DNA from: Pseudomonas brassicacearum
GTDB taxonomy: Bacteria > Pseudomonadota > Gammaproteobacteria > Pseudomonadales > Pseudomonadaceae
Length of the DNA stretch: 64,000 bases
Assembly (NCBI RefSeq): GCF_009601685.2
Contig: NZ_CP045701.2
Span: 3,348,001 to 3,412,000, forward strand
Reading direction: 5' to 3'
A program made the translations under genes and the position numbers. The stretch's first letter is position 1. Every line of letters starts with the position of its first letter. Below are positions 1-64,000 of the stretch, piece by piece. Below the pieces are notes generated by a model. The model had not been told where the DNA came from. It saw only the letters and a list, made by a program, of their open reading frames with translations, and did not search any database.

Positions 1-30
1 TCCCCGGTGGGTGCCAGCAACGCGAGGTAA
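1..30 (+). CDS. C-terminal tail of an upstream gene, probably the partner ABC permease (partial)
   Basis: The first 30 bases read in frame 1 as nine residues followed by TAA, and the next gene's ATG lies 6 bp later. In polyamine-type ABC operons the two permease genes are adjacent, so this is most likely the end of the PotB-like permease. Nine residues cannot be assigned to a family by themselves; the call rests on position. Confidence 0.45.
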   Translation, partial: SPVGASNAR

Positions 31-36
31 GCCGTC

Positions 37-846
37 ATGCTCCTGACTCCCAATGCCATGAGCCGGCGCATGCGGTTCGGCCTGTATTTCACCACCGGCC
101 TGATCGCGCTGTTCCTGCTGCTGCCGATCGTGTTCATCGTGCTGCTGTCATTCGGTTCGTCCCAATGGCTGGTCTTCCCGCCACCGGGCTGGACACTCAA
201 ATGGTACGGCCAGTTCTTTTCCAATCCCGACTGGATGAGCGCGGCGCTGACCAGCCTCAAGGTCGCGGTACTGACCACTGTCTGCGCCGTGGCGCTGGGC
301 CTGCCGACCGCGTTTGCCCTGGTACGTGGACGCTTCCCGGGTCGGGAAATGCTCTACGGCCTGTTCACCCTGCCGATGATCGTGCCGCTGGTGATCATCG
401 CCGTGGCGGTGTACGCGCTGTTCCTGAAACTGGGTTACACCGGGACGATGTTCGCGTTCGTGGTCAGCCACGTCATCGTCGCACTGCCGTTCACCATCAT
501 CTCGATCATCAACTCGCTCAAGCTGTTCGACCAGTCCATCGAGGACGCAGCGGTCATCTGCGGCGCCTCACGCCTGCAAGCGGTGTTCAAGGTGACCTTC
601 CCCGCCATTCGCCCAGGCATGGTCGCCGGCGCCTTGTTCGCGTTCCTGGTGTCGTGGGATGAGGTGGTGCTGAGCGTGATGATGGCCAGCCCGACCCTGC
701 AAACCTTGCCCGTCAAGATGTGGACCACCCTGCGCCAGGACCTGACGCCTGTGATCGCCGTCGCTTCGACGCTGCTGATCGGCCTCTCGATCTTGGTGAT
801 GGTGATCGCCGCCGCCCTGCGTCGGCGCAATGAAATCAGCGCCTGA
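37..846 (+). CDS. ABC transporter inner-membrane permease, PotC/spermidine-putrescine type
   Basis: Membrane subunit of a binding-protein-dependent importer. The 269-residue protein has a hydrophobic N-terminal segment at about residues 15-38, several further membrane segments, and the EAA-type cytoplasmic loop (EDAAVICGAS, about residues 169-178) that docks on the ATPase. Length and order match PotC-like permeases. ATG 37 is preceded by AGGT at suitable distance; ATG 58 is an internal alternative. The ATPase gene starts 17 bp downstream, so they are one operon. The binding protein is not in the window. The substrate is unknown: polyamine-type importers also carry other cationic or organic compounds, and the downstream monooxygenase genes suggest a catabolic substrate. 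Confidence 0.9.
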   Translation: MLLTPNAMSRRMRFGLYFTTGLIALFLLLPIVFIVLLSFGSSQWLVFPPPGWTLKWYGQFFSNPDWMSAALTSLKVAVLTTVCAVALGLPTAFALVRGRFPGREMLYGLFTLPMIVPLVIIAVAVYALFLKLGYTGTMFAFVVSHVIVALPFTIISIINSLKLFDQSIEDAAVICGASRLQAVFKVTFPAIRPGMVAGALFAFLVSWDEVVLSVMMASPTLQTLPVKMWTTLRQDLTPVIAVASTLLIGLSILVMVIAAALRRRNEISA

Positions 847-863
847 GCGCCTAGGAGAACACG

Positions 864-2015
864 ATGAGTGCCGTCAAAGACCCCGCACAACAGAACAACA
901 AGACCCTGGTCAGCCTGCGCAACCTGAACAAGCACTACGGCGACTTTGCCGCCGTGGACGATATTTCCCTGGAGATCCAGGACGGCGAATTCCTGACCTT
1001 CCTCGGCTCCAGCGGCTCGGGCAAGAGCACCACGTTGTCGATGCTGGCCGGGTTTGAAACCCCCAGCAGCGGCGAGATCCTGGTGGGCGGCAAATCCCTG
1101 GTCAACGTACCGCCGCACAAACGCGACATCGGCATGGTGTTCCAGCGTTACTCGCTGTTCCCCCATCTGTCGGTGCGCGACAACATTGCCTTTCCGTTGG
1201 CGATTCGCAAACTGGCGGCGGCTGAACGTGATCGCCGGGTCGATGCCATGCTCAAGCTGGTGCAGTTGGAACCGTTCGCCCACCGCCGCCCTTCGCAACT
1301 GTCCGGCGGCCAGCAGCAGCGTGTAGCAATTGCCCGGGCGCTGGTCTATGAGCCACGCATCCTGCTGATGGATGAACCACTCGGCGCCCTGGACAAAAAG
1401 CTCCGTGAAGACTTGCAGGATGAACTGCGCCAATTGCATCGACGCCTGGGCATCACCATCGTCTACGTCACCCATGACCAGGAAGAAGCCATGCGCCTGT
1501 CCCAGCGCATCGCCATTTTCAGCCACGGCAAGATCGTCGGCCTGGGCAGCGGCTATGACCTCTACCAGAACCCGCCGAACGCATTCGTGGCCTCGTTTCT
1601 GGGCAACTCCAACTTCCTCAAGCTCAAGGCCCAGGGCAACGCGGTGGCGACCTTCGAAGGCCAGTCGCTGTCGATCCGCCTGACCGCCGGCCTGCAAACC
1701 GGGCAGGACGTGCTGCTGATGGTGCGCCCGGAAAAAGCCCTCGCCCTGAGCGTCGAACAAGCCGCCCGGGAACCCTTGGCGGCCGGCTGGAATGAGGTCT
1801 CGGCCAAGGTCGTCGAAGTGCTGTTCCTGGGTGAAAGCCAGACCTGCAGTGTGGTGACGTCCGGCGGCACGGCCATGACGGTCAAGGCGCTGTCCTCCGC
1901 CGGCATGCCACTCAAGGCCGGCGACCCGGTGCGCGTGCGTTGGGCCACCGCCGATGCCTGCGTCTACACCCAATGGGCCGAGAGCGACCTGAACAAAGCC
2001 GCGGGGGCCCATTGA
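864..2015 (+). CDS. ABC transporter ATP-binding protein, PotA-like
   Basis: Energises the importer encoded just upstream. The 383-residue protein has Walker A at residues 48-56 (GSSGSGKST), a Q-loop (VFQRYSLFPH), the signature LSGGQQQR, Walker B LLMDEP, and a switch histidine in YVTHDQEEA. The last 140 residues form a TOBE-type regulatory domain, as in PotA/FbpC-like ATPases. A TAGGAG ribosome site precedes ATG 864. The stop codon overlaps the next start (TGATG), which implies coupling to the flavin reductase gene. The linkage of this importer with a two-component flavin monooxygenase hints that the imported compound is oxidised directly after uptake. Confidence 0.93.
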   Translation: MSAVKDPAQQNNKTLVSLRNLNKHYGDFAAVDDISLEIQDGEFLTFLGSSGSGKSTTLSMLAGFETPSSGEILVGGKSLVNVPPHKRDIGMVFQRYSLFPHLSVRDNIAFPLAIRKLAAAERDRRVDAMLKLVQLEPFAHRRPSQLSGGQQQRVAIARALVYEPRILLMDEPLGALDKKLREDLQDELRQLHRRLGITIVYVTHDQEEAMRLSQRIAIFSHGKIVGLGSGYDLYQNPPNAFVASFLGNSNFLKLKAQGNAVATFEGQSLSIRLTAGLQTGQDVLLMVRPEKALALSVEQAAREPLAAGWNEVSAKVVEVLFLGESQTCSVVTSGGTAMTVKALSSAGMPLKAGDPVRVRWATADACVYTQWAESDLNKAAGAH

Positions 2016-2545
2016 TGAACATTGCATGCCCACAACCGATAAAGCCCGAGGATCGTCCGATGATCGATGCCAGCGTCTACAAACAAGTCATGGGCTCGTT
2101 CCCGTCCGGCGTGACCGTGATCACCACCCTCGATGACGACGGGCAAATCGTCGGCCTCACCGCCAGCGCCTTCAGCTCATTGTCGATGGACCCGGCGCTG
2201 GTGCTGTTCTGCCCCAACTACAGCTCCGATTCCTACCCGGTACTGATCAAGAACAAGCGCTTCGCCATCCACCTGCTCTCCGGCGGCCAGCAGAATGAAG
2301 CCTATGCCTTCGCCCGCAAAGGCAAGGACAAGGCCCAGGGCATCGAATGGACCTTGAGCGAGTTGGGTAACCCGCTGCTGAGCAATGCCACCGCCATCAT
2401 CGAATGCGAACTGTGGCGCGAGTACGAAGGCGGCGACCACGCCATCATGGTCGGCGCAGTGAAAAACCTGATCGTCCCGCAGCACACACCGGGGCCGCTG
2501 GTTTATTGCCACGGCAAGATGGGCGCCCTGCCCGTCCTCGCCTGA
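2015..2545 (+). CDS. Flavin reductase-like FMN-binding protein
   Basis: Likely reduces FMN with NAD(P)H and supplies reduced flavin to the monooxygenase encoded next. The sequence has the HpaC/flavin-reductase core: FPSGVTVITT near the start, GLTASAFSSLSMDPALVLFC in the flavin-binding strand, then GGDHAIMVGAV and a C-terminal YCHGK(M)G segment. ATG 2015 overlaps the previous stop codon. ATG 2060, behind GAGGA at 7 nt, is an equally good start and would give a 161-residue protein that begins exactly at the conserved domain. The gap to the luciferase-like gene is 29 bp. Short-chain flavin reductases of this family are usually partners of LLM-class or group-D oxygenases. Confidence 0.88.
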   Translation: MNIACPQPIKPEDRPMIDASVYKQVMGSFPSGVTVITTLDDDGQIVGLTASAFSSLSMDPALVLFCPNYSSDSYPVLIKNKRFAIHLLSGGQQNEAYAFARKGKDKAQGIEWTLSELGNPLLSNATAIIECELWREYEGGDHAIMVGAVKNLIVPQHTPGPLVYCHGKMGALPVLA

Positions 2546-2574
2546 ACCGATCGTCAACTACAAGAGATAGCGCC

Positions 2575-3618
2575 ATGAAATTTTCCCTGTTCGTACACAT
2601 GGAGCGCTGGGACGAAAGCGTCAGCCATCGCCAGCTGTTCGAAGACCTGAGCGAGCTGACCCTGTTGGCCGAGGCCGGCGGTTTCAGCACCGTGTGGATC
2701 GGCGAACACCACGCCATGGAATACACCATCTCGCCGAGCCCGATGCCGCTGCTTGCATACCTGGCCGGCAAGACCACCACCATCCACCTGGGCGCCGGCA
2801 CCATCATCGCGCCGTTCTGGCACCCGCTGCGGGTGGCCGGCGAATGCGCGCTGCTGGACGTGATCAGCAACGGCCGCATGGAAGTCGGCCTGGCCCGGGG
2901 CGCCTATCAGGTGGAGTTCGACCGCATGGCTGGCGGCATGCCGGCCTCCTCCGGCGGCCAGGCCCTGCGTGAGATGGTCCCGGTAGTGCGCGCCCTGTGG
3001 CAAGGCGACTACGCCCATGACGGCGAAATCTGGAAGTTTCCCACCTCCACCAGCGTGCCCAAGCCAATCCGCAAACCACACCCGCCGATGTGGATCGCCG
3101 CCCGCGACCCGGACTCCCACAACTTCGCCGTCGCCAACGGCTGCAACGTGATGGTCACGCCGTTGATGAAGGGCGATGAAGAAGTCCTGGACCTGAAGAA
3201 CAAGTTCCAGGCCGCCCTGGACAACAACCCCGACGTGCCACGCCCCCAATTGATGGTGCTGCGCCACACCCACGTCCATGCCGTGGACGATCCGGAAGGC
3301 TGGAAGATTGGCGCCCAGGCGATCTCGAAGTTCTATCGCACCTTCGATGCCTGGTTCGGCAACAAGCAAGTGCCGGTCAACGGTTTCCTGGCGCCAAGCC
3401 CGGAAGAAAAATTCGCCGAGCGCCCGGAGTTCCAACTGGAAAACATCCGCAAGAACACCATGATCGGCACGCCGCAGGAAATCATCGAGCGGATCAAGTA
3501 TTACCAGGAACTGGGCGTGGATGAGTTCAGCTTCTGGTGCGACAACAGCCTGCCCCACGCCGAGAAGAAGAAATCCCTGGAACTGTTCATCCAGCAGGTG
3601 GTGCCGGCGTTTCGGTGA
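2575..3618 (+). CDS. LLM-class (luciferase-like) flavin-dependent monooxygenase
   Basis: Bacterial-luciferase superfamily TIM barrel of 347 residues, expected to use reduced FMN and oxygen. Visible family marks are WIGEHHAMEY near residues 41-50, the LGAGTIIAPFWHPLRVAGE strand-turn, and GRMEVGLARGAY before the FMN phosphate site. ATG 2575 follows AAGAGA. It is the last gene of the ABC importer/flavin reductase operon and is followed by a REP palindrome and a strong terminator. The combination importer, flavin reductase, LLM oxygenase is typical of desulfonation, C-N cleavage or ring-opening pathways, but nothing in the sequence fixes the substrate. Confidence 0.88.
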   Translation: MKFSLFVHMERWDESVSHRQLFEDLSELTLLAEAGGFSTVWIGEHHAMEYTISPSPMPLLAYLAGKTTTIHLGAGTIIAPFWHPLRVAGECALLDVISNGRMEVGLARGAYQVEFDRMAGGMPASSGGQALREMVPVVRALWQGDYAHDGEIWKFPTSTSVPKPIRKPHPPMWIAARDPDSHNFAVANGCNVMVTPLMKGDEEVLDLKNKFQAALDNNPDVPRPQLMVLRHTHVHAVDDPEGWKIGAQAISKFYRTFDAWFGNKQVPVNGFLAPSPEEKFAERPEFQLENIRKNTMIGTPQEIIERIKYYQELGVDEFSFWCDNSLPHAEKKKSLELFIQQVVPAFR

Positions 3619-3651
3619 TTCGCAGCCCTGCAATTGCCTGGGTCAGTTCTA

Positions 3652-3716
3652 CCGTCATCGCGAGCAAGCTCGCTCCCACAGGGTTTTGTGATGAGCGAGC
3701 TTGTTCGCGATGACGG
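3652..3716. repeat. REP-like palindrome
   Basis: Two arms (3652-3674 and 3694-3716) form an almost perfect inverted repeat around the core CGCGAGCAAGCTCGCT, separated by 19 bp. The same core recurs between genes at 10206, 12785, 43372 and 62370. It fits the Pseudomonas REP family, often found after operon ends. Confidence 0.85.
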
Positions 3717-3746
3717 CCGGAATGTAACGGTGATGCCCCAAAAAAA

Positions 3747-3772
3747 ATGCCCGGACTTCAAAGTCCGGGCAT
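3747..3772. terminator. Bidirectional rho-independent terminator
   Basis: Twelve-base-pair stem ATGCCCGGACTT / AAGTCCGGGCAT, preceded by seven A and followed by a T-rich run (ATTTTGTTTT). It separates the convergent LLM operon (plus) and TonB receptor (minus) and can stop transcription from both sides. Confidence 0.93.
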
Positions 3773-3789
3773 TTTGTTTTCTGAATCGA

Positions 3790-5925
3790 TCAGAACGTTA
3801 CGCTGGCACTCAGGCGAGCGGTACGTGGTTCACCGACATTGACTTGCAGTTGGCTGCCGGTAGATGACGGGTAGTACTGCTTGTCGAAGAGGTTGTCGAC
3901 GTTCAGTTGCAACGAGGTCTTGTGCCCCAGCACGGGCGACTCCCAGCGCAGGAAGGCGTCGGCTACGGTGTAGCTGCTGAGCCAGAAGTCGTTGGCGTTG
4001 TTGGCCGCGCGTTCGCCGACGTAGCGGGCGCCGGCACCGGCATGCCAGGCACCGAATTCGGCAGGCACGTTCAGGTGGTGACTCAGGTAAAGGCTGGCGG
4101 TGTGTTTGGGGGCGTCGGAGAGACGGTGACCTTCGTTTTTAGGGTCATCAAGTATTTCTGTGTGGGTATAGGCGTAGGTACCGATCAGGTCCCAGCGCTC
4201 GGCCAGACGACCAGTGATGTCGAGTTCCAGGCCTTGCGAGCCGACCTTGCCTGCGGCTTCCGACAGAGTCACGGCGTTGACGGTGGTGGACGTTACGACG
4301 TTTTTCTTCACGATGTCGAACAGCGCCAGGTTGATATTCAAGCCCGGTAGCAGATCGTACTTGGCGCCGATTTCATAGCTGCGGCCCTCTTCCGGATCGA
4401 AGGTATTGCCGGCGTCGTCCACGGTGTCATTTGGCTTGAATGACCGGCTGTAGTTGCCGTACAACGACAGGGTGTCGGTGGCTTTGTAGACCAGCCCGAG
4501 GAATGGTACGAAGGCGTCACCGTTGTCATCGCGATTGACTTCGTAATCACTGCCAAGTCCCTGGTCGCTGTATTGATCGTAATGTTGATAACGACCTCCC
4601 AATACCAAAATCCAGCGATCATCGAGATGCCAGTTGTCCTTCAAATAGACAGAACTGGAATTCAACTGGTTGCGCAGGTCGCTTTGAGTTGGACTGATCA
4701 CACTGGGCTCAGCCAGACCGCCATAAACCGGCGACGTAATATCGAAACCAGACTGAGCCTTTCCACGATAAGTCTTGCCACGAAACTGATCCGACACCTG
4801 ATTATCAACGCCCATCAGCAAGTCATGACGCTGACCGAACAGCTCCTGCTTACCCATGAAATCCCAACTGGCGTAACGAGTTTCGTCGTCGTAATGAGCA
4901 CCGTTGGCGGCCCGCTGAAAAACACCGGTTTTTGACAGGCTCGGCTGTGCAATCGAAAGACTGTACCGATCATTGTTCCAGCCATAGGTGACCCGCGTTT
5001 TCCAATCCTCGCTCAGCTCGTACTCAAAGCGCGCCGTCGCCGTTTCGCGAATTCCCACGCTCTTGGCCCAAGGCTCATCCAGACGCTTGTCGTAATCGAT
5101 ATCGGCCGGATGCCCATTGGTGAACACCGTGCCCCGGTCAAACGGATTGGAGTATTCGTTGTACTCATAACTGAGGTTCAACGAAGCCCGCTCCCCCGTC
5201 CAAGCCAGGGACGGCGCCACCAGCGTGCTCTCATTGACGCCATAGTTGCGCCAGTAGTCCTCGTGGCCGCGCTCGGCAATCAAGCGATAGGCCAAACCGG
5301 TATCGCCCAGCGGCCCGGTGGTGTCCAGGGCCATGGTGCCGCCGCCTTCGCTGTAGGCCGAACCGCTCAACGTGGTGCTTTGGGTGTATTCGGGCTTCTT
5401 GCTGATGACGTTGACCAGGCCGCCAGGCTCCAACGCGCCGTACAGCATCGAGGCCGGTCCCTTGAGCACTTCGACGCGGTCGGTGGTGGCGCTGAAGTTG
5501 TGCCCCAGGTTCGAACGCACGCCATCGCGCAGGATCGAGCCGTCGTCGTTGGTACCAAAACCACGCTTGACCAGCGAGTCCCGCGAACCGCCCAGGGTGT
5601 TGCCCTGGCTGACACCGCTGACGAACTTCATCGCGTCGCTCAGCGAACGCACCTGATAGTCATCCAGGGTCTGCGGAGTCACCACGTTGATCGATTGCGC
5701 TTCTTCCTTGATCGGTACATCGCTCTTGCTCGCCGTGCTGGCTTGCGACGTCGTATAGCCCTCGTCCTGATTGACACGACTGCCCTGGATGTCCGTGGCC
5801 GGCAGCTCAACAGTGCCCTGCGCCCACGAAGGGCTTGCCATCAAGCAGCAGGACAGCGCGGGTAAAACACATTTGACGAGAGTATTCCGATAAGCGAAAG
5901 GGGTGGAACGATTCAAGACGCGCAC
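3790..5925 (-). CDS. TonB-dependent outer-membrane siderophore receptor
   Basis: Energy-dependent gated channel for an iron chelate. The 711-residue precursor has a signal peptide ending near SWA-QG (about residue 35), a plug domain (PIKEEAQSINVVTPQTLDDY to VEVLKGPASMLYGALEPGGLVNVISKKP, about residues 72-175), then a 22-strand type barrel ending in the terminal Phe typical of outer-membrane proteins. There is no N-terminal secretin/TonB short signalling domain, so it is a plain transducer-free receptor, close in layout to ferrichrome-type FhuA receptors. No sigma/anti-sigma pair is adjacent. A Fur-like site lies about 35-55 bp upstream of the start codon. The ligand cannot be told from sequence alone. 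Confidence 0.93.
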   Translation of the reverse strand: MRVLNRSTPFAYRNTLVKCVLPALSCCLMASPSWAQGTVELPATDIQGSRVNQDEGYTTSQASTASKSDVPIKEEAQSINVVTPQTLDDYQVRSLSDAMKFVSGVSQGNTLGGSRDSLVKRGFGTNDDGSILRDGVRSNLGHNFSATTDRVEVLKGPASMLYGALEPGGLVNVISKKPEYTQSTTLSGSAYSEGGGTMALDTTGPLGDTGLAYRLIAERGHEDYWRNYGVNESTLVAPSLAWTGERASLNLSYEYNEYSNPFDRGTVFTNGHPADIDYDKRLDEPWAKSVGIRETATARFEYELSEDWKTRVTYGWNNDRYSLSIAQPSLSKTGVFQRAANGAHYDDETRYASWDFMGKQELFGQRHDLLMGVDNQVSDQFRGKTYRGKAQSGFDITSPVYGGLAEPSVISPTQSDLRNQLNSSSVYLKDNWHLDDRWILVLGGRYQHYDQYSDQGLGSDYEVNRDDNGDAFVPFLGLVYKATDTLSLYGNYSRSFKPNDTVDDAGNTFDPEEGRSYEIGAKYDLLPGLNINLALFDIVKKNVVTSTTVNAVTLSEAAGKVGSQGLELDITGRLAERWDLIGTYAYTHTEILDDPKNEGHRLSDAPKHTASLYLSHHLNVPAEFGAWHAGAGARYVGERAANNANDFWLSSYTVADAFLRWESPVLGHKTSLQLNVDNLFDKQYYPSSTGSQLQVNVGEPRTARLSASVTF

Positions 5926-5960
5926 TCACAGAGGGATAGGAATGAGAGCGAATATACTTT

Positions 5961-5979
5961 GAGAATGATTCCCAGTAAA
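5961..5979 (-). promoter_or_regulatory. Candidate Fur box
   Basis: GAGAATGATTCCCAGTAAA matches about 12 of 19 positions of the classical Fur consensus, including the GAGAATGAT half. It lies just upstream of the TonB receptor start at 5925, where iron repression is expected. Confidence 0.6.
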
Positions 5980-6013
5980 TCTTTCTGACACTTCCCCGCT
6001 TGACTCTGCATGC

Positions 6014-6052
6014 AATCAAGGGCGCCGGATGATGAGTCCGGCGCCCTTGATT
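6014..6052. terminator. Hairpin terminator between receptor promoter and symporter end
   Basis: A perfect 16-bp stem (6014-6029 and 6037-6052, core AAGGGCGCCGGA) with a 7-nt loop lies just past the symporter stop on the minus strand. The U-run is poor, so it may act as a terminator or as an mRNA 3' end stabiliser. Confidence 0.7.
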
Positions 6053-6078
6053 ATTTCCCCCTCCTAGTCTTGGATTGC

Positions 6079-7848
6079 TCAGTGGTCGATGGCAGCACCG
6101 GCTCCTCTCGGGACGCGAATGTCTTCGACCAGGTGCTGGATGTGCTCCGGTGGCGGTGCGGTGAAGCGTGACACCACCAGAGCGGCCGCGAAGTTGAAGA
6201 GCATCCCCAACGTGCCGATGCCTTCAGGGGAAACACCCAGCCACCAATGTTCGGCAGTGTTCATCGTCGGGTTGATGAATTTGAAGTAGACGATGTAGGT
6301 GAATGTGAACGTCAGGCCGACGATCATCCCGGCAATCGCACCTTCACGGTTCATGCGCTTGGAGAAAATCCCCATGACAATGACCGGGAAGAACGATGAC
6401 GCAGCCAACCCGAAGGCGAACGCAACCACCTGGGCAACGAATGCGGGCGGATAGATGCCGAACAGCCCGGCAATCAATACCGCCACGCCGGCAGCGATAC
6501 GTGCAGCGAGCAACTCCTGCTTCTCGCTGATCCTGGGCATGATGTTGCTCTTGAGCAAATCATGGGAGATCGAGGTTGAGATCACCAGCAACAGCCCCGC
6601 AGCCGTCGAAAGTGCCGCCGCCAGCCCACCGGCGGCGATCAATGCGATGACCCAGCCCGGCAAGCCGGCAATCTCGGGGTTGGCCAATACCATGATGTCG
6701 TTATCGACATAGAGTTCGTTGGCCACTGGCGAGACCTGGTTCTTCAGCAACCGCTGCTCATATGCCCCTCGCTCGTCAGTGAAGCTCGGCGCACCGACCA
6801 GGGCCGCCCCCGGGCCATACTGGATAATCCCATCGTTGTTCTTGTCCACCCAGGCAATAAGGCCCGAGTTCTCCCAGGTCTTGAGCCAGTTCGGCGCAGT
6901 GGTGTAACTGACGTTGGGAATGGAGGTCAGCAAATTGGTGCGAGCAAAGGCTGCAATGGCCGGTGCGGTGGTGTAGAGAATAGCAATGAACAACAAGGCA
7001 TAGCCTGCGGACTTGCGGGCATCACGCACGGTCGGCGTGGTAAAGAAACGCACGATCACATGAGGCAGGCCCGCAGTACCCACCATCAGCGCCATGGTGA
7101 TGAAAAACACATCCATGGTCGATTTGGTGCCATTGGTATAGGCGGTGAAACCCAACTCGGCACCCAGGCCGTTGAGCCGCTCGATCACGCTCTGCCCCGT
7201 ACTGGCCACTTCACTGATAAAGCCCAGTTGCGGAATCGGATTGCCGGTGATCATCATCGAGATATAAATGGCCGGCACCATGTAGGCAAAAATCATCACG
7301 CAATATTGCGCCACCTGGGTGTAGGTGATGCCCTTCATGCCACCGAGTACCGAGTAAAAGAACACGATGGCCATGCCGATCATGACGCCTGTGTTGATAT
7401 CGACTTCCAAGTAACGAGAAAAGACGATACCCACGCCACGCATCTGTCCGGCCACGTAAGTAAAGGAAATGAAGATCACGCAGATCACCGCCACCACCCG
7501 GGCGGTCTGGGAGTAATAACGCGCTCCGACGAATTCAGGTACGGTGAATTTGCCGAATTTTCGCAGGTAAGGCGCCAGGCACATGGCCAGGAGCACGTAG
7601 CCGCCGGTCCAGCCCATCAGGTAGACCGAGCCGTCATAACCGGCGAAAGCGATAATGCCCGCCATGGAAATGAACGAAGCCGCCGACATCCAGTCAGCAC
7701 CGGTAGCCATCCCGTTCAGCACCGGATGCACGCCCTTGCTCGCGATGTAGTACTCACTGGTAGAACCGGCACGCGTCCAGATGGCGATCCCGATGTAGAG
7801 CGCAAAGGACGCTCCGACGAACAAATAGATCAGGGTTTGAGTGTCCAT
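6079..7848 (-). CDS. Sodium:solute symporter large subunit (VC_2705/ActP-like subfamily)
   Basis: Thirteen-segment SSS-family transporter of 589 residues that couples solute entry to sodium. Family marks are ASKGVHPVLNGMATGADWMSAASF near the N terminus, GGMKGITYTQVAQY, and the AGGLAAALSTAAGLLLVISTS helix. The gene overlaps none but starts 11 bp after a DUF4212 gene, which is the fixed companion of this subfamily (the TIGR03647/TIGR03648 pair). Such pairs carry acetate or other short monocarboxylates. Between membrane segments, near residues 336-346, is the loop DKNNDGIIQYG, which has the spacing of a calcium EF-hand loop and is unusual for classical ActP. Substrate is inferred, not shown. Confidence 0.88.
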   Translation of the reverse strand: MDTQTLIYLFVGASFALYIGIAIWTRAGSTSEYYIASKGVHPVLNGMATGADWMSAASFISMAGIIAFAGYDGSVYLMGWTGGYVLLAMCLAPYLRKFGKFTVPEFVGARYYSQTARVVAVICVIFISFTYVAGQMRGVGIVFSRYLEVDINTGVMIGMAIVFFYSVLGGMKGITYTQVAQYCVMIFAYMVPAIYISMMITGNPIPQLGFISEVASTGQSVIERLNGLGAELGFTAYTNGTKSTMDVFFITMALMVGTAGLPHVIVRFFTTPTVRDARKSAGYALLFIAILYTTAPAIAAFARTNLLTSIPNVSYTTAPNWLKTWENSGLIAWVDKNNDGIIQYGPGAALVGAPSFTDERGAYEQRLLKNQVSPVANELYVDNDIMVLANPEIAGLPGWVIALIAAGGLAAALSTAAGLLLVISTSISHDLLKSNIMPRISEKQELLAARIAAGVAVLIAGLFGIYPPAFVAQVVAFAFGLAASSFFPVIVMGIFSKRMNREGAIAGMIVGLTFTFTYIVYFKFINPTMNTAEHWWLGVSPEGIGTLGMLFNFAAALVVSRFTAPPPEHIQHLVEDIRVPRGAGAAIDH

Positions 7849-7859
7849 GTTTGTCGGCC

Positions 7860-8126
7860 TCAGTCTTCGTGAACGTCATATTTGCGATCGAGCTGATTCA
7901 TCTTCCAGACATAGAAGAAAATCTCGAGCACAAAGACATAAATGGAGCCCTGCTGGGCAAACCAGAACCCCAGCGGGGTACCGAAGAAGCTGATGGTGTT
8001 GAGTGAATCAACCAACAAAATGCCAAAGCCGAACGACACCAGGAACCAGATGGCCAGCAGCACCAGCATCCAGCGCAGGTTCTCCGTCCAGTAGGCACGC
8101 GCGGCTTCTTGCTTTTGAGTCGACAT
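7860..8126 (-). CDS. DUF4212 small subunit of the sodium:solute symporter
   Basis: An 88-residue protein with two membrane helices (MLVLLAIWFLVSFGFGILLV and a second at YVFVLEIFFYVW) and a charged C terminus. ATG 8126 follows GGGAGA, so the longer upstream reading is rejected. It is the first gene of a two-gene operon with the large symporter subunit, as is usual for this family. An AANAANAA motif at 8150-8157 lies 24 bp upstream, and a palindromic operator-like site lies at 8195-8213. Confidence 0.88.
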   Translation of the reverse strand: MSTQKQEAARAYWTENLRWMLVLLAIWFLVSFGFGILLVDSLNTISFFGTPLGFWFAQQGSIYVFVLEIFFYVWKMNQLDRKYDVHED

Positions 8127-8149
8127 GGAGCTGTTCTCCCGTGTTGTTT

Positions 8150-8157
8150 TTATTGTT
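8150..8157 (-). promoter_or_regulatory. Crc/Hfq-type catabolite motif (AACAATAA)
   Basis: On the coding strand AACAATAA, within a longer A-rich stretch, lies just ahead of the GGGAGA ribosome site of the symporter operon. AANAANAA near the start codon is the known target of Hfq/Crc translational repression in Pseudomonas. Confidence 0.6.
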
Positions 8158-8194
8158 TTGCCCTTCAAACCGTAGCAGTCACTGGGCAAGGCGC

Positions 8195-8213
8195 TAGTAC
8201 GACTTTCGTCTAA
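8195..8213 (-). promoter_or_regulatory. Operator-like palindrome upstream of symporter operon
   Basis: TAGTACGACTTTCGTCTAA is an imperfect palindrome centred on ACGA-CTT-TCGT, 69 bp upstream of the symporter start. Its form suits a dimeric NarL-type regulator. Acetate symporter genes in Pseudomonas and Vibrio are controlled by such systems (CrbSR/MxtR-ErdR), so this is a candidate site; I cannot verify the consensus here. Confidence 0.4.
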
Positions 8214-8375
8214 TTTGCTCCAGCAGGTGTTGACATCTCTATCCCCTCTTCATGGGAGGCTTGAAAAACAACAGAATCTCAAGAGTGATATCAAATCGCC
8301 CTATCCCCGCTAAAGCTTTGGCGCTCGCGGTCGAATGTATTCCATTGAGAGATTTTTTTGCCCAGGAGCAGCGGC

Positions 8376-10172
8376 ATGCAGACGTTGAAGGCCTTGTACG
8401 AGTCTATCGAGATGCGATTTTTCGATACCCTCACCAAAAAACTGTCGAGCCTTTTCCTGTTGGTGCTGGTCAGCGGCTTGCTGTACTGGGTGGCCCTCAG
8501 CACCCGCGCCGAGATCGTGCTGCAGTTGCGCAACGCGCAGTTGGACGGCGCCTTGCTGGCGCAAATCGAAGGCCGGCTCGACAGCCTCACCCATGCCCTG
8601 CTCTTCGGCGCGCTCCTGACGCTGGGCATGATCAGCTTCATGGTCTGGTATTTGCGTCACCTCATCGTGCGCCCCGTCACCGCCATGACCAAGGCCCTGG
8701 AAGAGATCGCCAACGGCGAAGGCGACCTCTCCAAGGACCTGCCGCTGGTGACTCACGACGAGATCCGCGTGCTGGCCGACACTTGCAACCGCTTCCTGGC
8801 CAAGCAACGGGAGATCATCAGCAACGTCCAGGCGCTGACCGTGCACATCGCCGTCGAATCGGCCCGCTCGTTGAAGAACATCAGCGATTCCAGCGACAGT
8901 GCCACCCACCAGGCCCGTTTCGCCAAGGAAGTCATGGACCAGAGCAACACCGCCGTAGGCCGCATCGAAGAAGTCTCACGCCAGACCCAAGGCATCTCCA
9001 GCACCACCGCCCAGAACCTGAGCATGGCCCGCGACTCCTACGCCGAGCTGCTGGAAGTGACCGGCAACATCAGCGAGATCTCCAGCAGCCTCGGTGAATT
9101 TGCCACGCTGGTAAGCGCCTTGAACCAACGTTCCTCAAGCATCAAGTCGATTGTCGGGTTGATCCAGCAGATCTCTGCCCAGACCAACCTGCTGGCCCTC
9201 AACGCCGCCATCGAAGCCGCCCGGGCCGGCGAAAGCGGCCGTGGCTTCGCGGTGGTGGCCGATGAAGTGCGGACCCTGGCACAAAACGTCAGCCGGGCCA
9301 CCGATGACATCTCACGCAACATCGACGCCATGCTCGATGAAGTCAGCTCCACCCACGAACAGACCACCCAGATCAGCCACAGCGCCCGGGAAACCCAGAA
9401 AGTGGTGGAACGCGCCTCCGGTCATTTTGAAAGCATGATCGGCGATTTCGAGTCCACCAACGGCAAGCTGGCGGACATTGCGACCCATATCCAGCAGTTC
9501 GCCGACAGCAACACGGGGATCAACGACCGGGTCACCCAGATTCATGCCGACAGCCAGTTGATCGACCAGCGCATGCAGCATTCGGCGACGGCCACCCGCG
9601 ACCTGTCCGGCGTGGCCGAAAAGGTCCAGGCATTGTTGGGTCGCTTCGTGCTCGGCCACGGCAAGCTCGATGCCGCCATCACCCGCGCCAGTGAGTGCCG
9701 CGATACGCTCCAGGCTCGCCTGGAGGCGCTGCAAGGCGAAGGCCTGAACCTGTTCGATCAGAATTACCAGTTGATTCCCGGCACCGACCCCAAGCAGTAC
9801 ATGGCCAGCTACACCGAACGCTTTGCCCAGGTCTGCCAGGAAGAATGCGACAAACTCACCCGCAGCACGCCGGGTGGCAAGGTTTCGTTCATTGTCGACA
9901 GCAAGGGCTATTGCCCGGTGAACAACAGCTGGGTCTCGAAGACGCCGACCGGCGACCGAGCGGTGGATTTGCCGGTGTGCCGCAACAAGCGAATCTTCAA
10001 CGACCCGATCGGCTTGCGTGCAGCGGGCAATGTCCAGCGCTTCCTGCTACAGACTTACCTGCGCGATACCGGGGAAATCATGACCGAGATCGACGTACCG
10101 TTCTTCTTCGACGGCCGTCATTGGGGCAATTTGCGAGTGGGCTTCGATGCGGCGGTGTTGCTGGCCGACTGA
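8376..10172 (+). CDS. Methyl-accepting chemotaxis protein with C-terminal sensory extension
   Basis: Membrane chemoreceptor of 598 residues. Two membrane helices (about residues 28-45 and 73-93) enclose only a short periplasmic loop of roughly 27 residues, followed by HAMP and the signalling domain with the conserved tip [20 protein letters not shown]. After the signalling domain comes an extra domain of about 130 residues (from [17 protein letters not shown] to the end) with cysteines and the motif [17 protein letters not shown]. With so small a periplasmic loop, this cytoplasmic extension is probably the sensor. ATG 8376 follows AGGAG at 8 nt; an in-frame TTG at 8358 lacks a ribosome site. 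Confidence 0.9.
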
Positions 10173-10205
10173 TGATACGCGCCCCCGAGATCCCCCGAAA
10201 ACAAC

Positions 10206-10295
10206 TGTGGGGGCGGGCTTGCTCGCGAAAGCGGTGTATCAGTCGACTTTAACGTTAACTGACACTCCGCCTTCGCGAGCAAGCCCGCTCCCACA
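10206..10295. repeat. REP-like palindrome pair
   Basis: Arms TGTGGGGGCGGGCTTGCTCG (from 10206) and its inverse (to 10295) enclose about 30 bp. It sits between the convergent chemoreceptor and ybdD genes and belongs to the family seen at 43372-43477. Confidence 0.85.
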
Positions 10296-10310
10296 TGGGT
10301 TTACCTCAAC

Positions 10311-10508
10311 TCAACAGCACTTGGGCCCACCCTTGCCACCGTAACGGGCCTCCTGGCGTTCGCGAAAGAACGCCTCGTAGTCCATCAACGGTTTGTCCGG
10401 GTGCTTGGTTTGCATGTGCTCGACGTAGTTGTCGTAGTCGGGCATGCCGACCATCAGGCGGGCGGCCTGACCGAGGTATTTACCCAGGCGACTCAAGTCA
10501 TTGAACAT
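10311..10508 (-). CDS. YbdD/YjiX family small protein
   Basis: A 65-residue soluble protein with the family marks [17 protein letters not shown] and a Cys-Cys end (GGPKCC). It follows cstA by 15 bp with GGGGA before its ATG, the standard cstA-ybdD order in proteobacteria. Its role beside the pyruvate/peptide carriers is not established. Confidence 0.9.
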
Positions 10509-10523
10509 TGTTGCAATCCCCTA

Positions 10524-12584
10524 TCAAGCGTCCGGCAGAGCCTGGAATGGCGCTTCCTTGTCCGTGCGTTCCTTGGTGCCCCAGGCGGCGATGCCGACCT
10601 TGAGCGCGTAGAACAGGATGCTGAAGACCACCAGCAGGAACAACACCGTCAGCGTTGCGTTGGTATAAGCGTTGTACACCACATGCTGCATCTGCTCGAT
10701 GCTCTTGGCCGGAGCCAGGATCTGGCCGGCGGTCAGGGCATCGTTGTATTTGCGCGCCAGGGCCAGGAAGCCGATCGCCGGGTTGGCGTCGAACAGCTTG
10801 ATCAGGCCCGCGGTGGTGGTGCAGATCAGCAGCCAGGCCGCCGGCAGCATGGTCACCCAGACGTAGCGCTGGCGCTTCATCTTGATCAGCACCACGGTGG
10901 CGAGCATCAGGGCGATACCGGCCAGCATCTGGTTGGAGATGCCGAACAGCGGCCACAAGGTGTTGATGCCACCCAGCGGATCGATCACGCCCTGGTACAG
11001 CAGGTAGCCCCACATCGCCACGCAACCGGCGGTGGCGATCAGGTTGGCCGACCAGGATTCGGTGCGCTTGAGCGAAGGCACGAACGAGCCGAGCAAGTCC
11101 TGCAACATGAACCGCCCGGCACGGGTGCCGGCGTCCACCGCGGTGAGGATGAACAGCGCTTCGAACAGGATCGCGAAGTGGTACCAGAACGCCATGGTGT
11201 TCTCACCCGGCAACACCGAGTGCAGGATCTGCGCGATCCCCACCGCCAGGGTCGGCGCACCGCCGGCACGGGCCAGAACGGTGGTTTCGCCGATGTCCTT
11301 GGCCACCGCTTGCAGCGCCTCGGGGGTGATTGCAAAACCCCAGCTGCTGACCGTCTGGGCCACGGCCACCACGTCACCGCCGACGATCGCCGCCGGGCTG
11401 TTCATGGCGAAGTACACGCCCGGCTCGATCACCGAAGCGGCCACCATCGCCATGATCGCCACGAAGGACTCCATCAGCATGCCGCCGTAACCGATGTAGC
11501 GGGCGTTGGTTTCGTTATCCAAGAGTTTGGGCGTGGTGCCCGAGGAGATCAGCGCGTGGAAGCCCGAGACCGCGCCGCAGGCGATGGTGATGAACAGGAA
11601 CGGGAACAGCCCGCCCTTCCACACCGGCCCGGTGCCGTCGGTGAACTGGGTCAGCGCCGGCATTTTCAGCTCAGGCATGGTGACCAGGATGCCGATCGCC
11701 AGGGCGACGATGGTGCCGATCTTGAGGAAGGTCGACAGGTAGTCCCGCGGCGCCAGGATCAGCCACACCGGCAGCACCGCCGCGACAAAGCCGTAGCCGA
11801 TCAACATCCAGGTGATCTGGATCCCGGTGAAGGAAAAAGCCTTGGCCCAGACCGGGTCGGCAGCGATCTGCCCGCCCAGCCAGATCGAGCCCAGCAGCAA
11901 CAGCACGCCGATCACAGAGATTTCACCGATGCGGCCCGGGCGGATGTAGCGCATATAGATGCCCATGAACATCGCGATCGGGATGGTCGCCATCACCGTG
12001 AAGATGCCCCACGGGCTCTCGGCCAGGGCCTTGACCACGATCAGCGCCAGCACCGCGAGGATGATGATCATGATCAGGAAGCAGCCGAACAGCGCGATGG
12101 TGCCAGGGATGCGGCCCATTTCCTCGCGCACCATGTCGCCCAGGGAGCGACCGTTGCGACGGGTGGACAGGAACAGGACCATGAAATCCTGCACCGCACC
12201 GGCCAGCACCACGCCGGCGATCAGCCAGAGTGTGCCGGGCAGGTAGCCCATCTGCGCCGCCAATACCGGCCCGACCAGGGGCCCGGCGCCAGCGATGGCC
12301 GCGAAATGGTGGCCGAACAGAATGTGCTTGTTGGTCGGGACGTAGTCCAGGCCATCGTTGTTGAGCACGGCAGGGGTGGCCCGGCGCGCATCGAGTTGCA
12401 TCACGTTGTTGGCGATGAAGAGGCTGTAGTAGCGGTAGGCGACCAGGTAGATGGCCACGGCTGCGACGACGATCCAGAGAGCGTTGATGGGTTCGCCGCG
12501 GCGCAAGGCCACGACACTCAACGCACAGGCTCCCAGAACAGCCACGGCAAACCAGGCGAGGTGTTTAACCAGACGGGTTGTCAT
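10524..12584 (-). CDS. cstA: Carbon starvation protein A, CstA/BtsT-family inner-membrane transporter
   Basis: Polytopic membrane protein of 686 residues, in the size range of E. coli CstA (701) and BtsT (716), which import pyruvate and have been linked to peptide use. Family sequences include HFAAIAGAGPLVGPVLAAQMGYLPGTLW, RRNGRSLGDMVREEMG and GFHALISSGTTPKLL. ATG 12584 is chosen because AGGAG precedes it at 7 nt; upstream in-frame codons lack a ribosome site. It faces away from a Cache-type histidine kinase gene, and three TACGTA motifs lie in the shared region, so control by that two-component system is likely. A relaxed AAAAACAA motif at 12622-12629 may mediate Crc control. Confidence 0.94.
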   Translation of the reverse strand: MTTRLVKHLAWFAVAVLGACALSVVALRRGEPINALWIVVAAVAIYLVAYRYYSLFIANNVMQLDARRATPAVLNNDGLDYVPTNKHILFGHHFAAIAGAGPLVGPVLAAQMGYLPGTLWLIAGVVLAGAVQDFMVLFLSTRRNGRSLGDMVREEMGRIPGTIALFGCFLIMIIILAVLALIVVKALAESPWGIFTVMATIPIAMFMGIYMRYIRPGRIGEISVIGVLLLLGSIWLGGQIAADPVWAKAFSFTGIQITWMLIGYGFVAAVLPVWLILAPRDYLSTFLKIGTIVALAIGILVTMPELKMPALTQFTDGTGPVWKGGLFPFLFITIACGAVSGFHALISSGTTPKLLDNETNARYIGYGGMLMESFVAIMAMVAASVIEPGVYFAMNSPAAIVGGDVVAVAQTVSSWGFAITPEALQAVAKDIGETTVLARAGGAPTLAVGIAQILHSVLPGENTMAFWYHFAILFEALFILTAVDAGTRAGRFMLQDLLGSFVPSLKRTESWSANLIATAGCVAMWGYLLYQGVIDPLGGINTLWPLFGISNQMLAGIALMLATVVLIKMKRQRYVWVTMLPAAWLLICTTTAGLIKLFDANPAIGFLALARKYNDALTAGQILAPAKSIEQMQHVVYNAYTNATLTVLFLLVVFSILFYALKVGIAAWGTKERTDKEAPFQALPDA

Positions 12585-12621
12585 TGCATGTCTCCTGCCG
12601 ATATCCAGTGGATTGCGGCGA

Positions 12622-12629
12622 TTGTTTTT
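12622..12629 (-). promoter_or_regulatory. Possible Crc/Hfq motif upstream of cstA (AAAAACAA)
   Basis: AAAAACAA on the coding strand fits AANAANAA, but lies 37 bp before the start codon, farther than typical sites. Weak candidate. Confidence 0.35.
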
Positions 12630-12699
12630 ATAGTGTGCCCCGGCTATTCGGAGCCGGCCCAATATCCCTGCAAGTCGTCAATAAATAAATCCGCAGTAC

Positions 12700-12730
12700 T
12701 ACGTACGGGGCACCTACGTAGTTCTACGTA
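12700..12730. promoter_or_regulatory. Cluster of three TACGTA motifs between cstA and the two-component genes
   Basis: TACGTA occurs at 12700, 12715 and 12725; the last two form a 10-bp direct repeat of CTACGTAG-TT/AT. Helically phased short palindromes like these are typical for NarL/FixJ-type regulators. The divergent regulator gene (14325) makes a natural candidate binder; the target would be cstA and possibly its own operon. Confidence 0.55.
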
Positions 12731-12784
12731 GATACTTGTTGGATTGCTCTATGAAAGCCTATGCAATCAAATGCAGGACAATTG

Positions 12785-12878
12785 CTGTGGGAGCAAAGCT
12801 TGCTCGCGATAGCGGTGCGTCTGGTAGCAACAATGCTGGCTGATCCGACGTGATCGCGAGCAAGCTTTGCTCCCACAG
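12785..12878. repeat. REP-like palindrome pair
   Basis: CTGTGGGAGCAAAGCTTGCT (from 12785) and its inverse (to 12878) flank about 42 bp. It lies between the TACGTA cluster and the histidine kinase start at 12932, an unusual place for REP since it is inside a divergent promoter region. Confidence 0.85.
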
Positions 12879-12931
12879 AGTTATGATGCCCACCATTCAC
12901 CTCCATCCCGTCGAGCCCGACAGGAGTACAG

Positions 12932-14293
12932 ATGCTGCTCAAACACAAGATCGTCGCCCTTGGGATTCTGCCGCTGGTCCTGGCCATCGCGGTCATCTGC
13001 GCCCTGGTGATCTCGCTCAATCGCCAGTTGGGCGACCAACAGGCTCAACTGATCGAAGACAGCATCCTGGCAAGCAAGCGCGCTGAGCTGAAGAACTATG
13101 TCGAGATGGCGCAGAGCCTGATCGCCCCGCTGTATGACAACGGCCGCGGGGACGAGCGCGCGCAACAGCAGGTACTGGAAGAACTGCGCAAACTCAGCTT
13201 CGGCATCAACGGGTACTTTTTCGTGTACGACCGCCAGGGCCGCAGCCTCATGCACGCCCGTCAGTCGGAACTGGTGGGGCAATACCTGTGGGACATGAAG
13301 GATCCCCACGGCCTGCCGGTCATCCAGGCGCTGATCAAGAGCGCCGAGTCAGGCGAAGGGTTCCAGCGCTACGCCTGGAACAAGCCCTCTTCCGGCCAGG
13401 TCACCGACAAGTTGGCCTATGTCGTGATGCTCGACAAATGGGGCTGGATGCTCGGCACCGGGATTTACCTGGAGGATGTCGAGCGCGCCACCCAGCAAGC
13501 CCGCGACGAAGTTGCCCGTGGCATCCACAGCACCATGCAAGCCATCGCCGCCATTGCCCTGGTGGCGGTCCTGCTGGTGTTCGCTGGCGGCATGACCCTC
13601 AACGTCAGCGAACATCGCCTGGCCGACAAAAAGCTGCAGCGCCTGAACCAGCGCATCGTCAGCTTGCAGGAAGAAGAACGCTCGCGGGTCTCGCGCGAGC
13701 TGCACGACGGCATCAGCCAGTTGCTGGTGTCGATAAAATTCCAGTTCGAACTGGCCAGCCACGTGCTGGAGAACGGCCAGGAAAACGGCCTGGGCATCCT
13801 GAAGAACGCGACTGACCGGCTGGGCGAAGCCATCGGCGAGATCCGCAGCATCTCCCACGACTTGCGCTCGTCCCTGCTCGACACCCTGGGCCTGCCCGCC
13901 GCCATCGGCCAGCTCGCGACCGAGTTCCAACAGCGCAGCGGGCTGGAAGTCTCCTACCGAAGCAACGAATTCGATTGCCGCCTGGAGAATGGCGCCCCTG
14001 TCTCGCTGTTCCGCATTGCCCAGGAAGCCCTGACCAATATCGAGCGCCATGCCGGGGCGAAAAGCGTCGGCATCACCCTGTTCGGCTCCAGCCAATCCTT
14101 GCGCCTGACGGTGGTCGATGATGGGATGGGCTTCAACGTCCCGCAAGTAGAACGCGGCCATGCCGGCATCGGCCTGCGCAATATCCGCGAACGGGTCGAG
14201 CATTTCGGCGGACGCCTGGAAGTGACCTCGGTACCGGGACGAAGCGAACTGGACATCCTGCTGCCCATGAATCTTTCGGTAACGGAAAGCTGA
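12932..14293 (+). CDS. Cache-domain sensor histidine kinase (HisKA_3/NarX-type)
   Basis: Inner-membrane sensor of 453 residues. A first helix (about residues 8-30) leads to a periplasmic single-Cache domain with the typical FGINGYFFVYDRQGRSLMHA, YAWNKPSSG and WGWMLGTGIYLEDV segments, then a second helix (about 203-222). The kinase part has the HisKA_3 box EEERSRVSRELHDG with phospho-acceptor His258, an N-box (EALTNIERHAG) and GMGF. Such Cache domains bind small carboxylates. It is cotranscribed with the response regulator 31 bp downstream and is divergent from cstA, which parallels the BtsSR-BtsT pyruvate system by arrangement, though the kinase families differ. Confidence 0.92.
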   Translation: MLLKHKIVALGILPLVLAIAVICALVISLNRQLGDQQAQLIEDSILASKRAELKNYVEMAQSLIAPLYDNGRGDERAQQQVLEELRKLSFGINGYFFVYDRQGRSLMHARQSELVGQYLWDMKDPHGLPVIQALIKSAESGEGFQRYAWNKPSSGQVTDKLAYVVMLDKWGWMLGTGIYLEDVERATQQARDEVARGIHSTMQAIAAIALVAVLLVFAGGMTLNVSEHRLADKKLQRLNQRIVSLQEEERSRVSRELHDGISQLLVSIKFQFELASHVLENGQENGLGILKNATDRLGEAIGEIRSISHDLRSSLLDTLGLPAAIGQLATEFQQRSGLEVSYRSNEFDCRLENGAPVSLFRIAQEALTNIERHAGAKSVGITLFGSSQSLRLTVVDDGMGFNVPQVERGHAGIGLRNIRERVEHFGGRLEVTSVPGRSELDILLPMNLSVTES

Positions 14294-14324
14294 TGCGTGC
14301 CCCTTCCAACAAGAGCACTTGCCG

Positions 14325-14957
14325 ATGAACCTGCCCCCCGTGATTCGCGTCGCGCTGGTCGATGATCACTCCCTGGTCCGCGACGGCATCAAGGCCCTGC
14401 TGTCGGTGATGCCGCAACTGGACGTGGTGGGCGAAGCCGAGAACGGCGCACAGGCGATCGAAATGGTCGGTCGCTGCCAGCCAGACCTGCTGCTGATGGA
14501 CATCGGCCTCAAGGATAAGAACGGGCTCGAGCTGACCCGGCTGCTGGGCAAGCAATACCCCCACCTCAAGATCCTCATCCTCAGCATGTACGACAATTAC
14601 GAGTACGTGAGCGAATCCGTGCGCTCCGGCGCCAGCGGCTACGTGCTCAAGAACGCGCCGTCGCGGGAAATCATCGCGGCCATCGAAGCCATCATCAGCG
14701 GCGGCACGTTCTACAGCGCCGAGATCGCCCAGCGGCTCGCCACTGACCAAAACACCGATAACGAGCTGACGCCGCGCGAAAGCCAGGTGTTGTACAAAAT
14801 GGTCCAGGGCCTGAACAACAAGGAAATGGCCCGGGAACTGGACATCAGCGTGCGGACCGTCGAGACCCATCGCCTGAGCATTCGCCGCAAGCTGAACATA
14901 GACAAGCCTGCGGCCCTGGTGAAGTACGCGATCGACCACGGGATCATTTCGCGCTAG
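14325..14957 (+). CDS. NarL/FixJ-family response regulator
   Basis: A 210-residue regulator: receiver domain with acidic pair Asp13-Asp14, phospho-acceptor Asp59 (LLLMDIGL) and Lys in VLKNA, then a LuxR-type helix-turn-helix (TPRESQVLYKMVQGLNNKEMA...SVRTVETHRLSIRRKL). It is the cognate partner of the Cache histidine kinase upstream. ATG 14325 is preferred over TTG 14319. The TACGTA cluster at 12700-12730 is the best candidate target. A weak hairpin (CCCTGTG/CACAGGG) follows within 45 bp of the stop codon. Confidence 0.93.
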   Translation: MNLPPVIRVALVDDHSLVRDGIKALLSVMPQLDVVGEAENGAQAIEMVGRCQPDLLLMDIGLKDKNGLELTRLLGKQYPHLKILILSMYDNYEYVSESVRSGASGYVLKNAPSREIIAAIEAIISGGTFYSAEIAQRLATDQNTDNELTPRESQVLYKMVQGLNNKEMARELDISVRTVETHRLSIRRKLNIDKPAALVKYAIDHGIISR

Positions 14958-15107
14958 GGATCGGCAGCAAGCCCTGTGGCAAGATAGAAAGATCACAGGG
15001 TCGCTAAAATTACGCGTGTGCGTTCAACGTTTCGTTTGTCACGTTTACGACCGAGATCTTACCGACCTTCACCGCGAGGGCATTTGCAATTGCTCCGTGA
15101 TGTCCGG

Positions 15108-15950
15108 TTACCATCTACTGCAGTAAACCTGCATCGCATTCAGGGCTGTATCGTCATCCCTGTTGCCGGAGCCTTGGTAAGGCTCCACTTTTGTTCGGAA
15201 GCCGGTGATCGCTTCGCCCGCCGGACACATGAAATTAGCTGTCCATGCTCCCCAGGCCGGCGCTTCGCTGATGAGCTCAATATTTTTACCTTGCGCGTCC
15301 TTTTCTGCGCAAATAAGAACAAGACTGGCCGCCGCCCAATCGTCGCCTGTACCTTGATAAGGTCGTATCGACATAGCAAATCCAATAGCGGGCTTCAGAT
15401 TCGGGCATAACTTTTCGCTTTCCCAATTGCCCCAGCTCGCTTCCAGGCTGGTAATCCTGGTCAAGGCGCGCTGCGACGTTTTGGGAGCCACTTCCCCACA
15501 CACCAATTGCACCGCGTTCAGTGCGGTATTGTCGCTGTTCGCAGGCTCGGCCCTGGTACGAAATCCGAGGACCATCGTCCCTGACGGGCAATACGCAGGG
15601 CCTCCCCAGTTTCCCCATCCACCTTGCCCCGAGGCGTCAGGATTCGGGGGCACTGCAGTGACTTGAATGCCGGTTTCTGGTATTTGCATTGAAAGCGGTT
15701 GAGGCACCCTTGGGTTCTCGTCTGGCACACCAGAATGCGCCGCGGACGTGCTAGGGGGTTGCGAAGAAGGCCTTGCGTCTCCATCCGCCTCACGCGGCAC
15801 GCCCATTTTTCCGTCCGGTTCCGTCGGCCGACTGCCCGCATCAGGCGGAATAGTGCGCAACGCATCCTGCGCCTGGCCTGATGACGCGGTCATCGCCATC
15901 AACACGCTAAAGAAAACTGTACGAATTGCTGATTGTCCGCATTTGTCCAT
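15108..15950 (-). CDS. Secreted protein with a VMO-I-like (beta-prism I) domain
   Basis: A 280-residue precursor: signal peptide ending near SSGQA-QD (about residue 27), a Pro/Ser/Gly/Asp-rich linker (about residues 32-95), then three repeats of about 45 residues. Each repeat begins (G/S/A)WG-x-W, has a Cys about 8 residues later, a GF(R/A) strand and a second Cys near its end (QLVCGE, VLICAE, MQVYCSRW). This triple layout with (D)DTALNA(V/M)Q is that of vitelline membrane outer layer protein I, a beta-prism fold. ATG 15950 follows GAGGT. The gene is visibly richer in A+T than its neighbours, suggesting acquisition. Function unknown; carbohydrate binding is plausible from the fold only. Confidence 0.8.
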   Translation of the reverse strand: MDKCGQSAIRTVFFSVLMAMTASSGQAQDALRTIPPDAGSRPTEPDGKMGVPREADGDARPSSQPPSTSAAHSGVPDENPRVPQPLSMQIPETGIQVTAVPPNPDASGQGGWGNWGGPAYCPSGTMVLGFRTRAEPANSDNTALNAVQLVCGEVAPKTSQRALTRITSLEASWGNWESEKLCPNLKPAIGFAMSIRPYQGTGDDWAAASLVLICAEKDAQGKNIELISEAPAWGAWTANFMCPAGEAITGFRTKVEPYQGSGNRDDDTALNAMQVYCSRW

Positions 15951-16439
15951 TGCCCACCTCCGAAGAATATTGCAGCTTTGCAAAGCCATGAAAAAGGCTT
16001 TGCTGCAAATCCACATTGGGCAAAGAACCTGAGAGTCTCCACTGTCAAAGTTGACAGCTTTATAGACTTGTTCGCAATCAACCCTATTTCTAATCTCGGC
16101 GAGGTTTACGAAACCAACTATATACCTGCAGTTCACTCGCGCCCCGGGTCGATCCGAAAAGGCCGGATGTCGCCAGCAGAGGTCGATCGCAGGCTTGTAA
16201 CCCGCCGCTTCATCCCCATTGGTGCGGTGAGATTCGGCAACGCCTCGCTTCGGCGAAGAAATCCAGACGCATGCCGGTGCCATGGCGGATATGTTTTTGG
16301 GCTTATCTGGAAAGTCAGCAGCAACGCAGTCCCGGGACCTCGCCAGGCTGAGCACTCACCTCGGCACCGCAGTGACAGCCTGCCGGCACTTTACTACACT
16401 CGCCCGACTTGTCCCTCCCTTGCGAGACGTCCAATCACT
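15951..16439. other. 489-bp divergent intergenic region with a short palindrome
   Basis: No convincing gene was found here. The stretch is relatively A+T-rich and lies between the VMO-I-like gene (minus) and pheC (plus), so it should carry both promoters. One clear element is CTGTCAA-AG-TTGACAG at 16042-16057, a 7-bp inverted repeat with 2-bp spacer that embeds a TTGACA in each direction, so it could be an operator over back-to-back -35 boxes. No good -10 was found at 17 bp. Confidence 0.5.
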
Positions 16440-17231
16440 ATGAAAAACATAACAAGCTCGATGACGCTCTGTGGCCTGTTGGCGCTCTCTGGCAGCGCCC
16501 TGGCCGAGCCGGCCCCTTCGCTGCTGGACCAGGTCCTGCAACGCGGCGAACTGAAGGTGTGCACCACCGGCGACTACAAGCCCTATACCTTCAAGAACGA
16601 AACCGGCGAATACGAAGGCATCGACATCGACATGGCGCACTCGCTGGCCGCCAGCCTGGGCGTCAAGGTGCAATGGGTGCAGACCACCTGGAAAACCCTG
16701 ATGCCGGACATGGTTGCCGGTCAATGCGACATCGGCATGGGCGGGATTTCGGTGACGCTGGAGCGCCAGAAGAAAGCCTATTTCAGTAACACCCTGGATG
16801 TGGATGGCAAGATCCCCCTGGTGCGTTGCGAAGACAAGGAGCGTTACCAGACCGTCGAACAGATGAACCAGCCTTCGGTGCGTCTTGTCGAGCCGGCCGG
16901 CGGCACCAACGAAGCCTTCGTCCGGGCGTTCCTGCCCAACGGCCAACTCAGCTTCCATGACAACGTGACCATCTTCCAGCAACTGCTGGACAAGAAAGCC
17001 GACGTGATGATTACCGACGCGTCAGAAGCGCTCTACCAGCAAAAACTCAAGCCAGGCCTGTGCGCGGTCAACCCGACCCGCTACCTGCAATATGGCGAGA
17101 AGGCCTATTTGCTGCCTCGCGATGACGCCACCTGGAAGATGTACGTGGACCAGTGGCTGCACCTGAACAAGGCCAATGGCAGCTACCAGAAGGTGATTGG
17201 GAAGTGGCTGGCGGTGCCTGAAGGCCAGTGA
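16440..17231 (+). CDS. pheC: Periplasmic cyclohexadienyl dehydratase, PheC-like
   Basis: Solute-binding-protein fold turned enzyme: PheC decarboxylates/dehydrates prephenate or arogenate to phenylpyruvate or phenylalanine in the periplasm. The 263-residue precursor has a signal peptide ending at ALA-EP (about residue 22). It keeps the PheC hallmarks TTGDYKP(Y/F), DIDMA, GISVTLERQKKAYFS, GGTNE, DNVTIFQQ, the TDA-x-EA segment holding the catalytic Glu, and EKAYLLPRD close to the end, plus KYVDQWLH-like terminal helix (here MYVDQWLH). It closely resembles the P. aeruginosa enzyme as I know it. A plain amino-acid binding protein is the alternative, but no permease is adjacent. Confidence 0.82.
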   Translation: MKNITSSMTLCGLLALSGSALAEPAPSLLDQVLQRGELKVCTTGDYKPYTFKNETGEYEGIDIDMAHSLAASLGVKVQWVQTTWKTLMPDMVAGQCDIGMGGISVTLERQKKAYFSNTLDVDGKIPLVRCEDKERYQTVEQMNQPSVRLVEPAGGTNEAFVRAFLPNGQLSFHDNVTIFQQLLDKKADVMITDASEALYQQKLKPGLCAVNPTRYLQYGEKAYLLPRDDATWKMYVDQWLHLNKANGSYQKVIGKWLAVPEGQ

Positions 17232-17327
17232 CTTAACCGGTGCTCGCGCACGCTCGCCAGTATCGGATTTGTGCGCGACGCCATGGTCTGGCATGTTGGA
17301 CTCTCACGCGAACAGCCACGAGGCCCC

Positions 17328-19205
17328 ATGCAAATCGAGTTATTGGAAATCAGCGAGCACCTGCATCGATTTCCCCCATTCGATGCCCTGCCCCAGGCAA
17401 CGCTGGAAGACATTGCCCGGCGTGTCGAAGTTGCCTATTTCAAGGCCGGTAGCGTTATTCTCGAAGGGGGCGCCGTCATCAATGACCTCCACTATGTGCG
17501 CAGCGGCGCAGTCGAGATCTATCGGCGCAGCGGCGAGTTGTACGACCGCCTGGTGGAAGGCGATATCTTCGGTCAGGCCGGCCTGCTGCGCAGCAACAAG
17601 GTGCGTTTTCCGGCCAAGGCCCTGGAAGATAGCCTGATCTATTTCATCCCGGCGGATATCATCGCCCAATTGTGCAAACGACATGACAGCTTCGCCGACT
17701 TTGTCGAAGCCGAAGGTCATTCCAGGCTCAAATCGGCCGTTGAAGCCCAAGGGCGCGCGAGCGACTTGATCCAGCTTAAATCCCGTGCATTGATTTCCCG
17801 GCAGCTGGTCTGGGTCACGCCACTAACCAGCGTCCGGGAAGCCGCACAGCTGATGACCGAACAGAGCGTTTCTTGTGTCGTCGTCCTGGAACGGGCCGGC
17901 AATAACCCTGGGGAAATGCTCGGCATCGTGACCGACCGGGACCTGCGCACTCGCGTGGTGGCCGCCAACCGCAGCGGCGACACCACCATCGGCGAAGTGA
18001 TGTCGAACGATCCTGTGGCCATCCAGGCCGACGACTCGCTGTTCGAGGCGATGCTGTGCATGCTTCGAAACAACATTCACCACCTTCCCGTGGTGCACAA
18101 GGGGCGCACCCTGGGCCTGATCAATCTGTCGGACATTATCCGGCACGAGTCCCAGAGCAGCTTGTACCTGGTGAACAGCATCTCCAACCAGACCCGCATC
18201 GAAGGTCTGCGATCATTGCTGCGGGATCTACGCGGCACCTACATTCGCATGGTGCGCGACGGCGCCACCGCCCACATGATCGGCAGCGCCATCTCAGGCA
18301 TTGGTCGCGCCTTCACCCAGCGTCTGCTGGAACTGGCAGAAAAGGAACTGGGGCCGCCGCCGGTTCCATACTGCTTCATGGTGCTGGGCTCGATGGCACG
18401 GGACGAACAACTGCTGGTGACCGACCAGGACAACGCCCTGGTGCTGGACGATCGTTTCGACCCGACCCTGCACGATGAGTATTTCAGGAAACTGGCCACG
18501 TTCGTCAGTGATGGGCTCGCCGCGTGCGGCTTTAGCTACTGCAAGGGCGGGATCATGGCGACCAACGTTCAGTGGCGCCAGCCGTTGCGAGTCTGGCGCG
18601 ACTATTTCACCCAATGGATTGAAAAGCCCAGCGCCGCCACCCTGCTTAACTGCTGTATTTTCTTTGACCTGGACGGGGTCTATGGCCGATTGGAAATGGT
18701 CGACACGCTCAAAGCGCTTTGCGCTGAAAAATCAAGGGTGACGCCAGCCTTCCTGACGGCAATGGCTCGCAATGCACTGAATCGGACGCCCCCCCTGGGT
18801 TTCTTCCGCACGTTCGTCATGGAAACAGACGGCGAGCAAAAGCAGATCATCAACCTGAAGGGGCGTGGCACAGCGCCTCTCACCGACCTGATCCGAATTC
18901 ATGCACTGGCTTGCGGGAGCACCGCACAGAACTCCTTTGATCGACTCGAAGCCATCAGCACGACGCAATGGCTGCAACCACAAGCCATCGATCATCTACG
19001 CTACGCATTGGAGTTCCTCTCGATGGTGCGCATACGGCACCAGGCCCATGCCATCGAACAGGGCAAAACACCCGACAATTACATCGAGCCGGAGCGTTTT
19101 TCCACCACTGAACGCCACAACCTCAAGGAAGCGTTCCAAGTGTTGAGCAATGCGCAAAAATTCTTGCGCTTTCGCTATCCCGGCCACGTACGGCCAGCAC
19201 GATGA
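17328..19205 (+). CDS. cNMP-binding/CBS/DUF294 nucleotidyltransferase-like regulatory protein
   Basis: A 625-residue cytoplasmic protein with four parts: an N-terminal cyclic-nucleotide-binding-like barrel (about 10-125), paired CBS domains (about 155-280, with VTDRDLRTRV), a nucleotidyltransferase-like domain with GSMARDEQLLVTDQDNAL (GS and D-x-D metal site, about 355-375), and a C-terminal substrate-binding domain. It is the layout of GlnD-related putative signal transducers. ATG 17328 follows GAGG. It overlaps the downstream exonuclease by 4 nt (ATGA). This gene pair is frequent in Pseudomonas; the transferred nucleotide and target protein are unknown. Confidence 0.9.
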   Translation: MQIELLEISEHLHRFPPFDALPQATLEDIARRVEVAYFKAGSVILEGGAVINDLHYVRSGAVEIYRRSGELYDRLVEGDIFGQAGLLRSNKVRFPAKALEDSLIYFIPADIIAQLCKRHDSFADFVEAEGHSRLKSAVEAQGRASDLIQLKSRALISRQLVWVTPLTSVREAAQLMTEQSVSCVVVLERAGNNPGEMLGIVTDRDLRTRVVAANRSGDTTIGEVMSNDPVAIQADDSLFEAMLCMLRNNIHHLPVVHKGRTLGLINLSDIIRHESQSSLYLVNSISNQTRIEGLRSLLRDLRGTYIRMVRDGATAHMIGSAISGIGRAFTQRLLELAEKELGPPPVPYCFMVLGSMARDEQLLVTDQDNALVLDDRFDPTLHDEYFRKLATFVSDGLAACGFSYCKGGIMATNVQWRQPLRVWRDYFTQWIEKPSAATLLNCCIFFDLDGVYGRLEMVDTLKALCAEKSRVTPAFLTAMARNALNRTPPLGFFRTFVMETDGEQKQIINLKGRGTAPLTDLIRIHALACGSTAQNSFDRLEAISTTQWLQPQAIDHLRYALEFLSMVRIRHQAHAIEQGKTPDNYIEPERFSTTERHNLKEAFQVLSNAQKFLRFRYPGHVRPAR

Positions 19206-19921
19206 ACGATTCACAGAACTCGAAGAGACAGACAACACCGGACTGGCCGACACGCTTTGAACAACTGGCGCAGCAAGCCAGGCACCCTCTCTTGCAGCGC
19301 TTCTATCAGGCCGGCGTTGCCCACGCACAGACGCCGCTGGAGCAGGTGGACCTGCTGGCCATGGACTTGGAAACCACCGGTTTGAATGCTCGCAGCGACA
19401 GCATTGTCAGCATCGCCCTGATGCCGTTGACCCTCAAGCGAATACGCTGCGGCGAAGCGTTGTACTGGATCATCAAGCCCGCGCGCCTGTCCCACGAATC
19501 GGTGACGTTCCACCGCATCACCCACGCAGATATTCGCCATGCCCCCCGGTTGCCGGACGTCATGGAGCACATGCTCGAAGCAATGGCGGGGAAAATCATG
19601 GTCGTGCACTACCGGGCCATCGAACGTGACTTTCTGGATCAGGCGTTTCGTCGCCATTTGGGAGAAGGCCTGCAATTTCCAGTCATTGACACCATGCAAC
19701 TCGAAGCGCGGCAGGTCCGGGGGCATCGCAGCTGGTTAGACCGACTGTTGCAACGCCCTCCCGTCTCCATCCGGCTGGCAGACAGCCGCCTGCGTTATCA
19801 CCTGCCGCCCTATCACGCCCATCAGGCCTTGACCGATGCCTTGGCCACGGCCGAACTGCTGCAAGCACAAATAGCCACTCACTACAGCCCTGGCGTTGCG
19901 ATTGGAGAACTCTGGGACTGA
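19202..19921 (+). CDS. DnaQ-like 3'-5' exonuclease (DEDD family)
   Basis: A 239-residue protein with the three exonuclease motifs: DLETTGL (Exo I, about residues 58-64), VHYRAIERDFLDQAF (Exo II), and HQALTDALATAELL (Exo III with His and Asp, DEDDh type). It resembles polymerase III epsilon-type nucleases but lacks the polymerase-binding tail. Its start codon overlaps the stop codon of the cNMP/CBS/DUF294 gene, so the two are translationally coupled and probably work together. Possible roles are trimming RNA or DNA ends or turning over a nucleotide modification; neither is shown. Confidence 0.9.
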   Translation: MNDSQNSKRQTTPDWPTRFEQLAQQARHPLLQRFYQAGVAHAQTPLEQVDLLAMDLETTGLNARSDSIVSIALMPLTLKRIRCGEALYWIIKPARLSHESVTFHRITHADIRHAPRLPDVMEHMLEAMAGKIMVVHYRAIERDFLDQAFRRHLGEGLQFPVIDTMQLEARQVRGHRSWLDRLLQRPPVSIRLADSRLRYHLPPYHAHQALTDALATAELLQAQIATHYSPGVAIGELWD

Positions 19922-19923
19922 GC

Positions 19924-19957
19924 CCGATGATGGAGAATGAAACACCTCCATCATCGG
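19924..19957. terminator. Hairpin between convergent exonuclease and BCCT genes
   Basis: CCGATGATGGAG (19924-19935) pairs perfectly with CTCCATCATCGG (19946-19957) around a 10-nt loop. It lies between two convergent stop codons. There is no strong U-run. Confidence 0.65.
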
Positions 19958-19970
19958 TGCAGGTCGACAA

Positions 19971-21641
19971 TCAGGATCGCGGTTCGGACATCAATCCCTT
20001 GACCAGCGAAATGCAGCCCAGCAGCAGGACAATGGCGAAAGGCAATCCGGTGGACACCGCCATGGCTTGCAGGGCAATCAATCCGCCTCCCAACAACAGC
20101 GCGATGGCGATCACGCCTTCAATGACTGCCCAGAAGACCCGTTGCGGGACGGGGGCGTCAACCTTTCCGCCTGCCGTGATCGTATCGATCACCAGCGAGC
20201 CGGAGTCCGAGGAGGTGATGAAGAACACGATCACCAGCACAATGCCCAGCAGTGACGAGATTTCCTTGAGGGGAAGCGCTTCGAGCATTGCGAACAGCTT
20301 GAGTTCCAGGACCGCATCCTTCACGCCGCTGAAGCCTTGCAGGGTGGCCTGATCAATGGCCGTCCCGCCAAAGGTAGTCATCCACAGCACCGATACCAGC
20401 GAAGGCACCAGCAATACCGAAATCAGGAACTCACGAACGGTACGGCCACGACTGACCCTGGCAATGAACATGCCGACGAACGGCGACCAACTGATCCACC
20501 AGGCCCAGTAGAACGCAGTCCACCCCTGGGTGAACTCGGTGTCCGTGCGCCCGAAAGGATTGGACAAGGCCGGCAGGTATTCAACGTAGGTCACCACGTT
20601 CTTGAAAAAGCCAGTGAGGATGGCCAGGGTTGGCCCCACAACGATGATGAACAGGAGCAACAGGAGCGCCAGGCCCATGTTGATTTCGGACAGCAACTTG
20701 ACGCCCTTCTCCAGCCCGGCCAATACCGACCACAGCGCAATCAGGGTGATGCCGATGATCAGTACCACCTTGCTGACATTGGTGGACGGGATACCGAACA
20801 GGTGTTCGATCCCCGCAGCGGCCTGCTCGGCACCGATACCCAGCGAGGTCGCCAGTCCAAACAGCGTGGCAAAGACCGCCAGGATGTCGATGATGTGCCC
20901 GGGCCATCCCCAGACGCGCTCACCCAGCAGCGGGTAAAAAATCGAGCGTATCGACAGCGGCAAGCCTTTGTTGAAGGAAAACAGTGCCAGGGACAATGCA
21001 ACGATGGCGTAGATCGCCCAAGGATGTAGCCCCCAATGAAAGATCGTCGCCGCCATCGCCAGCTCCGCGGCGCCTTTCATGTCGCCCGCAGCACCGCCAA
21101 GGGGGGCCCAGTCCGTGCGCGCCCCGCTGGCATCGACCGTGACTCCGCCCATCGCGGCGGCGTAATGCGACATTGGCTCCGCAACGCCATAGAACATCAG
21201 CCCGATGCCCATCCCGGCGGCGAACAACATGGAGAACCAACCCAGGTACGTATGATCCGGCGTGGCTTCGCGACCGCCCAATCGGACCTTGCCCAGTGGC
21301 GACACAATCAGCGCCAGGCACAGCAATACGAAGATATTGCCGACGCTCATGAAGAACCAGGCCAGGTGCCCGGTCAACCAACTGCGCAATGCGCTGAAAA
21401 GCGGCTCGACTTCATTTTGCAGGGCTAACGTGATGACGACGAACAGCAGAATGGTGACGGCAGAGATGAGGAAGACTTTGCCATGGATATCCAGGGAGAA
21501 CGAGAACTCCCCGCAGATATTGTCCTGCCCTATGACATAGTCGGTTTCGATGAGATTTGCCTCGCCGCTAGGGGCTGGTATCCCCTCCGTTCCGGGCGTT
21601 TGGGGTTTTCCTGATAGATCGTCTACAGGATTTTTACCCAC
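19971..21641 (-). CDS. BCCT-family transporter (betaine/choline/carnitine type)
   Basis: Sodium- or proton-coupled carrier of quaternary ammonium compounds with twelve membrane helices, 556 residues. It has the BCCT helix sequence YWAWWISWSPFVGMFIARVSRGRT with its tryptophan box, plus GLATSLGIGAEQAAAGI. The start is set at GTG 21641 because a perfect AAGGAGG lies 5 nt before it; upstream in-frame ATG has no ribosome site. A polar N-terminal tail of about 50 residues precedes the first helix. No choline or carnitine catabolic genes are adjacent, so the substrate is open; carriers for osmoprotection usually have a longer C-terminal tail than seen here. Confidence 0.92.
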   Translation of the reverse strand: MGKNPVDDLSGKPQTPGTEGIPAPSGEANLIETDYVIGQDNICGEFSFSLDIHGKVFLISAVTILLFVVITLALQNEVEPLFSALRSWLTGHLAWFFMSVGNIFVLLCLALIVSPLGKVRLGGREATPDHTYLGWFSMLFAAGMGIGLMFYGVAEPMSHYAAAMGGVTVDASGARTDWAPLGGAAGDMKGAAELAMAATIFHWGLHPWAIYAIVALSLALFSFNKGLPLSIRSIFYPLLGERVWGWPGHIIDILAVFATLFGLATSLGIGAEQAAAGIEHLFGIPSTNVSKVVLIIGITLIALWSVLAGLEKGVKLLSEINMGLALLLLLFIIVVGPTLAILTGFFKNVVTYVEYLPALSNPFGRTDTEFTQGWTAFYWAWWISWSPFVGMFIARVSRGRTVREFLISVLLVPSLVSVLWMTTFGGTAIDQATLQGFSGVKDAVLELKLFAMLEALPLKEISSLLGIVLVIVFFITSSDSGSLVIDTITAGGKVDAPVPQRVFWAVIEGVIAIALLLGGGLIALQAMAVSTGLPFAIVLLLGCISLVKGLMSEPRS

Positions 21642-21854
21642 GTGAACCTCCTTTGATATACAGCACGCGCATGCGCGCCTATGGCCTGATGAGTCCCGCC
21701 GCTTCAAAGTGAAAACGAGATGTGTGCGCCATAGCCTAACAAGTTTAGCGCGATGATTGGGACATCGAGACCGGCCATGACTGTTCTACAAACGGCAATC
21801 CGAGCCGAGAAAGGCACTGCACCGGCCTTGGTTCTTGCCTTGTCCCAGGCGCAA

Positions 21855-21888
21855 CGAAGGGCGCCGAGACAGTCACCGGCACCCTTCG
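21855..21888. terminator. Hairpin after the TRAP operon
   Basis: CGAAGGGCGCCG (21855-21866) and CGGCACCCTTCG (21877-21888) pair with one mismatch over a 10-nt loop. Position after the dctP-like stop suggests a terminator, although no U-run follows. Confidence 0.5.
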
Positions 21889-21919
21889 TAGCCCCCGTCA
21901 ATCGGGGGTTGGCTTCAAC

Positions 21920-22939
21920 TCACTGCGCGGAACGTACCTTGGCAATTTCGTCATACATCATCTTGACCAACTGGCCATCCAGGGATTTGGCGAACTTGTC
22001 GACCACCGGCTTCACCCGCTCGCGCAAGCGGTCCTTCTCGGCCGGGCTGATTTCATTGACGGTCATGGCAGCGGCCAACGTGGCCTTGGCCTTGTCCATG
22101 CTCGCGGCCGTGATTTCACGCTGGAATGTTTGCGCCTCGGCTGCGGCCGAGCGGATCATCGCCTTTTCGTCGTCGTTGAGGCGGTTCCAGGTTTTCTGGC
22201 TGATGATCAACGATTGTGGGTTGAAGATGTGGCCCGTAACGGAAAGGTACTTCTGCACCTCGTAGAACTTGTTGCCCTCGATCACCGTGAAAGGGTTTTC
22301 CTGACCGTCGATGGTGTGCTGCTCAAGGCCCGTGTAGACCTCGGGGAACGCCATCGGTACCGGGTTGGCGCCCAGGGCGGAGAAAGTCTCCAGGTAGATC
22401 GGCGACTGAATGACGCGAATCTTCAAGCCTTGCATGTCTTCAAGCTTGGTCACCGGGTGCTTGCTGTTGGTCAGGTTGCGAAAACCCAGGTCCCAATAAC
22501 CCAGCCCTACCAGCCCTTTGCTGTCCAGTTGCGCGGCCAGTTTCTGCCCCACCGGACCGTCGATGACCGCATGGGCTTCCTCGACGTTGTTGAACAGGAA
22601 CGGGAAATCGAGCATGGCATAATCCGGTGCCTGGGCCGCCAGGATGCCGGAGTTGAGCACGGTGATGTCCAGCGTGCCGCCCTGCAACGCCGAAACCGTT
22701 TGCACGTCGCCGCCCAACGTACCGCCTGGGAACAGGCGGACCTTGATCTTGCCACCGCTCTTTTCGCTGAGCAGGTCGGCGAACTTCTGCGCGCCCTGTC
22801 CTTGTGGATGCTCCTTGACATTCTGGAATGCGAATCGCAGGGTGCGTTCGCGGATTTCATCTGCGTGGCTGGCCACGCTGGTCAACAGCAAGCCCGTCGC
22901 ACATGCCCCGGCCATCAGGGTTTTCATCAGTTTTCCCAT
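21920..22939 (-). CDS. TRAP transporter periplasmic substrate-binding protein, DctP family
   Basis: A 339-residue exported protein (signal peptide to SHA-DE, about residue 26). DctP-family marks include RLFPGGTLGGD, the FPFLF loop, KLEDMQGLKIRV with the carboxylate-binding Arg, and GLEQHTIDGQENP. It is the last gene of a TRAP operon in the order small permease, large permease, binding protein. The ligand should be an organic acid (C4-dicarboxylate, sugar acid or aromatic acid). An AACAATAA motif precedes the GGAGAG ribosome site, so this gene looks to have its own Crc control even within the operon. Confidence 0.93.
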   Translation of the reverse strand: MGKLMKTLMAGACATGLLLTSVASHADEIRERTLRFAFQNVKEHPQGQGAQKFADLLSEKSGGKIKVRLFPGGTLGGDVQTVSALQGGTLDITVLNSGILAAQAPDYAMLDFPFLFNNVEEAHAVIDGPVGQKLAAQLDSKGLVGLGYWDLGFRNLTNSKHPVTKLEDMQGLKIRVIQSPIYLETFSALGANPVPMAFPEVYTGLEQHTIDGQENPFTVIEGNKFYEVQKYLSVTGHIFNPQSLIISQKTWNRLNDDEKAMIRSAAAEAQTFQREITAASMDKAKATLAAAMTVNEISPAEKDRLRERVKPVVDKFAKSLDGQLVKMMYDEIAKVRSAQ

Positions 22940-22954
22940 GTCACTCTCCGATCG

Positions 22955-22962
22955 TTATTGTT
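22955..22962 (-). promoter_or_regulatory. Crc/Hfq-type catabolite motif (AACAATAA)
   Basis: Coding-strand AACAATAA, in a wider A-run, lies 15 bp before the dctP-like ATG and next to the ribosome site. Fits the Pseudomonas catabolite-activity motif AANAANAA. Confidence 0.65.
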
Positions 22963-22994
22963 TTTAAGTTGAGCTACTACGGCTTGCACCGGCC

Positions 22995-24275
22995 TCAACC
23001 GGTGAAGAACTTCAAGGGCCCCAAGACCAGCTGCGGGAATGCGACCAGCAGGAACAGCACCACCAGTTGCGCAAGCAGGAACGGCCACACGCCCCGAACG
23101 ATTTCCTCGATATTGAGCTTGGAAACCCCGCTCACCACATTGAGCACTGTGCCCACGGGCGGGGTAATCAGGCCGATGGCGGTGTTGATCAGGAACAACA
23201 CGCCAAAGTAAACCGGGTCGATGCCCGCCTGGGTGACCGCCGGCATCAGCACGGGTGTGAGAATGAGGATGCTTGGCGTCATGTCCATGACCGTGGCGAC
23301 CAGGATGATCATCAGCATGATCACCACCAACAACAGCGTCGGGCTGTCCATGAACGGCTCGAGCACCGCCGCCAATTGGCTCGGCAGGTCGGCAATGGTC
23401 ACCAGCCAGGAAGAAACCATGGCGGCGGCGACCAGTAGCATCACCACCGAAGTGGTCTTGGCCGAGGACAGGATCACCTCGTACAACTGGCTGACTTTCA
23501 TTTCCCGGTAGATCACCAGGGATACGAATAGCGAATAGACCGCCGCCACCACCGCCGCTTCCGTCGGGGTGAAAATACCGAACTTGAGGCCGAAAATAAT
23601 GATGATCGGCAAGCCCATGGCCCAGCTGCCCTCAACCAATGCCCGCAGGACCTCGGCACGCGATTGCTTGGGTGGCGTCTGGACATTCTCGCTACGGGAG
23701 ACGAACCACCAGGCAATGGCGAGCGCCACCCCGAGCATGATCCCTGGCACGATACCGGCCAGGAACAACTTGGAAATCGACACACCGGACGCCACGCCAA
23801 AGACAATGAAGCCAATGCTCGGCGGAATGACCGGCGCGATGATGCCGCCGGCAGCGATCAAGCCCGCCGAGCGCGCCCGGTTGTGCCCAGCCAGTACCAT
23901 CATGGGCACCAATAACGCCGCCAGTGCCGCCGCATCGGCTACGGCCGAACCGGAGAGCGACGCCAGCAGGCAGGACGCGATGATAGCCACGTAACCGAGA
24001 CCACCGCGCTTGTGCCCCACCAGTGCCATGGCGATGTTGACGATGCGTTTGGACAAGCCGCCGACATTCATGATTTCGCCGGCCAGCATGAAGAACGGCA
24101 CGGCCATCAGCGGGAAGCTGTCCGCGCCGTTGAGCAGGTTCTGGGCAATGATTTGCGCGTCGAACAGATCCAGATAGAACATCAACGCCACGCTGACCAC
24201 CAGCAAGGCAAACGCGATGGGCATGCCCAGTGCCATGCTGCCTATCAAGGACCCGAGGAAAATAACCAGTGTCAT
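22995..24275 (-). CDS. TRAP transporter large permease, DctM family
   Basis: A 426-residue inner-membrane protein with about twelve helices that forms the sodium-coupled channel of the tripartite carrier. DctM marks are MAVPFFMLAGEIMNVGG, the SGSAVADAAALAALLVPMM segment, and LFLINTAIGLITPPVGTVLNVVSGV near the C terminus. Its start overlaps the small permease stop by 4 nt, giving coupling. A 55-bp gap separates it from the binding-protein gene. Confidence 0.94.
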   Translation of the reverse strand: MTLVIFLGSLIGSMALGMPIAFALLVVSVALMFYLDLFDAQIIAQNLLNGADSFPLMAVPFFMLAGEIMNVGGLSKRIVNIAMALVGHKRGGLGYVAIIASCLLASLSGSAVADAAALAALLVPMMVLAGHNRARSAGLIAAGGIIAPVIPPSIGFIVFGVASGVSISKLFLAGIVPGIMLGVALAIAWWFVSRSENVQTPPKQSRAEVLRALVEGSWAMGLPIIIIFGLKFGIFTPTEAAVVAAVYSLFVSLVIYREMKVSQLYEVILSSAKTTSVVMLLVAAAMVSSWLVTIADLPSQLAAVLEPFMDSPTLLLVVIMLMIILVATVMDMTPSILILTPVLMPAVTQAGIDPVYFGVLFLINTAIGLITPPVGTVLNVVSGVSKLNIEEIVRGVWPFLLAQLVVLFLLVAFPQLVLGPLKFFTG

Positions 24276-24847
24276 GGGCGGGTGCTCTTGATGGAGTTAG
24301 GGGTGATGGGGTCTGCGGTGATGGAGTTAGGCGTGATCACCTCAGCGTCGTTGTCCTTGACCATCGACAGCTCGTCATCCCCCAGCTTGCCGAACAGCGC
24401 CAGGTAGAGCTCGTAGAGCAGGATCGCAGCGGCACTGGCGCCGAACACCAGGCCAGCACCGTAAAACAGCGCCATGGACAAACCTGATGCCGGAGCGACC
24501 ACCTCCAGGTTGATCACTGCTTGTTGCCAACTGCCGCTAAAGATCAGCCAGCAGATGTACAACATCACAAAATGACTGATGACCAGGCAGATACGCTTGC
24601 CGGCCGGCGGCAAGCGCTTGATCAGGCTGTTCATGCCCAGGTGAGCGCGGTCCTTGAGCGCCACCAGGGCACCGAGAAAAATCATCCAGACGAAGAACCA
24701 GCGCGACAGCTCCTCCGACACACTGATGCCAGAGTTGAAGGCGTAACGCAGCACCACATTGCCGAACACCAGCACGATCATCGCGACCATGCACAACACA
24801 ATCAGCAGCTTGAGCAGCTTGAAATACAGATCCACGACTTTTGTCAT
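24272..24847 (-). CDS. TRAP transporter small permease, DctQ family
   Basis: A 191-residue protein with four membrane helices and the family segment FGNVVLRYAFNSGISVSEELSR, followed by WFFVWMIFLGALVALKDRAHLGMN. It partners the large permease. The C-terminal tail is longer than usual and contains a duplication, ITPNSI-TADP-ITPNSI, from a 30-bp tandem repeat in the DNA (24290-24337). The start follows GGAG at 9 nt. It leads the TRAP operon; the promoter must lie in the 522-bp region upstream. Confidence 0.9.
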   Translation of the reverse strand: MTKVVDLYFKLLKLLIVLCMVAMIVLVFGNVVLRYAFNSGISVSEELSRWFFVWMIFLGALVALKDRAHLGMNSLIKRLPPAGKRICLVISHFVMLYICWLIFSGSWQQAVINLEVVAPASGLSMALFYGAGLVFGASAAAILLYELYLALFGKLGDDELSMVKDNDAEVITPNSITADPITPNSIKSTRP

Positions 24848-25369
24848 CTTGAAGAACTCCGAGGCTTGTCGAGCGCCGACATCCCACTGGCGCGATAAGA
24901 CCGTAAACAGCGTGGGCCGCTATCGGATCAAACCTGAGAGACTGGAAGATGCTCCAGGGCTGGAACAACGAATCAAGGGGAAATGGGGGGCTCGCAGACG
25001 GATAGGCATGGGTATTCCTCTATTTTTTATTATGGTCTTGGACACGTTGGGCAAGACAGGTGTCGATAAAATGTACCACCCGGTTAGTTTGGTCAATAAC
25101 CCAGCCGGGGATCCACCGCAAAGCGTGCGATTATCGACCAGGCAATTCGCGATTTTTCATTTCGTTGAGCAGCCAGCACGCGCCCCCGCCACGCCACGCC
25201 TCAACAGATTTGTATCGGTCTGTATCTGAAATGCGCACTGATACGAAACAACGGATCTCGCCCTCCCCTGGCACACATCGTCGATACATCCGCGCGTTTA
25301 ACTGTGATCACCGGACAGCAACACATTCGCTGCCACGGACCCACTCAATCAAGCGCAAGGAGAATCACC
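24848..25369. other. 522-bp divergent intergenic region
   Basis: No credible gene. It lies between the TRAP operon (minus) and the repeat-protein gene (plus). It is A+T-richer around 25015-25110 (CTATTTTTTATTATGG). A cluster of GTATC/GATAC words at 25210-25250 (TTGTATCGGTCTGTATC, then GATACGAAAC in inverse) resembles a TetR-type operator about 120 bp before the repeat-protein start. No cognate regulator gene is near. Confidence 0.45.
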
Positions 25370-25705
25370 ATGTTCAATTTCTCGAAAGTATCGTCCCTGG
25401 CTATCGCTCTGGCATTGGTTGGCGGTGTCGGCCTGGCCAATATCGCCTCGGCCACCGCAGCCAGTGCATCGACTCACAACCAGGCGCAACAGCTGGCTGA
25501 AGGCGGGGCTGATCGCTTGCTGGAAAATCGCGTGGCCGAAGGCGGCTCCGATCGTTTGCTCGAAAATCGCGTGGCCGAAGGCGGCTCCGATCGTTTGCTC
25601 GAGAATCGCGTGGCCGAGGGCGGCTCCGATCGTCTGCTTGAGAATCGTGTGGCTGAAGGGGGGGCTGATCGGTTGCAGGAGTTGCGTGAACGCAGCCCGG
25701 TGTGA
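25370..25705 (+). CDS. Small exported protein of tandem 13-residue repeats
   Basis: A 111-residue precursor: signal peptide (about residues 1-31, LALVGGVGLANIASATA), a short linker, then five 13-residue units at residues 43-107 with consensus AEGGSDRLLENRV, ending ERSPV. Units 2-4 are identical in protein and nearly so in DNA. ATG 25370 follows AAGGAG. The mature protein would be rich in Glu, Arg, Asp and Gly with heptad-like leucines, so a repeated helical or extended periplasmic structure is likely. Similar short Pseudomonas proteins have been labelled phage infection or heme utilisation protein by annotation pipelines, without evidence I know of. Its function is unknown. Confidence 0.85.
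   Translation: MFNFSKVSSLAIALALVGGVGLANIASATAASASTHNQAQQLAEGGADRLLENRVAEGGSDRLLENRVAEGGSDRLLENRVAEGGSDRLLENRVAEGGADRLQELRERSPV
25496..25690 (+). repeat. Five in-frame 39-bp tandem repeats
   Basis: Period 39 bp (13 codons), five copies inside the small exported protein gene. Middle copies differ at only a few third-codon positions, so copy number has probably changed recently and may vary between strains. Confidence 0.92.
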
Positions 25706-25743
25706 AGCGACTTTGTGGCCAGAGACTGCTCCCGCTCGACTCT

Positions 25744-25845
25744 GTAGGAGCTGGCGAAGCCTGCGATCTTTTGATCTTGATCTTTCACTCCCGACTCAAT
25801 TGGCAGCGCAAAGATCGCAGCCTCGCTTCGCTCGACAGCTCCTAC
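25744..25845. repeat. Long intergenic palindrome, copy 1
   Basis: Arms GTAGGAGCTGGCGAAGCCTG (25744 on) and the inverse ending AGCTCCTAC (25845) with AAAGATCGCAG/CTGCGATCTT inner arms. Four more copies occur at 34886, 35601, 39586 and 48289. It lies 43 bp past the hpaR stop. Confidence 0.85.
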
Positions 25846-25887
25846 GGGCGCAGCCCAGCGGGAGCATGCTCCGTCTCCACACAAGCC

Positions 25888-26310
25888 TCAAGGCTTGATG
25901 TTCTTCAGCTCGTTGAGCAACGCAAGCAGCTGCTGCATTTTTTCCTCGCCGAACTGCTCTTCGATCCGTCGATAGTTGCTTTCCATGCCCTCACTCATGG
26001 ACACGAAGCACTGCTGGCCGCGCTCGGTCAACCCGACAAAGACCCGCCGCTGGTCCTGGCTGGACTTCTGCCGCCGCACCAAGCCGTCGCGCTCCAGGCG
26101 ACTGAGCACACCGGTCATGCTGGGCTTGAGGATGCACGCCTGGTGGGCGAGTTGATGGCTTTCCAGCTCCCCTTGCTGATGCAGGATGCGGATCACCCGC
26201 CATTGCTGTTCCGTGAGGTCATGCTGGTTCAGCGCCGGGCGGAAAAATGCCATGGCGGCTTCGCGGGCTTGCAACAGCGTCAGGGTCAATGAAGGTCTGG
26301 GGTTGGCCAT
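25888..26310 (-). CDS. hpaR: HpaR-like MarR-family regulator, copy 1
   Basis: A 140-residue winged-helix repressor of the homoprotocatechuate operon type: LTLLQAREAAMAFFRPALNQHDLTEQQWRVIRIL at the N terminus, recognition region ACILKPSMTGVLSRLERDGLV, wing QDQRRVFVGLTERG. HpaR represses the meta-pathway genes until 4-hydroxyphenylacetate or a homologue binds. It lies next to hpaA, and the catabolic genes follow divergently. A close paralogue is encoded 9.16 kb away at 35049-35471. No clear ribosome site precedes the ATG, and unlike the second copy there is no palindrome over its promoter. Confidence 0.9.
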   Translation of the reverse strand: MANPRPSLTLTLLQAREAAMAFFRPALNQHDLTEQQWRVIRILHQQGELESHQLAHQACILKPSMTGVLSRLERDGLVRRQKSSQDQRRVFVGLTERGQQCFVSMSEGMESNYRRIEEQFGEEKMQQLLALLNELKNIKP

Positions 26311-26436
26311 GTTCGAACTGTGTGGGATGGGCGAGTCGGCAGCTTAGTGGGGCCGCCAGGCTGCTGCAAGAAGCATGGCGGCGCTATGTCACTGTGGAAG
26401 GGAATTTGCTCCCACACAAATCCCTCTCGCCACCCT

Positions 26437-27342
26437 TCAGCGCAACCCCGATTGCCGCTGGCGATACTCCCCCGGCGTGAGCTGGGCGTAACGCTGGAAA
26501 AACCGACTGAAATACGCAGGGTCCTTGAACCCGAGCTGGTAGCAGATTTCATTGGCCGAGCTGCCGGTGAACAACAACAGTCGCTTGGCCTCCTGCATCA
26601 GCCGCTCCATGATCAGGCGCTTGGAAGGCAGGTCGGCGATGCGTCGGCACACGTCATTGAGGCGCGCCTCGGTCACGCCGATGCCTTCGGCGTAGCGCGA
26701 CAACGGCCAATGCTGCAAGTAATGGGCCTCGATCAACTCGTTGAAGCGGTGAAAGATCTTCAGGTCTTCATGCCGCGCCGGCCTGGCCTCAAGGGAGTTG
26801 GAACACAACCGTAGCAGGCTGATCATGATCAGCCGCGTCAATGCGTCCAGTGCTGCGCTACGCCCAGGGCGCCTGGCCGTCACCTCCTCGCTCAATTCCT
26901 CGAACAGGTATTCCAACCGCCGCACCTCTGCCGCCTGCCCAGGCCCCAATTGCGCCAGCGCAACGCAGGCTGCCGGCATTTGCACGCCCGCCGGCGCCAG
27001 GCTCGGGTCGGCGTCGATCAACTGCCACACCAATTGCTGGCGCACCGTCAGCACATGCCCGTCACTGTCGGCCTCGGTTACGAAGGAATGGGGAATGGTC
27101 GGCGGTGTGAGGAAGAACATCGGCCCGGACTCGACGTACTGCTGATCGTCCAGGTACACGCGCACGGTGCCGCTCTTGACGTAGTGCACCTGGAAGAACC
27201 GGTCGTGGCGGTGAACCGGCATGTTGCGGCCAAAAAAATCCGCCAGGTTGGCGAGTCGGTCGTAATGCACTTCGGCGTCGCTGTAGCGCTGGTCGTACAC
27301 CTGACCAATGTTGATGTTCGGGATCGGCTGACGGTCAGTCAT
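26437..27342 (-). CDS. hpaA: HpaA, AraC-family activator of 4-hydroxyphenylacetate catabolism
   Basis: A 301-residue regulator: N-terminal cupin (PVHRHDRFFQVHYVKSGTVRVYLDDQQY) that binds the inducer, and a C-terminal double helix-turn-helix (LSRYAEGIGVTEARLNDVCRR and SANEICYQLGFKDPAYFSRFFQR). HpaA activates hydroxylase genes in response to 4-hydroxyphenylacetate in enterobacteria. ATG 27342 is preferred to the adjacent in-frame GTG 27345. It is divergent from hpaG1, with an A+T-rich operator region between. Confidence 0.92.
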   Translation of the reverse strand: MTDRQPIPNINIGQVYDQRYSDAEVHYDRLANLADFFGRNMPVHRHDRFFQVHYVKSGTVRVYLDDQQYVESGPMFFLTPPTIPHSFVTEADSDGHVLTVRQQLVWQLIDADPSLAPAGVQMPAACVALAQLGPGQAAEVRRLEYLFEELSEEVTARRPGRSAALDALTRLIMISLLRLCSNSLEARPARHEDLKIFHRFNELIEAHYLQHWPLSRYAEGIGVTEARLNDVCRRIADLPSKRLIMERLMQEAKRLLLFTGSSANEICYQLGFKDPAYFSRFFQRYAQLTPGEYRQRQSGLR

Positions 27343-27447
27343 CACGCAGTACTCGTTTTCTTATTCTGGTTCAGGCGCCTGCCGCACCATCCTGCACCGA
27401 ATCCGGCAAGGCAACCAGTGCCCGCTCATTCTGTCACGCTTGACGAT

Positions 27448-27488
27448 AGTTAACATCTTAATTATAACTGTTAACACATTAACAATAA
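27448..27488 (+). promoter_or_regulatory. hpa operator/promoter region with AGTTAAC motifs and a Crc motif
   Basis: GTTAAC occurs at 27449-27454 and 27470-27475, exactly 21 bp (two helix turns) apart, in an A+T-rich segment. AGTTAAC is also the core of the palindrome over the second hpaR promoter, which supports HpaR binding here. AACAATAA at 27481-27488 on the coding strand is a Crc-type motif about 40 bp before the hpaG1 start. Confidence 0.55.
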
Positions 27489-27528
27489 CCGCAGAGCCCT
27501 CACCCCTCTGCATCGCCAGGAGACAAGC

Positions 27529-28206
27529 ATGAGCCGTGCCCTGCATGACGTCGCGACCGGCACCCTGTTCGGGGTCGCGCTGAACTACCAGGGGCTGCTG
27601 AAGCAGCGCCTCGCCGAGTTCGAGCAACCGCCCTACCAGAAGCCGCCGCTCAAGCCCGTGCTGTTCATCAAGACCCCCAATACCCGCAACCGGCACGGCG
27701 CCGATGTGGTTCACCCAGGTCGCGGCGAAACACTGCAACCAGGGCCGGCGCTTGGCGTGGTCATGGGCAAGTCGGCCAGTCGCGTCAGCGCCGCCGAAGC
27801 CCTGGACTACGTGGCCGGCTACACCATCGTCAATGAATTCAGCCTCCCGGAAGACAGCTATTACCGCCCCGCCGTCAAGGCCAAGTGCCGGGACGGCTTC
27901 TGCGCCGTCGGCCCGGAACTGGTGCCCACCACTCAGGTGGCCGACCCCCACAGCCTGACGATCACGCTGTACGTCAACGGCGAGGTCCGCCAGCAGAACA
28001 GCACGGCCAACTTCGTTCGCAACATTCCCCAACTGATTGCCGAGATCAGCGAGTTCATGACCCTGCATGCTGGCGACGTGCTGATCACCGGCACGCCTGA
28101 AGGCCGGGTCGACGTACTGCCCGGCGATCGGGTCGAAGTGGACATCAGCGGCCTGGGCCGTCTGGTCAATGCCGTCGTGGCCGACGAAACAGGAGCAGGT
28201 TCATGA
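27529..28206 (+). CDS. hpaG1: HpaG1, N-terminal-type subunit of homoprotocatechuate isomerase/decarboxylase
   Basis: A 225-residue FAH-superfamily protein equivalent to the N-terminal half of enterobacterial HpaG. It works with HpaG2 on 5-oxopent-3-ene-1,2,5-tricarboxylate and 2-hydroxyhepta-2,4-diene-1,7-dioate (decarboxylation and isomerisation). Marks: FGVALNYQG, PVLFIKTPNT, SLPEDSYYRPAVKAKCRDGFC, and VLITGTPEGRVDV. The acidic metal ligands of the family are less complete than in HpaG2. AGGAG precedes ATG. First gene of the hpaG1G2EDFXHI operon; overlaps hpaG2 by 4 nt. Confidence 0.94.
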   Translation: MSRALHDVATGTLFGVALNYQGLLKQRLAEFEQPPYQKPPLKPVLFIKTPNTRNRHGADVVHPGRGETLQPGPALGVVMGKSASRVSAAEALDYVAGYTIVNEFSLPEDSYYRPAVKAKCRDGFCAVGPELVPTTQVADPHSLTITLYVNGEVRQQNSTANFVRNIPQLIAEISEFMTLHAGDVLITGTPEGRVDVLPGDRVEVDISGLGRLVNAVVADETGAGS

Positions 28207-28973
28207 AACACGCGCGCATTCGTTTTGAAGGACAGGATCACGCCGTCACCGTTGAAGCTCACAACGCCGTACGCCTGGCTGACGGTCGCTTGCTGGCCGA
28301 GGACCAGGTCCAGTGGCTGCCACCGGCCAGCGGCAGCATGTTCGCCCTGGGCCTGAACTATGCCGATCACGCCGCCGAACTGGCGTTCAAGCCACCAACC
28401 GAACCCCTGGCCTTCATCAAATCCCCTGGGACCTACACCGGCCACCATCAGGTGACCTGGCGCCCTGACAACGTCGCCTACATGCATTACGAGTGCGAGC
28501 TCGTGGCGGTCATCGGCAAAGCGGCGCGCAACGTCAAGCGCGAGGACGCGCTGCAATACCTGGCCGGCTACACCGTGTGCAACGACTACGCGATCCGCGA
28601 TTACCTGGAAAACTACTACCGACCCAACCTGCGGGTGAAGAACCGTGACGCGACGACGCCCGTCGGCCCATGGATCGTCGATGTGGCCGATGTGCCGGAC
28701 CCGAGCAACCTGACGCTGCGCACCTGGATCAATGGCGAACTGCGCCAGGAAGGCTCGACCCGCGACATGATTTTCGACATCCCGTACCTGATCGAATACC
28801 TGTCCAGCTTCATGACCTTGCAACCCGGCGACATGATCGCCACCGGCACGCCGGAAGGCCTGGCGGACGTGGTGCCCGGCGATGAAGTGATCGTGGAAGT
28901 GGAAGGCGTCGGCCGTCTGGTCAATCGAATTGTCAGCGAAGCCGAGTTCTTCGCATCCCGTAAAGAGGCGTGA
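28203..28973 (+). CDS. hpaG2: HpaG2, C-terminal-type subunit of homoprotocatechuate isomerase/decarboxylase
   Basis: A 256-residue FAH-fold protein matching the C-terminal half of HpaG: FALGLNYADHAAEL, HYECELVAVIGK (metal-binding Glu residues), VCNDYAIRDYLENYYRPNLRVKNRD, and MIATGTPEGLADVVPGDEVIVEVEGVG. Metal-dependent decarboxylase/isomerase of the meta pathway. It overlaps hpaG1 by 4 nt, and hpaE starts 5 bp after its stop codon. The separate G1 and G2 genes contrast with the fused enterobacterial gene. Confidence 0.95.
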   Translation: MKHARIRFEGQDHAVTVEAHNAVRLADGRLLAEDQVQWLPPASGSMFALGLNYADHAAELAFKPPTEPLAFIKSPGTYTGHHQVTWRPDNVAYMHYECELVAVIGKAARNVKREDALQYLAGYTVCNDYAIRDYLENYYRPNLRVKNRDATTPVGPWIVDVADVPDPSNLTLRTWINGELRQEGSTRDMIFDIPYLIEYLSSFMTLQPGDMIATGTPEGLADVVPGDEVIVEVEGVGRLVNRIVSEAEFFASRKEA

Positions 28974-28978
28974 GCAAC

Positions 28979-30439
28979 ATGATCAAACACTGGATCAACG
29001 GCCGTGAGGTCGAAAGCAAAGACGTGTTCGTCAACTACAACCCGGCAACCGGCGAAGCCATTGGCGAAGTCGCCAGCGGCGGTGCCGAGGAAGTCGCCCA
29101 AGCGGTCGCCGCGGCCAAGGAAGCGTTTCCGAAATGGGCCAACACCCCGGCCAAGGAACGCGCCCGGCTGATGCGCAAGCTCGGTGAACTGATCGAGCAG
29201 AACGTGCCGAAACTGGCCGAACTGGAAACCCTCGACACGGGCTTGCCGATTCACCAGACCAAGAACGTGCTGATCCCGCGTGCCTCGCACAACTTCGATT
29301 TCTTTGCCGAAGTCTGCACGCGGATGGACGGTCACACCTATCCGGTCGATGATCAGATGCTCAACTACACCCTGTACCAACCGGTGGGTGTCTGCGCGCT
29401 GGTATCGCCCTGGAACGTCCCGTTCATGACCGCGACCTGGAAGACCGCGCCGTGCCTGGCGCTGGGCAACACGGCCGTGCTGAAGATGTCCGAGCTGTCG
29501 CCGTTGACCGCCAACGAGCTGGGTCGCCTGGCGGTCGAGGCTGGCCTGCCCAATGGCGTGTTGAACGTGATCCAGGGTTACGGCGCCACCGCCGGCGATG
29601 CGCTGGTGCGCCACCCGGATGTGCGGGCGATCTCCTTCACTGGCGGCACCGCCACCGGCAAGAAAATCATGCAGACCGCCGGGTTGAAAAAGTACTCGAT
29701 GGAACTGGGCGGCAAGTCGCCGGTGCTGATTTTCGAAGACGCCGACCTCGAACGCGCCCTCGACGCCGCGCTGTTCACGATTTTTTCCCTCAATGGCGAG
29801 CGCTGCACCGCCGGCAGCCGGATCTTCATCCAGGAAAGCGTCTACCCGCAGTTCGTGGCCGAGTTCGCCGCCCGCGCCAAACGCCTGATCGTCGGTGATC
29901 CGCAGGACCCGAAAACCCAGGTCGGCTCGATGATCACCCAGGCTCACTACGACAAGGTCACCGGCTACATCAAGATCGGCCTCGATGAAGGCGCCACCCT
30001 CCTGGCCGGCGGCCTGGAGCGTCCGGCGAATTTGCCGGCGCACTTGAGCCGCGGCCAGTTCATCCAGCCAACGGTATTTGCTGACGTGAACAACAACATG
30101 CGCATCGCCCAGGAAGAAATCTTCGGCCCGGTGGTGTGCCTGATCCCGTTCAAGGACGAGGCCCAAGCCCTGCAATTGGCCAACGACACCGAATACGGCC
30201 TGGCCTCGTACATCTGGACCCAGGACATCGGCAAGGCCCATCGCCTGGCCCATGGCATCGAGGCCGGCATGGTGTTCATCAACAGCCAGAACGTGCGCGA
30301 CCTGCGCCAGCCTTTCGGCGGCGTGAAGGGTTCCGGAACCGGCCGCGAAGGCGGACAGTACAGCTTTGAAGTGTTTGCCGAGATCAAGAACGTTTGCATC
30401 TCCATGGGCAGCCATCACATACCGCGGTGGGGTGCATGA
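28979..30439 (+). CDS. hpaE: HpaE, 5-carboxymethyl-2-hydroxymuconate semialdehyde dehydrogenase
   Basis: NAD-dependent aldehyde dehydrogenase (486 residues) that oxidises the ring-cleavage product of homoprotocatechuate. Marks: SPWNVPFMTATWKTAPCLALGN, GGTATGKKIM for cofactor, catalytic Glu in MELGGKSP and Cys in NGERCTAGSR, and the C-terminal FGGVKGSGTGREGG. ATG 28979 is preferred because GTG 28970 lies too close to the GAGG site. Position after hpaG2 and before hpaD fixes the family member. Confidence 0.95.
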   Translation: MIKHWINGREVESKDVFVNYNPATGEAIGEVASGGAEEVAQAVAAAKEAFPKWANTPAKERARLMRKLGELIEQNVPKLAELETLDTGLPIHQTKNVLIPRASHNFDFFAEVCTRMDGHTYPVDDQMLNYTLYQPVGVCALVSPWNVPFMTATWKTAPCLALGNTAVLKMSELSPLTANELGRLAVEAGLPNGVLNVIQGYGATAGDALVRHPDVRAISFTGGTATGKKIMQTAGLKKYSMELGGKSPVLIFEDADLERALDAALFTIFSLNGERCTAGSRIFIQESVYPQFVAEFAARAKRLIVGDPQDPKTQVGSMITQAHYDKVTGYIKIGLDEGATLLAGGLERPANLPAHLSRGQFIQPTVFADVNNNMRIAQEEIFGPVVCLIPFKDEAQALQLANDTEYGLASYIWTQDIGKAHRLAHGIEAGMVFINSQNVRDLRQPFGGVKGSGTGREGGQYSFEVFAEIKNVCISMGSHHIPRWGA

Positions 30440-30464
30440 TCACAGACAAATCTGGTGATTAACC

Positions 30465-30518
30465 TTGTGGCGAGGGGATTTATCCCCGCTCCTGTGGGAG
30501 CAAGCTTTGCTCCCACAA
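30465..30518. repeat. Two tandem hairpins between hpaE and hpaD (REP-related)
   Basis: CGAGGGGATTTATCCCCG followed by TGTGGGAGCAAGCTTTGCTCCCACA-type hairpin (30493-30517). They sit inside the operon, so they may attenuate transcription or protect the upstream mRNA. The second hairpin carries the REP core. Confidence 0.8.
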
Positions 30519-30527
30519 CCAAGATTC

Positions 30528-30538
30528 AACAAGAACAA
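30528..30538 (+). promoter_or_regulatory. Crc/Hfq-type catabolite motif before hpaD
   Basis: AACAAGAACAA contains two overlapping AANAANAA matches, about 20-30 bp before the hpaD ATG and next to the AGGAGA ribosome site. Confidence 0.6.
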
Positions 30539-30556
30539 TTTTTCAGGAGAATCATC

Positions 30557-31414
30557 ATGGGCGAAGTCGTCCTGGCTGCGAAAATCTGCCACGTTCCCTC
30601 GATGTACCTGTCGGAGCTGCCCGGCAAGCACCACGGTTGCCGTGCCGCCGCGATTGCCGGCCACAAGGAAATCGGTCGCCGCGCCCGTGAACTGGGGGCC
30701 GATACCGCCGTGGTGTTCGACGTGCACTGGCTGGTCAACAGCGCCTATCACGTCAACAGCGGCGCGCACTTCAAGGGCATCTACACCAGCAACGAGCTGC
30801 CGCACTTCATCAAGAACATGGAGTACGAGTACTCAGGCGCCCCGGAACTGGGTGAACTGATCGCCGCCGAGGCCAATGCCGCCGATGTGCGCACCCTGGC
30901 CCACAACATCCCGAGCCTTGAGCTGGAATACGGCACGCTGGTGCCCATGCGCTACATGCACATGGACGTTGCCCAGGAACAGAAATTCAACGTCGTGTCG
31001 ATTGCCGCCTGGTGCGCCTGGCACCGCCTGCAAGACAGCTTCACCTTCGGTGCCGCCGTGCGCCGGGCCATCGAAAAAAGCGACCGCAAGGTGCTGGTGC
31101 TCGCGTCCGGCTCGCTGTCGCACCGTTTCTCCGATGATCGCAACGCTGAAGCCAACATCCACAACTGGACGCGGGAGTTCGACAAGCAGGTCGACCTGCA
31201 CGTCGTCGAAATGTGGCGCCAAGGCCGCTGGAAAGAGTTCTGCGCCATGCTCCCGGACTACGCCGAACACTGCTTCGGCGAAGGCAAGATGCATGACACA
31301 GCGATGCTGCTGGGGTTGCTCGGCGGGCCGGACTACGACAAGCCTGCCGAAATCATCACCGAGCCTTTCGGCAGCTCCGGCACTGGACAGATCAACGCTG
31401 TCTTCCCTGTTTGA
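30557..31414 (+). CDS. hpaD: HpaD, 3,4-dihydroxyphenylacetate (homoprotocatechuate) 2,3-dioxygenase
   Basis: Extradiol ring-cleavage enzyme of the LigB (type III) superfamily, 285 residues; iron-dependent cleavage of homoprotocatechuate to 5-carboxymethyl-2-hydroxymuconate semialdehyde. Visible marks: KICHVPSMYLSELPGKHHGC with the metal-ligand histidines near the N terminus, VVFDVHWLVNSAYHVNSG, LASGSLSHRFSDDRNAE and the C-terminal EPFGSSGTGQINAVFPV. ATG 30557 follows AGGAGA. It is preceded by 117 bp holding two hairpins and a Crc motif. Confidence 0.95.
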   Translation: MGEVVLAAKICHVPSMYLSELPGKHHGCRAAAIAGHKEIGRRARELGADTAVVFDVHWLVNSAYHVNSGAHFKGIYTSNELPHFIKNMEYEYSGAPELGELIAAEANAADVRTLAHNIPSLELEYGTLVPMRYMHMDVAQEQKFNVVSIAAWCAWHRLQDSFTFGAAVRRAIEKSDRKVLVLASGSLSHRFSDDRNAEANIHNWTREFDKQVDLHVVEMWRQGRWKEFCAMLPDYAEHCFGEGKMHDTAMLLGLLGGPDYDKPAEIITEPFGSSGTGQINAVFPV

Positions 31415-31459
31415 CACTGCGGCCGTACGGCATCCCCGTGCGGCCTGAAGGAGCCGTTC

Positions 31460-31852
31460 ATGCCCCATTTCATTGCCGAATACACCGACAACATCGAACA
31501 ACAAGCCGACCTGCCCGGCCTGTTTGAAAAGGTCCACGCCTTGCTGGGCGACAGCGGCGTGTTCCCCCTGGGTGGCATCCGCAGCCGCGGCGTGCGCCTG
31601 GACACCTGGCGCATGGCCGACGGCAAGCACGATTACGCCTTCGTGCACATGACCTTGAAAGTCGGCCATGGTCGTGACCTGGCCACCCGCCAGAAAGTTG
31701 CGGAAAAACTCTTCGAGGTGATCACCGCGCACTTCGCCGAGCTCCAGGCCCAACGCCTGCTGGCCCTGTCGTTCGAGATGACCGAGCTGCACGAACAGCT
31801 CAACTTCAAGGCCAACAACGTGCATGCCTTCCTCAAGGCCCAGGCCACTTAA
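31460..31852 (+). CDS. hpaF: HpaF, 5-carboxymethyl-2-hydroxymuconate delta-isomerase
   Basis: A 130-residue member of the tautomerase superfamily. Pro2 becomes the N-terminal catalytic base after removal of Met (MPHFIAEYTDNI), as in CHMI. It shifts the double bond of 5-carboxymethyl-2-hydroxymuconate before decarboxylation by HpaG. AAGGAG precedes ATG. It lies 45 bp after hpaD. Confidence 0.94.
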   Translation: MPHFIAEYTDNIEQQADLPGLFEKVHALLGDSGVFPLGGIRSRGVRLDTWRMADGKHDYAFVHMTLKVGHGRDLATRQKVAEKLFEVITAHFAELQAQRLLALSFEMTELHEQLNFKANNVHAFLKAQAT

Positions 31853-31904
31853 ACCCGTCTGCCCCGCACTCCCCATCGGCCCCTCTGACAAAAAGTACAA
31901 GATC

Positions 31905-33209
31905 ATGAGCACAGCCAATACCGCCGACACTGCCGGCACCGTCGCGCACGACCGCACCCATGCCACCATCACCTGGCGGCTGATGCCGCTGCTGCTGGTC
32001 TGTTACCTCTTTGCCCACCTGGACCGCATCAACATCGGCTTCGCCAAGATGCAGATGAGCGCCGACCTGCAGTTCAGCGACACGGTCTACGGCTTCGGCG
32101 CCGGGCTGTTCTTCATCGCCTATGCGCTGTTCGGGGTGCCCAGCAACATGGCCCTGGACCGGGTCGGTCCGCGGCGCTGGATCGCCACGCTGATGGTGGT
32201 CTGGGGCGCCTTGTCCACCGGTATGTTCCTCATCGACAGCGCCGCCGGTTTCTACGTATTGCGCTTTCTGCTGGGCGTGGCCGAGGCCGGTTTCTTTCCT
32301 GGCATCCTGGTCTTTCTCAACCGCTGGTATCCGGCCCGGCGCCGGGCCCAGGTGACCGCGTTGTTTGCCATCGCCGTGCCCATGGCCGGGGTGATTGGCG
32401 GGCCGTTGTCCGGCGGCATTCTCGAGCATTTCCATGATCTTGGTGGCCTGCGCGGCTGGCAATGGATGTTCGTCATCGAAGGGCTGCCGGTGATCCTGCT
32501 CGGCCTTGTCGTGCTCAAGTGCCTGCCGGACAATTTCGAGACGGTCAAGTGGCTCACACCGCAAGCCAAACAGCAGCTGCGCGAACAATTGAGCCTTGAA
32601 GAACAGCGCAAATCCATCACCTCGTTTTCGGCGATCCTCAACAATCGGCAGGTGTGGTTGTTGGTGGCGGTGTACTTCGCCGTGATGCTGGCGGTGAACA
32701 CCCTGGCCTTCTGGATGCCCACCCTGATCCACGGCGCCGGCATCGGCAGCGACGGCAAGGTCGGGCTGCTCAGCGCGGTGCCCTACCTGGCCGGCTGTTT
32801 TTTCATGATCGGCTGCGGGCGTTCCTCCGACCGCCATCGCGAACGTCGCTGGCACCTGTGCGTGCCACTGTTGATGGCGGCGCTGGGCATTGCGGTCACC
32901 GGGCTCTCACCCGGCAATCCGACCCTGGTACTGAGCGGCCTGATTGTCGCCGGCATGGGCGCCAGTGCGGCGTTGCCGATGTTCTGGCAACTGCCGCCAG
33001 CCTTCCTGTCCAACGGCACCCAGGCCGCCGGTATCGCACTGATCAGCTCCTTCGGCAGCATCGCCTCATTCTTCGCGCCCTACCTGATCGGCTGGATGCG
33101 CGACACCACCCAGAGCGCCAGCCTCGCCTTGTATGTGCTGGCCCTGCTCATCGCCCTTGGCGGCTTGCTGGTGCTGCGCACCCGGGCCGCCATCGTCAAC
33201 CCTCAATAA
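31905..33209 (+). CDS. hpaX: HpaX, MFS permease for 4-hydroxyphenylacetate
   Basis: A 434-residue major-facilitator protein of the anion:cation symporter (ACS) family. Marks: LDRINIGFAKMQM at the end of helix 1, the loop 2-3 motif ALDRVGPRRW, and RFLLGVAEAGFFPGILVFLNRWYPARRRAQ on helices 4-5. Twelve helices are apparent. Placement between hpaF and hpaH indicates uptake of 4-hydroxyphenylacetate or its 3-hydroxylated form. ATG 31905 begins a short hydrophilic tail with no strong ribosome site; 52 bp separate it from hpaF. Confidence 0.92.
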   Translation: MSTANTADTAGTVAHDRTHATITWRLMPLLLVCYLFAHLDRINIGFAKMQMSADLQFSDTVYGFGAGLFFIAYALFGVPSNMALDRVGPRRWIATLMVVWGALSTGMFLIDSAAGFYVLRFLLGVAEAGFFPGILVFLNRWYPARRRAQVTALFAIAVPMAGVIGGPLSGGILEHFHDLGGLRGWQWMFVIEGLPVILLGLVVLKCLPDNFETVKWLTPQAKQQLREQLSLEEQRKSITSFSAILNNRQVWLLVAVYFAVMLAVNTLAFWMPTLIHGAGIGSDGKVGLLSAVPYLAGCFFMIGCGRSSDRHRERRWHLCVPLLMAALGIAVTGLSPGNPTLVLSGLIVAGMGASAALPMFWQLPPAFLSNGTQAAGIALISSFGSIASFFAPYLIGWMRDTTQSASLALYVLALLIALGGLLVLRTRAAIVNPQ

Positions 33210-33221
33210 GAGACCCTTGCC

Positions 33222-34025
33222 ATGCTTGACCAGAACTTCATCCAGCAAGCCGCCACCCGCCTCGACCAGGCCGAACGCTCCCGCGAGCAGGTGCGGCAGT
33301 TTTCCCTCGACCACCCGGACATCACCATTGAGGATGCCTACGCCATCCAGCGCGCCTGGGTCGCGCAGAAAATCAAGGACGGCCGCAAGCTGGTCGGCCA
33401 CAAGATCGGCCTGACCTCCCGGGCCATGCAGGTGTCGTCGAACATCACCGAGCCGGACTTCGGTGCGCTGCTGGATGACATGTTCTTTGACGAAGGCACC
33501 GACATCCCGTTCGAGCGTTTCATCGTGCCACGGGTGGAAGTGGAACTGGCGTTCATACTCGGCAAGCCGTTGAAGGGTCCGAACGTGACGGTGTTCGACG
33601 TGCTCGACGCCACCGATTGGGTGATCCCGGCGCTGGAAATCATCGATGCGCGCATCCAGCAGGTCGACCCGCAGACCAAGGCGACCCGCAAGGTGTTCGA
33701 CACCATCTCCGACAACGCCGCCAATGCCGGCGTGGTCATGGGCGGTCGCGCCGTACGTCCGACCGAGATCGACCTGCGCAAGGTGCCGGCGGTGCTCTAC
33801 CGCAACGGCGTGATCGAAGAGTCCGGCGTCTCGGCGGCGGTGCTCAATCACCCGGCCAAAGGCGTGGCCTGGCTGGCGAACAAACTGGCGGCTTATGACG
33901 TCACCCTGCAACCGGGACAGATCATCCTCGGCGGCTCCTTCACCCGCCCCGTGGCAGCCAACCCCGGCGACACCTTTCATGTCGACTACGACATGCTCGG
34001 TTCCATCGCCTGCCGTTTCGTCTGA
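33222..34025 (+). CDS. hpaH: HpaH, 2-oxo-hept-4-ene-1,7-dioate hydratase
   Basis: A 267-residue magnesium-dependent hydratase of the MhpD/FAH-related family. Marks: [27 protein letters not shown] with acidic metal ligands, [27 protein letters not shown] and the C-terminal [16 protein letters not shown]. It adds water to the decarboxylated intermediate to give 4-hydroxy-2-oxoheptane-1,7-dioate for HpaI. It starts 12 bp after hpaX and ends 14 bp before hpaI. Confidence 0.95.
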
Positions 34026-34039
34026 TCGGAGACCGTTTC

Positions 34040-34837
34040 ATGGACATGCCCATCAATACCTTCAAGCAACGCCTGCGCAGCGGCGAGGCGCAGATCGGCC
34101 TGTGGCTGGGGTTGGCCGATGCCTACTGTGCGGAACTGGCGGCCAACGCCGGCTTCGACTGGCTGCTGATCGACGGTGAACACGCGCCCAACGACTTGCG
34201 CACCCTGCTCGGCCAGCTCCAGGCCGTGGCGCCCTACCCCAGCCAGCCGGTGATACGCCCGGTGATCGGTGACACTGCGCTGATCAAGCAAGTGCTCGAT
34301 ATCGGCGTGCAGACCCTGCTGGTGCCGATGGTGGAAAGCGCCGACCAGGCGCGCGAACTGGTGCGCGCCATGCACTACCCGCCCCATGGTGTACGCGGCG
34401 TCGGCAGCGCACTGGCCCGGGCGTCACGCTGGAACAGCATCCCCGGTTACCTCGACAAGGCCGATGAACAGATGTGCCTGTTGGTCCAGATCGAGAGCTG
34501 CGAAGGCCTGGCCAACCTGGATGCCATTGCGGCCGTGGAAGGTGTGGATGGGGTCTTTATCGGCCCGGCGGACCTGAGCGCGTCCATGGGGTTTCGTGGC
34601 AACCCCGGTCACCCGGATGTGCAAGCAGCCATCGAAGACGCCATCGCCCGCATCCGCCAGGCCGGCAAGGCGGCCGGGATTCTCAGCGCGGATGAAAAAC
34701 TGGCCCGGCGCTATATCGAACTCGGCGCGGCGTTTGTCGCGGTGGGCGTGGATACCACGGTGTTGATGCGGGGCTTGCAGACACTCGCGGCGGCGTTCAA
34801 AGACACGCCAAAACCTGCGGCTGGCGGCGTGTACTGA
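34040..34837 (+). CDS. hpaI: HpaI, 4-hydroxy-2-oxoheptane-1,7-dioate aldolase
   Basis: Class II pyruvate aldolase of 265 residues that ends the pathway with pyruvate plus succinic semialdehyde. Marks: [11 protein letters not shown], the arginine-bearing RPVIGD segment, [13 protein letters not shown] with metal Glu, and [13 protein letters not shown] with metal Asp. GGAG precedes ATG 34040. Last gene of the operon. No succinic semialdehyde dehydrogenase gene is in the cluster, so that step must be served from elsewhere or by a dehydrogenase of broader range. Confidence 0.96.
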
Positions 34838-34858
34838 TAGCAACACAACCTCAGTGCC

Positions 34859-35020
34859 GAGGGAGCTTGCTCCCGCTGGTCTCTATAGGAGCTGGCGAAG
34901 CCTGCGATCTTTTGATCTTGATCTTGCACTTGGGATTCAAGCGTCTTTGGAAAGATCGCAGCCTCGCTCCGCTCGACAGCTCCTACACAGCTACAGGCCC
35001 AGCGGGAGCAAGCTCCCTCG
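34859..35020. repeat. Long intergenic palindrome, copy 2, with nested outer arms
   Basis: Inner element 34886-34985 matches copy 1 base for base over most of its arms. Outer arms GAGGGAGCTTGCTCCCGCTG and the inverse CAGCGGGAGCAAGCTCCCTC add a second palindrome around it. Like copy 1 it lies directly past an hpaR stop codon. Confidence 0.85.
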
Positions 35021-35048
35021 CCACAAAAGCCGATCTCGCTTGGAGGTC

Positions 35049-35471
35049 TCAGCGCCTGATCGCCTTCAGGTCATTGAGCAACCCCAGCAACGTCTGCAAT
35101 TTTTCCTCCCCTAACTTGTCCTGCAGACGCTGGTAATTCTCTTCCATGCTCTGGCTCATCGAATCGAAGCTCGCCTGCCCTTGCGGCGCCAGGCGCACCA
35201 GCACCCGCCGCTGATCCTGTTCGGCCTTGCGCCGCACCACCATGCCCGCCGCTTCCATGCGCACCAACACGCCGGTCATGCTGGGCTTGAGGATGCAGGC
35301 CAGCTCGGCCAGGCGATTGATCTCCAGCTCGTCGTGCTGGCTGAGAATACGGATGACTCGCCATTGCTGCTCGGTCAAGCCATGTTGATTGAGGGAAGGC
35401 CGGAAAAACCCCATGGCCGCTTCACGGGCCTGGAGCAGGGTCAGGGTCAAGGATTGGCGCAGCTTGGGCAT
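35049..35471 (-). CDS. hpaR: HpaR-like MarR-family regulator, copy 2
   Basis: A 140-residue paralogue of the first HpaR; long blocks are identical (LTLLQAREAAM-FFRP-LNQH-LTEQQWRVIRIL, ACILKPSMTGVL, QDQRRV). It differs in the wing and in the C-terminal helices, so the two may bind different ligands or operators. A perfect 11-bp inverted repeat spans its promoter, pointing to autoregulation. It lies between hpaI and the hydroxylase genes C1/C2. Confidence 0.9.
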   Translation of the reverse strand: MPKLRQSLTLTLLQAREAAMGFFRPSLNQHGLTEQQWRVIRILSQHDELEINRLAELACILKPSMTGVLVRMEAAGMVVRRKAEQDQRRVLVRLAPQGQASFDSMSQSMEENYQRLQDKLGEEKLQTLLGLLNDLKAIRR

Positions 35472-35490
35472 GAGTAATGTTCGCGAAATA

Positions 35491-35516
35491 GATTTAGTTA
35501 ATGAGTTAACTAAATC
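35491..35516. promoter_or_regulatory. Perfect palindromic operator upstream of hpaR copy 2
   Basis: GATTTAGTTAA (35491-35501), TGAG, TTAACTAAATC (35506-35516): 11-bp arms with 4-bp spacer, ending 20 bp before the hpaR start codon. Size and symmetry fit a MarR dimer. The AGTTAAC core is shared with the hpaG1 promoter. Confidence 0.75.
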
Positions 35517-35600
35517 TTAACAGCTTCCAACTCATGCTGGCCTATCCGTTCACAGAATCTGGAACAAGCAATTGCCCTGTGACGAGATTGTATGGGCGGT

Positions 35601-35696
35601 GTAGGAGCTGTCGAGTGCAACGAGGCTGCGATCTTGTCCCAGACAATTGAGTCGAGAGCGAAAAATCAAAAGATCGCAGGCTTCGCCAGCTCCTAC
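35601..35696. repeat. Long intergenic palindrome, copy 3
   Basis: Same element in inverse orientation: GTAGGAGCTGTCGAGTGCAA (35601 on) to CTTCGCCAGCTCCTAC (35696). Lies between hpaR copy 2 and the end of the C1 reductase gene. Confidence 0.85.
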
Positions 35697-35734
35697 GGAG
35701 CCCAGCGGGAGCAAGGGAAGGTATCGATGCGCTC

Positions 35735-36676
35735 TCAAGCGCCCTTGATCACGCCCTTGAGCACTTGCTTGAAATGCTCGACCTGTTCCTCGCTGAACTG
35801 GTCGAACACCTTGTCCTGCTGCTCCTTGGCAATCGCCCAGAGTCCTTCGGTCTCATCGATACCCTTGGCAGTCAGGCGTACCCGCTCGCCTTCATCGCTC
35901 ACCAGGCCCTTGCGCTTGAGGTTGGCCACGGCTTCTTCGATCTCGCGCGCCGGCATCGCCACTTCCCGCTGCAAGTCGCACAGGTTCAGCCCGGCGTCGT
36001 TCTCCAGCACCATCAACATCCGCGCCTCACTGGTGCGCAAGCCGGTGGACAACTGACGCGGCTGGTAGCTGGCCTGGTAGGCCCGCAGTGCCTGGGTCAT
36101 CAGGTAATACAGGTTGTGGCTCAAGCGCCCCTGGAAGTGACTGCTCGGGGACTGGCCCTCTTCCCGTTTGGTCATGCGAGTGTGGGGCAGCACCATCGAG
36201 TAGGCGCCCTGGTGATAGAGCAATGGAGAGCGTCCGAAATCATCAAACGCCACGACCTTGCCGATCATGATCCAGTGATCGCCGCCATCGACCTGCTGGA
36301 ATTTTTCACAGTGAAAACGCGCCGAGCAATCGACAAACACCGGGGCGCCGCCTTCGCCGGTCTCGAATTCGATTTGCGCGAAGCGGTCCTCCTTGGGTCG
36401 TGCGAAGTTGTTCGACAGGTCGATCTGGTCGGCGGCCAGCACGTTCACCGCAAAGTGGCTGGCGGCTTCGAACACGCCATGGCTGCTCGAGCGCTTGTCG
36501 ATGCTCCACAGGATCAATGGCGGGTCCAGGGACACGGAGTTGAAACTGTTGGCCGTCACACCGACCTTGCGGCCATCTTCAGTGGCGGCGGTGACCACGG
36601 TCACGCCGGTGGCGAAGTTACCCAAGGCCCGGCGGAACGCGCGGGTATCGAAAGCGGTATCACAAAGACTGGACAT
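35735..36676 (-). CDS. 4-hydroxyphenylacetate 3-hydroxylase reductase component, C1 type (flavin reductase fused to MarR-like domain)
   Basis: A 313-residue NADH:FMN reductase. Residues 1-170 are the flavin-reductase domain (FATGVTVVTA, GVTANSFNSVSLDPPLILWS, GGDHWIMIGKV, LLYHQGAYS). Residues 190-313 form a MarR-like winged-helix domain (TSEARMLMVLENDAGLNLCDLQREVAMPAREIEEAVANLKRKGLV). That fusion is known in Acinetobacter baumannii C1, where 4-hydroxyphenylacetate binding to the C-terminal part stimulates flavin reduction. ATG 36676 follows GGGAG. It lies 65 bp after the C2 oxygenase gene; a Crc-type motif lies in the gap. Confidence 0.94.
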   Translation of the reverse strand: MSSLCDTAFDTRAFRRALGNFATGVTVVTAATEDGRKVGVTANSFNSVSLDPPLILWSIDKRSSSHGVFEAASHFAVNVLAADQIDLSNNFARPKEDRFAQIEFETGEGGAPVFVDCSARFHCEKFQQVDGGDHWIMIGKVVAFDDFGRSPLLYHQGAYSMVLPHTRMTKREEGQSPSSHFQGRLSHNLYYLMTQALRAYQASYQPRQLSTGLRTSEARMLMVLENDAGLNLCDLQREVAMPAREIEEAVANLKRKGLVSDEGERVRLTAKGIDETEGLWAIAKEQQDKVFDQFSEEQVEHFKQVLKGVIKGA

Positions 36677-36711
36677 GCAAGACTCCCGGCCGCCTCGAGC
36701 GACGGCCTCGA

Positions 36712-36719
36712 TTATTGTT
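36712..36719 (-). promoter_or_regulatory. Crc/Hfq-type catabolite motif before C1 (AACAATAA)
   Basis: Coding-strand AACAATAA in the C2-C1 gap, 35 bp before the C1 start codon. Confidence 0.5.
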
Positions 36720-36741
36720 CTAGGGTTCAGCCAACAAGCGG

Positions 36742-37911
36742 TCAAACCATGGAAGGATCAGGCTCAAGGCCCATCAGCTCACGACCGAGAATCTGCGCAC
36801 AGACATCGTAGTCGGTGTAGGCATGGGCGCCGGTCAGATGGGCGTCGCGAAACAGCCGTTGCAACTCGTTGTTTTCGAACCAGGCACCGCCGCCGGCTGC
36901 CTCCATCAAGCGGTCGACGGCCTGGATGCACATCTTGGTGGCGTAGCCCTGGTTGGTCCGCCAGAACACCAGGGTCTCCCGGCTGGGGTATTCGTGGCGC
37001 TCACCGTATTCGGCGTGCTCCTGCCAGGTTTTCTCCAGGAAGGCACGGGCCGCGGCCACCTGATGGGTCGACTCGGCCAGGCGCATCAACGCCGGGGTGG
37101 CGGCGCCGACTGCCGCACCGGTGTAGGCCCGCACGCGGTTGCGGGTTTTCTCGCGGAAAACCTCCAGCATACGTTCGGCCACGCCCAGGCTGACCGTGGA
37201 AAAACCACTGGCGAAGTAGGGTCGGTATGGCGAGTAGAAAATCTTGCTGTCGGGATACAGGCCGAATCCGCCGGACTTGCCCTCCATCATGTCCTTGGCT
37301 TTCTGGATCCGGTGTTCCGGCACGAAAGCGTTGTCGATGATCAAGGTCTTGCTGCCACTGCCGCGCATGCCCACCGCGAACCAGTCATCGCGAATCTCAT
37401 AGTCGCTGCGCGGCAATACCGCAAAGCAGTAATCCTGGGTGCCTTCGGCGTTTTTACGGCGAAACCCCACGATCGCCCATTCGGCATGATCGCAGCCACT
37501 GCTCCAGCCCATTTCACCGCTGAACATCACACCGCCCTCGACTTCCTCGGTGCGGCCAAACGGCGCGATGCTGCTGCTGGCGGTGGCATCGGGATCATCG
37601 CCCCAGATTTCCTGCTGGGCCTTGGCCGGGAACATTGCCAACTGGTGGCTGTGGGTGCACAACAGGCTCATGGCCCAGGCCGTGCTGGCACAGGCACCGG
37701 CCAGCAGCGCGATGCAATCGGCGAACTGTGGCAGGGAAATTTCCATGCCCCCGTACTTTTTCGGCTGGAAGGCCTTGTGCATGCCGATGCCTTTGAGCAG
37801 GGCTATATTCTCGGCAGGGACGCTACGGTCCTTTTCCGCCTGGAAAGCGTTGGCGGCAATGACCGGCAGGATGGGCTTGAGGTCTTCGAGCAGCGGGTTT
37901 GGCTTTTTCAT
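36742..37911 (-). CDS. 4-hydroxyphenylacetate 3-hydroxylase oxygenase component, C2 type
   Basis: Reduced-flavin monooxygenase with acyl-CoA dehydrogenase fold (group D), 389 residues, converting 4-hydroxyphenylacetate to homoprotocatechuate. It is very close to Acinetobacter baumannii C2 along its length (GIGMHKAFQPKKYGG, SLLCTHSHQLAMF, DATASSSIAPFG, WSSGCDHAEWAIVGF, LGRELMGLEPDPSMV), but lacks about 33 N-terminal residues of that protein. By that alignment the residues known to matter in C2, His120 and Ser146, are His87 and Ser113 here, both present. It differs in fold and origin role from enterobacterial HpaB only slightly in class but clearly in sequence. The AATAATAA motif upstream suggests Crc control. 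Confidence 0.95.
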   Translation of the reverse strand: MKKPNPLLEDLKPILPVIAANAFQAEKDRSVPAENIALLKGIGMHKAFQPKKYGGMEISLPQFADCIALLAGACASTAWAMSLLCTHSHQLAMFPAKAQQEIWGDDPDATASSSIAPFGRTEEVEGGVMFSGEMGWSSGCDHAEWAIVGFRRKNAEGTQDYCFAVLPRSDYEIRDDWFAVGMRGSGSKTLIIDNAFVPEHRIQKAKDMMEGKSGGFGLYPDSKIFYSPYRPYFASGFSTVSLGVAERMLEVFREKTRNRVRAYTGAAVGAATPALMRLAESTHQVAAARAFLEKTWQEHAEYGERHEYPSRETLVFWRTNQGYATKMCIQAVDRLMEAAGGGAWFENNELQRLFRDAHLTGAHAYTDYDVCAQILGRELMGLEPDPSMV

Positions 37912-38222
37912 GGACAGGCTCTTTTATTATTGGCATCTGCCAATCCCGCCTTTGCCCGGCAACCTGAGGTTGCACAAACAGCGGGATCAGTGATTAAGGC
38001 CGGTCCAGTATGGGCAATCACGGGCAGGTGAAAAATGCACCTTCCAGATCCAAGATTGTACTTTTCATGGGCAGGTTTCAGCCCGATGGCGCGCTCGGTC
38101 AAATACCCCGGCACGGATGATCAAGACAGGCGCCCCCGCCAGGGCTCTTAATAGGGCCATCCCCTGCAATGCCTTGCGTAGGCGTTGCAACGGAGTTTCC
38201 TTTCACTTTGTCAGGTTGCGTC
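37912..38222. other. 311-bp divergent region between C2 and the amine oxidase gene
   Basis: Carries the Crc motif for C2 and presumably both promoters. No strong -24/-12 or long palindrome was found. An A+T-poor centre (37975-38110) contains nothing I recognise. Confidence 0.4.
37924..37931 (-). promoter_or_regulatory. Crc/Hfq-type catabolite motif before C2 (AATAATAA)
   Basis: Coding-strand AATAATAA followed by AAGAG, 12-20 bp before the C2 start codon. Strong match to AANAANAA at the expected distance. Confidence 0.65.
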
Positions 38223-39521
38223 ATGATCAATATCGAAACGCCCACCTATTACACGGCCACCAAGAAATACAACCTCAGCTTCCCCACGCTGGAACAGGAC
38301 GTGGACGCCGATGTCGTGGTCATTGGCGGCGGTTTCTCCGGCATCAATACCGCGCTGGAGCTCGCCGAAAAAGGCATCACCAACATCGTGGTGCTGGAGG
38401 CGCGTTACCTGGGGTTCGGCGGCACCGGGCGCAATGGCGGACAGATCATGGCCGGCATCGGTCATGACCTGGAAAAGATCAAGAAGGACGTGGGTGAAGA
38501 CGGCCTGCGCCAAGTCTTCGAGATCAGCGACCTGGGCGCCGACATCATCAAGGACCGTATCGCCAAGTACGACATCGATGCCGACTTCTGCCATGGCTAC
38601 GGCTACATGGGCTTCAACGCGCGCCAGGAAAAAACCCTGCGGGCCTGGGAAAAAGACTTCAAGTCGATCAACAGCAAACACGAGATCCGTTTTCTCGGTG
38701 GCTCCGACGTGCAGCAGATCATCGGTTCCAAGGCCTACGGCAGCGCCTTGCTGCACATGGGCGGCGGGCATGTGCACTCGCTGAACCTGTTGCTGGGTGA
38801 GGCCAAGGCCTTGGTCAGCCACGGCGTGCGGATTTTCGAGAACAGCCCGGCCCTGGAAGTCAGCTATGGCGAACGCATCACCGTGCGTACCGGGCGTGGT
38901 TCGGTCAGGGCCAGCAAGCTGCTGTGGGCCTGCGACAGTTTCCTCAACAAGCTGGAACCGGAACTGCATCGCTCGACCATCAACACCTACGCTTTCCAGA
39001 TGATGACCGAGCCGTTGTCGGACGAACTGATCCAGCGCATCAGCCCGATTCGCGGTGCCTACAGTGACATTCGCCCGGTGATCGACTACTACCGCGTCAC
39101 CAACGAAAACCGCCTGCTGTTCGGTGCCGCGACGCCGTTGGTGGAGCACATCCCCCAGGATCTCAAGGCCTGGAACCGGCGCCTGATGCTCAAGATATTC
39201 CCGTACCTCAAGGACGTGAAGATCGACCTGGCCTGGGGTGGCCCGATGGCGTGCAGCCCGAACCTGTTCCCGCAGATCGGCACCCTGCCCGGCCGCAGCA
39301 ACGCGTTTTTCGTCCAGGGTTACTCAGGCTTTGGCGTCACCCCGAGCCACATCATCTGCAAGGTGCTGGCCGAAGGCATGAGCGAAGGCTCAGCGCGCTA
39401 CGACCTGGTCAGCTCGATCCACCGCCCGACCATCATCGGCAAAGACGCCATTCGCCCATTGCTGCTGACCGCCGGCAAGTCCTGGCATCAGCTGTCGGGC
39501 TACTGGAATGGCCGTCGCTGA
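38223..39521 (+). CDS. FAD-dependent amine oxidoreductase, PuuB/DadA-like
   Basis: A 432-residue flavoprotein. Rossmann dinucleotide motif VVVIGGGFSGINTALELAEKG (about residues 30-50), GGTGRNGGQIMAG following, and C-terminal FAD-binding segment FFVQGYSGFGVTPSHIICKVLAEG. The family includes gamma-glutamylputrescine oxidase (PuuB) and related enzymes oxidising free primary amines to aldehydes with hydrogen peroxide or a dye as acceptor. In this setting (FeaR, aryl-acetaldehyde dehydrogenase, 4-hydroxyphenylacetate genes) the likely substrate is tyramine, dopamine or a related amine; there is no quinoprotein amine oxidase in the window. Starts at ATG 38223. Confidence 0.85.
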   Translation: MINIETPTYYTATKKYNLSFPTLEQDVDADVVVIGGGFSGINTALELAEKGITNIVVLEARYLGFGGTGRNGGQIMAGIGHDLEKIKKDVGEDGLRQVFEISDLGADIIKDRIAKYDIDADFCHGYGYMGFNARQEKTLRAWEKDFKSINSKHEIRFLGGSDVQQIIGSKAYGSALLHMGGGHVHSLNLLLGEAKALVSHGVRIFENSPALEVSYGERITVRTGRGSVRASKLLWACDSFLNKLEPELHRSTINTYAFQMMTEPLSDELIQRISPIRGAYSDIRPVIDYYRVTNENRLLFGAATPLVEHIPQDLKAWNRRLMLKIFPYLKDVKIDLAWGGPMACSPNLFPQIGTLPGRSNAFFVQGYSGFGVTPSHIICKVLAEGMSEGSARYDLVSSIHRPTIIGKDAIRPLLLTAGKSWHQLSGYWNGRR

Positions 39522-39585
39522 GGTGAGCGGCTGAACACGAACCCTGTGGCGAGGGAACGCCCCAACACCACCGCCGAACCGGACC

Positions 39586-39701
39586 GTAGGAGCTGTCGAG
39601 TGAAACGAGGCTGCGATCTTTCCCTTGACCATTGAGTCGAAAGCGAACGATCAAAATCAATAGATCGTCCGAACGCGGCCCGAGCCTTCGCCAGCTCCTA
39701 C
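39586..39701. repeat. Long intergenic palindrome, copy 4
   Basis: GTAGGAGCTGTCGAGTGAAA (39586 on) to CTTCGCCAGCTCCTAC (39701). The middle is more diverged than in the other copies. Confidence 0.75.
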
Positions 39702-39796
39702 AGGTCCAGCGGTGCGATGTGATGGTTCATCAACCCCCACGTCACAAAAGCCCCACCCAATTTCACTGTTTCTTTCACTCATCAGGAGTCACTGCC

Positions 39797-40162
39797 ATGC
39801 CCCTTATTACCCTCGAAAAAAACATCCAGCTGTCCGACCTGGACGCCTGGGGCACCGTCGCCGACCTCGGTTCGCAGATTCTCGAAGGCGAAGTCAAAGC
39901 CTTCGGCAAGATGACCTTCGGCGCACCGACCGATCCCGTCAGCAGCGCCTACTTCGGCACCACCCAAGGCAAGTTCCGGATGGTCTATCCCTTCGCCGAA
40001 CAAGCCATCGTGGTCACCGGTGAAGTGGTGCTCACCGACGAGGCCACCGGCCAGAGCACCCGCTACAAGGCCGGCGACAGCTGGTTCGTGACCAAGGGTA
40101 CGCCGGTGCTGTGGGAAGTGGTCAGCGAGAGTTTCGTCAAACACTATTTCGCGGTAGCCTGA
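39797..40162 (+). CDS. Cupin-domain protein (EutQ/Cupin_3-like)
   Basis: A 121-residue single-domain cupin. The barrel part is FRMVYPFAEQAIVVTGEVVLTDEATGQSTRYKAGDSWFVTKGTPVLWEVV; metal-ligand histidines of canonical cupins are missing, as in the Cupin_3 group. Such proteins often follow amine oxidase genes of the PuuB type. Role unknown; binding of a small amine or aldehyde is conceivable. ATG 39797 follows CAGGAG. It is 275 bp after the oxidase gene because a palindromic element intervenes. Confidence 0.8.
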   Translation: MPLITLEKNIQLSDLDAWGTVADLGSQILEGEVKAFGKMTFGAPTDPVSSAYFGTTQGKFRMVYPFAEQAIVVTGEVVLTDEATGQSTRYKAGDSWFVTKGTPVLWEVVSESFVKHYFAVA

Positions 40163-40213
40163 TCGGAACCGGCTGCCGAACCCACCGGCAGCCCTCTTGG
40201 CGAAGGTGCGACC

Positions 40214-40873
40214 ATGAACGTCATCCCCACCCAGGCCATCGCCGGCCAATGCCTGCACGCGTTCACCCAGCTCGTTCCCGTCAGTCGGGCGGCGTTCTAC
40301 TGTGTTGATCGGCAGCTGCAAGTCCATGACTTCAGCCTGCATGGGATGAGCGGCGAGATGCACCGCGACTACCTGGACAACTACCGCCAGTTCGACCCGC
40401 TGCACCCGCGTCACTGCGTGTCCAGCGAGCTGGCCGTGGTGCCGTTGGGCCTGGCGATGGCCCGCCAACCGCTGCGTGACAACCATCGTTATCGCGACTT
40501 CCTGCAGCGCTACGGCGTGGTCGACGTCGTGGAAGTCTTCGCCCATCGGGACGGTCAGCCCCAAGCCGCGATTTCGCTGTTGCGCACCGCCGAGCAAGGC
40601 GCTTTCACCAGCCAGCAGTTGAGCCAACTCAGCGCGTTGCAGACCTTGCTGCAACTGGCCGTGGCCCATTTGCCCAGCCATGAGGACCCCTTGGGCGACT
40701 TGACGCCCAAGGAGCGCCAGATCGCCTGGCTGCTGCGCCAAGGCGTCAGTAACAAACAATTGGCCCGGGAGCTGGGGGTGGGCTTGCCGACCATCAAGAC
40801 TCACTTGATCCACCTGTTCCGCAAGGTTGGCGTGAGCAGCCGTACCGAGTTGGTCAGCGCACTGTTCCTCTAG
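40214..40873 (+). CDS. LuxR-type transcriptional regulator
   Basis: A 219-residue protein: N-terminal sensor-like region of about 150 residues (no receiver Asp pattern and no clear acyl-homoserine-lactone pocket) and a C-terminal LuxR helix-turn-helix (LTPKERQIAWLLRQGVSNKQLARELGVGLPTIKTHLIHLFRKVGV). It lies between the cupin and moaF genes on the same strand, so it may control this sub-cluster. Homologues of this length often accompany amine-catabolic genes in Pseudomonas; the signal is unknown. Confidence 0.88.
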   Translation: MNVIPTQAIAGQCLHAFTQLVPVSRAAFYCVDRQLQVHDFSLHGMSGEMHRDYLDNYRQFDPLHPRHCVSSELAVVPLGLAMARQPLRDNHRYRDFLQRYGVVDVVEVFAHRDGQPQAAISLLRTAEQGAFTSQQLSQLSALQTLLQLAVAHLPSHEDPLGDLTPKERQIAWLLRQGVSNKQLARELGVGLPTIKTHLIHLFRKVGVSSRTELVSALFL

Positions 40874-40951
40874 TCAACCATTTGGTTGATAGGCCGCCGT
40901 TGCCAGGCACCGCATGATCCGAGTGGCTAATTCAACCACCGGAGCCTTGCA

Positions 40952-41773
40952 ATGAGCACTTCTTCAGACTGGATCACCGTCGGCGCCCTGGCCGATGGCT
41001 TTGCCCCCGAAGCCTTCATCCTGCCAAACCTGGCCGACCTGGACGGCAAGACCTTCACCCTGCACTTCGCCAATGGCTGGCAGATCGAGCATCGCTTCGA
41101 GCAGGATACCCTGACCTGGAACGCCGCCGATGGACTCTCCAGCGGCACCGCGACCTACCGGGCCACATCCGTACGCCCGGGCCTGTACCTGGTGGACTTC
41201 ATCAAGCGCGAAGGCGAGCTGACCTCGTCGGTAAGCCTGGTGCTCGATACCGCCAGCGCCGCCTTCACCGCCGTGATCGGCCGCATGCCGAGCCAGCAAG
41301 AAACCGGCGAAGGCCTCTATAGCCGGGCGCTGGCCGGCAAGCCCCTGACCTCGGTTCAAGCCCAGTTCCTGCACGGCAGCCTCGACCGTCCCTGGCAGCC
41401 TGGCCTGTGCCCGCATGCACCGACCACCGAACTGGTGGGGCTGCGCAACCTGTATCGCTATAGCCCGAGCGAAGTCTACGAACACATCTACCTCAACGAC
41501 CAGTTCTACTCGTGGCAGTGCCTCAAGGGCGTTGAACAAGGCCTGTGCGACACCGATCGCTGCGACACCTACAAGATCGCCGACCAGTTGTACCTGTTCG
41601 TGTGGCGGGAAAAGATCATCCCGACCCTGGGCCTGGTGCTGATCGACCTGCAACAGCACCGCAGCGACGGCAAGATCTTCGGCTACGCCGGTGCGTCGTT
41701 CGATGAGTTCTCCAATTTCCCGGTCAGTTCCTACTGCCAGGTGCTCAACCAGACGGAGTACCCCGATGCCTGA
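40952..41773 (+). CDS. moaF: MoaF-like protein of monoamine-regulon type
   Basis: A 273-residue soluble protein resembling MoaF, first described in the Klebsiella monoamine (moa) regulon and often mislabelled as a molybdenum cofactor protein. Two similar lipocalin-like halves are visible: LDGKTFTLHFANGWQIEHRFEQDTLTW...YLVDFIK and YSPSEVYEHIYLNDQFYSWQCLKG...YLFVWREK. It overlaps the next SDR gene by 8 nt, so coupling is likely. Its biochemical role is unsettled; with two SDR enzymes and an amine oxidase, binding or conversion of an aromatic amine product is a fair guess. Confidence 0.85.
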   Translation: MSTSSDWITVGALADGFAPEAFILPNLADLDGKTFTLHFANGWQIEHRFEQDTLTWNAADGLSSGTATYRATSVRPGLYLVDFIKREGELTSSVSLVLDTASAAFTAVIGRMPSQQETGEGLYSRALAGKPLTSVQAQFLHGSLDRPWQPGLCPHAPTTELVGLRNLYRYSPSEVYEHIYLNDQFYSWQCLKGVEQGLCDTDRCDTYKIADQLYLFVWREKIIPTLGLVLIDLQQHRSDGKIFGYAGASFDEFSNFPVSSYCQVLNQTEYPDA

Positions 41774-42566
41774 ATTACGCACCGTCGTGATCACGGGCGC
41801 CGGCACCGGTATCGGTGCGGCCTGCGCCCGCCTGTATGCCGCCGAAGGCGCCAACCTGGTATTGATCGGCCGACGCCGCGAGCCCCTGGAAACTCTCGCC
41901 GAGGAAATCGGCGGCCTGGTGCTGGTGGGCGATGCGGCCTGCCCGAGCACCTGGGACAGCTTCATCGAGCAGATTCGCACGCGTTATGGCCGACTCGACG
42001 TGCTGCTGGCCTGTGCCGGTGGCTTGGGCATGGGCAGCGCCACCGAGACCCCGCCATCGGCCTGGGAAGCGGCCATGCGCAGTAATCTCGACAGCGCCTT
42101 CTACAGCGCCCGGGCGTGCCTGCCGCTGCTACAGGAAAGTGCCGGCAACATCGTGCTGATCGCCTCCATTGCTTCCTTGGCGGCAGGCCCGCACGTGTGC
42201 GGCTACACCACCGCCAAGCATGCGCTGTTGGGCCTCAACCGCTCCCTGGCAAGGGATTACGGGCCTCACGGCGTACGGGTCAACGCGCTCTGCCCTGGCT
42301 GGGTCCGCACGCCAATGGCCGATGAAGAAATGCAGGTATTGATGCAGTTCCATGGCGAAACGTTGCAGCAGGCCTATGACCGGGTCTGCGCCGACGTGCC
42401 GTTGCGCAGGCCTGCCAGCGCCGAGGAAATCGCCAATGCCTGCCGTTTCCTGGCCTCGCCCGAGGCGTCGATCATCACCGGGGCGACGCTGGTGGCCGAT
42501 GGCGGCTCCAGCATTGTCGACGTACCGACACTGGCTTTCAGCCGGATGGAGGCCAGCGATGCCTGA
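41766..42566 (+). CDS. Short-chain dehydrogenase/reductase 1
   Basis: A 266-residue classical SDR: TGAGTGIG cofactor loop (residues about 10-17), ACAGG in place of NNAG, catalytic Ser in IASIAS, YTTAK, and C-terminal ASIITGATLVADGG. It overlaps moaF by 8 nt and the second SDR by 8 nt, making a tightly coupled three-gene set. Expected to oxidise a secondary alcohol; beta-hydroxylated phenylethylamines such as octopamine or noradrenaline would present one. This is inference from context. Confidence 0.9.
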   Translation: MPELRTVVITGAGTGIGAACARLYAAEGANLVLIGRRREPLETLAEEIGGLVLVGDAACPSTWDSFIEQIRTRYGRLDVLLACAGGLGMGSATETPPSAWEAAMRSNLDSAFYSARACLPLLQESAGNIVLIASIASLAAGPHVCGYTTAKHALLGLNRSLARDYGPHGVRVNALCPGWVRTPMADEEMQVLMQFHGETLQQAYDRVCADVPLRRPASAEEIANACRFLASPEASIITGATLVADGGSSIVDVPTLAFSRMEASDA

Positions 42567-43326
42567 GGATCTGGATTTCAGCGGCCAGACCGTGCTGGTC
42601 ACCGGAGGTGCCCAGGGCATTGGCCGGGCCATCGTCGAAGCGTTCGCCCTGCGCGGGGCCCGCGTGGTCATCGCCGACCTGGGCCTGGCGCGCGCCGAGG
42701 CGGTGGCCGACGAATTGACCGCCGGGGGCTGTCAGGTGCAAGCGGTGGGGATTGACCTGGCCGACGCCACGGCGATCTGCGCGATGATGGCCGAGCTGGA
42801 ACAACGCGTGGGGAGGCTGGATATCCTGGTGCACAACGCCGGGTATTTTCCGCTGACACCGTTCGCCGAGATCACCCCATCGATGCTTGAGCGAACGCTG
42901 GCAGTGAACCTCTCTGCGCTGTTCTGGCTGACCCAGGCGGCGCTGCCGATGTTCCGGCGCCAGGGCCAAGGCTGCGTGCTGGTGACCTCTTCGGTCACCG
43001 GCCCGCGGGTGGCTTATCCAGGGCTCAGTCACTACGCGGCCTCCAAGGCCGGGGTCAATGGCTTCATTCGCAACGCCGCGCTGGAACTGGCGGCCGAGAA
43101 TGTCCGCGTCAATGGCGTCGAGCCGGGCATGATTGCAACACCGGCCATGGCGAATCTTGGCGACGATGAGGTCAACCAGGACATCGCCCGCCGGGTGCCG
43201 CTGGGTCGACTGGGCAAGCCGAGCGATATCGCCGGTGCGATGCTGTTCCTGGCATCGGGCCTGGCCGGTTATGTGACCGGGCAGACTTTGGTGGTCGATG
43301 GGGGTTCGACTTTGCCGGAGGTTTGA
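42559..43326 (+). CDS. Short-chain dehydrogenase/reductase 2
   Basis: A 255-residue classical SDR: TGGAQGIG cofactor loop, ADLG acidic residue suggesting NAD preference, HNAGY, catalytic Ser in VTSSVTG, YAASK, and YVTGQTLVVDGG. Last of the moaF-SDR-SDR set. The two SDRs differ widely, so they probably act on different substrates or stereoisomers. Followed by a REP element. Confidence 0.9.
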   Translation: MPEDLDFSGQTVLVTGGAQGIGRAIVEAFALRGARVVIADLGLARAEAVADELTAGGCQVQAVGIDLADATAICAMMAELEQRVGRLDILVHNAGYFPLTPFAEITPSMLERTLAVNLSALFWLTQAALPMFRRQGQGCVLVTSSVTGPRVAYPGLSHYAASKAGVNGFIRNAALELAAENVRVNGVEPGMIATPAMANLGDDEVNQDIARRVPLGRLGKPSDIAGAMLFLASGLAGYVTGQTLVVDGGSTLPEV

Positions 43327-43371
43327 ACCTGCGGGAGCGGTGCCTCGCTGACGATGGTGGTGAATGCTACA

Positions 43372-43477
43372 CCGCCTTCGCAAGCAAGCCCGCTCCCACA
43401 CTTTCCAATGTCATCCAAAAAAATCATGCTCATCACAAATCCCTTTGTGGGAGCGGGCTTGCTCGCGAAAGCGGTGG
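43372..43477. repeat. REP-like palindrome pair
   Basis: CCGCCTTCGCAAGCAAGCCC (43372 on) and the inverse ending GCTCGCGAAAGCGGTGG (43477) around 45 bp. Lies between convergent SDR2 and feaR genes. Confidence 0.88.
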
Positions 43478-43508
43478 TTCAGACTGCAAAGCTATTGGAT
43501 ATGTCCAC

Positions 43509-44471
43509 TCAAGCCACCCCCTGCCCCACCTGCAAACGGCTGGAACGAAACTCCTTGGGCGACAGCTCGAACTGCTTCTTGAACGAACGGCTGAAATGCG
43601 CCGAATCGGTAAAGCCCCATTTGTAAGCGATCGAGGTAATGGACTCGTCCCGCAGGAACGGGTTGGTCAGGTCATCGGCGCTGCGCTTGAGCCGGGCACG
43701 CTGGATGTAGCGGCAAACGCTGTCATCCTGCTCTTCGAACAAACGATACAGATGCCGCACCGAAATATTCAGCCGATTGGCCAGGCCCACCGGGCTGAGG
43801 CCGGGCTGGGTCAATGACTCGTCGATGACCTTCTGCACATAGCTGCGCAAGTGGCTGCCCTGCAAGGCAGCCCCCTCGTCACGGGCATCGCTGCCGTGTT
43901 CCAGGGCCGAGCCCAACAGCGAAACGAAGGCACTCTGCAAGGCCTCACCTTCACCCGCTGCGCCCTCGCCGTCCGGCGTGTCCTTGCACAGCTGGTCCAT
44001 CAACACATGCAGCATTCGCCCACACGCCTTGCTGGACGAAACCTTGCCAAAGGTCTTGGTTTCACCGCCCAGTTGCCTCGACACGTCCTGGCGAGACAAG
44101 GACAGCACCGCGTGCTCGATCAGGCCGAACGGGGTGATTTCAAGCGCCCCCACTGAATCCATCAACAACAATTCACCGGGCGCCAACTGGATGCTCTGAC
44201 CGTTCTGGGTAATGCGGCAGTAGCCACTGCGCTGGCTGACCAGGAGGCAATCCTGGTCATCATCGTGATCGGCGTTGGGCGAGTGACGCTTGATGTTACC
44301 GGCGTTGGTGCGCAGGTTCGCGAGGGCAAGGCCCCCACGCTGGAAATTCGACACTTCACCAATAAACAGCGAGCGATTGAAGGCCAGCTCGGTAACGAAG
44401 TGACCGCAAGTCGCCCGCAGATCCCGGTTCCAGGTGTCCAGACCATCCTGCCCAACCTGTTGCATGCTCAT
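43509..44471 (-). CDS. feaR: FeaR-like AraC-family activator
   Basis: A 320-residue regulator: N-terminal AraC-binding-like domain (about 1-200) and C-terminal helix-turn-helix pair (SPVGLANRLNISVRHLYRLFEEQ and ITSIAYKWGFTDSAHFSRSFKKQF). FeaR in E. coli activates tynA and feaB for phenylethylamine and tyramine use, responding to the aldehyde product. Here likely targets are the aldehyde dehydrogenase (49606), the permease operon and perhaps the oxidase. An AACAATAA motif lies 19 bp before its start, so regulator synthesis itself may be under Crc control, and a GTTAACATGTTATC palindrome lies upstream. Confidence 0.88.
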   Translation of the reverse strand: MSMQQVGQDGLDTWNRDLRATCGHFVTELAFNRSLFIGEVSNFQRGGLALANLRTNAGNIKRHSPNADHDDDQDCLLVSQRSGYCRITQNGQSIQLAPGELLLMDSVGALEITPFGLIEHAVLSLSRQDVSRQLGGETKTFGKVSSSKACGRMLHVLMDQLCKDTPDGEGAAGEGEALQSAFVSLLGSALEHGSDARDEGAALQGSHLRSYVQKVIDESLTQPGLSPVGLANRLNISVRHLYRLFEEQDDSVCRYIQRARLKRSADDLTNPFLRDESITSIAYKWGFTDSAHFSRSFKKQFELSPKEFRSSRLQVGQGVA

Positions 44472-44489
44472 GGCATTCTCCGCAATGGC

Positions 44490-44497
44490 TTATTGTT
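44490..44497 (-). promoter_or_regulatory. Crc/Hfq-type catabolite motif before feaR (AACAATAA)
   Basis: AAAAACAATAA on the coding strand, 19 bp before the feaR start, next to GGAGA. Confidence 0.6.
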
Positions 44498-44511
44498 TTT
44501 GTACGGCAATA

Positions 44512-44525
44512 GTTAACATGTTATC
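44512..44525. promoter_or_regulatory. Palindrome upstream of feaR
   Basis: GTTAACATGTTATC, with perfect 10-bp centre TAACATGTTA, lies about 40 bp before the feaR start in an A+T-rich patch. Candidate operator for autoregulation. Confidence 0.4.
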
Positions 44526-44594
44526 TATATGCGCGCAACAAGTACCTGATCGCCAGAGCAGTAGCAGGAATGATGCCAGGGTAGAACAAAGGAA

Positions 44595-45215
44595 TCAGAG
44601 CGTTGCCAACACCCTCTGCAGGCCGCTCAAGGTCGTCAGCAAGACGGCGCGCTGCTCCCGGCTCAACGGGATATAGCGACGAAAGGCCGGCATGCGATTG
44701 ACCACTTCGCTACCGCCCATGTGTTCCAGGCGCACGCACCACTGGTGTCCCTGCAGATCGATGCGCAGACGTTTGAAATCCAGCGGCATGAGCGCCTGGT
44801 ACAGCGCAGGATCCTTCTCCACCGCCGCCTGCAACCGGGTCGCCAGATCACTGCGCCCGTCCCGCTGTCGGCAACGAATGCCGCTACGCCGAACAGCCCC
44901 ACCGTGGTGCAGTTCCAGGCGCGCCGTGCCCTCTCGGGAAGCAGGCACGCGCAGGACGAACTCGGTCATCACCAGGTGCATCAACAGCTGCGACTCGGTG
45001 CGTTCGACAATCTCCAACTGCAAGCTGCCGTCGTCGGTGGCTGCCGTCGCCATAGCCGGGCCCGCCACCTCGAATCGCGCCAGCGCCAGGTTGCGCCGCA
45101 GATGCTCCAGGGTCACCCCAGGCCGATAACCGGCCGGGGCGCGCCGGGCGCTGAACAACTCAGACAATTTTTGCAGCAGGGTCGACAAACTCGCCCGCAT
45201 GTTGCCCTGGCTCAT
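44595..45215 (-). CDS. Uncharacterised protein, possibly DUF3156 family
   Basis: A 206-residue basic soluble protein rich in Arg, with no signal peptide or membrane helix. Segments such as RASLSTLLQKLSELF, LLMHLVMTEFVLRVPASREGTARLELHHGG and VCVRLEHMGGSEVVNRMP recall small proteins coded beside aromatic-amine permeases in Pseudomonas (DUF3156 by memory, not verified). The start overlaps the permease gene by 56 nt; AAGGAG at 7 nt before ATG 45215 supports it. Tight linkage with the permease suggests a role in transport or its control. Confidence 0.7.
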   Translation of the reverse strand: MSQGNMRASLSTLLQKLSELFSARRAPAGYRPGVTLEHLRRNLALARFEVAGPAMATAATDDGSLQLEIVERTESQLLMHLVMTEFVLRVPASREGTARLELHHGGAVRRSGIRCRQRDGRSDLATRLQAAVEKDPALYQALMPLDFKRLRIDLQGHQWCVRLEHMGGSEVVNRMPAFRRYIPLSREQRAVLLTTLSGLQRVLATL

Positions 45216-46659
45216 GGGAGAACTCCTTGGCCAGCACGTCTTCCACAGACGCCGGCTTGAATGGATTGACTTTCTGTACCACCAGGGTCCAGAACAAGGC
45301 GTACGCTGCGGTGCCACCGAGCATCACCGCAAAGGGCACATAGATGTCCGCCGGATTCATGCCGGGCGGTGTGATGAACCACATGCCCAGCACAATGCCG
45401 ACACTGGACAGGATCTGTGGCAACGGGAACCACGGCGAGCGATAGGCCCGCGGCAGATCAGGGCGACGAATCCGCAGGCTGACCACCGACACGGTCACCA
45501 GCAGGTAGGCAAAACTCCAGGCGCACACCGCGGCCAACACCAGGTGCATGATGTTGTCGGTATTGCCGCCCAGCCACAACGCATGCAGGCAAGGAATCAG
45601 CATCGCCACCAGGATGCACAGCAGCGGCGTCTTGAAGCGTGGATGCAGATAAGTGAAAGCCTTCGGCAACGCGCCGTCCACCGCCATGCCGTAGAGAATC
45701 CGCGGTACACCGGCCATCAGGGTGTTGATGGTCGCCGCACCGGCAAACAGAAAGCCGATGCCCAGCCACATCGGGCCGATATCGCCCATGACCTGTTCGG
45801 CGAACCGTGGAATGGCCATGGGCGTGTCCAGCAGATGCACGCCAGTGGCGGCATCGAGCAGCACGTTTTCCACCTGGCGCTTCATGGCTGCACCGTAGAT
45901 GAACATGCAGGTGGCGACGCTGAACAAGCCCAGCATCATGGCCCGGGGCATGGTGCGGGCGGACTGGCGCAGGTCCGGCGCCAGCGGCGTGACGAATTCA
46001 CAGCCGACAAACATGAACATAGCCATGCCCACCAGCGACAGCACCGTGACCATATCGGTGCCCACCACGGACGCACCAAACCAGCCCTCCAGCTCCACCG
46101 CCGGTGCGGCGATCAAGCCCAACACGCCGAAGACCATGAGGGTCGTCCACATGCCGAACGTCAGGATGATTTCGGCCCGGCCAAAAGCACTGACGCCGAA
46201 GGCATTGAGCACACCAAAGACCACCACGAACCCCACGCCCAGCAACCAGGAACCGCCTGCCGATTCGGCCAGGGTGTTGAGGTGTTCGAAGTTCACCAGG
46301 GCCATGACACCGGCCAGGATGGTCTCGGCGGTGCCGGCAAACACATGGACAATCAGGTAGGCCGACAATGTCCCGGTAATCGCAAAGAAACGGCCCATGC
46401 CACAGTTGATGTAGTCATAGACCGAGCCGGTGGTCGGGAGAATCGATGCTGCCTCGGCAAACGTCGTCGCCTGGGCCAGCATCATTACCACGGCGATCAG
46501 CATTGCCACGGCAAAGGCGCTGCCGCCGATGCCAAAGCCCATGGTCGCGGTGAGAATCACGGGGCTTGCCATGATCAGGCCAATGGTGCTGGCCAACGCG
46601 GTGGGAAAACCCACCGAACCTCGGTTCAAGTGCTCGGTGAGCCTGTCATTGATCGACAT
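45160..46659 (-). CDS. APC-family amino acid/amine permease
   Basis: A 499-residue membrane protein with twelve to thirteen helices. APC marks include STIGLIMASPVI at helix 1, SILPTTGSVYDYINCGMG at helix 2-3 and ATINTLMAGVPRILYGMAVDGALPKAF near helix 8. It is set between feaR and an outer-membrane barrel gene, which points to uptake of tyramine or phenylethylamine across the inner membrane. ATG 46659 follows AGGA; upstream in-frame ATG 46725 has no ribosome site. The 3' end is overlapped by the downstream gene. Confidence 0.9.
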   Translation of the reverse strand: MSINDRLTEHLNRGSVGFPTALASTIGLIMASPVILTATMGFGIGGSAFAVAMLIAVVMMLAQATTFAEAASILPTTGSVYDYINCGMGRFFAITGTLSAYLIVHVFAGTAETILAGVMALVNFEHLNTLAESAGGSWLLGVGFVVVFGVLNAFGVSAFGRAEIILTFGMWTTLMVFGVLGLIAAPAVELEGWFGASVVGTDMVTVLSLVGMAMFMFVGCEFVTPLAPDLRQSARTMPRAMMLGLFSVATCMFIYGAAMKRQVENVLLDAATGVHLLDTPMAIPRFAEQVMGDIGPMWLGIGFLFAGAATINTLMAGVPRILYGMAVDGALPKAFTYLHPRFKTPLLCILVAMLIPCLHALWLGGNTDNIMHLVLAAVCAWSFAYLLVTVSVVSLRIRRPDLPRAYRSPWFPLPQILSSVGIVLGMWFITPPGMNPADIYVPFAVMLGGTAAYALFWTLVVQKVNPFKPASVEDVLAKEFSHEPGQHAGEFVDPAAKIV

Positions 46660-46952
46660 GGTGCAAGGTCCTCGAAAGCGGATTTTTAGTATGGATGCCA
46701 CAGCCGTCCAGGAGCCGGCGATCATGCCTTCCCCAACCGGTTCCTGATCGAAACGGCGTTGCGTGCAGCATTACTCTGCGCCGCCCCCGCCCCGGGCGTC
46801 TTGCCCATGTCTGCCGCCGCTTTTGTTGCTGCCTGCCAACACCGCCACGCTGGCGGCCTGAGTCAATTCCATGGCAGGCAAGTGAAAGACTTCCCCCGCT
46901 GCCACTCCTCTTAATGCGCCCTCTACTGTCCTATTACACTGGGGAATCCACC

Positions 46953-48278
46953 ATGGAGCACACACGCCGTTCATCTTTGCGCAACGCCATCGGCCTGGGC
47001 ATCGCCCTGCTGAGTGCCAACTCGTCGGTCCAGGCTTATGAGCTTTACACCGACGAAGACACCACCGTCACCGGCAACTTCCTGGCGGTCTACGGACTGT
47101 TCAACAGCCGCAAGAACTACGACGGCACAGCCGGCGGTTCGAGCTGGCGCGAAGGTTTCATCAAGTATGGCCTGAGTATCGACCAGACACTCGGCGGCCT
47201 GGGCAGTGTCTACGGCACGGCCAACCTGGTCAGCTCCGGCACCTGGGGCGACGGCGACGCAGGCGGCTTGAGCGATGGTTCCGAGCGCACCACCAAGTTC
47301 GATGAAGCCTTTGCCGGCTGGCGTTCGGGGGAGCTGTTCCCGGCGCTGGGCAAGGACGGTGTCGACCTGTCCTACGGCCGCCAGGTGATCACCCTGGGCG
47401 ACGGTTTCATCATCAACGATGATGGCCTGAACCTGGGCAAAGGCGTGGCCGATGGCGAGCTCAACCGCGGCGGCGCCTATTACCTGGCGGCCCGGCATGC
47501 CTTCGACAAAACCGCTGTGGTGCGCCTGGGCGGCAAGGAAGGCGTGCATGGCAGCCTGATGTGGATCAAGTCCGACAACCGCGCCCAGGCCAACACCGAA
47601 ATGGCCGCCAGCACCCTGGAATACACCGCCGCGCCTGGCACCCTGGGGCTGACCTACATCCACGGCATCGATGTCGATGACCGCTACGCCAGCGATTTCC
47701 AGAAACAGCGCGAAGGCATGGACATCTACAGCCTGCGCGGCGCCGGGAATGCCGGCATCGAGAATGCCCACTTCTCCTTCGAGTATGCCTGGCAGGACAA
47801 GGACGCGGGCCCGGAGAAAGCCTGGTACACCGAAGCCGGCTACACCTTCGCCGACCTGCCCTGGACGCCGGACCTGACCTATCGCTACAGCCGCTACTCC
47901 AAGGATTGGGACTCGATGTTCAACGGCCAGAGCCGCGGCTATGGCACTTGGTTCCAGGGTGAAGTGGCGGGCAACTATGCCGGCCCGTTCAACAGCAACA
48001 CCGCCATCCAGCACGTGGGCCTCAAGCTCAAGCCGGCAGAGACCGTGACCATTGGGGCGCTGTTCTTCGACTACCAGACCTTGCACACCCGTGAAGCGCT
48101 GAACCTCGACGCGCAGGAGCTGGACCTTTACGTGGAATGGGCGGTCAATGAGCACCTGATCGTCACGCCGCTGGTGGGCCTGTACAAGCCTGAGAAGGAT
48201 GCGGACAGCGGTGGCAATCAGGTCGGCGGCAACGGCACCAACGTCTACAGCCAGTTGGTGGTGGCGGTTCCGTTCTAG
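46953..48278 (+). CDS. Outer-membrane beta-barrel (porin-like) protein
   Basis: A 441-residue precursor with signal peptide ending SVQA-YE (about residue 28) and alternating strands through to the terminal Phe (LVVAVPF), the mark of an outer-membrane barrel. Family unclear: segments such as LSYGRQVITLGDGFIINDDGLNLGKG resemble substrate-specific aromatic-compound porins with DUF1302-like or alginate-export-like barrels. Divergent from the amine permease by 293 bp, it may serve the outer-membrane step of amine uptake. GGGGA precedes ATG 46953. Confidence 0.82.
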   Translation: MEHTRRSSLRNAIGLGIALLSANSSVQAYELYTDEDTTVTGNFLAVYGLFNSRKNYDGTAGGSSWREGFIKYGLSIDQTLGGLGSVYGTANLVSSGTWGDGDAGGLSDGSERTTKFDEAFAGWRSGELFPALGKDGVDLSYGRQVITLGDGFIINDDGLNLGKGVADGELNRGGAYYLAARHAFDKTAVVRLGGKEGVHGSLMWIKSDNRAQANTEMAASTLEYTAAPGTLGLTYIHGIDVDDRYASDFQKQREGMDIYSLRGAGNAGIENAHFSFEYAWQDKDAGPEKAWYTEAGYTFADLPWTPDLTYRYSRYSKDWDSMFNGQSRGYGTWFQGEVAGNYAGPFNSNTAIQHVGLKLKPAETVTIGALFFDYQTLHTREALNLDAQELDLYVEWAVNEHLIVTPLVGLYKPEKDADSGGNQVGGNGTNVYSQLVVAVPF

Positions 48279-48288
48279 ACGGCCGACC

Positions 48289-48381
48289 GTAGGAGCTGCC
48301 GGAGGCTGCGATCTTTTGATCTTTCGCTTGGGACTCAAGTGTCTTTGGAAAGATCGCAGCCTCGTTGCACTCGACAGCTCC
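48289..48381. repeat. Long intergenic palindrome, copy 5
   Basis: GTAGGAGCTGCCGGAGGCTG (48289 on) to CACTCGACAGCTCCAC (48381). The first arm has a deletion relative to other copies, so it is probably decaying. Confidence 0.75.
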
Positions 48382-48428
48382 ACACAGCTACACAGCTCTT
48401 ACGCAGCTCCGGGGTACGGTTGCCGTGC

Positions 48429-49397
48429 TTATTTGTGCTGATGCAACATGGTCTGGATCTGATGGGTCGCCTGCCGGGTGCTTTGCGCCAGCTTGCGCAC
48501 CTCATCGGCGACCACCGAGAAACCGCGCCCGACATCGCCGGCCCTGGCCGCCTCAATCGCGGCGTTCAAGGCGAGCAGATTGGTCTGGTCGGCGATGCCC
48601 TTGATCACCCCCACCACCGTGGCAATCTGGGCGTAGGTCACCTGGTTCTGTTCGAGCATGCGCTGGTGGGTGGACTGGGCCGAGCGCTCATCGCTGATAT
48701 CGCGCACCGCCCCAATGACCCGCACCAGTTGCCCATGCGAGTCGCGCACCGCCCGACCGCGTTCACGACACCAGATGTAATCCCGGGTCTTGTGGCGCAT
48801 CCGGTATTCAAAGACGTATTCACCGCTGCCCTGGGGGCCAAGGATTTCCCGGTCGAAAATGGCCATGATCTTGGGCAGGTCGTCCGGGTGGGTTATGCCG
48901 ACCTGGGCATCCCAGCCATCGGGCAAGTCATCCGGCCCATAACCCAGCAGCGAACGGAATTGACTGGAAAAGCGCATGCCACTGGCCGGGTGTTGCAAAT
49001 CACCGTTGACGACCGTGATATCCCAGCAGCCTTCAGTCAGGGTCGATTGCAGCAACTCCCAGATCTGCGCATCCTGGCGATGTTGCAGCAGCTGCTGGCG
49101 GTGTTCGTCCAGACGAGTTTCAAGCAGCTGCTCGCGCTCGCGGGCTGGCTCCAGTTGCTGGCGAGCCCTGTGCAACTCACGCTCGCTGTGCTGCCATTGC
49201 AGGGTTTGTGCCTGCAGCTGTGCTTCGACCTGATGCAAGTGTGCCGTCGTGCTCGCCATCTGCTGCGCATGCCGCTCAAGGACGGTGCGCAGTTGCGGAT
49301 ACGCGTCGAGCATTGGCGTGTCCTCCAGTTCGCCGGTCAGCACACGCTGCACCTGTGCAATCAACGCCAGTTTCTGTTTGTTGGTCTGGAGAAACAT
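48429..49397 (-). CDS. Soluble PAS-domain chemoreceptor with minimal signalling hairpin
   Basis: A 322-residue cytoplasmic protein without membrane helices. Residues 1-115 form a Gln/Glu/Arg-rich coiled coil ([20 protein letters not shown]), 116-235 a PAS fold ([43 protein letters not shown]), and the end holds only the chemoreceptor tip ([44 protein letters not shown]). The methylation helices of normal receptors are absent, so adaptation by CheR/CheB is unlikely. It lies among amine-catabolic genes next to the aldehyde dehydrogenase, consistent with energy or metabolite taxis tied to this pathway. Confidence 0.88.
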
Positions 49398-49605
49398 CGC
49401 CCGCCCCTATGCCATCAAGTCGAAACCCGGATCTGATCGCAAACCGGCCGGGCTGGCTTGTTCCTGCCTGCACGCCGCCTTGCACCTGGCTGCCAACCAC
49501 GCAGGCTGGCAGCCACAGACATACGGCGCGGCAGGCACAGTCAAGCCGGACGCTCCTGTCGGGATTACCCTCGCAGCTTTCCCTATTCGCGATCAGGAAA
49601 CCCTC

Positions 49606-51093
49606 ATGAGCGATATTGCCCTGCTGCCTCAGGTCGAAGCCTTTCTCGCCAGACATCACGCCCTGTTCATCGACGGTGGTTATGTCCAAAGCCAGAGCAG
49701 CCAGACGCTGGACGTCGTCAACCCTGCTACCGGCCAAGTCATCGCCCAGGTCAGCGACGCCGCTCCCGCCGACATTGATGTGGCGGTGGCGTCGTCCCGC
49801 CGCGGCTTCAAGCAGTGGTCCCAAACGGCACCTGCGGTCCGCGGCCATGTGCTGCTCAAGTTGGCTGACTTGCTGGAACGCAACCGCGAAGAGCTGGCGC
49901 AGATCGAAACCTGCCAGTCGGGGAAGATCATCCACATCTCCCGGGCCTTCGAAGTCGACCAGGCCGCACATTTCCTGCGCTACTACGCCGGCTGGGCGAC
50001 CAAGATCAACGGCGAGACGATCACCCCCTCATTGCCGTCCTTCGCGGGCGAACGCTACACCGCGTTCACCTTGCGCGAACCGGTCGGTGTGGTGGTCGGT
50101 ATCGTGCCGTGGAATTTCTCCACCATGATCGCCATCTGGAAACTGGCCTCAGCCCTGGTGACCGGTTGCAGCATCATCATCAAGCCCAGCGAGTTCACCC
50201 CACTGACCATCCTGCGCATCGCTGAACTGGCCATCGAGGCCGGCCTTCCAGCCGGTGCCCTGAACGTGCTGACCGGCGGCGGCCAGGTGGGCAAAGGGCT
50301 GATCGAACACCCAGGCACCAACAAGGTCTCGTTCACCGGTTCCGTGCCCACCGGCCTGGCGGTGGGCCAGGCGGCCATGGGTGCCGGGTTGACTCGTGCG
50401 ACCTTGGAGCTGGGCGGGAAGAATGCGGCGGGGTTCCTGCGTGATATCGACCCCGAGGTGGCGGTCAACGGCATCATCGAGGCGGGCTTTCTGCATTCGG
50501 GGCAGATCTGCGCTGCAGCGGAACGGTTCTTTGTCCATCGCTCGCAGATCGAGTCGATCATGGACGAACTGGCCCAGCGCCTGAGCAAACTCACCATCGG
50601 CTCGCCCCTGGACGAACGCACTGAATTCGGTCCGGTGACCAACCGCCAGCACCAGCACAAACTCGCAGAATTCTTCGCCAAGGCCCGTGCACAGAACAAC
50701 ACCATCGTCCATGGCGGCAAGCTGATCGATGGGCCGGGTTGCTATGTGGAGCCGACCATCATCCTCGCCCATCGCCGCGATGACAGCCTGCTCAACGAAG
50801 AAACCTTCGGCCCGATCGCCACGTTCTTCCCTTACGACAGTGAAGAGGAACTGCTGGAGCTGATGAACGATACCCCCTACGGCCTGAGCGCCAGCCTCTG
50901 GACCAACGACCTGGGCAAAGCCCTGCGCATGGTCCCCGCCATCGAAGCCGGTACGGTCTGGGTGAACATGCACACCCTGCTCGACCCGGCCGTGCCTTTT
51001 GGCGGCAGCAAATCTTCTGGGATAGGCCGTGAATTCGGCAGTGCATTCATTGACGACTACACCGAGCTGAAATCGGTGATGATCCGCTACTGA
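49606..51093 (+). CDS. feaB: Phenylacetaldehyde/4-hydroxyphenylacetaldehyde dehydrogenase (FeaB/PeaE/StyD type)
   Basis: A 495-residue NAD-dependent aldehyde dehydrogenase. Marks: EPVGVVVGIVPWNFSTMIAIWKLASAL, catalytic Glu in LELGGKNA, catalytic Cys in HSGQICAAAERFF, and FGGSKSSGIGREFG. The N terminus MSDIALLPQVEAFLARHHALFIDG is the one seen in phenylacetaldehyde dehydrogenases of Pseudomonas phenylethylamine and styrene routes. It links the amine oxidase product to 4-hydroxyphenylacetate for C1/C2 and the hpa operon. ATG 49606 is the start at the conserved N terminus. Confidence 0.92.
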   Translation: MSDIALLPQVEAFLARHHALFIDGGYVQSQSSQTLDVVNPATGQVIAQVSDAAPADIDVAVASSRRGFKQWSQTAPAVRGHVLLKLADLLERNREELAQIETCQSGKIIHISRAFEVDQAAHFLRYYAGWATKINGETITPSLPSFAGERYTAFTLREPVGVVVGIVPWNFSTMIAIWKLASALVTGCSIIIKPSEFTPLTILRIAELAIEAGLPAGALNVLTGGGQVGKGLIEHPGTNKVSFTGSVPTGLAVGQAAMGAGLTRATLELGGKNAAGFLRDIDPEVAVNGIIEAGFLHSGQICAAAERFFVHRSQIESIMDELAQRLSKLTIGSPLDERTEFGPVTNRQHQHKLAEFFAKARAQNNTIVHGGKLIDGPGCYVEPTIILAHRRDDSLLNEETFGPIATFFPYDSEEELLELMNDTPYGLSASLWTNDLGKALRMVPAIEAGTVWVNMHTLLDPAVPFGGSKSSGIGREFGSAFIDDYTELKSVMIRY

Positions 51094-51101
51094 GGTTCAA
51101 A

Positions 51102-51125
51102 GGCTCTGGGACAACACCCAGAGCC
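51102..51125. terminator. Hairpin between convergent feaB and RND genes
   Basis: GGCTCTGGG-ACAACA-CCCAGAGCC, a perfect 9-bp stem with 6-nt loop starting 9 bp past the feaB stop codon. No U-run, but position favours termination. Confidence 0.65.
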
Positions 51126-51186
51126 CTGCCCAGCAAAATCCCCTTGTTCAGCAATGGGTATACACGCCCAAAAACGCCAGGCCAAT

Positions 51187-53607
51187 TCAGCCCCGAACCC
51201 ACCGTTGCTGCCGGCTCAGTTCAGGCTTTTTTAAAAACACCTTCTGCGGCAACAGCAACCAGGCCAACGCCGGCAGCAGGATCAAGGCGCCCAGCATGTT
51301 CACCAAAAACATGAAGGCCAGCAAAATTCCCATATCCGCCTGGAACTTGATCGGCGAAAAAGCCCAGGTCGACACCGCCACAGCCAAAGTCATGCCCGTC
51401 AGCAACACCACTTTGCCGGTGAACAGCAGCGCCTGGTAATACGCCTGGGCCAGGGTGTCGCCGGCACGCATTCGCGCCAGGATCACGCTCAACACATAGA
51501 GTGCATAATCGACCCCGATGCCCACCCCCAGTGCAATGACCGGCAGTGTCGCGACTTTCACCCCCATGCCCAGCCCCACCATCAGCGCCTCGCACAGGAT
51601 CGAGGTGAGCATCAGCGGCAACATCGCGCACAGGGTTGCGCGCCAGCTGCGGAAGGTCAGCAAACATAACAGGCTGACCGCGCCGTAGACCCAGAACAGC
51701 ATCTCGCGCATGGATTTCTTCACCACGATATTGGTCGCCGCTTCGATCCCCGCACTGCCGGCCGCGAGCATGAACTTGACCTCCGGCATCGGATGCCCGG
51801 CAATGAAGTGCTCACTGGCTTCCACTACCCGGTTCAGGGTGTCAGCCTTGTGGTCGGCCAGGTAGACGTACAGCGACAGCATCGAACAGCCCTGATTGAA
51901 CAGCTCTCGCGGGGCGCGGGTTTGCACGGCCCCCAGTGCGCCGTCATTGGGGATCAGTTCATACCATTTGAAGTTGCCTTCGTTATAACCGGCCGTGGCG
52001 ATCTTGCTCAGCGCAGCCATCGAGGTGGTCGATTCCACGCCGGGCAATTGCTCCAGTTGCCAGGCCAGCGCATCCACCGCCGACAGGCTGGCGTAACGGG
52101 TGCATTGATCTTCCGGGGTCTTGATCATGACCACGAAAATATCCGAGCTGGCCGCATAGTTCTGGGTCATGAACAACGCATCGCGGTTGTAGCGCGAGTC
52201 GGCACGCAACTCCGGGGCACCTGGGTCCAGGTCGCCGATTTTCAGGTGCAGGCTCACGGCAAACCCAAACGCGGCCAACAGCAGGCCCGCCAACATGCCG
52301 CCAATGGCCCAGCGCCGTTGGGTGAACAAATCGAGCATACGCCACAAGGGATGCTTGATCTGCGCTTGTTGCTCGGTGGTTTCCGAGCTCAGGCTGCGTT
52401 GCGCCGCCGCCGGGCTGACGCCGATATAGCTGAGCAGGATCGGCAACAGGATCAGGTTGGTGAAGATCAACACCGCCACCCCGAGGCTTGCGGTGATCGC
52501 CAGGTCCTGGATGACCCGAATGTTGATCAACAGCAACACGGCGAAGCCCACCGCATCACAGAGCAAAGCGGTGATGCCGGCGGCGAACAATCGGCGGAAG
52601 GTATAGCGCGCGGCAACCACCCGGTGAGTGCCACGGCCGATGTCCTGCATGATGCCATTCATCTTCTGCGCGCCATGGCTCATGCCGATGGCGAACACCA
52701 GGAACGGCACCAATGCCGAGTACGGGTCCAGCTCATAACCGAGCAGGGCCAGAAGCCCCAGTTGCCAAAGCACCGCCGCCAATGAACAGATCACCACCAC
52801 CAAGGTGCTTCGCGCACAACGGGTGTAGCCAAACAGCACCAGTACCGTCACCAGTACCGCCACCACGAAGAACAGCAGTACCTGGGTCATCCCCTCGATC
52901 AGGTCGCCGACGATCTTGGTAAAGCCGGTGATATGGATCCGCAGGTCGTCAGTCTGGTACTTGTCTCGCAACGCCTCCAGTTGCCGGGAAAACTCGCCAT
53001 AGTCCAGCGCCTTGCCCGTCTGCGGATTGATTTCCAGCAGTGGCACGAAGATCACGCTGGACTTGAAGTTGCCGGCGACCAATTGACCGACTTCACCGGA
53101 GCGGGCCACATTGGTCCGCACCTGCTCGAGGCTGGTGGCCGAGCCGTCGTAGTCATCGGGGATCACCGTGCCGCCGTCGAGCCCGTCTTCGGTCACCGCG
53201 GTCCAGCGTGTGGTCGGGGTCCATAAGGATTTCATGTAGGGGCGGTCGACACCCGGCAGCAGATAGAGCTCGTCGTTGAGCCTGGCCAGGGTGTCGAGGT
53301 AGTCCTTGGTGAAGATACTCCCCTGCTTGACCTCCACGGCGATGCGCAGCGAGTTGCCCAGGCCACTCAGCTCCTTGCGATTCTCCAGGAAATTGGCGAC
53401 GTAGGGATGCCCCGTGGGGATGGTCTTCTCGTAGCTGGCATTGATGCCGATGCGCGTGGCTTGCCAACCGAGCACCAACGTCACCAACAGGCACAGCAGG
53501 ATCACCAGCGGTCGATGGTTGAAGATCGCCCGCTCAGCGAAGTTGCCTGACGTCCGGTCAAAGTCTTCCTGGCGGCCGATCACGGTTTGGATTCTGTCGT
53601 CTTTCAA
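51187..53607 (-). CDS. RND/MMPL-superfamily inner-membrane transporter
   Basis: An 806-residue protein with the MMPL-like two-fold layout: helix 1 (LVILLCLLVTLVLGW), a large periplasmic domain, helices 2-6, helix 7, a second periplasmic domain, helices 8-12. It has the conserved LGVGIGVDYALYVLSVI and the matching first-half VFAIGMSHGAQKMNGI. It lacks a companion membrane-fusion protein and outer-membrane TolC homologue, so it is not a drug efflux RND pump in the usual sense. TTG 53607 is the likely start because AGGAG lies 6 nt before; GTG 53625 has none. Last gene of the apparent sigma-54 operon with YCF48-like, DUF1329 and DUF1302 genes. Confidence 0.88.
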   Translation of the reverse strand: MKDDRIQTVIGRQEDFDRTSGNFAERAIFNHRPLVILLCLLVTLVLGWQATRIGINASYEKTIPTGHPYVANFLENRKELSGLGNSLRIAVEVKQGSIFTKDYLDTLARLNDELYLLPGVDRPYMKSLWTPTTRWTAVTEDGLDGGTVIPDDYDGSATSLEQVRTNVARSGEVGQLVAGNFKSSVIFVPLLEINPQTGKALDYGEFSRQLEALRDKYQTDDLRIHITGFTKIVGDLIEGMTQVLLFFVVAVLVTVLVLFGYTRCARSTLVVVICSLAAVLWQLGLLALLGYELDPYSALVPFLVFAIGMSHGAQKMNGIMQDIGRGTHRVVAARYTFRRLFAAGITALLCDAVGFAVLLLINIRVIQDLAITASLGVAVLIFTNLILLPILLSYIGVSPAAAQRSLSSETTEQQAQIKHPLWRMLDLFTQRRWAIGGMLAGLLLAAFGFAVSLHLKIGDLDPGAPELRADSRYNRDALFMTQNYAASSDIFVVMIKTPEDQCTRYASLSAVDALAWQLEQLPGVESTTSMAALSKIATAGYNEGNFKWYELIPNDGALGAVQTRAPRELFNQGCSMLSLYVYLADHKADTLNRVVEASEHFIAGHPMPEVKFMLAAGSAGIEAATNIVVKKSMREMLFWVYGAVSLLCLLTFRSWRATLCAMLPLMLTSILCEALMVGLGMGVKVATLPVIALGVGIGVDYALYVLSVILARMRAGDTLAQAYYQALLFTGKVVLLTGMTLAVAVSTWAFSPIKFQADMGILLAFMFLVNMLGALILLPALAWLLLPQKVFLKKPELSRQQRWVRG

Positions 53608-53659
53608 GTTTGACTCCTGTTGCACGAGCCGTGGCCCGATAGCGCTACACCGTGAAGTT

Positions 53660-54763
53660 TCAAGGTTGACCTGCGGCCCGCGGATCCTGGTCAGCGGCCA
53701 CGCCGGTCAAACCGACGCTGGCCAGGCTGCCGTCGACTGCCTGTTGCACGGCAGCGACCGTCCCGCCGCTACGGCTTTGTCGCTTGTCAAAGCTGCGCCC
53801 CTGGTCGTGACTGAATAAAAGTTCACCACTCTGGCTGGCCAATAACAGGCCGCCGTCGCGCAGTTCGAGGGCGCTTGCCAGTGTCGATTCGATACCGGTG
53901 TCAAGGCGTCGCCAACTGTTGCCACGATCACCGGACCACCAGGCGTTTCCACGCAAGCCATAGACCACCAAGGCGCCATCGCGGGTGCCGAGCAGACCGA
54001 AGAAGCTGCCCTCATACGGTGACTTCAAAGCCTGGAATGACTGCCCGGCATCGGTCGAACGCAACAGCAGTCCGCGCTCGCCCACCAGCCACAGATCGTT
54101 GCCCAAGGCGCGGATGCCATACAGGTTCAAGCCCTGTGGATTGTCCACATGCCGCATCCACGGCTGCCAGCTTCGCCCGCCGTCGTCGGTACGGTAGATC
54201 TGGTTGTAGGCGCCCACGACGTAGCCGTGCAGGCGGTCACTGAAGTACAGGTCGAGAAACGGTTTATCCGGTCCGTCCTCGAGCAGGCGCCGTGCCTGTG
54301 CCAAGTGGCTGGCACCGCCCGGTTGATCGGCATCGCGCTCAGCAACCTGCACCGCCAATGCGATGGCACGCTCACCGTCGAGTTGCTTTTGCCAGGTTTG
54401 CCCGCCGTCCTGGGTGTGCAGCACCACGCCCAGATGACCGACCGCCCAGCCCTGCTCGGCATCGACGAATTGCACCGCCGTCAGGCTGACGCTGACCGGC
54501 ACCTTGGCCTGGCGCCAACTCATTCCAGCGTCATCGGAGAGCAGCACGATCCCGCGCTCACCGACCGCCACCAGGCGTTCGCCGGCCCGGGCCAGCCCGA
54601 GCAATACCGCACGCTGGGCCTTGGCGGTCGGCAATGCCGGCTGTTGCAGCACGGCCAATGTCGTGGCCTGTGCAACCAAGGGCACGCTCATCAACAGGCT
54701 CGCCACCAAGGCGAAAACACCCCATAGCGGACTGCGCTGCGCAAAGTTTTTTTCAACGTTCAT
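53660..54763 (-). CDS. Exported YCF48/BNR-repeat beta-propeller protein
   Basis: A 367-residue precursor with signal peptide (ending VAQA-TT, about residue 33). Repeats of the BNR/YCF48 type are clear: LSDDAGMSWRQ, HTQDGGQTWQK, RTDDGGRSWQP, RSTDAGQSFQA, SGDRGNSWRR and SHDQGRSFDK, the Asp-box S/T-x-D-x-G-x-S/T-W/F spacing. A six- or seven-bladed periplasmic propeller is expected. YCF48 itself is a photosystem II assembly factor; here the genetic partners are a DUF1329 protein, a DUF1302 barrel and an RND permease, so it is more likely a scaffold for this transport complex. Confidence 0.88.
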   Translation of the reverse strand: MNVEKNFAQRSPLWGVFALVASLLMSVPLVAQATTLAVLQQPALPTAKAQRAVLLGLARAGERLVAVGERGIVLLSDDAGMSWRQAKVPVSVSLTAVQFVDAEQGWAVGHLGVVLHTQDGGQTWQKQLDGERAIALAVQVAERDADQPGGASHLAQARRLLEDGPDKPFLDLYFSDRLHGYVVGAYNQIYRTDDGGRSWQPWMRHVDNPQGLNLYGIRALGNDLWLVGERGLLLRSTDAGQSFQALKSPYEGSFFGLLGTRDGALVVYGLRGNAWWSGDRGNSWRRLDTGIESTLASALELRDGGLLLASQSGELLFSHDQGRSFDKRQSRSGGTVAAVQQAVDGSLASVGLTGVAADQDPRAAGQP

Positions 54764-54832
54764 ATCGTTATTCCGCCTGGAAAATCGTAAGCGACCGCGG
54801 CGAACCTCCTCCTCGCCACGGCCGCCACAGGT

Positions 54833-56194
54833 TCAACGCATGTTTTCGTTGGCCATGGCATCCGGCGTGAAATAAGACGCCGAAGGTTTCGCAACTTTCT
54901 GGTACTGAACCGCCAGGTCGTTGCTCGATGAGTTGAGGAAGTAGGCCCCGGTGTCGAGGTTGTAGCTGCCCCACATGACCTGCGCGGTGAGGACCGGAAG
55001 ATCTGGCGCCAGCAGCGTCAGCGAATACATTTGCCGGCCGAGTTTGCCCTGGGCGTCATAACCGTCGGCCATCAGGATCTGCCAGGAGTCTTCGTCGACG
55101 TAGTAGGTCCGACGCGGCACGACATGACGTTTACCGGGTTTGAGCGTGGCCTCGACCACCCAGACCCGATGCTTCTCCCAACGCACCAGGTCAGGATTGA
55201 GAAAGTTCGCCTTGACCAGGTCGTCGCTCTTGGCCAGCGCGGCGCGGTTATTGTTGTAGGCAACGATCAGCTCTTTCTTGCCCATCAGCTTGAGGTCATA
55301 ACGATCGGTCGGCCCGAACAGCATGAACGCTTCGTCGAACAGGCCGACACCGGAGGTCACGAAGTCCGGCGTGTCATAGGCGATGTTCGGCGCCCGGCGA
55401 ACCCGACGCTGACCAACCAGATATTGCCAGGCCGCACGCTTGGCCGGGTCCAGGTCCCAATGGGTCATCAGGCCTTCGCCAGCCTTGGACGATGGCAGCT
55501 CGGTGAACAGCTTGCCCAGCAGGTACTTGCCCGAATAGTTTTCCAGGCTGCCGCCTTCGACGTAGTAGGGAAACTGATAGGTGTACTGGGCCCGGGTCGC
55601 CTGGACTTTCTTGCCGCCGGCGGTCATCAGCCAAGTGTCGAAAGGCGAGCTGATGGTGTCGCCGCCTTGCCAGGACAACCGATAGTTCCACAGCACTTGC
55701 GCACCGTTTTCCGGGATCGGAAATGGGATGCCGCCATAAGCGTTGGAGACTTTTTCGCTGTCGACGTCCAATGCGGCGCGGATGGCATTCTTGCTGGTGT
55801 TGTCATAGACCCATTGCGGCGCGGCGGCCGAACGATGGGTCGGGTACACGTCCAGGCGATAGTCCGGGTACTTCTTGAGCAACAGCTTGGTGCCTTCGGC
55901 CAATTCGCTGGCGTACTGCTCCATGTTCGCGGCTTTGATCGAGTACAGCGGTTTCTCGCCGGCGAACGGGTCGGGACGCTTGTCACCCGGCTTATAGCCG
56001 GGCGCGACCTGGGTATAACCGCCCTGCCACGCCGGAATACTGCCATCGGCATTGCCGGCCCGCTCGCCGCCCAGGGGGGTCAGATCGGTTTTCAAGCGCG
56101 CGGCCTGTTCAGGCGACACGGCCGCCTGCGCCAAGCCCATGCCGGCAAGGGCCAGGGTCAGGACGCACGTGTTCAGGAATGCTGTGTTCTGCAT
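54833..56194 (-). CDS. Exported DUF1329 protein (LolB/LppX-like candidate carrier)
   Basis: A 453-residue precursor with signal peptide ending AQA-AV (about residue 24). The DUF1329 signature LKTDLTPLGGERAGNADGSIPAWQGG follows at the mature N terminus; later segments SPFDTWLMTAGGKK, QYPF-like QFPYYVEGG and YVDEDSWQILMADGYD are typical. Structures in this group suggest a half-open barrel able to hold a hydrophobic ligand, but no ligand is known to me. It is 15 bp downstream of the DUF1302 gene in the same direction and is almost always found with it. Confidence 0.88.
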   Translation of the reverse strand: MQNTAFLNTCVLTLALAGMGLAQAAVSPEQAARLKTDLTPLGGERAGNADGSIPAWQGGYTQVAPGYKPGDKRPDPFAGEKPLYSIKAANMEQYASELAEGTKLLLKKYPDYRLDVYPTHRSAAAPQWVYDNTSKNAIRAALDVDSEKVSNAYGGIPFPIPENGAQVLWNYRLSWQGGDTISSPFDTWLMTAGGKKVQATRAQYTYQFPYYVEGGSLENYSGKYLLGKLFTELPSSKAGEGLMTHWDLDPAKRAAWQYLVGQRRVRRAPNIAYDTPDFVTSGVGLFDEAFMLFGPTDRYDLKLMGKKELIVAYNNNRAALAKSDDLVKANFLNPDLVRWEKHRVWVVEATLKPGKRHVVPRRTYYVDEDSWQILMADGYDAQGKLGRQMYSLTLLAPDLPVLTAQVMWGSYNLDTGAYFLNSSSNDLAVQYQKVAKPSASYFTPDAMANENMR

Positions 56195-56209
56195 GGCGAA
56201 TCCACCTTA

Positions 56210-57859
56210 TTAGAATGAGGTTTTCACGTAGAGCGAGACGAAGTCGCGATCGGCCAACGACTGTCCGTAACTGAAATTGCCGTCCTCGCGCAGCCCGGCT
56301 TTCGGTGCGCCGAAGAAGTTCACGTAGTTGAGGCCGACATCCCAGCGCTGCAGGTAGGTGGCTTTGAGCCCGATGCTCCAGTCGCCGGAATGGGTATTGC
56401 CGAAACCGGATTTGTTGACCGCCGATGAGCGTCCATCGAGCACTATTCCCATACCGATCGGCACGGTGAGGTCGATTCCGTCGACGATCTGGAAGTACGC
56501 CGGCTCGATCAATACCCGCAGCGCCGTGGCATCGCGGGTGGTGTTGGAGTCCAGCGCGGCAGCGTTCTTGGTCACGCTCAAGGTGCGGTTCCAGGCCAGT
56601 TCGGCCAGGGCCGATCCGCCGTCCCAGAACGCGGTGGGGGACAACAGGTAGATCGCCGACAGGTTGGCGTGGGCGGTCTTGCCCCTGGCGAACAACTCAT
56701 TGTCGCCACCATCGGCCGCCATGCCGGGGGTCACTACTTGCAGATTACTCACCAGCGGCGCGTTCCAGCGCACCGACGTCTCACCGGCAAAGTTGAACGG
56801 ACCGTAGGCTGTGGAGAAGCTGACGCCGGCGGTCTTGATGTCTTCGGCGTAGACCTGACGATAGGAACCCAGGATCGGCAACCCGGTGGCCGCAGACGCC
56901 GCACCGTCCAGGTAGGCGTACAACCCGATCGGCGCTTTATCGTGGTACTGGGCCGCGTAGAACCCCAGTTCCAGCTCAGTGCCGGTCGGTTTGAAACGGA
57001 TCTGCATGCCGCCCTGCCCCGAATTGCGCGGTTTCAAATCGCCGCCATTGACCGTGTCGTTGCCGAACACTTCGCGCAGAGGGCCACTGCCGTAACCGAT
57101 GGCATCGACATCGCTCAGGTAGCTGCCGGCGCCGGGCAGATTGGAACGCTCCCACTCAAACTGATAGTAAGCACCCACCGACAGCTGCGGGTTGATCTGC
57201 AACTGCCCGGAGATCTGATTGACCGGGCGCAGGATCTCCTTGAACTGAGTCCCCGGCACGCTGAGCAACTTGACGACATCGGTCGGGCCCTGGGCATTGG
57301 CAATGCCGTTGCCGCCGTAGAACAGGCTTTCCCCATAGATCAGGCTGTGTCGGCCCAGGCGCACCACGCCCTGGGAGTCTTCGCCGATGTCACCGCGCAA
57401 GAACACGAAGGCATCGAGAATTTCCGCGTCGCGCCCATGGAGCTTGCGGGTTTCACTGAGGAAATGTGTTTGCTCGCTGCTGTCGGTGTCCTGGTTGTAG
57501 ATATCGTCGTACCAGGCTGCGCCGCTCACGCGCAGCCCATAGTTTTGCCGGCTCAGGTCCATTTCGGAAAACAGGTCCAGGCGGTTGGAGACCAGGCCGC
57601 TGCTGAAGTTCTTATCGCCCTGGCTCTGGATCGAGGGGTACAGGCCGTTGGCGGTTGGCGCGTTGACCAAACGGCTGTCCTGCCCTTGCAGGCGCCAGGC
57701 CTGGCTGTACTTGAGGGTGTTGTCCCAACGCAGTTTCCAGTCGGAGTCACCCAGGTCCATTTGCATGGCCTGGACCCTTTCGACCATCACACCGCTGCTG
57801 CATAACGCCAGGAACAGGGCGCAATGCTTGAAACCAAGGCAATCTTTGAGGTTATCCAT
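56210..57859 (-). CDS. DUF1302 outer-membrane protein
   Basis: A 549-residue precursor: signal peptide ending VQA-MQ (about residue 32), then QMDLGDSDWKLRWDNTLKYSQAWRLQ and many amphipathic strands ending YVKTSF with terminal Phe, so an outer-membrane barrel. DUF1302 proteins recur with DUF1329 proteins in clusters for degradation of hydrophobic or aromatic compounds. The AACAATAA motif 13 bp before ATG 57859 indicates Crc control of this step. It lies 90 bp after calA. Confidence 0.9.
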   Translation of the reverse strand: MDNLKDCLGFKHCALFLALCSSGVMVERVQAMQMDLGDSDWKLRWDNTLKYSQAWRLQGQDSRLVNAPTANGLYPSIQSQGDKNFSSGLVSNRLDLFSEMDLSRQNYGLRVSGAAWYDDIYNQDTDSSEQTHFLSETRKLHGRDAEILDAFVFLRGDIGEDSQGVVRLGRHSLIYGESLFYGGNGIANAQGPTDVVKLLSVPGTQFKEILRPVNQISGQLQINPQLSVGAYYQFEWERSNLPGAGSYLSDVDAIGYGSGPLREVFGNDTVNGGDLKPRNSGQGGMQIRFKPTGTELELGFYAAQYHDKAPIGLYAYLDGAASAATGLPILGSYRQVYAEDIKTAGVSFSTAYGPFNFAGETSVRWNAPLVSNLQVVTPGMAADGGDNELFARGKTAHANLSAIYLLSPTAFWDGGSALAELAWNRTLSVTKNAAALDSNTTRDATALRVLIEPAYFQIVDGIDLTVPIGMGIVLDGRSSAVNKSGFGNTHSGDWSIGLKATYLQRWDVGLNYVNFFGAPKAGLREDGNFSYGQSLADRDFVSLYVKTSF

Positions 57860-57871
57860 GGACGTTTCTCA

Positions 57872-57879
57872 TTATTGTT
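57872..57879 (-). promoter_or_regulatory. Crc/Hfq-type catabolite motif before DUF1302 gene (AACAATAA)
   Basis: Coding-strand AATAACAATAATGAG contains AACAATAA; it overlaps the expected ribosome-binding region. Confidence 0.65.
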
Positions 57880-57948
57880 ATTTTCGGGCATGGCTTTGCA
57901 GCCAACACGCTCGGGTAGCGGCTTGCACCGCTTTCTTCGGATGCACAT

Positions 57949-58716
57949 TCAGATGTAGGTGGAGGCCAATCCCCCGTCGACGGGCAGGTTGACGCCGTTG
58001 ATCCAGCGCGACTCGTCGGCACACAGGAAAGCGATCACCGCCGCCACCTCGTCGGCATAAGCGGGACGTTTCATGCGATGGGCATCGGCCTGGGTCCGGG
58101 CTTCACCGAGCATGCTCACGAAGTCGTCGAGGATGGGCGTGAAGACCGGGCCAGGCGCGACACTGTTCATGCGCACCGAATGCTCAAGAAACCAGGGTTG
58201 GGCCTGCAGATAGGTCCAGACGATCAACGCTTCCTTGAAGTACTGGTAGCAGGTCTGGTCGGGCACCGGGTGGTCGGCCAGCCAGGCTTGCGCGGCGGCA
58301 AAAGCTTCGATGCGCGCCAGCGCCTTGTGCTGTTCCAGGCGTAACGGCCATTCGGCGCCGAGGATCGAGGCGATATTGACGATGCTGCCGCCCGCGTTGA
58401 TGCGCGGTAGCAGCGCACGGCTCAAGTGGCGCAACCCGAGGTAGTTGACCCGCGCCAGCAGTTGCGGGTTTGCGGTGCCCGGCACCCCGGCAATGTTGCA
58501 CAGGCCGTCGAACCGTGCGGGCAGCTGCGGCAGCAACCGTTCGATGGTTTCGGCACTGCTCAGATCGCCCTGCACAAAACCGTCCAGGGTCATGTGCGGC
58601 GCCTTGAGGTCCACGCCAATCACCTGGGCGCCATGGGCGCGCAGCAGGCTCGCCGTGGCGGCACCAATGCCCGACGAGACACCGGTCACCAATACAATCT
58701 TGTTGTCGAGTTTCAT
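57949..58716 (-). CDS. calA: Coniferyl-alcohol dehydrogenase, CalA-like SDR
   Basis: A 255-residue SDR that resembles Pseudomonas CalA throughout: TGVSSGIGA at the cofactor site, GLCNIAGVPGTANPQLLARVNYLGLRHL, NIASILGAEWPLRLEQHKAL, catalytic CYQYFKEALIVW, then RMNSVAPGPVFTPIL, MKRPAYADEVAAVIAFLCADESRWINGVNLPVDGGLASTY. Known CalA oxidises coniferyl alcohol to coniferyl aldehyde. No eugenol or ferulate genes (ehy, fcs, ech) are in the window, so the true substrate may be another aryl alcohol. It follows the aldehyde dehydrogenase gene by 69 bp; together they would take an alcohol to the acid. Confidence 0.88.
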   Translation of the reverse strand: MKLDNKIVLVTGVSSGIGAATASLLRAHGAQVIGVDLKAPHMTLDGFVQGDLSSAETIERLLPQLPARFDGLCNIAGVPGTANPQLLARVNYLGLRHLSRALLPRINAGGSIVNIASILGAEWPLRLEQHKALARIEAFAAAQAWLADHPVPDQTCYQYFKEALIVWTYLQAQPWFLEHSVRMNSVAPGPVFTPILDDFVSMLGEARTQADAHRMKRPAYADEVAAVIAFLCADESRWINGVNLPVDGGLASTYI

Positions 58717-58727
58717 GTTGAGTCCTC

Positions 58728-58735
58728 TTATTATT
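58728..58735 (-). promoter_or_regulatory. Crc/Hfq-type catabolite motif before calA (AATAATAA)
   Basis: AAAAATAATAAGAGG on the coding strand combines AATAATAA and the start of the ribosome-binding region 11-19 bp before the calA ATG. Confidence 0.68.
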
Positions 58736-58785
58736 TTTGTGCACTCGCAAGGCCTTCAGCTCATCGGGCCCTGTAAACCTGCCTG

Positions 58786-60258
58786 TCAGAAGGGGTAGAC
58801 CGGCGCCTTGTCCTTGACCGTCACCCACTGCCATTGGGTGTATTCGTCCCAGTCCGCCGGGCCGCCGACGCTGCCGCCATTGCCCGAGGCGCCGCGCCCG
58901 CCGAACGGGTTGACGCATTCATCGGCGACGGTCTGGTCATTGATGTGCAACATGCCGCACTGCAACCGCTCACCAATGGCCATGGCCCGGCCCACCGACG
59001 GCGAAATGATCGCTGCCGCCAAACCGTATTCGGTGCGGTTGGCCAACTCGACGGCTTGATCATCGGTGGCGAAGCTGACCACCGTTGCCACGGGACCGAA
59101 GATCTCCTCGTCGAAAGCCCGCATGCCCGGTTTCACGCCGCTGAGCACGGTGGCCTGATAGAACAACCGATCGTGCTCGCCACCTGCCTCCAGCCGGGCA
59201 CCGGCGCGTACGGAGTCGCTGACGATGTCGTGCACCCGTTTCAGCTGTCGCTGGTTGATCAGCGGCCCCAACGCGGCTTCGCCCTGGGCGGCGTTGCCTA
59301 CGGTCAAGGCCCGGGCCTTTTCCACCAGTTTGCGGGTCAGTTCTTCGGCGATGGATTCATGGGCGAGGATCAAGCCGGTGGCCATGCAAATCTGCCCTTG
59401 ATGCAGCCAGGCGCCCCAGGCCGCGTTGCGGGCGGCGAGATCGAGGTCGGCGTCTTCAAGAATGATCAACGGGTTCTTGCCACCCAACTCCAGCGCGACC
59501 TTTTTCAGGTTGCGCCCAGCCACTTCCGCGACCTTGCGACCGGCGCCGGTGGACCCGGTGAAGGCGATCATGCGCACGTTAGGGTCGCGGCACAGCGCCT
59601 CACCGGCATCCGCCGCACCGGGCAACACTTGCAGCAAGCCCTTGGGCAGCCCCGCTACCTCGAACAACCGGGCGATGAGCAAACCACCGCTCACCGGGGT
59701 CTGCGGATCCGGCTTGAGCACCACGGCGTTGCCCGCCGCCAGGGCTGGCGCAACGGAGCGCATGGACAGCACCAGGGGAAAGTTGAAGGGCGATATCACG
59801 CCGACCACGCCATGGGGCTGGCGCCGCGCATAGGACAGGCGCCCTGCCTCGCTGGGCAGGACCACCCCATGGGCCTGGGACAACAGGCCAGCGGCCTGAT
59901 GCAACAGCACGATGGCTTCGCGCACTTCGTGTTGGCCCTTGAACAACGCGGCGCCGGTCTCCCGGGCCACGTACAGCGCCAGCTCGTCGAAAGACTGCTC
60001 GGCCACGTCGGCGGCCTTGCGCAAGATCGTCGCCCGTTGCCGCGGGCCCAGGGCCGCCCATCCCGGCTGCGCCAGGGCGGCGTCGCGGCTGGCCTTGGCG
60101 ATGTCGGCGGAGTCGGCCGTGGCACAGCGCATCAGCCGCTCACCGGTGGCCGGCTCGATGATCGATTGCAGCGGACCCGACGCAGGCACCCAGTCACCGT
60201 TGAAGACACATTCCGACTCGATCACCTGGGACAACAGGTGGCTTTTGGATGCAGACAT
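58786..60258 (-). CDS. Benzaldehyde-type (XylC-like) aldehyde dehydrogenase
   Basis: A 490-residue NAD(P)-dependent dehydrogenase. It shares the XylC pattern: HQAAGLLSQAHGVVLPS, PHGVVGVISPFNFPLVLSMRSVAPALAAGNAVVLKPD, catalytic Glu in ELGGKNP, Cys in HQGQICMATG, LQCGMLHINDQ and the ending DEYTQWQWVTV...YPF. It would oxidise the aldehyde made by CalA to an aromatic acid. First gene of the apparent operon; AACAACAA and GGGAG precede ATG 60258, and a -24/-12 promoter lies 80-96 bp upstream. Confidence 0.92.
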   Translation of the reverse strand: MSASKSHLLSQVIESECVFNGDWVPASGPLQSIIEPATGERLMRCATADSADIAKASRDAALAQPGWAALGPRQRATILRKAADVAEQSFDELALYVARETGAALFKGQHEVREAIVLLHQAAGLLSQAHGVVLPSEAGRLSYARRQPHGVVGVISPFNFPLVLSMRSVAPALAAGNAVVLKPDPQTPVSGGLLIARLFEVAGLPKGLLQVLPGAADAGEALCRDPNVRMIAFTGSTGAGRKVAEVAGRNLKKVALELGGKNPLIILEDADLDLAARNAAWGAWLHQGQICMATGLILAHESIAEELTRKLVEKARALTVGNAAQGEAALGPLINQRQLKRVHDIVSDSVRAGARLEAGGEHDRLFYQATVLSGVKPGMRAFDEEIFGPVATVVSFATDDQAVELANRTEYGLAAAIISPSVGRAMAIGERLQCGMLHINDQTVADECVNPFGGRGASGNGGSVGGPADWDEYTQWQWVTVKDKAPVYPF

Positions 60259-60275
60259 TTAACACTCCCGGCTCT

Positions 60276-60283
60276 TTGTTGTT
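60276..60283 (-). promoter_or_regulatory. Crc/Hfq-type catabolite motif before the XylC-like gene (AACAACAA)
   Basis: AACAACAAAGAGCC on the coding strand, 18 bp before the start codon and next to GGGAG. Confidence 0.65.
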
Positions 60284-60337
60284 GTCATCGTTTGCCGCAC
60301 CTGGAAGGTATCGACGCAAACGCCGTGCAAGTGCTTG

Positions 60338-60354
60338 AGCAAGCGCTGTGCCGG
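60338..60354 (-). promoter_or_regulatory. Sigma-54 (-24/-12) promoter of the XylC-like/calA/RND operon
   Basis: Read on the minus strand: CCGGCACAGCGCTTGCT, which matches consensus TGGCAC-N5-TTGCW at all key GG and GC positions with exact spacing. It points toward the dehydrogenase operon, giving a 5' leader of about 70 nt. The divergent neighbour is a sigma-54 activator gene, as in xylR/dmpR-type systems. Confidence 0.8.
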
Positions 60355-60463
60355 TTTTGCCAGCAGACCTTGATAAACCTGGCGCAGGGCTCTGGATCAA
60401 TACTCTGCACCGAGTGCAAGGTTCATGGGGCCCTCACCAACGTGGCCGCTGGCCAGCCGCCAC

Positions 60464-60521
60464 TTGTTCATTTGATAAAGTTATGTTTAATAACTATCTC
60501 GCCAGATGATCATTTCGATCA
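60464..60521. promoter_or_regulatory. Candidate upstream activator sites for the XylR/DmpR-like regulator
   Basis: Two imperfect inverted repeats lie 110-170 bp upstream of the -24 box: TTGTTCATTTGATAA (60464-60478) and TGATCATTTCGATCA (60507-60521). Distance and TTGATCAA-like composition suit enhancer sites for this activator family. Confidence 0.45.
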
Positions 60522-60542
60522 CCCGCCATCAGGGGCATAACA

Positions 60543-62318
60543 ATGAATAATCCCCACTGCCAGTTGCCGGATCACAGGATCGCCACCGAGCACTTCCGTC
60601 CACGGGGTGACAGCACCGAGCTGACCGACAGCAGTTCGCCCACGCCGGCAGAGCTCACCGCATGCCTGTTTTTCTCCCCCGATGACGGCCGAATCTGGCT
60701 CAACGACCAGCGCATGTTGCTGCTGCACAGTTCATCCTTCGGTGCGTTGCGCCGGGAAATCATCGAACGCCAGGGCCTGGAACAGGCCCGTGGCATGCTC
60801 ACTCGCACCGGCTATTGCTCTGGCGCCCGGGACGCCCGGCTGATTCGCGAACGCTGGCCCCACGCCGATGCCGCGGCGGTGTTTCGCGCCGGCACGCATT
60901 TGCACACCCTTGAAGGCATGACCAAGGTCGAGCCACTGCATTTCAAGTTCGATGCCGACTCGGGGTTCTATGAGGGGGAGTTTCTCTGGCATCACTCCTG
61001 CGAGGCCGACGAGCATGTCGCCGCCTATGGCACCGGGCAGGACCCGGTGTGCTGGACCGAACTGGGCTATGCCATCGGTTTCGTCAGCGGGCTGTTCGGG
61101 CAACTGGTGATCTTCCGCGAAGTGGAATGCCGAGGCATGGGGCACGAACGCTGCCGAGTCGTCGGCAAGACCGCCGAACAATGGGGTGATGTCGAGCAGG
61201 ACCTCAATTACCTCAACGCCTCACCGCCGACGGTCGTCGCGCGCACCGACAGTCAGTCGGACATTGTTGCCGGAGCCGCCCCGCTGCCGGACAGCGAACA
61301 GCCGCTGATCGGTGCCAGCGCCGCCTTCAACGCCGCGACCCAGGCCTTGCAACGGGTGGCCTTGACCCCCGCCACCGTGCTGGTCAGCGGCGAATCCGGC
61401 GTCGGCAAGGAGATGTTCGCCCGCCAGTTGCACCAATTGAGTCGCCGACGCGAGGGGCCGTTCATCGCTCTCAACTGCGCGGCCATCCCCGACAACCTGA
61501 TCGAGGCCGAACTGTTTGGCGTCGAACGCGGTGCCTATACCGGGGCCACCCATTCACGCCCCGGTCGTTTCGAGCGGGCCCATGGCGGCACGTTGTTTCT
61601 GGATGAGATCACGTGCCTGAGCCTGGCCGGGCAAAGCAAGTTGCTGCGCGCCTTGCAGGAGCGGGAAATCGAGCGGGTCGGTGGTGGCCACGGCATCAAG
61701 GTCGATGTGCGGGTCGTGGCGGCCACCAACATCGACCTGCGCAAGGCCGTGGCGGACGGCGCATTCCGTGAAGACCTGTTCTACCGCCTCAACGTCTACC
61801 CCATCGCCCTGCCGCCCTTGCGCGAGCGTCGTGATGACATCCCGTTGCTGATCAATGCCTTCCTCAAGCGCTTTTGCCAGGAATACGGCCGCACCCCCAT
61901 GGGCCTGACCATGCGCGCCTTGAAGGTGCTGTTGCGCTATGACTTTCCGGGCAACGTGCGGGAATTGCAGAACCTTATCGAACGCGGCCTGATCGCCAGC
62001 GAAGAAGGCCAGGCGATTGACCTGGTCCACCTGTTTCGCAATGAGCAACTGCCGGTGGATGCGTACTCCGTCGACCTGCACGGCGGTCTCTCGCCGATGG
62101 GCCTGGCCGCCAACGACGCCGCGCAAAAGCCGGCGCTGCTCCAGTCCCTCAGCCAACTGGACTCGGACTTCTCCATTGACGGCCTGGAGTCACGGCTGAT
62201 CAACGAAGCCCTGCAACTGAGCAGCGGCAACCTGGCAGCGGCCGCACGCTCATTAGGACTGAGCCGGGCACAGTTCGCGTATCGGTTGAAGAAGCATCAA
62301 CGGGGTGTCCCGGACTAA
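60543..62318 (+). CDS. Sigma-54-dependent activator of the XylR/DmpR family (V4R sensor)
   Basis: A 591-residue regulator: XylR N-terminal effector domain (about 38-140) with V4R subdomain (about 145-210, ending [19 protein letters not shown]), an AAA+ domain with Walker A GESGVGKE (about 282), the sigma-54 contact loop as GAYTGA (about 330; the usual form is GAFTGA), Walker [10 protein letters not shown], and a Fis-type helix-turn-helix ([22 protein letters not shown]) at the end. The effector domain binds an aromatic compound directly in XylR/DmpR. It is divergent from the dehydrogenase/RND operon, which has a matching -24/-12 promoter. Confidence 0.95.
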
Positions 62319-62369
62319 CCCCCGAATCTGGGGGAATACTGCAAAATCTGTATCCACCATAAATCCCCT

Positions 62370-62454
62370 GTGGGAGCGAGCTTGCTCGCGATGGCGGTGG
62401 GTCAGCTGGCATTGATGTCGGTTGGGCTGACGTCATCGCGAGCAAGCTCGCACA
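62370..62454. repeat. REP-like palindrome pair
   Basis: TGTGGGAGCGAGCTTGCTCG (62370 on) and the inverse ending AGCAAGCTCGCACA (62454). The second arm lacks the usual CCC, so it is partly decayed. Lies between convergent activator and mtlR genes. Confidence 0.85.
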
Positions 62455-62483
62455 TTGGTTTCTGGGTGACTGCAAGGTCTGTG

Positions 62484-63386
62484 TCAAGCTGGGGGAAAAG
62501 CACCCCGCCGGTACTCGCTGGGGGTCTGGTTCATCTCTATCCGAAAATGCCGGTTGAAGTTGGACAAGTTGTTGTAGCCCACTTCAAAACAGATATCGGT
62601 CACCGGCATTTCGCTCTGCAACAGCAAGCGACAGGCACGCTGGACCCGCAGCTTGCGCATCAGGTCAATGAAGCCGTGTCCGGTGATGCGCTTGAAGAAC
62701 CGCGAAAAGCCCGGCTCGCTCATGTCCAATTGGCGGGCGATCACCGACAGGCGCAGGTCGCCGGTGAGTTCGGCTTGCAGGTACTCGAAGGCTTTATGGA
62801 TGCGCTCGGAACTGCGCGCATCGAGCGCCGGCGCGTAGCAAGGGCTCGCCAGGCTCAAGGCCTCGTCGTCAGGGGCTTGGTTGAGGGTGTGAAGCAGTTC
62901 CAGGAACAGCGCCAATCGCACCAGCCCCTGGGCCGGGCCGATGGCCTCCAGCAGGTGCGCGGCCTGCCGCGCGGTGTTGCCGTCGAAGGCCAGGCCACGG
63001 CGGGCACGCTCGAACAGGCCCTGCAGATCCCCCAGTTCGGGCAGGGTTCGGCGCAAGGTCAGCAGCGTGGCGCCATCGAATTGCAAGACCACGTCGCGCC
63101 CGGGCAGGTGCTCGCCCGCTGCCAGGTCGCCCATCCAGTCGTGGGGCAAGTCGGGGCCAATCATCGCCACATGGCCAGGGCCAAACGGGCCGATGTAGTC
63201 GCCCGCCAGCAGTTTGCCGCTGCCCTGGCGGATCAGGTGGATTTCAAATTCAGGGTGATGGTTCCAGCGCGCCATCGGGTACGGGTAGTCATGCTCGTAC
63301 CAGCGAAAACTGTGTTCGGGCTCAGGCAGGATGACTTCCAGTTCGGCGGGTCGCTGCTCGAACAGGGGCGTTCGGTGATCAGGCAT
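62484..63386 (-). CDS. mtlR: MtlR, AraC-family activator of the mannitol/polyol operon
   Basis: A 300-residue regulator: N-terminal cupin (WNHHPEFEIHLIRQGSGKLLAGDYIGPFGPGHVAMIGPDLPHDW) and C-terminal helix-turn-helix (LSVIARQLDMSEPGFSRFFKRITG and VTDICFEVGYNNLSNFNRHFR). Size and position beside a polyol ABC binding-protein gene match MtlR of P. fluorescens, which activates mtlE and following genes with mannitol, sorbitol or arabitol. A 14-bp inverted repeat lies in the region between mtlR and mtlE. Confidence 0.9.
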   Translation of the reverse strand: MPDHRTPLFEQRPAELEVILPEPEHSFRWYEHDYPYPMARWNHHPEFEIHLIRQGSGKLLAGDYIGPFGPGHVAMIGPDLPHDWMGDLAAGEHLPGRDVVLQFDGATLLTLRRTLPELGDLQGLFERARRGLAFDGNTARQAAHLLEAIGPAQGLVRLALFLELLHTLNQAPDDEALSLASPCYAPALDARSSERIHKAFEYLQAELTGDLRLSVIARQLDMSEPGFSRFFKRITGHGFIDLMRKLRVQRACRLLLQSEMPVTDICFEVGYNNLSNFNRHFRIEMNQTPSEYRRGAFPPA

Positions 63387-63466
63387 GTCGCGCCTCTTTT
63401 ATCGTTATAGCGGGCACCTTACGCCGAGTGCGTAGCGCTTCGCCAGCCTCGGCCTGACCGCTCACT

Positions 63467-63517
63467 GATACTTTTTTAACCCAGGCCTGCCGCACTCAAG
63501 GGCGTTAAAAAAGTATC
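63467..63517. promoter_or_regulatory. 14-bp inverted repeat between mtlR and mtlE
   Basis: GATACTTTTTTAAC (63467-63480) and its perfect inverse GTTAAAAAAGTATC (63504-63517), 23 bp apart, with a G+C-rich centre. It may form a transcript hairpin or provide paired half-sites for the regulator on both divergent promoters. Confidence 0.55.
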
Positions 63518-63616
63518 GGCACACGATCCTCCCTGCGTTTGTCGGCCTCCACGGGCGCTGCTGTAATCGGCTTGCCATTGGCGATGGACAGCTCTGCCCG
63601 ACGCCACGCCCCCCAC

Positions 63617-63624
63617 AACAATAA
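63617..63624 (+). promoter_or_regulatory. Crc/Hfq-type catabolite motif before mtlE (AACAATAA)
   Basis: AACAATAATAATTC holds AACAATAA and AATAATAA, 36-43 bp before the mtlE start codon. Sugar-alcohol uptake genes are known Crc targets in Pseudomonas. Confidence 0.55.
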
Positions 63625-63659
63625 TAATTCTGCGCCCAGGCGCAGCTCTGGAGAAGCTC

Positions 63660-64000
63660 ATGAAAACGGTGCCCAAGGCGCTTGTCATGTTCGCGGGATT
63701 GTCTTTTGCCCTGGCCGCACAGGCCGCCGAGACCCTCACCATCGCCACGGTGAACAACGCCGACATGATCCGCATGCAAAAACTCTCGAGAACCTTCGAG
63801 AGCGAGCACCCGGACATCAAGTTGAACTGGGTGGTACTCGAAGAAAATGTCCTGCGCCAGCGCCTGACCACCGACATCGCAACCCAGGGCGGGCAGTTCG
63901 ACGTGCTGACCATCGGCACCTACGAAACCCCGCTGTGGGGAGCCAAGCACTGGCTCGAACCGATGACCGACCTGCCCGCCGGGTATGACCTGGAGGACAT
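63660..64000 (+). CDS. mtlE: MtlE-like polyol ABC transporter substrate-binding protein (truncated by window end)
   Basis: The first 113 residues of an exported binding protein: signal peptide ending AQA-AE (about residue 22), then ETLTIATVNNADMIRMQKLSRTFE, DIKLNWVVLEENVLRQRLTTDIATQGGQFDVLTIGTYETPLWGAKHWL, the pattern of mannitol/sorbitol-binding proteins. GGAG precedes ATG 63660. Permease and ATPase genes should follow outside the window. Confidence 0.9.
   Translation, partial: MKTVPKALVMFAGLSFALAAQAAETLTIATVNNADMIRMQKLSRTFESEHPDIKLNWVVLEENVLRQRLTTDIATQGGQFDVLTIGTYETPLWGAKHWLEPMTDLPAGYDLED

Follow-up and report, generated by a model that had tools for sequence, protein, structure and literature searches.

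A sigma-54-controlled operon of Pseudomonas brassicacearum joins genes for the predicted oxidation of an aryl alcohol to genes for a four-part envelope transporter of the AmeABCD type. It lies in a 64,000-nt stretch of DNA, here called the window, in which a reading of the sequence alone (the sequence-only reading) had proposed a single unit of this kind; our analysis supports that proposal. We consider that the transporter is dedicated to this pathway and exports its cargo rather than importing it, a reading that we hold tentatively, at a little less than an even chance. The kind of transporter has already been described, for terpenes; its use together with aryl-alcohol enzymes under a sigma-54 promoter seems to be new. 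Cassettes of the Ame type are met repeatedly next to genes that deal with hydrophobic or aromatic compounds, but we found only one dedicated transport study, in which direction was derived from indirect assays. Because the cassette is here tied firmly to a pair of enzymes and to an inducible promoter, with a substrate class narrow enough for testing, the operon offers a clean system in which to ask whether an RND permease, a LolA-type carrier and an OprD-like barrel move their cargo in or out. This question is relevant to lignin-monomer conversion, in which it matters how well cells tolerate and take up compounds of the coniferyl type.

Organization of the operon

Seven open reading frames (ORFs), six on the minus strand and a divergent activator gene, were found where the sequence-only reading had placed them. 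Domains were assigned to the window ORFs by Pfam and NCBIfam profile searches.

60543..62318, plus strand: sigma-54 activator of the XylR/DmpR type, 591 aa, transcribed away from the operon
60464..60515, no strand assigned: candidate activator-binding region, with an imperfect inverted repeat at 60474-60500
60338..60353, minus strand: -24/-12 (sigma-54) promoter CGGCACAGCGCTTGCT, ending 79 nt ahead of gene 1 of the operon
58786..60258, minus strand: aromatic aldehyde dehydrogenase (ALDH), 490 aa (PF00171, 518 bits)
57949..58716, minus strand: CalA-family SDR alcohol dehydrogenase, 255 aa (NCBIfam PRK12428, 393 bits)
56210..57859, minus strand: DUF1302 outer-membrane barrel (predicted), AmeA position (Pfam, 385 bits)
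54833..56194, minus strand: DUF1329 periplasmic LolA-type carrier (predicted), AmeB position (Pfam, 413 bits)
53660..54763, minus strand: YCF48-type exported beta-propeller, AmeC position (PF14870, PSII_BNR, 90.8 bits)
51187..53625, minus strand: MMPL/HAE3-like RND permease, 812 aa, AmeD position (PF03176, 84.7 bits)

From ALDH through SDR, DUF1302, DUF1329 and YCF48 to RND, the intergenic gaps are 69, 89, 15, 69 and 34 nt. Scanning from 50900 to 60600 gave no sigma-70-like site and two terminator-like matches on the minus strand, one inside the RND gene and one at its stop, which agrees with the earlier claim that no terminator separates the six genes; because promoter and terminator counts were no higher than in shuffles, this support is weak. 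The claimed absence of a fusion protein and a TolC partner also held, in that the ORFs scanned from 36823 to 63950 gave no such Pfam match, and an HAE1 tripartite efflux pump was rejected on this ground. No vanAB, ech or esterase genes adjoin the operon in the window.

Promoter and activator

The consensus -24/-12 site noted earlier, CGGCACagcgcTTGCT (60353-60338, minus strand), scores 13.5 out of 15, the highest score in the 64-kb window together with one other place. A counterpart scoring 13-14.5 is kept in all 44 related intergenic regions, including the 14 in which the SDR is the first gene. Upstream, the alignment of these regions contains a conserved block at 60464..60515, which we regard as a candidate upstream activator-binding site (UAS); the inverted repeat within it is 82% complementary and precedes the -24/-12 site by about 120-147 bp.

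The XylR_N, V4R, Sigma54_activat and HTH_8 (Fis-type) domains of the divergent regulator all exceed the Pfam cut-offs and occur in the order found in XylR/DmpR activators, in line with its earlier assignment to this type. Its nearest solved chains are the sensor domains of CapR, DmpR and MopR, and residues H121, W149, C170, E193, C196 and C204 align with the pocket and zinc positions of MopR/DmpR.

Enzymes and likely substrate

The SDR passes the NCBIfam model PRK12428, ‘coniferyl-alcohol dehydrogenase’, with 393 bits against a cut-off of 242, and carries the YxxxK motif at 157. It is thus CalA-like as proposed, and oxidation of coniferyl alcohol itself is predicted from the family. At E 1e-20 it matches a single solved chain, that of a 3alpha-hydroxysteroid dehydrogenase/carbonyl reductase. 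The ‘CalA’ of strain KT2440, PP_2426, was rejected as a parallel, as it is described in the source excerpts as a vanillin reductase, an enzyme of another type.

The ALDH contains the catalytic residues C291 and E257. Its nearest solved relative is a 4-hydroxybenzaldehyde dehydrogenase, with a salicylaldehyde dehydrogenase among the eight matches. Its match to PF00171 reaches 518 bits, but it does not attain the cut-off of any NCBIfam model listed for it, and the label ‘XylC-like’ is therefore unconfirmed as such.

Which alcohol might these enzymes oxidize? Homologues of ech and vanA are present elsewhere in the P. brassicacearum genome. Of 45 clade loci, 14 have vanAB and another 7 have ech within 10 kb of the DUF1329 gene, and 23 have an Abhydrolase_3 esterase in this range. 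Counting against the proposed reading, 14 loci had none of vanAB, ech, the MarR gene or an esterase. Because vanAB or ech is found near about half of the relatives, a coniferyl-type alcohol is indicated, and the substrate is probably a phenolic or other aryl alcohol of the coniferyl or cinnamyl type. It could also be a benzyl-type alcohol, since the corresponding ALDH of Azospirillum (see below) is annotated as benzaldehyde dehydrogenase. A -24/-12 site scoring at least 13 was found for none of the esterase neighbour genes of Pseudomonas (0/16 and 0/5).

The envelope proteins and their resemblance to AmeABCD

DUF1302 models as an OprD/AlgE-type barrel and resembles the Occ channels, including OpdK, which was solved with vanillate; its profile has no sequence relatives in the PDB at E 0.1. 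DUF1329 models as an exported LolA-type carrier, in a fold comparison that barely tested the first 160 residues. The YCF48 propeller has a signal-peptide-like start. For the RND permease, HAE3 is the best NCBIfam model, at 148 bits against a cut-off of 351.9, and the permease is distantly related to HpnN and MmpL3, which export lipids. Its D706-Y707 and S316-H317, predicted to lie in TM10 and TM4, respectively, show no variation among the 23 aligned sequences.

Such sets had been called uncharacterised and without an established function in the sequence-only reading. This was mistaken, because for AmeABCD of Castellaniella defragrans a phenotype of the deletion mutant has been described and a model of export has been published. 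First, excerpts of that study (PMC6394551) give the same protein kinds, DUF1302, DUF1329, YCF48/COG4447 and an HAE3 RND, in identical order. Second, as they also describe, catabolic genes lie alongside and there is no separate MFP or TolC. Third, we located the cassette in the C. defragrans type strain (L119), where the protein lengths match those published (605 and 451 aa for two of the genes as called, and 316 and 787 aa for the other two, counted by hand from a later start). An earlier candidate, L058, was rejected as the Ame locus, as it carries another DUF1302-DUF1329 pair with a YCF48-RND pair about 12 kb away. The four proteins of L119 share only 26, 38, 34 and 38% identity with those of the window (37-38% for AmeD in alignment with the window RND), and AmeABCD accompanies monoterpene genes, whereas the window cassette is joined to an SDR/ALDH pair, a sigma-54 promoter and a XylR-type activator.

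Co-occurrence across genomes

The genes for DUF1302, DUF1329, YCF48 and RND are contiguous in 72 of 79 loci that were fetched with DUF1329 alone. Among 94 gammaproteobacterial genomes, 15 carry an RND of the AmeD lineage, and all 15 have a DUF1302 match, versus only 27 of the 94 overall. The counts of 15 and 27 are those at default cut-offs; cut-offs of 300 and 800 bits were picked after the tables had been seen, and the strong RND class comprises 13 sequences, two of which (G044 and G063) contain one internal stop. Co-occurrence of the families is therefore strong at the genome level. The sequence-only reading had named family members occurring without each other as evidence against a joint system, and this was observed in part: two DUF1302-DUF1329 pairs and one YCF48-RND pair stand unlinked in the P. 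brassicacearum genome itself.

Mirror-tree correlations among the cassette proteins, based on 38 representatives of 87 rows, were 0.80-0.88, values reached by 0 of 999 permutations and confounded by shared ancestry. Five loci (L064, L068, L091, L100 and L101) were left out by hand as broken, cut or incomplete, and the cassette tree comprises 37 of the 38 representatives, the split cassette L099 being omitted.

Do the two enzymes belong with the envelope set? Of 89 Pseudomonas genomes, 9 have an SDR with at least 74% identity to that of the window, and exactly these 9 have an RND at the same level of identity, each time at a distance of about 4.3 kb from the SDR; this cut-off, too, was picked after the tables had been seen, and at default cut-offs the SDR was found in 16 of 89 and the RND in 87 of 89 among the matches listed. 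The Azospirillum plasmid pAB510c carries the same module, with 63% identity in the ALDH, 55% in the activator and the same -24/-12 motif 66 nt before the aldehyde dehydrogenase, together with a different alcohol dehydrogenase, annotated as NAD(P)-dependent alcohol dehydrogenase. From these two observations we deduced that the enzymes belong with the envelope set. That they are mere neighbours with unrelated tasks under one promoter would agree with the pairs standing alone in this genome and with the lack of the ALDH in 14 of 44 related loci, but it conflicts with the co-occurrence of the SDR in 9 of 9 cases and with the exchange of the alcohol dehydrogenase in Azospirillum while everything else was kept, and we consider it highly improbable.

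Proposed mechanism and direction of transport

We propose the following scheme. The activator, by its XylR/DmpR-type architecture, would bind a presumably aromatic effector and fire the promoter at 60338-60353 with sigma-54 RNA polymerase. By their families, the SDR would convert the alcohol to the aldehyde and the ALDH the aldehyde to the acid, which may enter a ferulate/vanillate route through the ech and vanA homologues encoded elsewhere. The RND permease, energised by protons via the single Asp-Tyr pair in its C-terminal half, would extract a hydrophobic cargo, be it the alcohol, the aldehyde made from it or a precursor, from the inner membrane; the YCF48 propeller may dock on it as an adaptor, the DUF1329 carrier would ferry the cargo across the periplasm and the OprD/AlgE-like barrel would release it. 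The order of hand-over and the outward direction would follow partly from the published AmeABCD work; the folds and the co-occurrence come from the analyses above. The purpose may be to keep a membrane-active substrate and a toxic aldehyde below harmful levels during catabolism.

AmeABCD was published in 2018 as a monoterpene exporter, and excerpts of the report (PMC6394551) describe a lower limonene tolerance of the deletion mutant. By the same excerpts, growth of the mutant on perillyl alcohol, aldehyde and acid was normal. The closest system studied was thus dispensable for an alcohol, which counts against our reading.

Import, in which the barrel would admit an aryl alcohol, ester or lignin dimer of low solubility, DUF1329 would carry it inward and the proton-driven RND would deliver it to the inner membrane, is a serious contender that we nevertheless regard as somewhat doubtful. 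It would suit the likeness of the barrel to OpdK and the esterase genes near 23 of 45 loci. Of 44 matching records, 15 annotated plasmid regions were viewed, and in about 11 of them catabolic genes, judged by product names, lie beside the cassette, which also supports the suggestion that DUF1302-DUF1329-RND sets recur near such genes. In excerpts of PMC10866462, P. putida PP_0765, PP_0766, PP_2018 and PP_2019 are needed for growth on Tween 20, and in those of PMC6394551 the ameABCD deletion impairs growth on limonene as sole carbon source; uptake fits these needs as well. According to the latter excerpts, the mutant hardly differed from the wild type in Nile Red efflux once the cells were re-energised; against import, the same excerpts record slightly more Nile Red in CCCP-treated mutant cells and relief of the limonene growth defect by acetate. 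A further point against import is that characterised relatives such as HpnN and MmpL3 move lipids outward. We know of no earlier demonstration of trans-envelope nutrient uptake by RND proteins. A broader form of this idea, that the whole AmeABCD-type line is a proton-driven importer for aryl alcohols, esters or lignin dimers, recruited repeatedly together with SDR or other alcohol dehydrogenase, terpene, benzene and Tween genes, appears unlikely.

The envelope set might instead move a lipid or lipid-aryl conjugate that repairs or hardens the outer membrane during exposure to a membrane-active substrate, and not the aromatic itself. The LolA-type fold, the distant kinship with HpnN and MmpL3 and the pairing of cassettes with chemically unlike substrates (terpenes, Tween, benzene and aryl alcohols) would agree with this. 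However, the envelope proteins encoded beside the shared aryl-alcohol enzymes in Azospirillum and in Pseudomonas form one group despite the difference in class (tree support 1.0). This grouping suits a task specific to a substrate and not one in lipid handling at large, and we judge the lipid explanation improbable.

Comparison with other known systems

In the areCBA/AreR pathway, AreB is a zinc-type alcohol dehydrogenase and AreA an esterase. This pathway of Acinetobacter ADP1 resembles the window operon in its sigma-54 activator answering to an aryl alcohol and its aryl-alcohol and aromatic-aldehyde dehydrogenases (excerpts of PMC4213383 and PMC7142073), and an esterase lies near the operon in the 23 of 45 relatives counted above; the window differs in having an SDR, no esterase among its six genes and an added envelope transporter.

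The Lol lipoprotein route shares a LolA-fold carrier with the window set, and HpnN/BstABC lipid export an HAE3-type RND. Unlike the Lol route, the window set has an RND in place of LolCDE and an OprD/AlgE-like barrel, not LolB, as the predicted outer-membrane partner.

A DUF1302 or porin-like protein with DUF1329 is linked to aromatic hydrocarbons among the Delftia nanopod-associated proteins (PMC3110197) and, with YCF48 and MMPL in addition, in a benzene ‘Nanopod’ cluster (PMC13101534); excerpts of these two sources describe no dehydrogenase pair or sigma-54 promoter for them. FadL-type AupAB was rejected as closest kin, since FadL homology is reported and DUF1302 and DUF1329 are absent from the main text. 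Among the matches listed (titles, abstracts and passages, mostly from outside subscription journals), no aryl-alcohol operon carrying this set was found.

The P. putida proteins are of the same four kinds, but they are split over two loci and have a Tween 20 phenotype; AlphaFold contacts were strong for PP_2019-PP_2018 and weak for PP_0766 with PP_2019 and with PP_0765 (excerpts of PMC10866462). The window genome also has a split system (L109 and L110) that resembles, and is probably orthologous to, that of P. putida.

Organization and Promoter of the Operon

The positions and protein families that a sequence-only reading had assigned to seven open reading frames were confirmed in the window, the families by Pfam and NCBIfam models. 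Six of these genes lie on the minus strand in the order aldehyde dehydrogenase, SDR (CalA family), DUF1302 barrel, DUF1329, YCF48 propeller and RND, separated by gaps of 69, 89, 15, 69 and 34 nt, and a XylR/DmpR-type activator diverges from them. The N-termini of the DUF1302, DUF1329 and YCF48 proteins resemble signal peptides, as judged by eye. The catalytic motifs of both dehydrogenases are intact; the SDR scores above the cut-off of the NCBIfam model named coniferyl-alcohol dehydrogenase, and the solved chain closest to the aldehyde dehydrogenase is a 4-hydroxybenzaldehyde dehydrogenase. The RND protein carries an Asp-Tyr pair (residues 706-707) in its C-terminal half only, and the matching place in the N-terminal half (residues 316-317) is Ser-His in 23 of 23 aligned sequences, a layout that is the reverse of that of HpnN.

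51187-53625, minus strand: RND gene
60353-60338, minus strand: -24/-12 site CGGCACAGCGCTTGCT, score 13.5 of 15
60474-60500: imperfect inverted repeat, candidate activator site
60543-62318, plus strand: XylR/DmpR-type activator gene
62484-63386, minus strand: AraC-type regulator gene

Both strands of the window were scored against the sigma-54 consensus, with GG and GC obligatory, and the -24/-12 site that had been claimed obtained the joint highest score, tied with one other place. Of 45 loci in the window's clade (L013-L057), only L016, which stops at a contig edge, lacks a readable gap from activator to first gene. All 44 readable gaps contain a site scoring 13.0-14.5, located 75-105 nt ahead of the first gene; when each gap was shuffled 200 times by mononucleotide, no more than 4 shuffles matched the score of its site. 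In 14 relatives the aldehyde dehydrogenase is missing, and the site, for the most part TGGCATatcgcTTGCT, precedes the SDR gene instead. The original sequence observation is correct, and beyond chance. The inverted repeat falls within a conserved block in an alignment of the window with 14 of the related gaps.

The sensor domain of the activator can be aligned with those of DmpR, CapR and MopR. In MopR, a His and a Trp hold the phenol hydroxyl; their counterparts here are H121 and W149, which would fit a phenolic effector, a compatible but unproven assignment. Copies of TGGGAGCG(A/G)GCTTGCT at window positions 3678, 10293, 43398, 43448 and 62371 also have high sigma-54 scores; they resemble dispersed Pseudomonas REP elements, and such copies should be masked in -24/-12 scans of this genus. 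The AraC-type regulator gene is convergent with the activator gene, and its family recurs adjacent to the operon in 6 of 79 related loci (L013, L014, L025, L053, L055 and L056).

Linkage of Alcohol Oxidation to the Envelope Genes

An SDR of at least 74% identity was found in 9 of 89 Pseudomonas genomes and an RND of at least 74% in the same nine, the two genes lying about 4.3 kb apart in each. Seven further Pseudomonas genomes have an SDR of 61-68% identity with no RND of at least 74% adjoining it. An RND of this lineage of some kind, most commonly at 52-54% identity, is matched in 87 of the 89.

Plasmid pAB510c of Azospirillum sp. B510 encodes, in order, an aldehyde dehydrogenase (63% identity to that of the window), an NAD(P)-dependent alcohol dehydrogenase and the four envelope genes, together with an activator (55%). 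Its alcohol dehydrogenase has no match to the window SDR at E 1e-5, and CGGCACGGCGCTTGCT lies 66 nt ahead of its first gene. A tree built from the concatenation of all four envelope proteins, with 37 rows, places Azospirillum with the Pseudomonas clade at a support of 1.0. Given this gene content, promoter motif and tree position, an alphaproteobacterium has this module too, with another enzyme for a step that is probably the same. We regard this enzyme swap as the strongest evidence for a common task of the envelope set and the oxidation of the alcohol. What is new is the union, under sigma-54 control, of an aryl-alcohol oxidation pair and an Ame-type transporter, in two classes that use different alcohol dehydrogenases; our literature search found no published description of a sigma-54-controlled union of this kind.

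Cohesion of the Four Envelope Genes

A query with DUF1329 only yielded 79 loci from the best 80 of 501 relatives. DUF1302, DUF1329, YCF48 and RND are contiguous in this order on one strand in 72 of these loci. Three others (L066, L068 and L091) keep the order with a wider gap, and L016, L050 and L082 run into contig edges. Only L058 has a DUF1302-DUF1329 pair with no YCF48 or RND nearby; its RND and YCF48 genes are about 12 kb away. In Marinomonas (L066 and L068), DUF1329 and YCF48 lie about 3.7 kb apart, and in L068 the DUF1302 and RND reading frames are split too.

In a panel with one genome for each of 94 gammaproteobacterial families, 27 genomes have DUF1302. An RND of the AmeD lineage, at E 1e-60 or better, is encoded by 15, each of which is among the 27, although in one (G009) DUF1302 reaches only 39 bits. 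With strong-match cut-offs set after the fact (DUF1302 >300 bits, RND >800 bits), the counts are 14 and 13, and all 13 fall within the 14 (hypergeometric 5e-15, for genomes that share ancestry), with the strong DUF1302 on the same contig as the RND, a few kb off. The sole genome with a strong DUF1302 and no strong RND (G039) is 81% complete and has a weaker RND.

The families also occur apart. Elsewhere in the window genome (6.58 Mb, one contig) are two DUF1302-DUF1329 pairs without adjacent partners and one lone YCF48-RND pair, as in P. putida. These split pairs count against a strict four-gene unit. The sequence-only reading had named family members found without each other as a refuting result; such members occur in this genome, yet at genome level the families strongly co-occur. 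A third YCF48-like gene (L112 5944-6987, near 2571000 of the genome) lies in a 13-kb stretch free of RND, DUF1302 and DUF1329 genes, and adjoins an aldehyde dehydrogenase gene and, by eye, apparent other catabolic enzymes. Three Pseudomonas aeruginosa plasmids (L099, L100 and L102) carry Ame-type cassettes amid transposases; one cassette adjoins a mercury-resistance operon, and in one an IS element splits YCF48-RND from DUF1302-DUF1329, with the order reversed.

Relation to AmeABCD and Direction of Transport

The envelope set had been called uncharacterised. This was wrong, because Puentes-Cala and Harder describe such a system in Castellaniella defragrans, composed in order of AmeA (DUF1302), AmeB (DUF1329/LolA superfamily), AmeC (YCF48-like) and AmeD (HAE3 RND) (PMC6394551). 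In the genome of C. defragrans strain DSM 12141, we identified this cassette as L119; lengths of 605 and 451 aa match directly, and those of 316 and 787 aa match given a later start codon (hand count). Identity to the window is 26% for DUF1302, 38% for DUF1329, 34% for YCF48 and 38% for RND. Further members have been published: a 'nanopod' cluster linked to benzene (PMC13101534), Delftia nanopods containing DUF1302 and DUF1329 proteins (PMC3110197), and, in Zoogloea, a toluene/phenol cluster that includes a sigma-54 regulator besides DUF1302 and DUF1329 (PMC7012976).

We lean slightly towards export by the envelope set. The RND is related to outward lipid pumps, and the AmeABCD paper, whose authors propose export, reports that the ameABCD mutant is sensitive and builds up Nile Red, its content being slightly higher under CCCP (PMC6394551). 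Import is the less probable direction, although several observations point to it: the barrel is Occ-like, catabolic genes often adjoin the cassettes, and Nile Red efflux after re-energising was almost equal in mutant and wild type (PMC6394551). In the same study, the deletion impaired growth on limonene as carbon source and on other unfunctionalised monoterpenes, and growth on perillyl alcohol, aldehyde and acid was not reduced (PMC6394551). Likewise, PP_0765/0766 and PP_2018/2019, with predicted mutual contacts, are required when Tween 20 is the carbon source (PMC10866462).

Candidate Substrates

Within 10 kb of DUF1329, the 45 clade loci include 14 with vanillate demethylase genes, 7 others whose enoyl-CoA hydratase gene has ech-like surroundings (OprD, MarR and Ech, plus an aldehyde dehydrogenase in 5 of the 7) and 23 with an Abhydrolase_3 esterase; 14 have no vanAB, ech-like surroundings or esterase within that distance. 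The side of the operon occupied by vanAB varies between species, which suggests that nearness has been kept or regained through rearrangement. Away from the operon, the window genome, which its nearest matches place in the Pseudomonas brassicacearum/thivervalensis group, has a vanA homologue (C1:3094503, 83%) and an ech homologue (C1:2891370) whose product is 100% identical to Ech of P. thivervalensis DSM 13194. Based on these neighbours and homologues, the SDR model and the kinship of the aldehyde dehydrogenase, a phenylpropenyl alcohol of the coniferyl type would be the favoured substrate; the chief alternative would be alcohols of the benzyl type.

In enzyme logic and regulator, the window operon is similar to the Acinetobacter areCBA/AreR pathway (PMC4213383), whose regulator AreR is described as a benzyl-alcohol-responsive sigma-54 factor (PMC7142073). 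We did not class the operon as an are operon, because it has no esterase and uses an SDR. On the RND side of the operon, window 36823-51093 may be a region of aromatic-amine catabolism, with genes for an FAD-dependent oxidoreductase, MoaF, an SDR, an AraC-type regulator, an amino-acid permease, an alginate-export-like outer-membrane protein, a PAS/MCP sensor and a phenylacetaldehyde-dehydrogenase-like aldehyde dehydrogenase.
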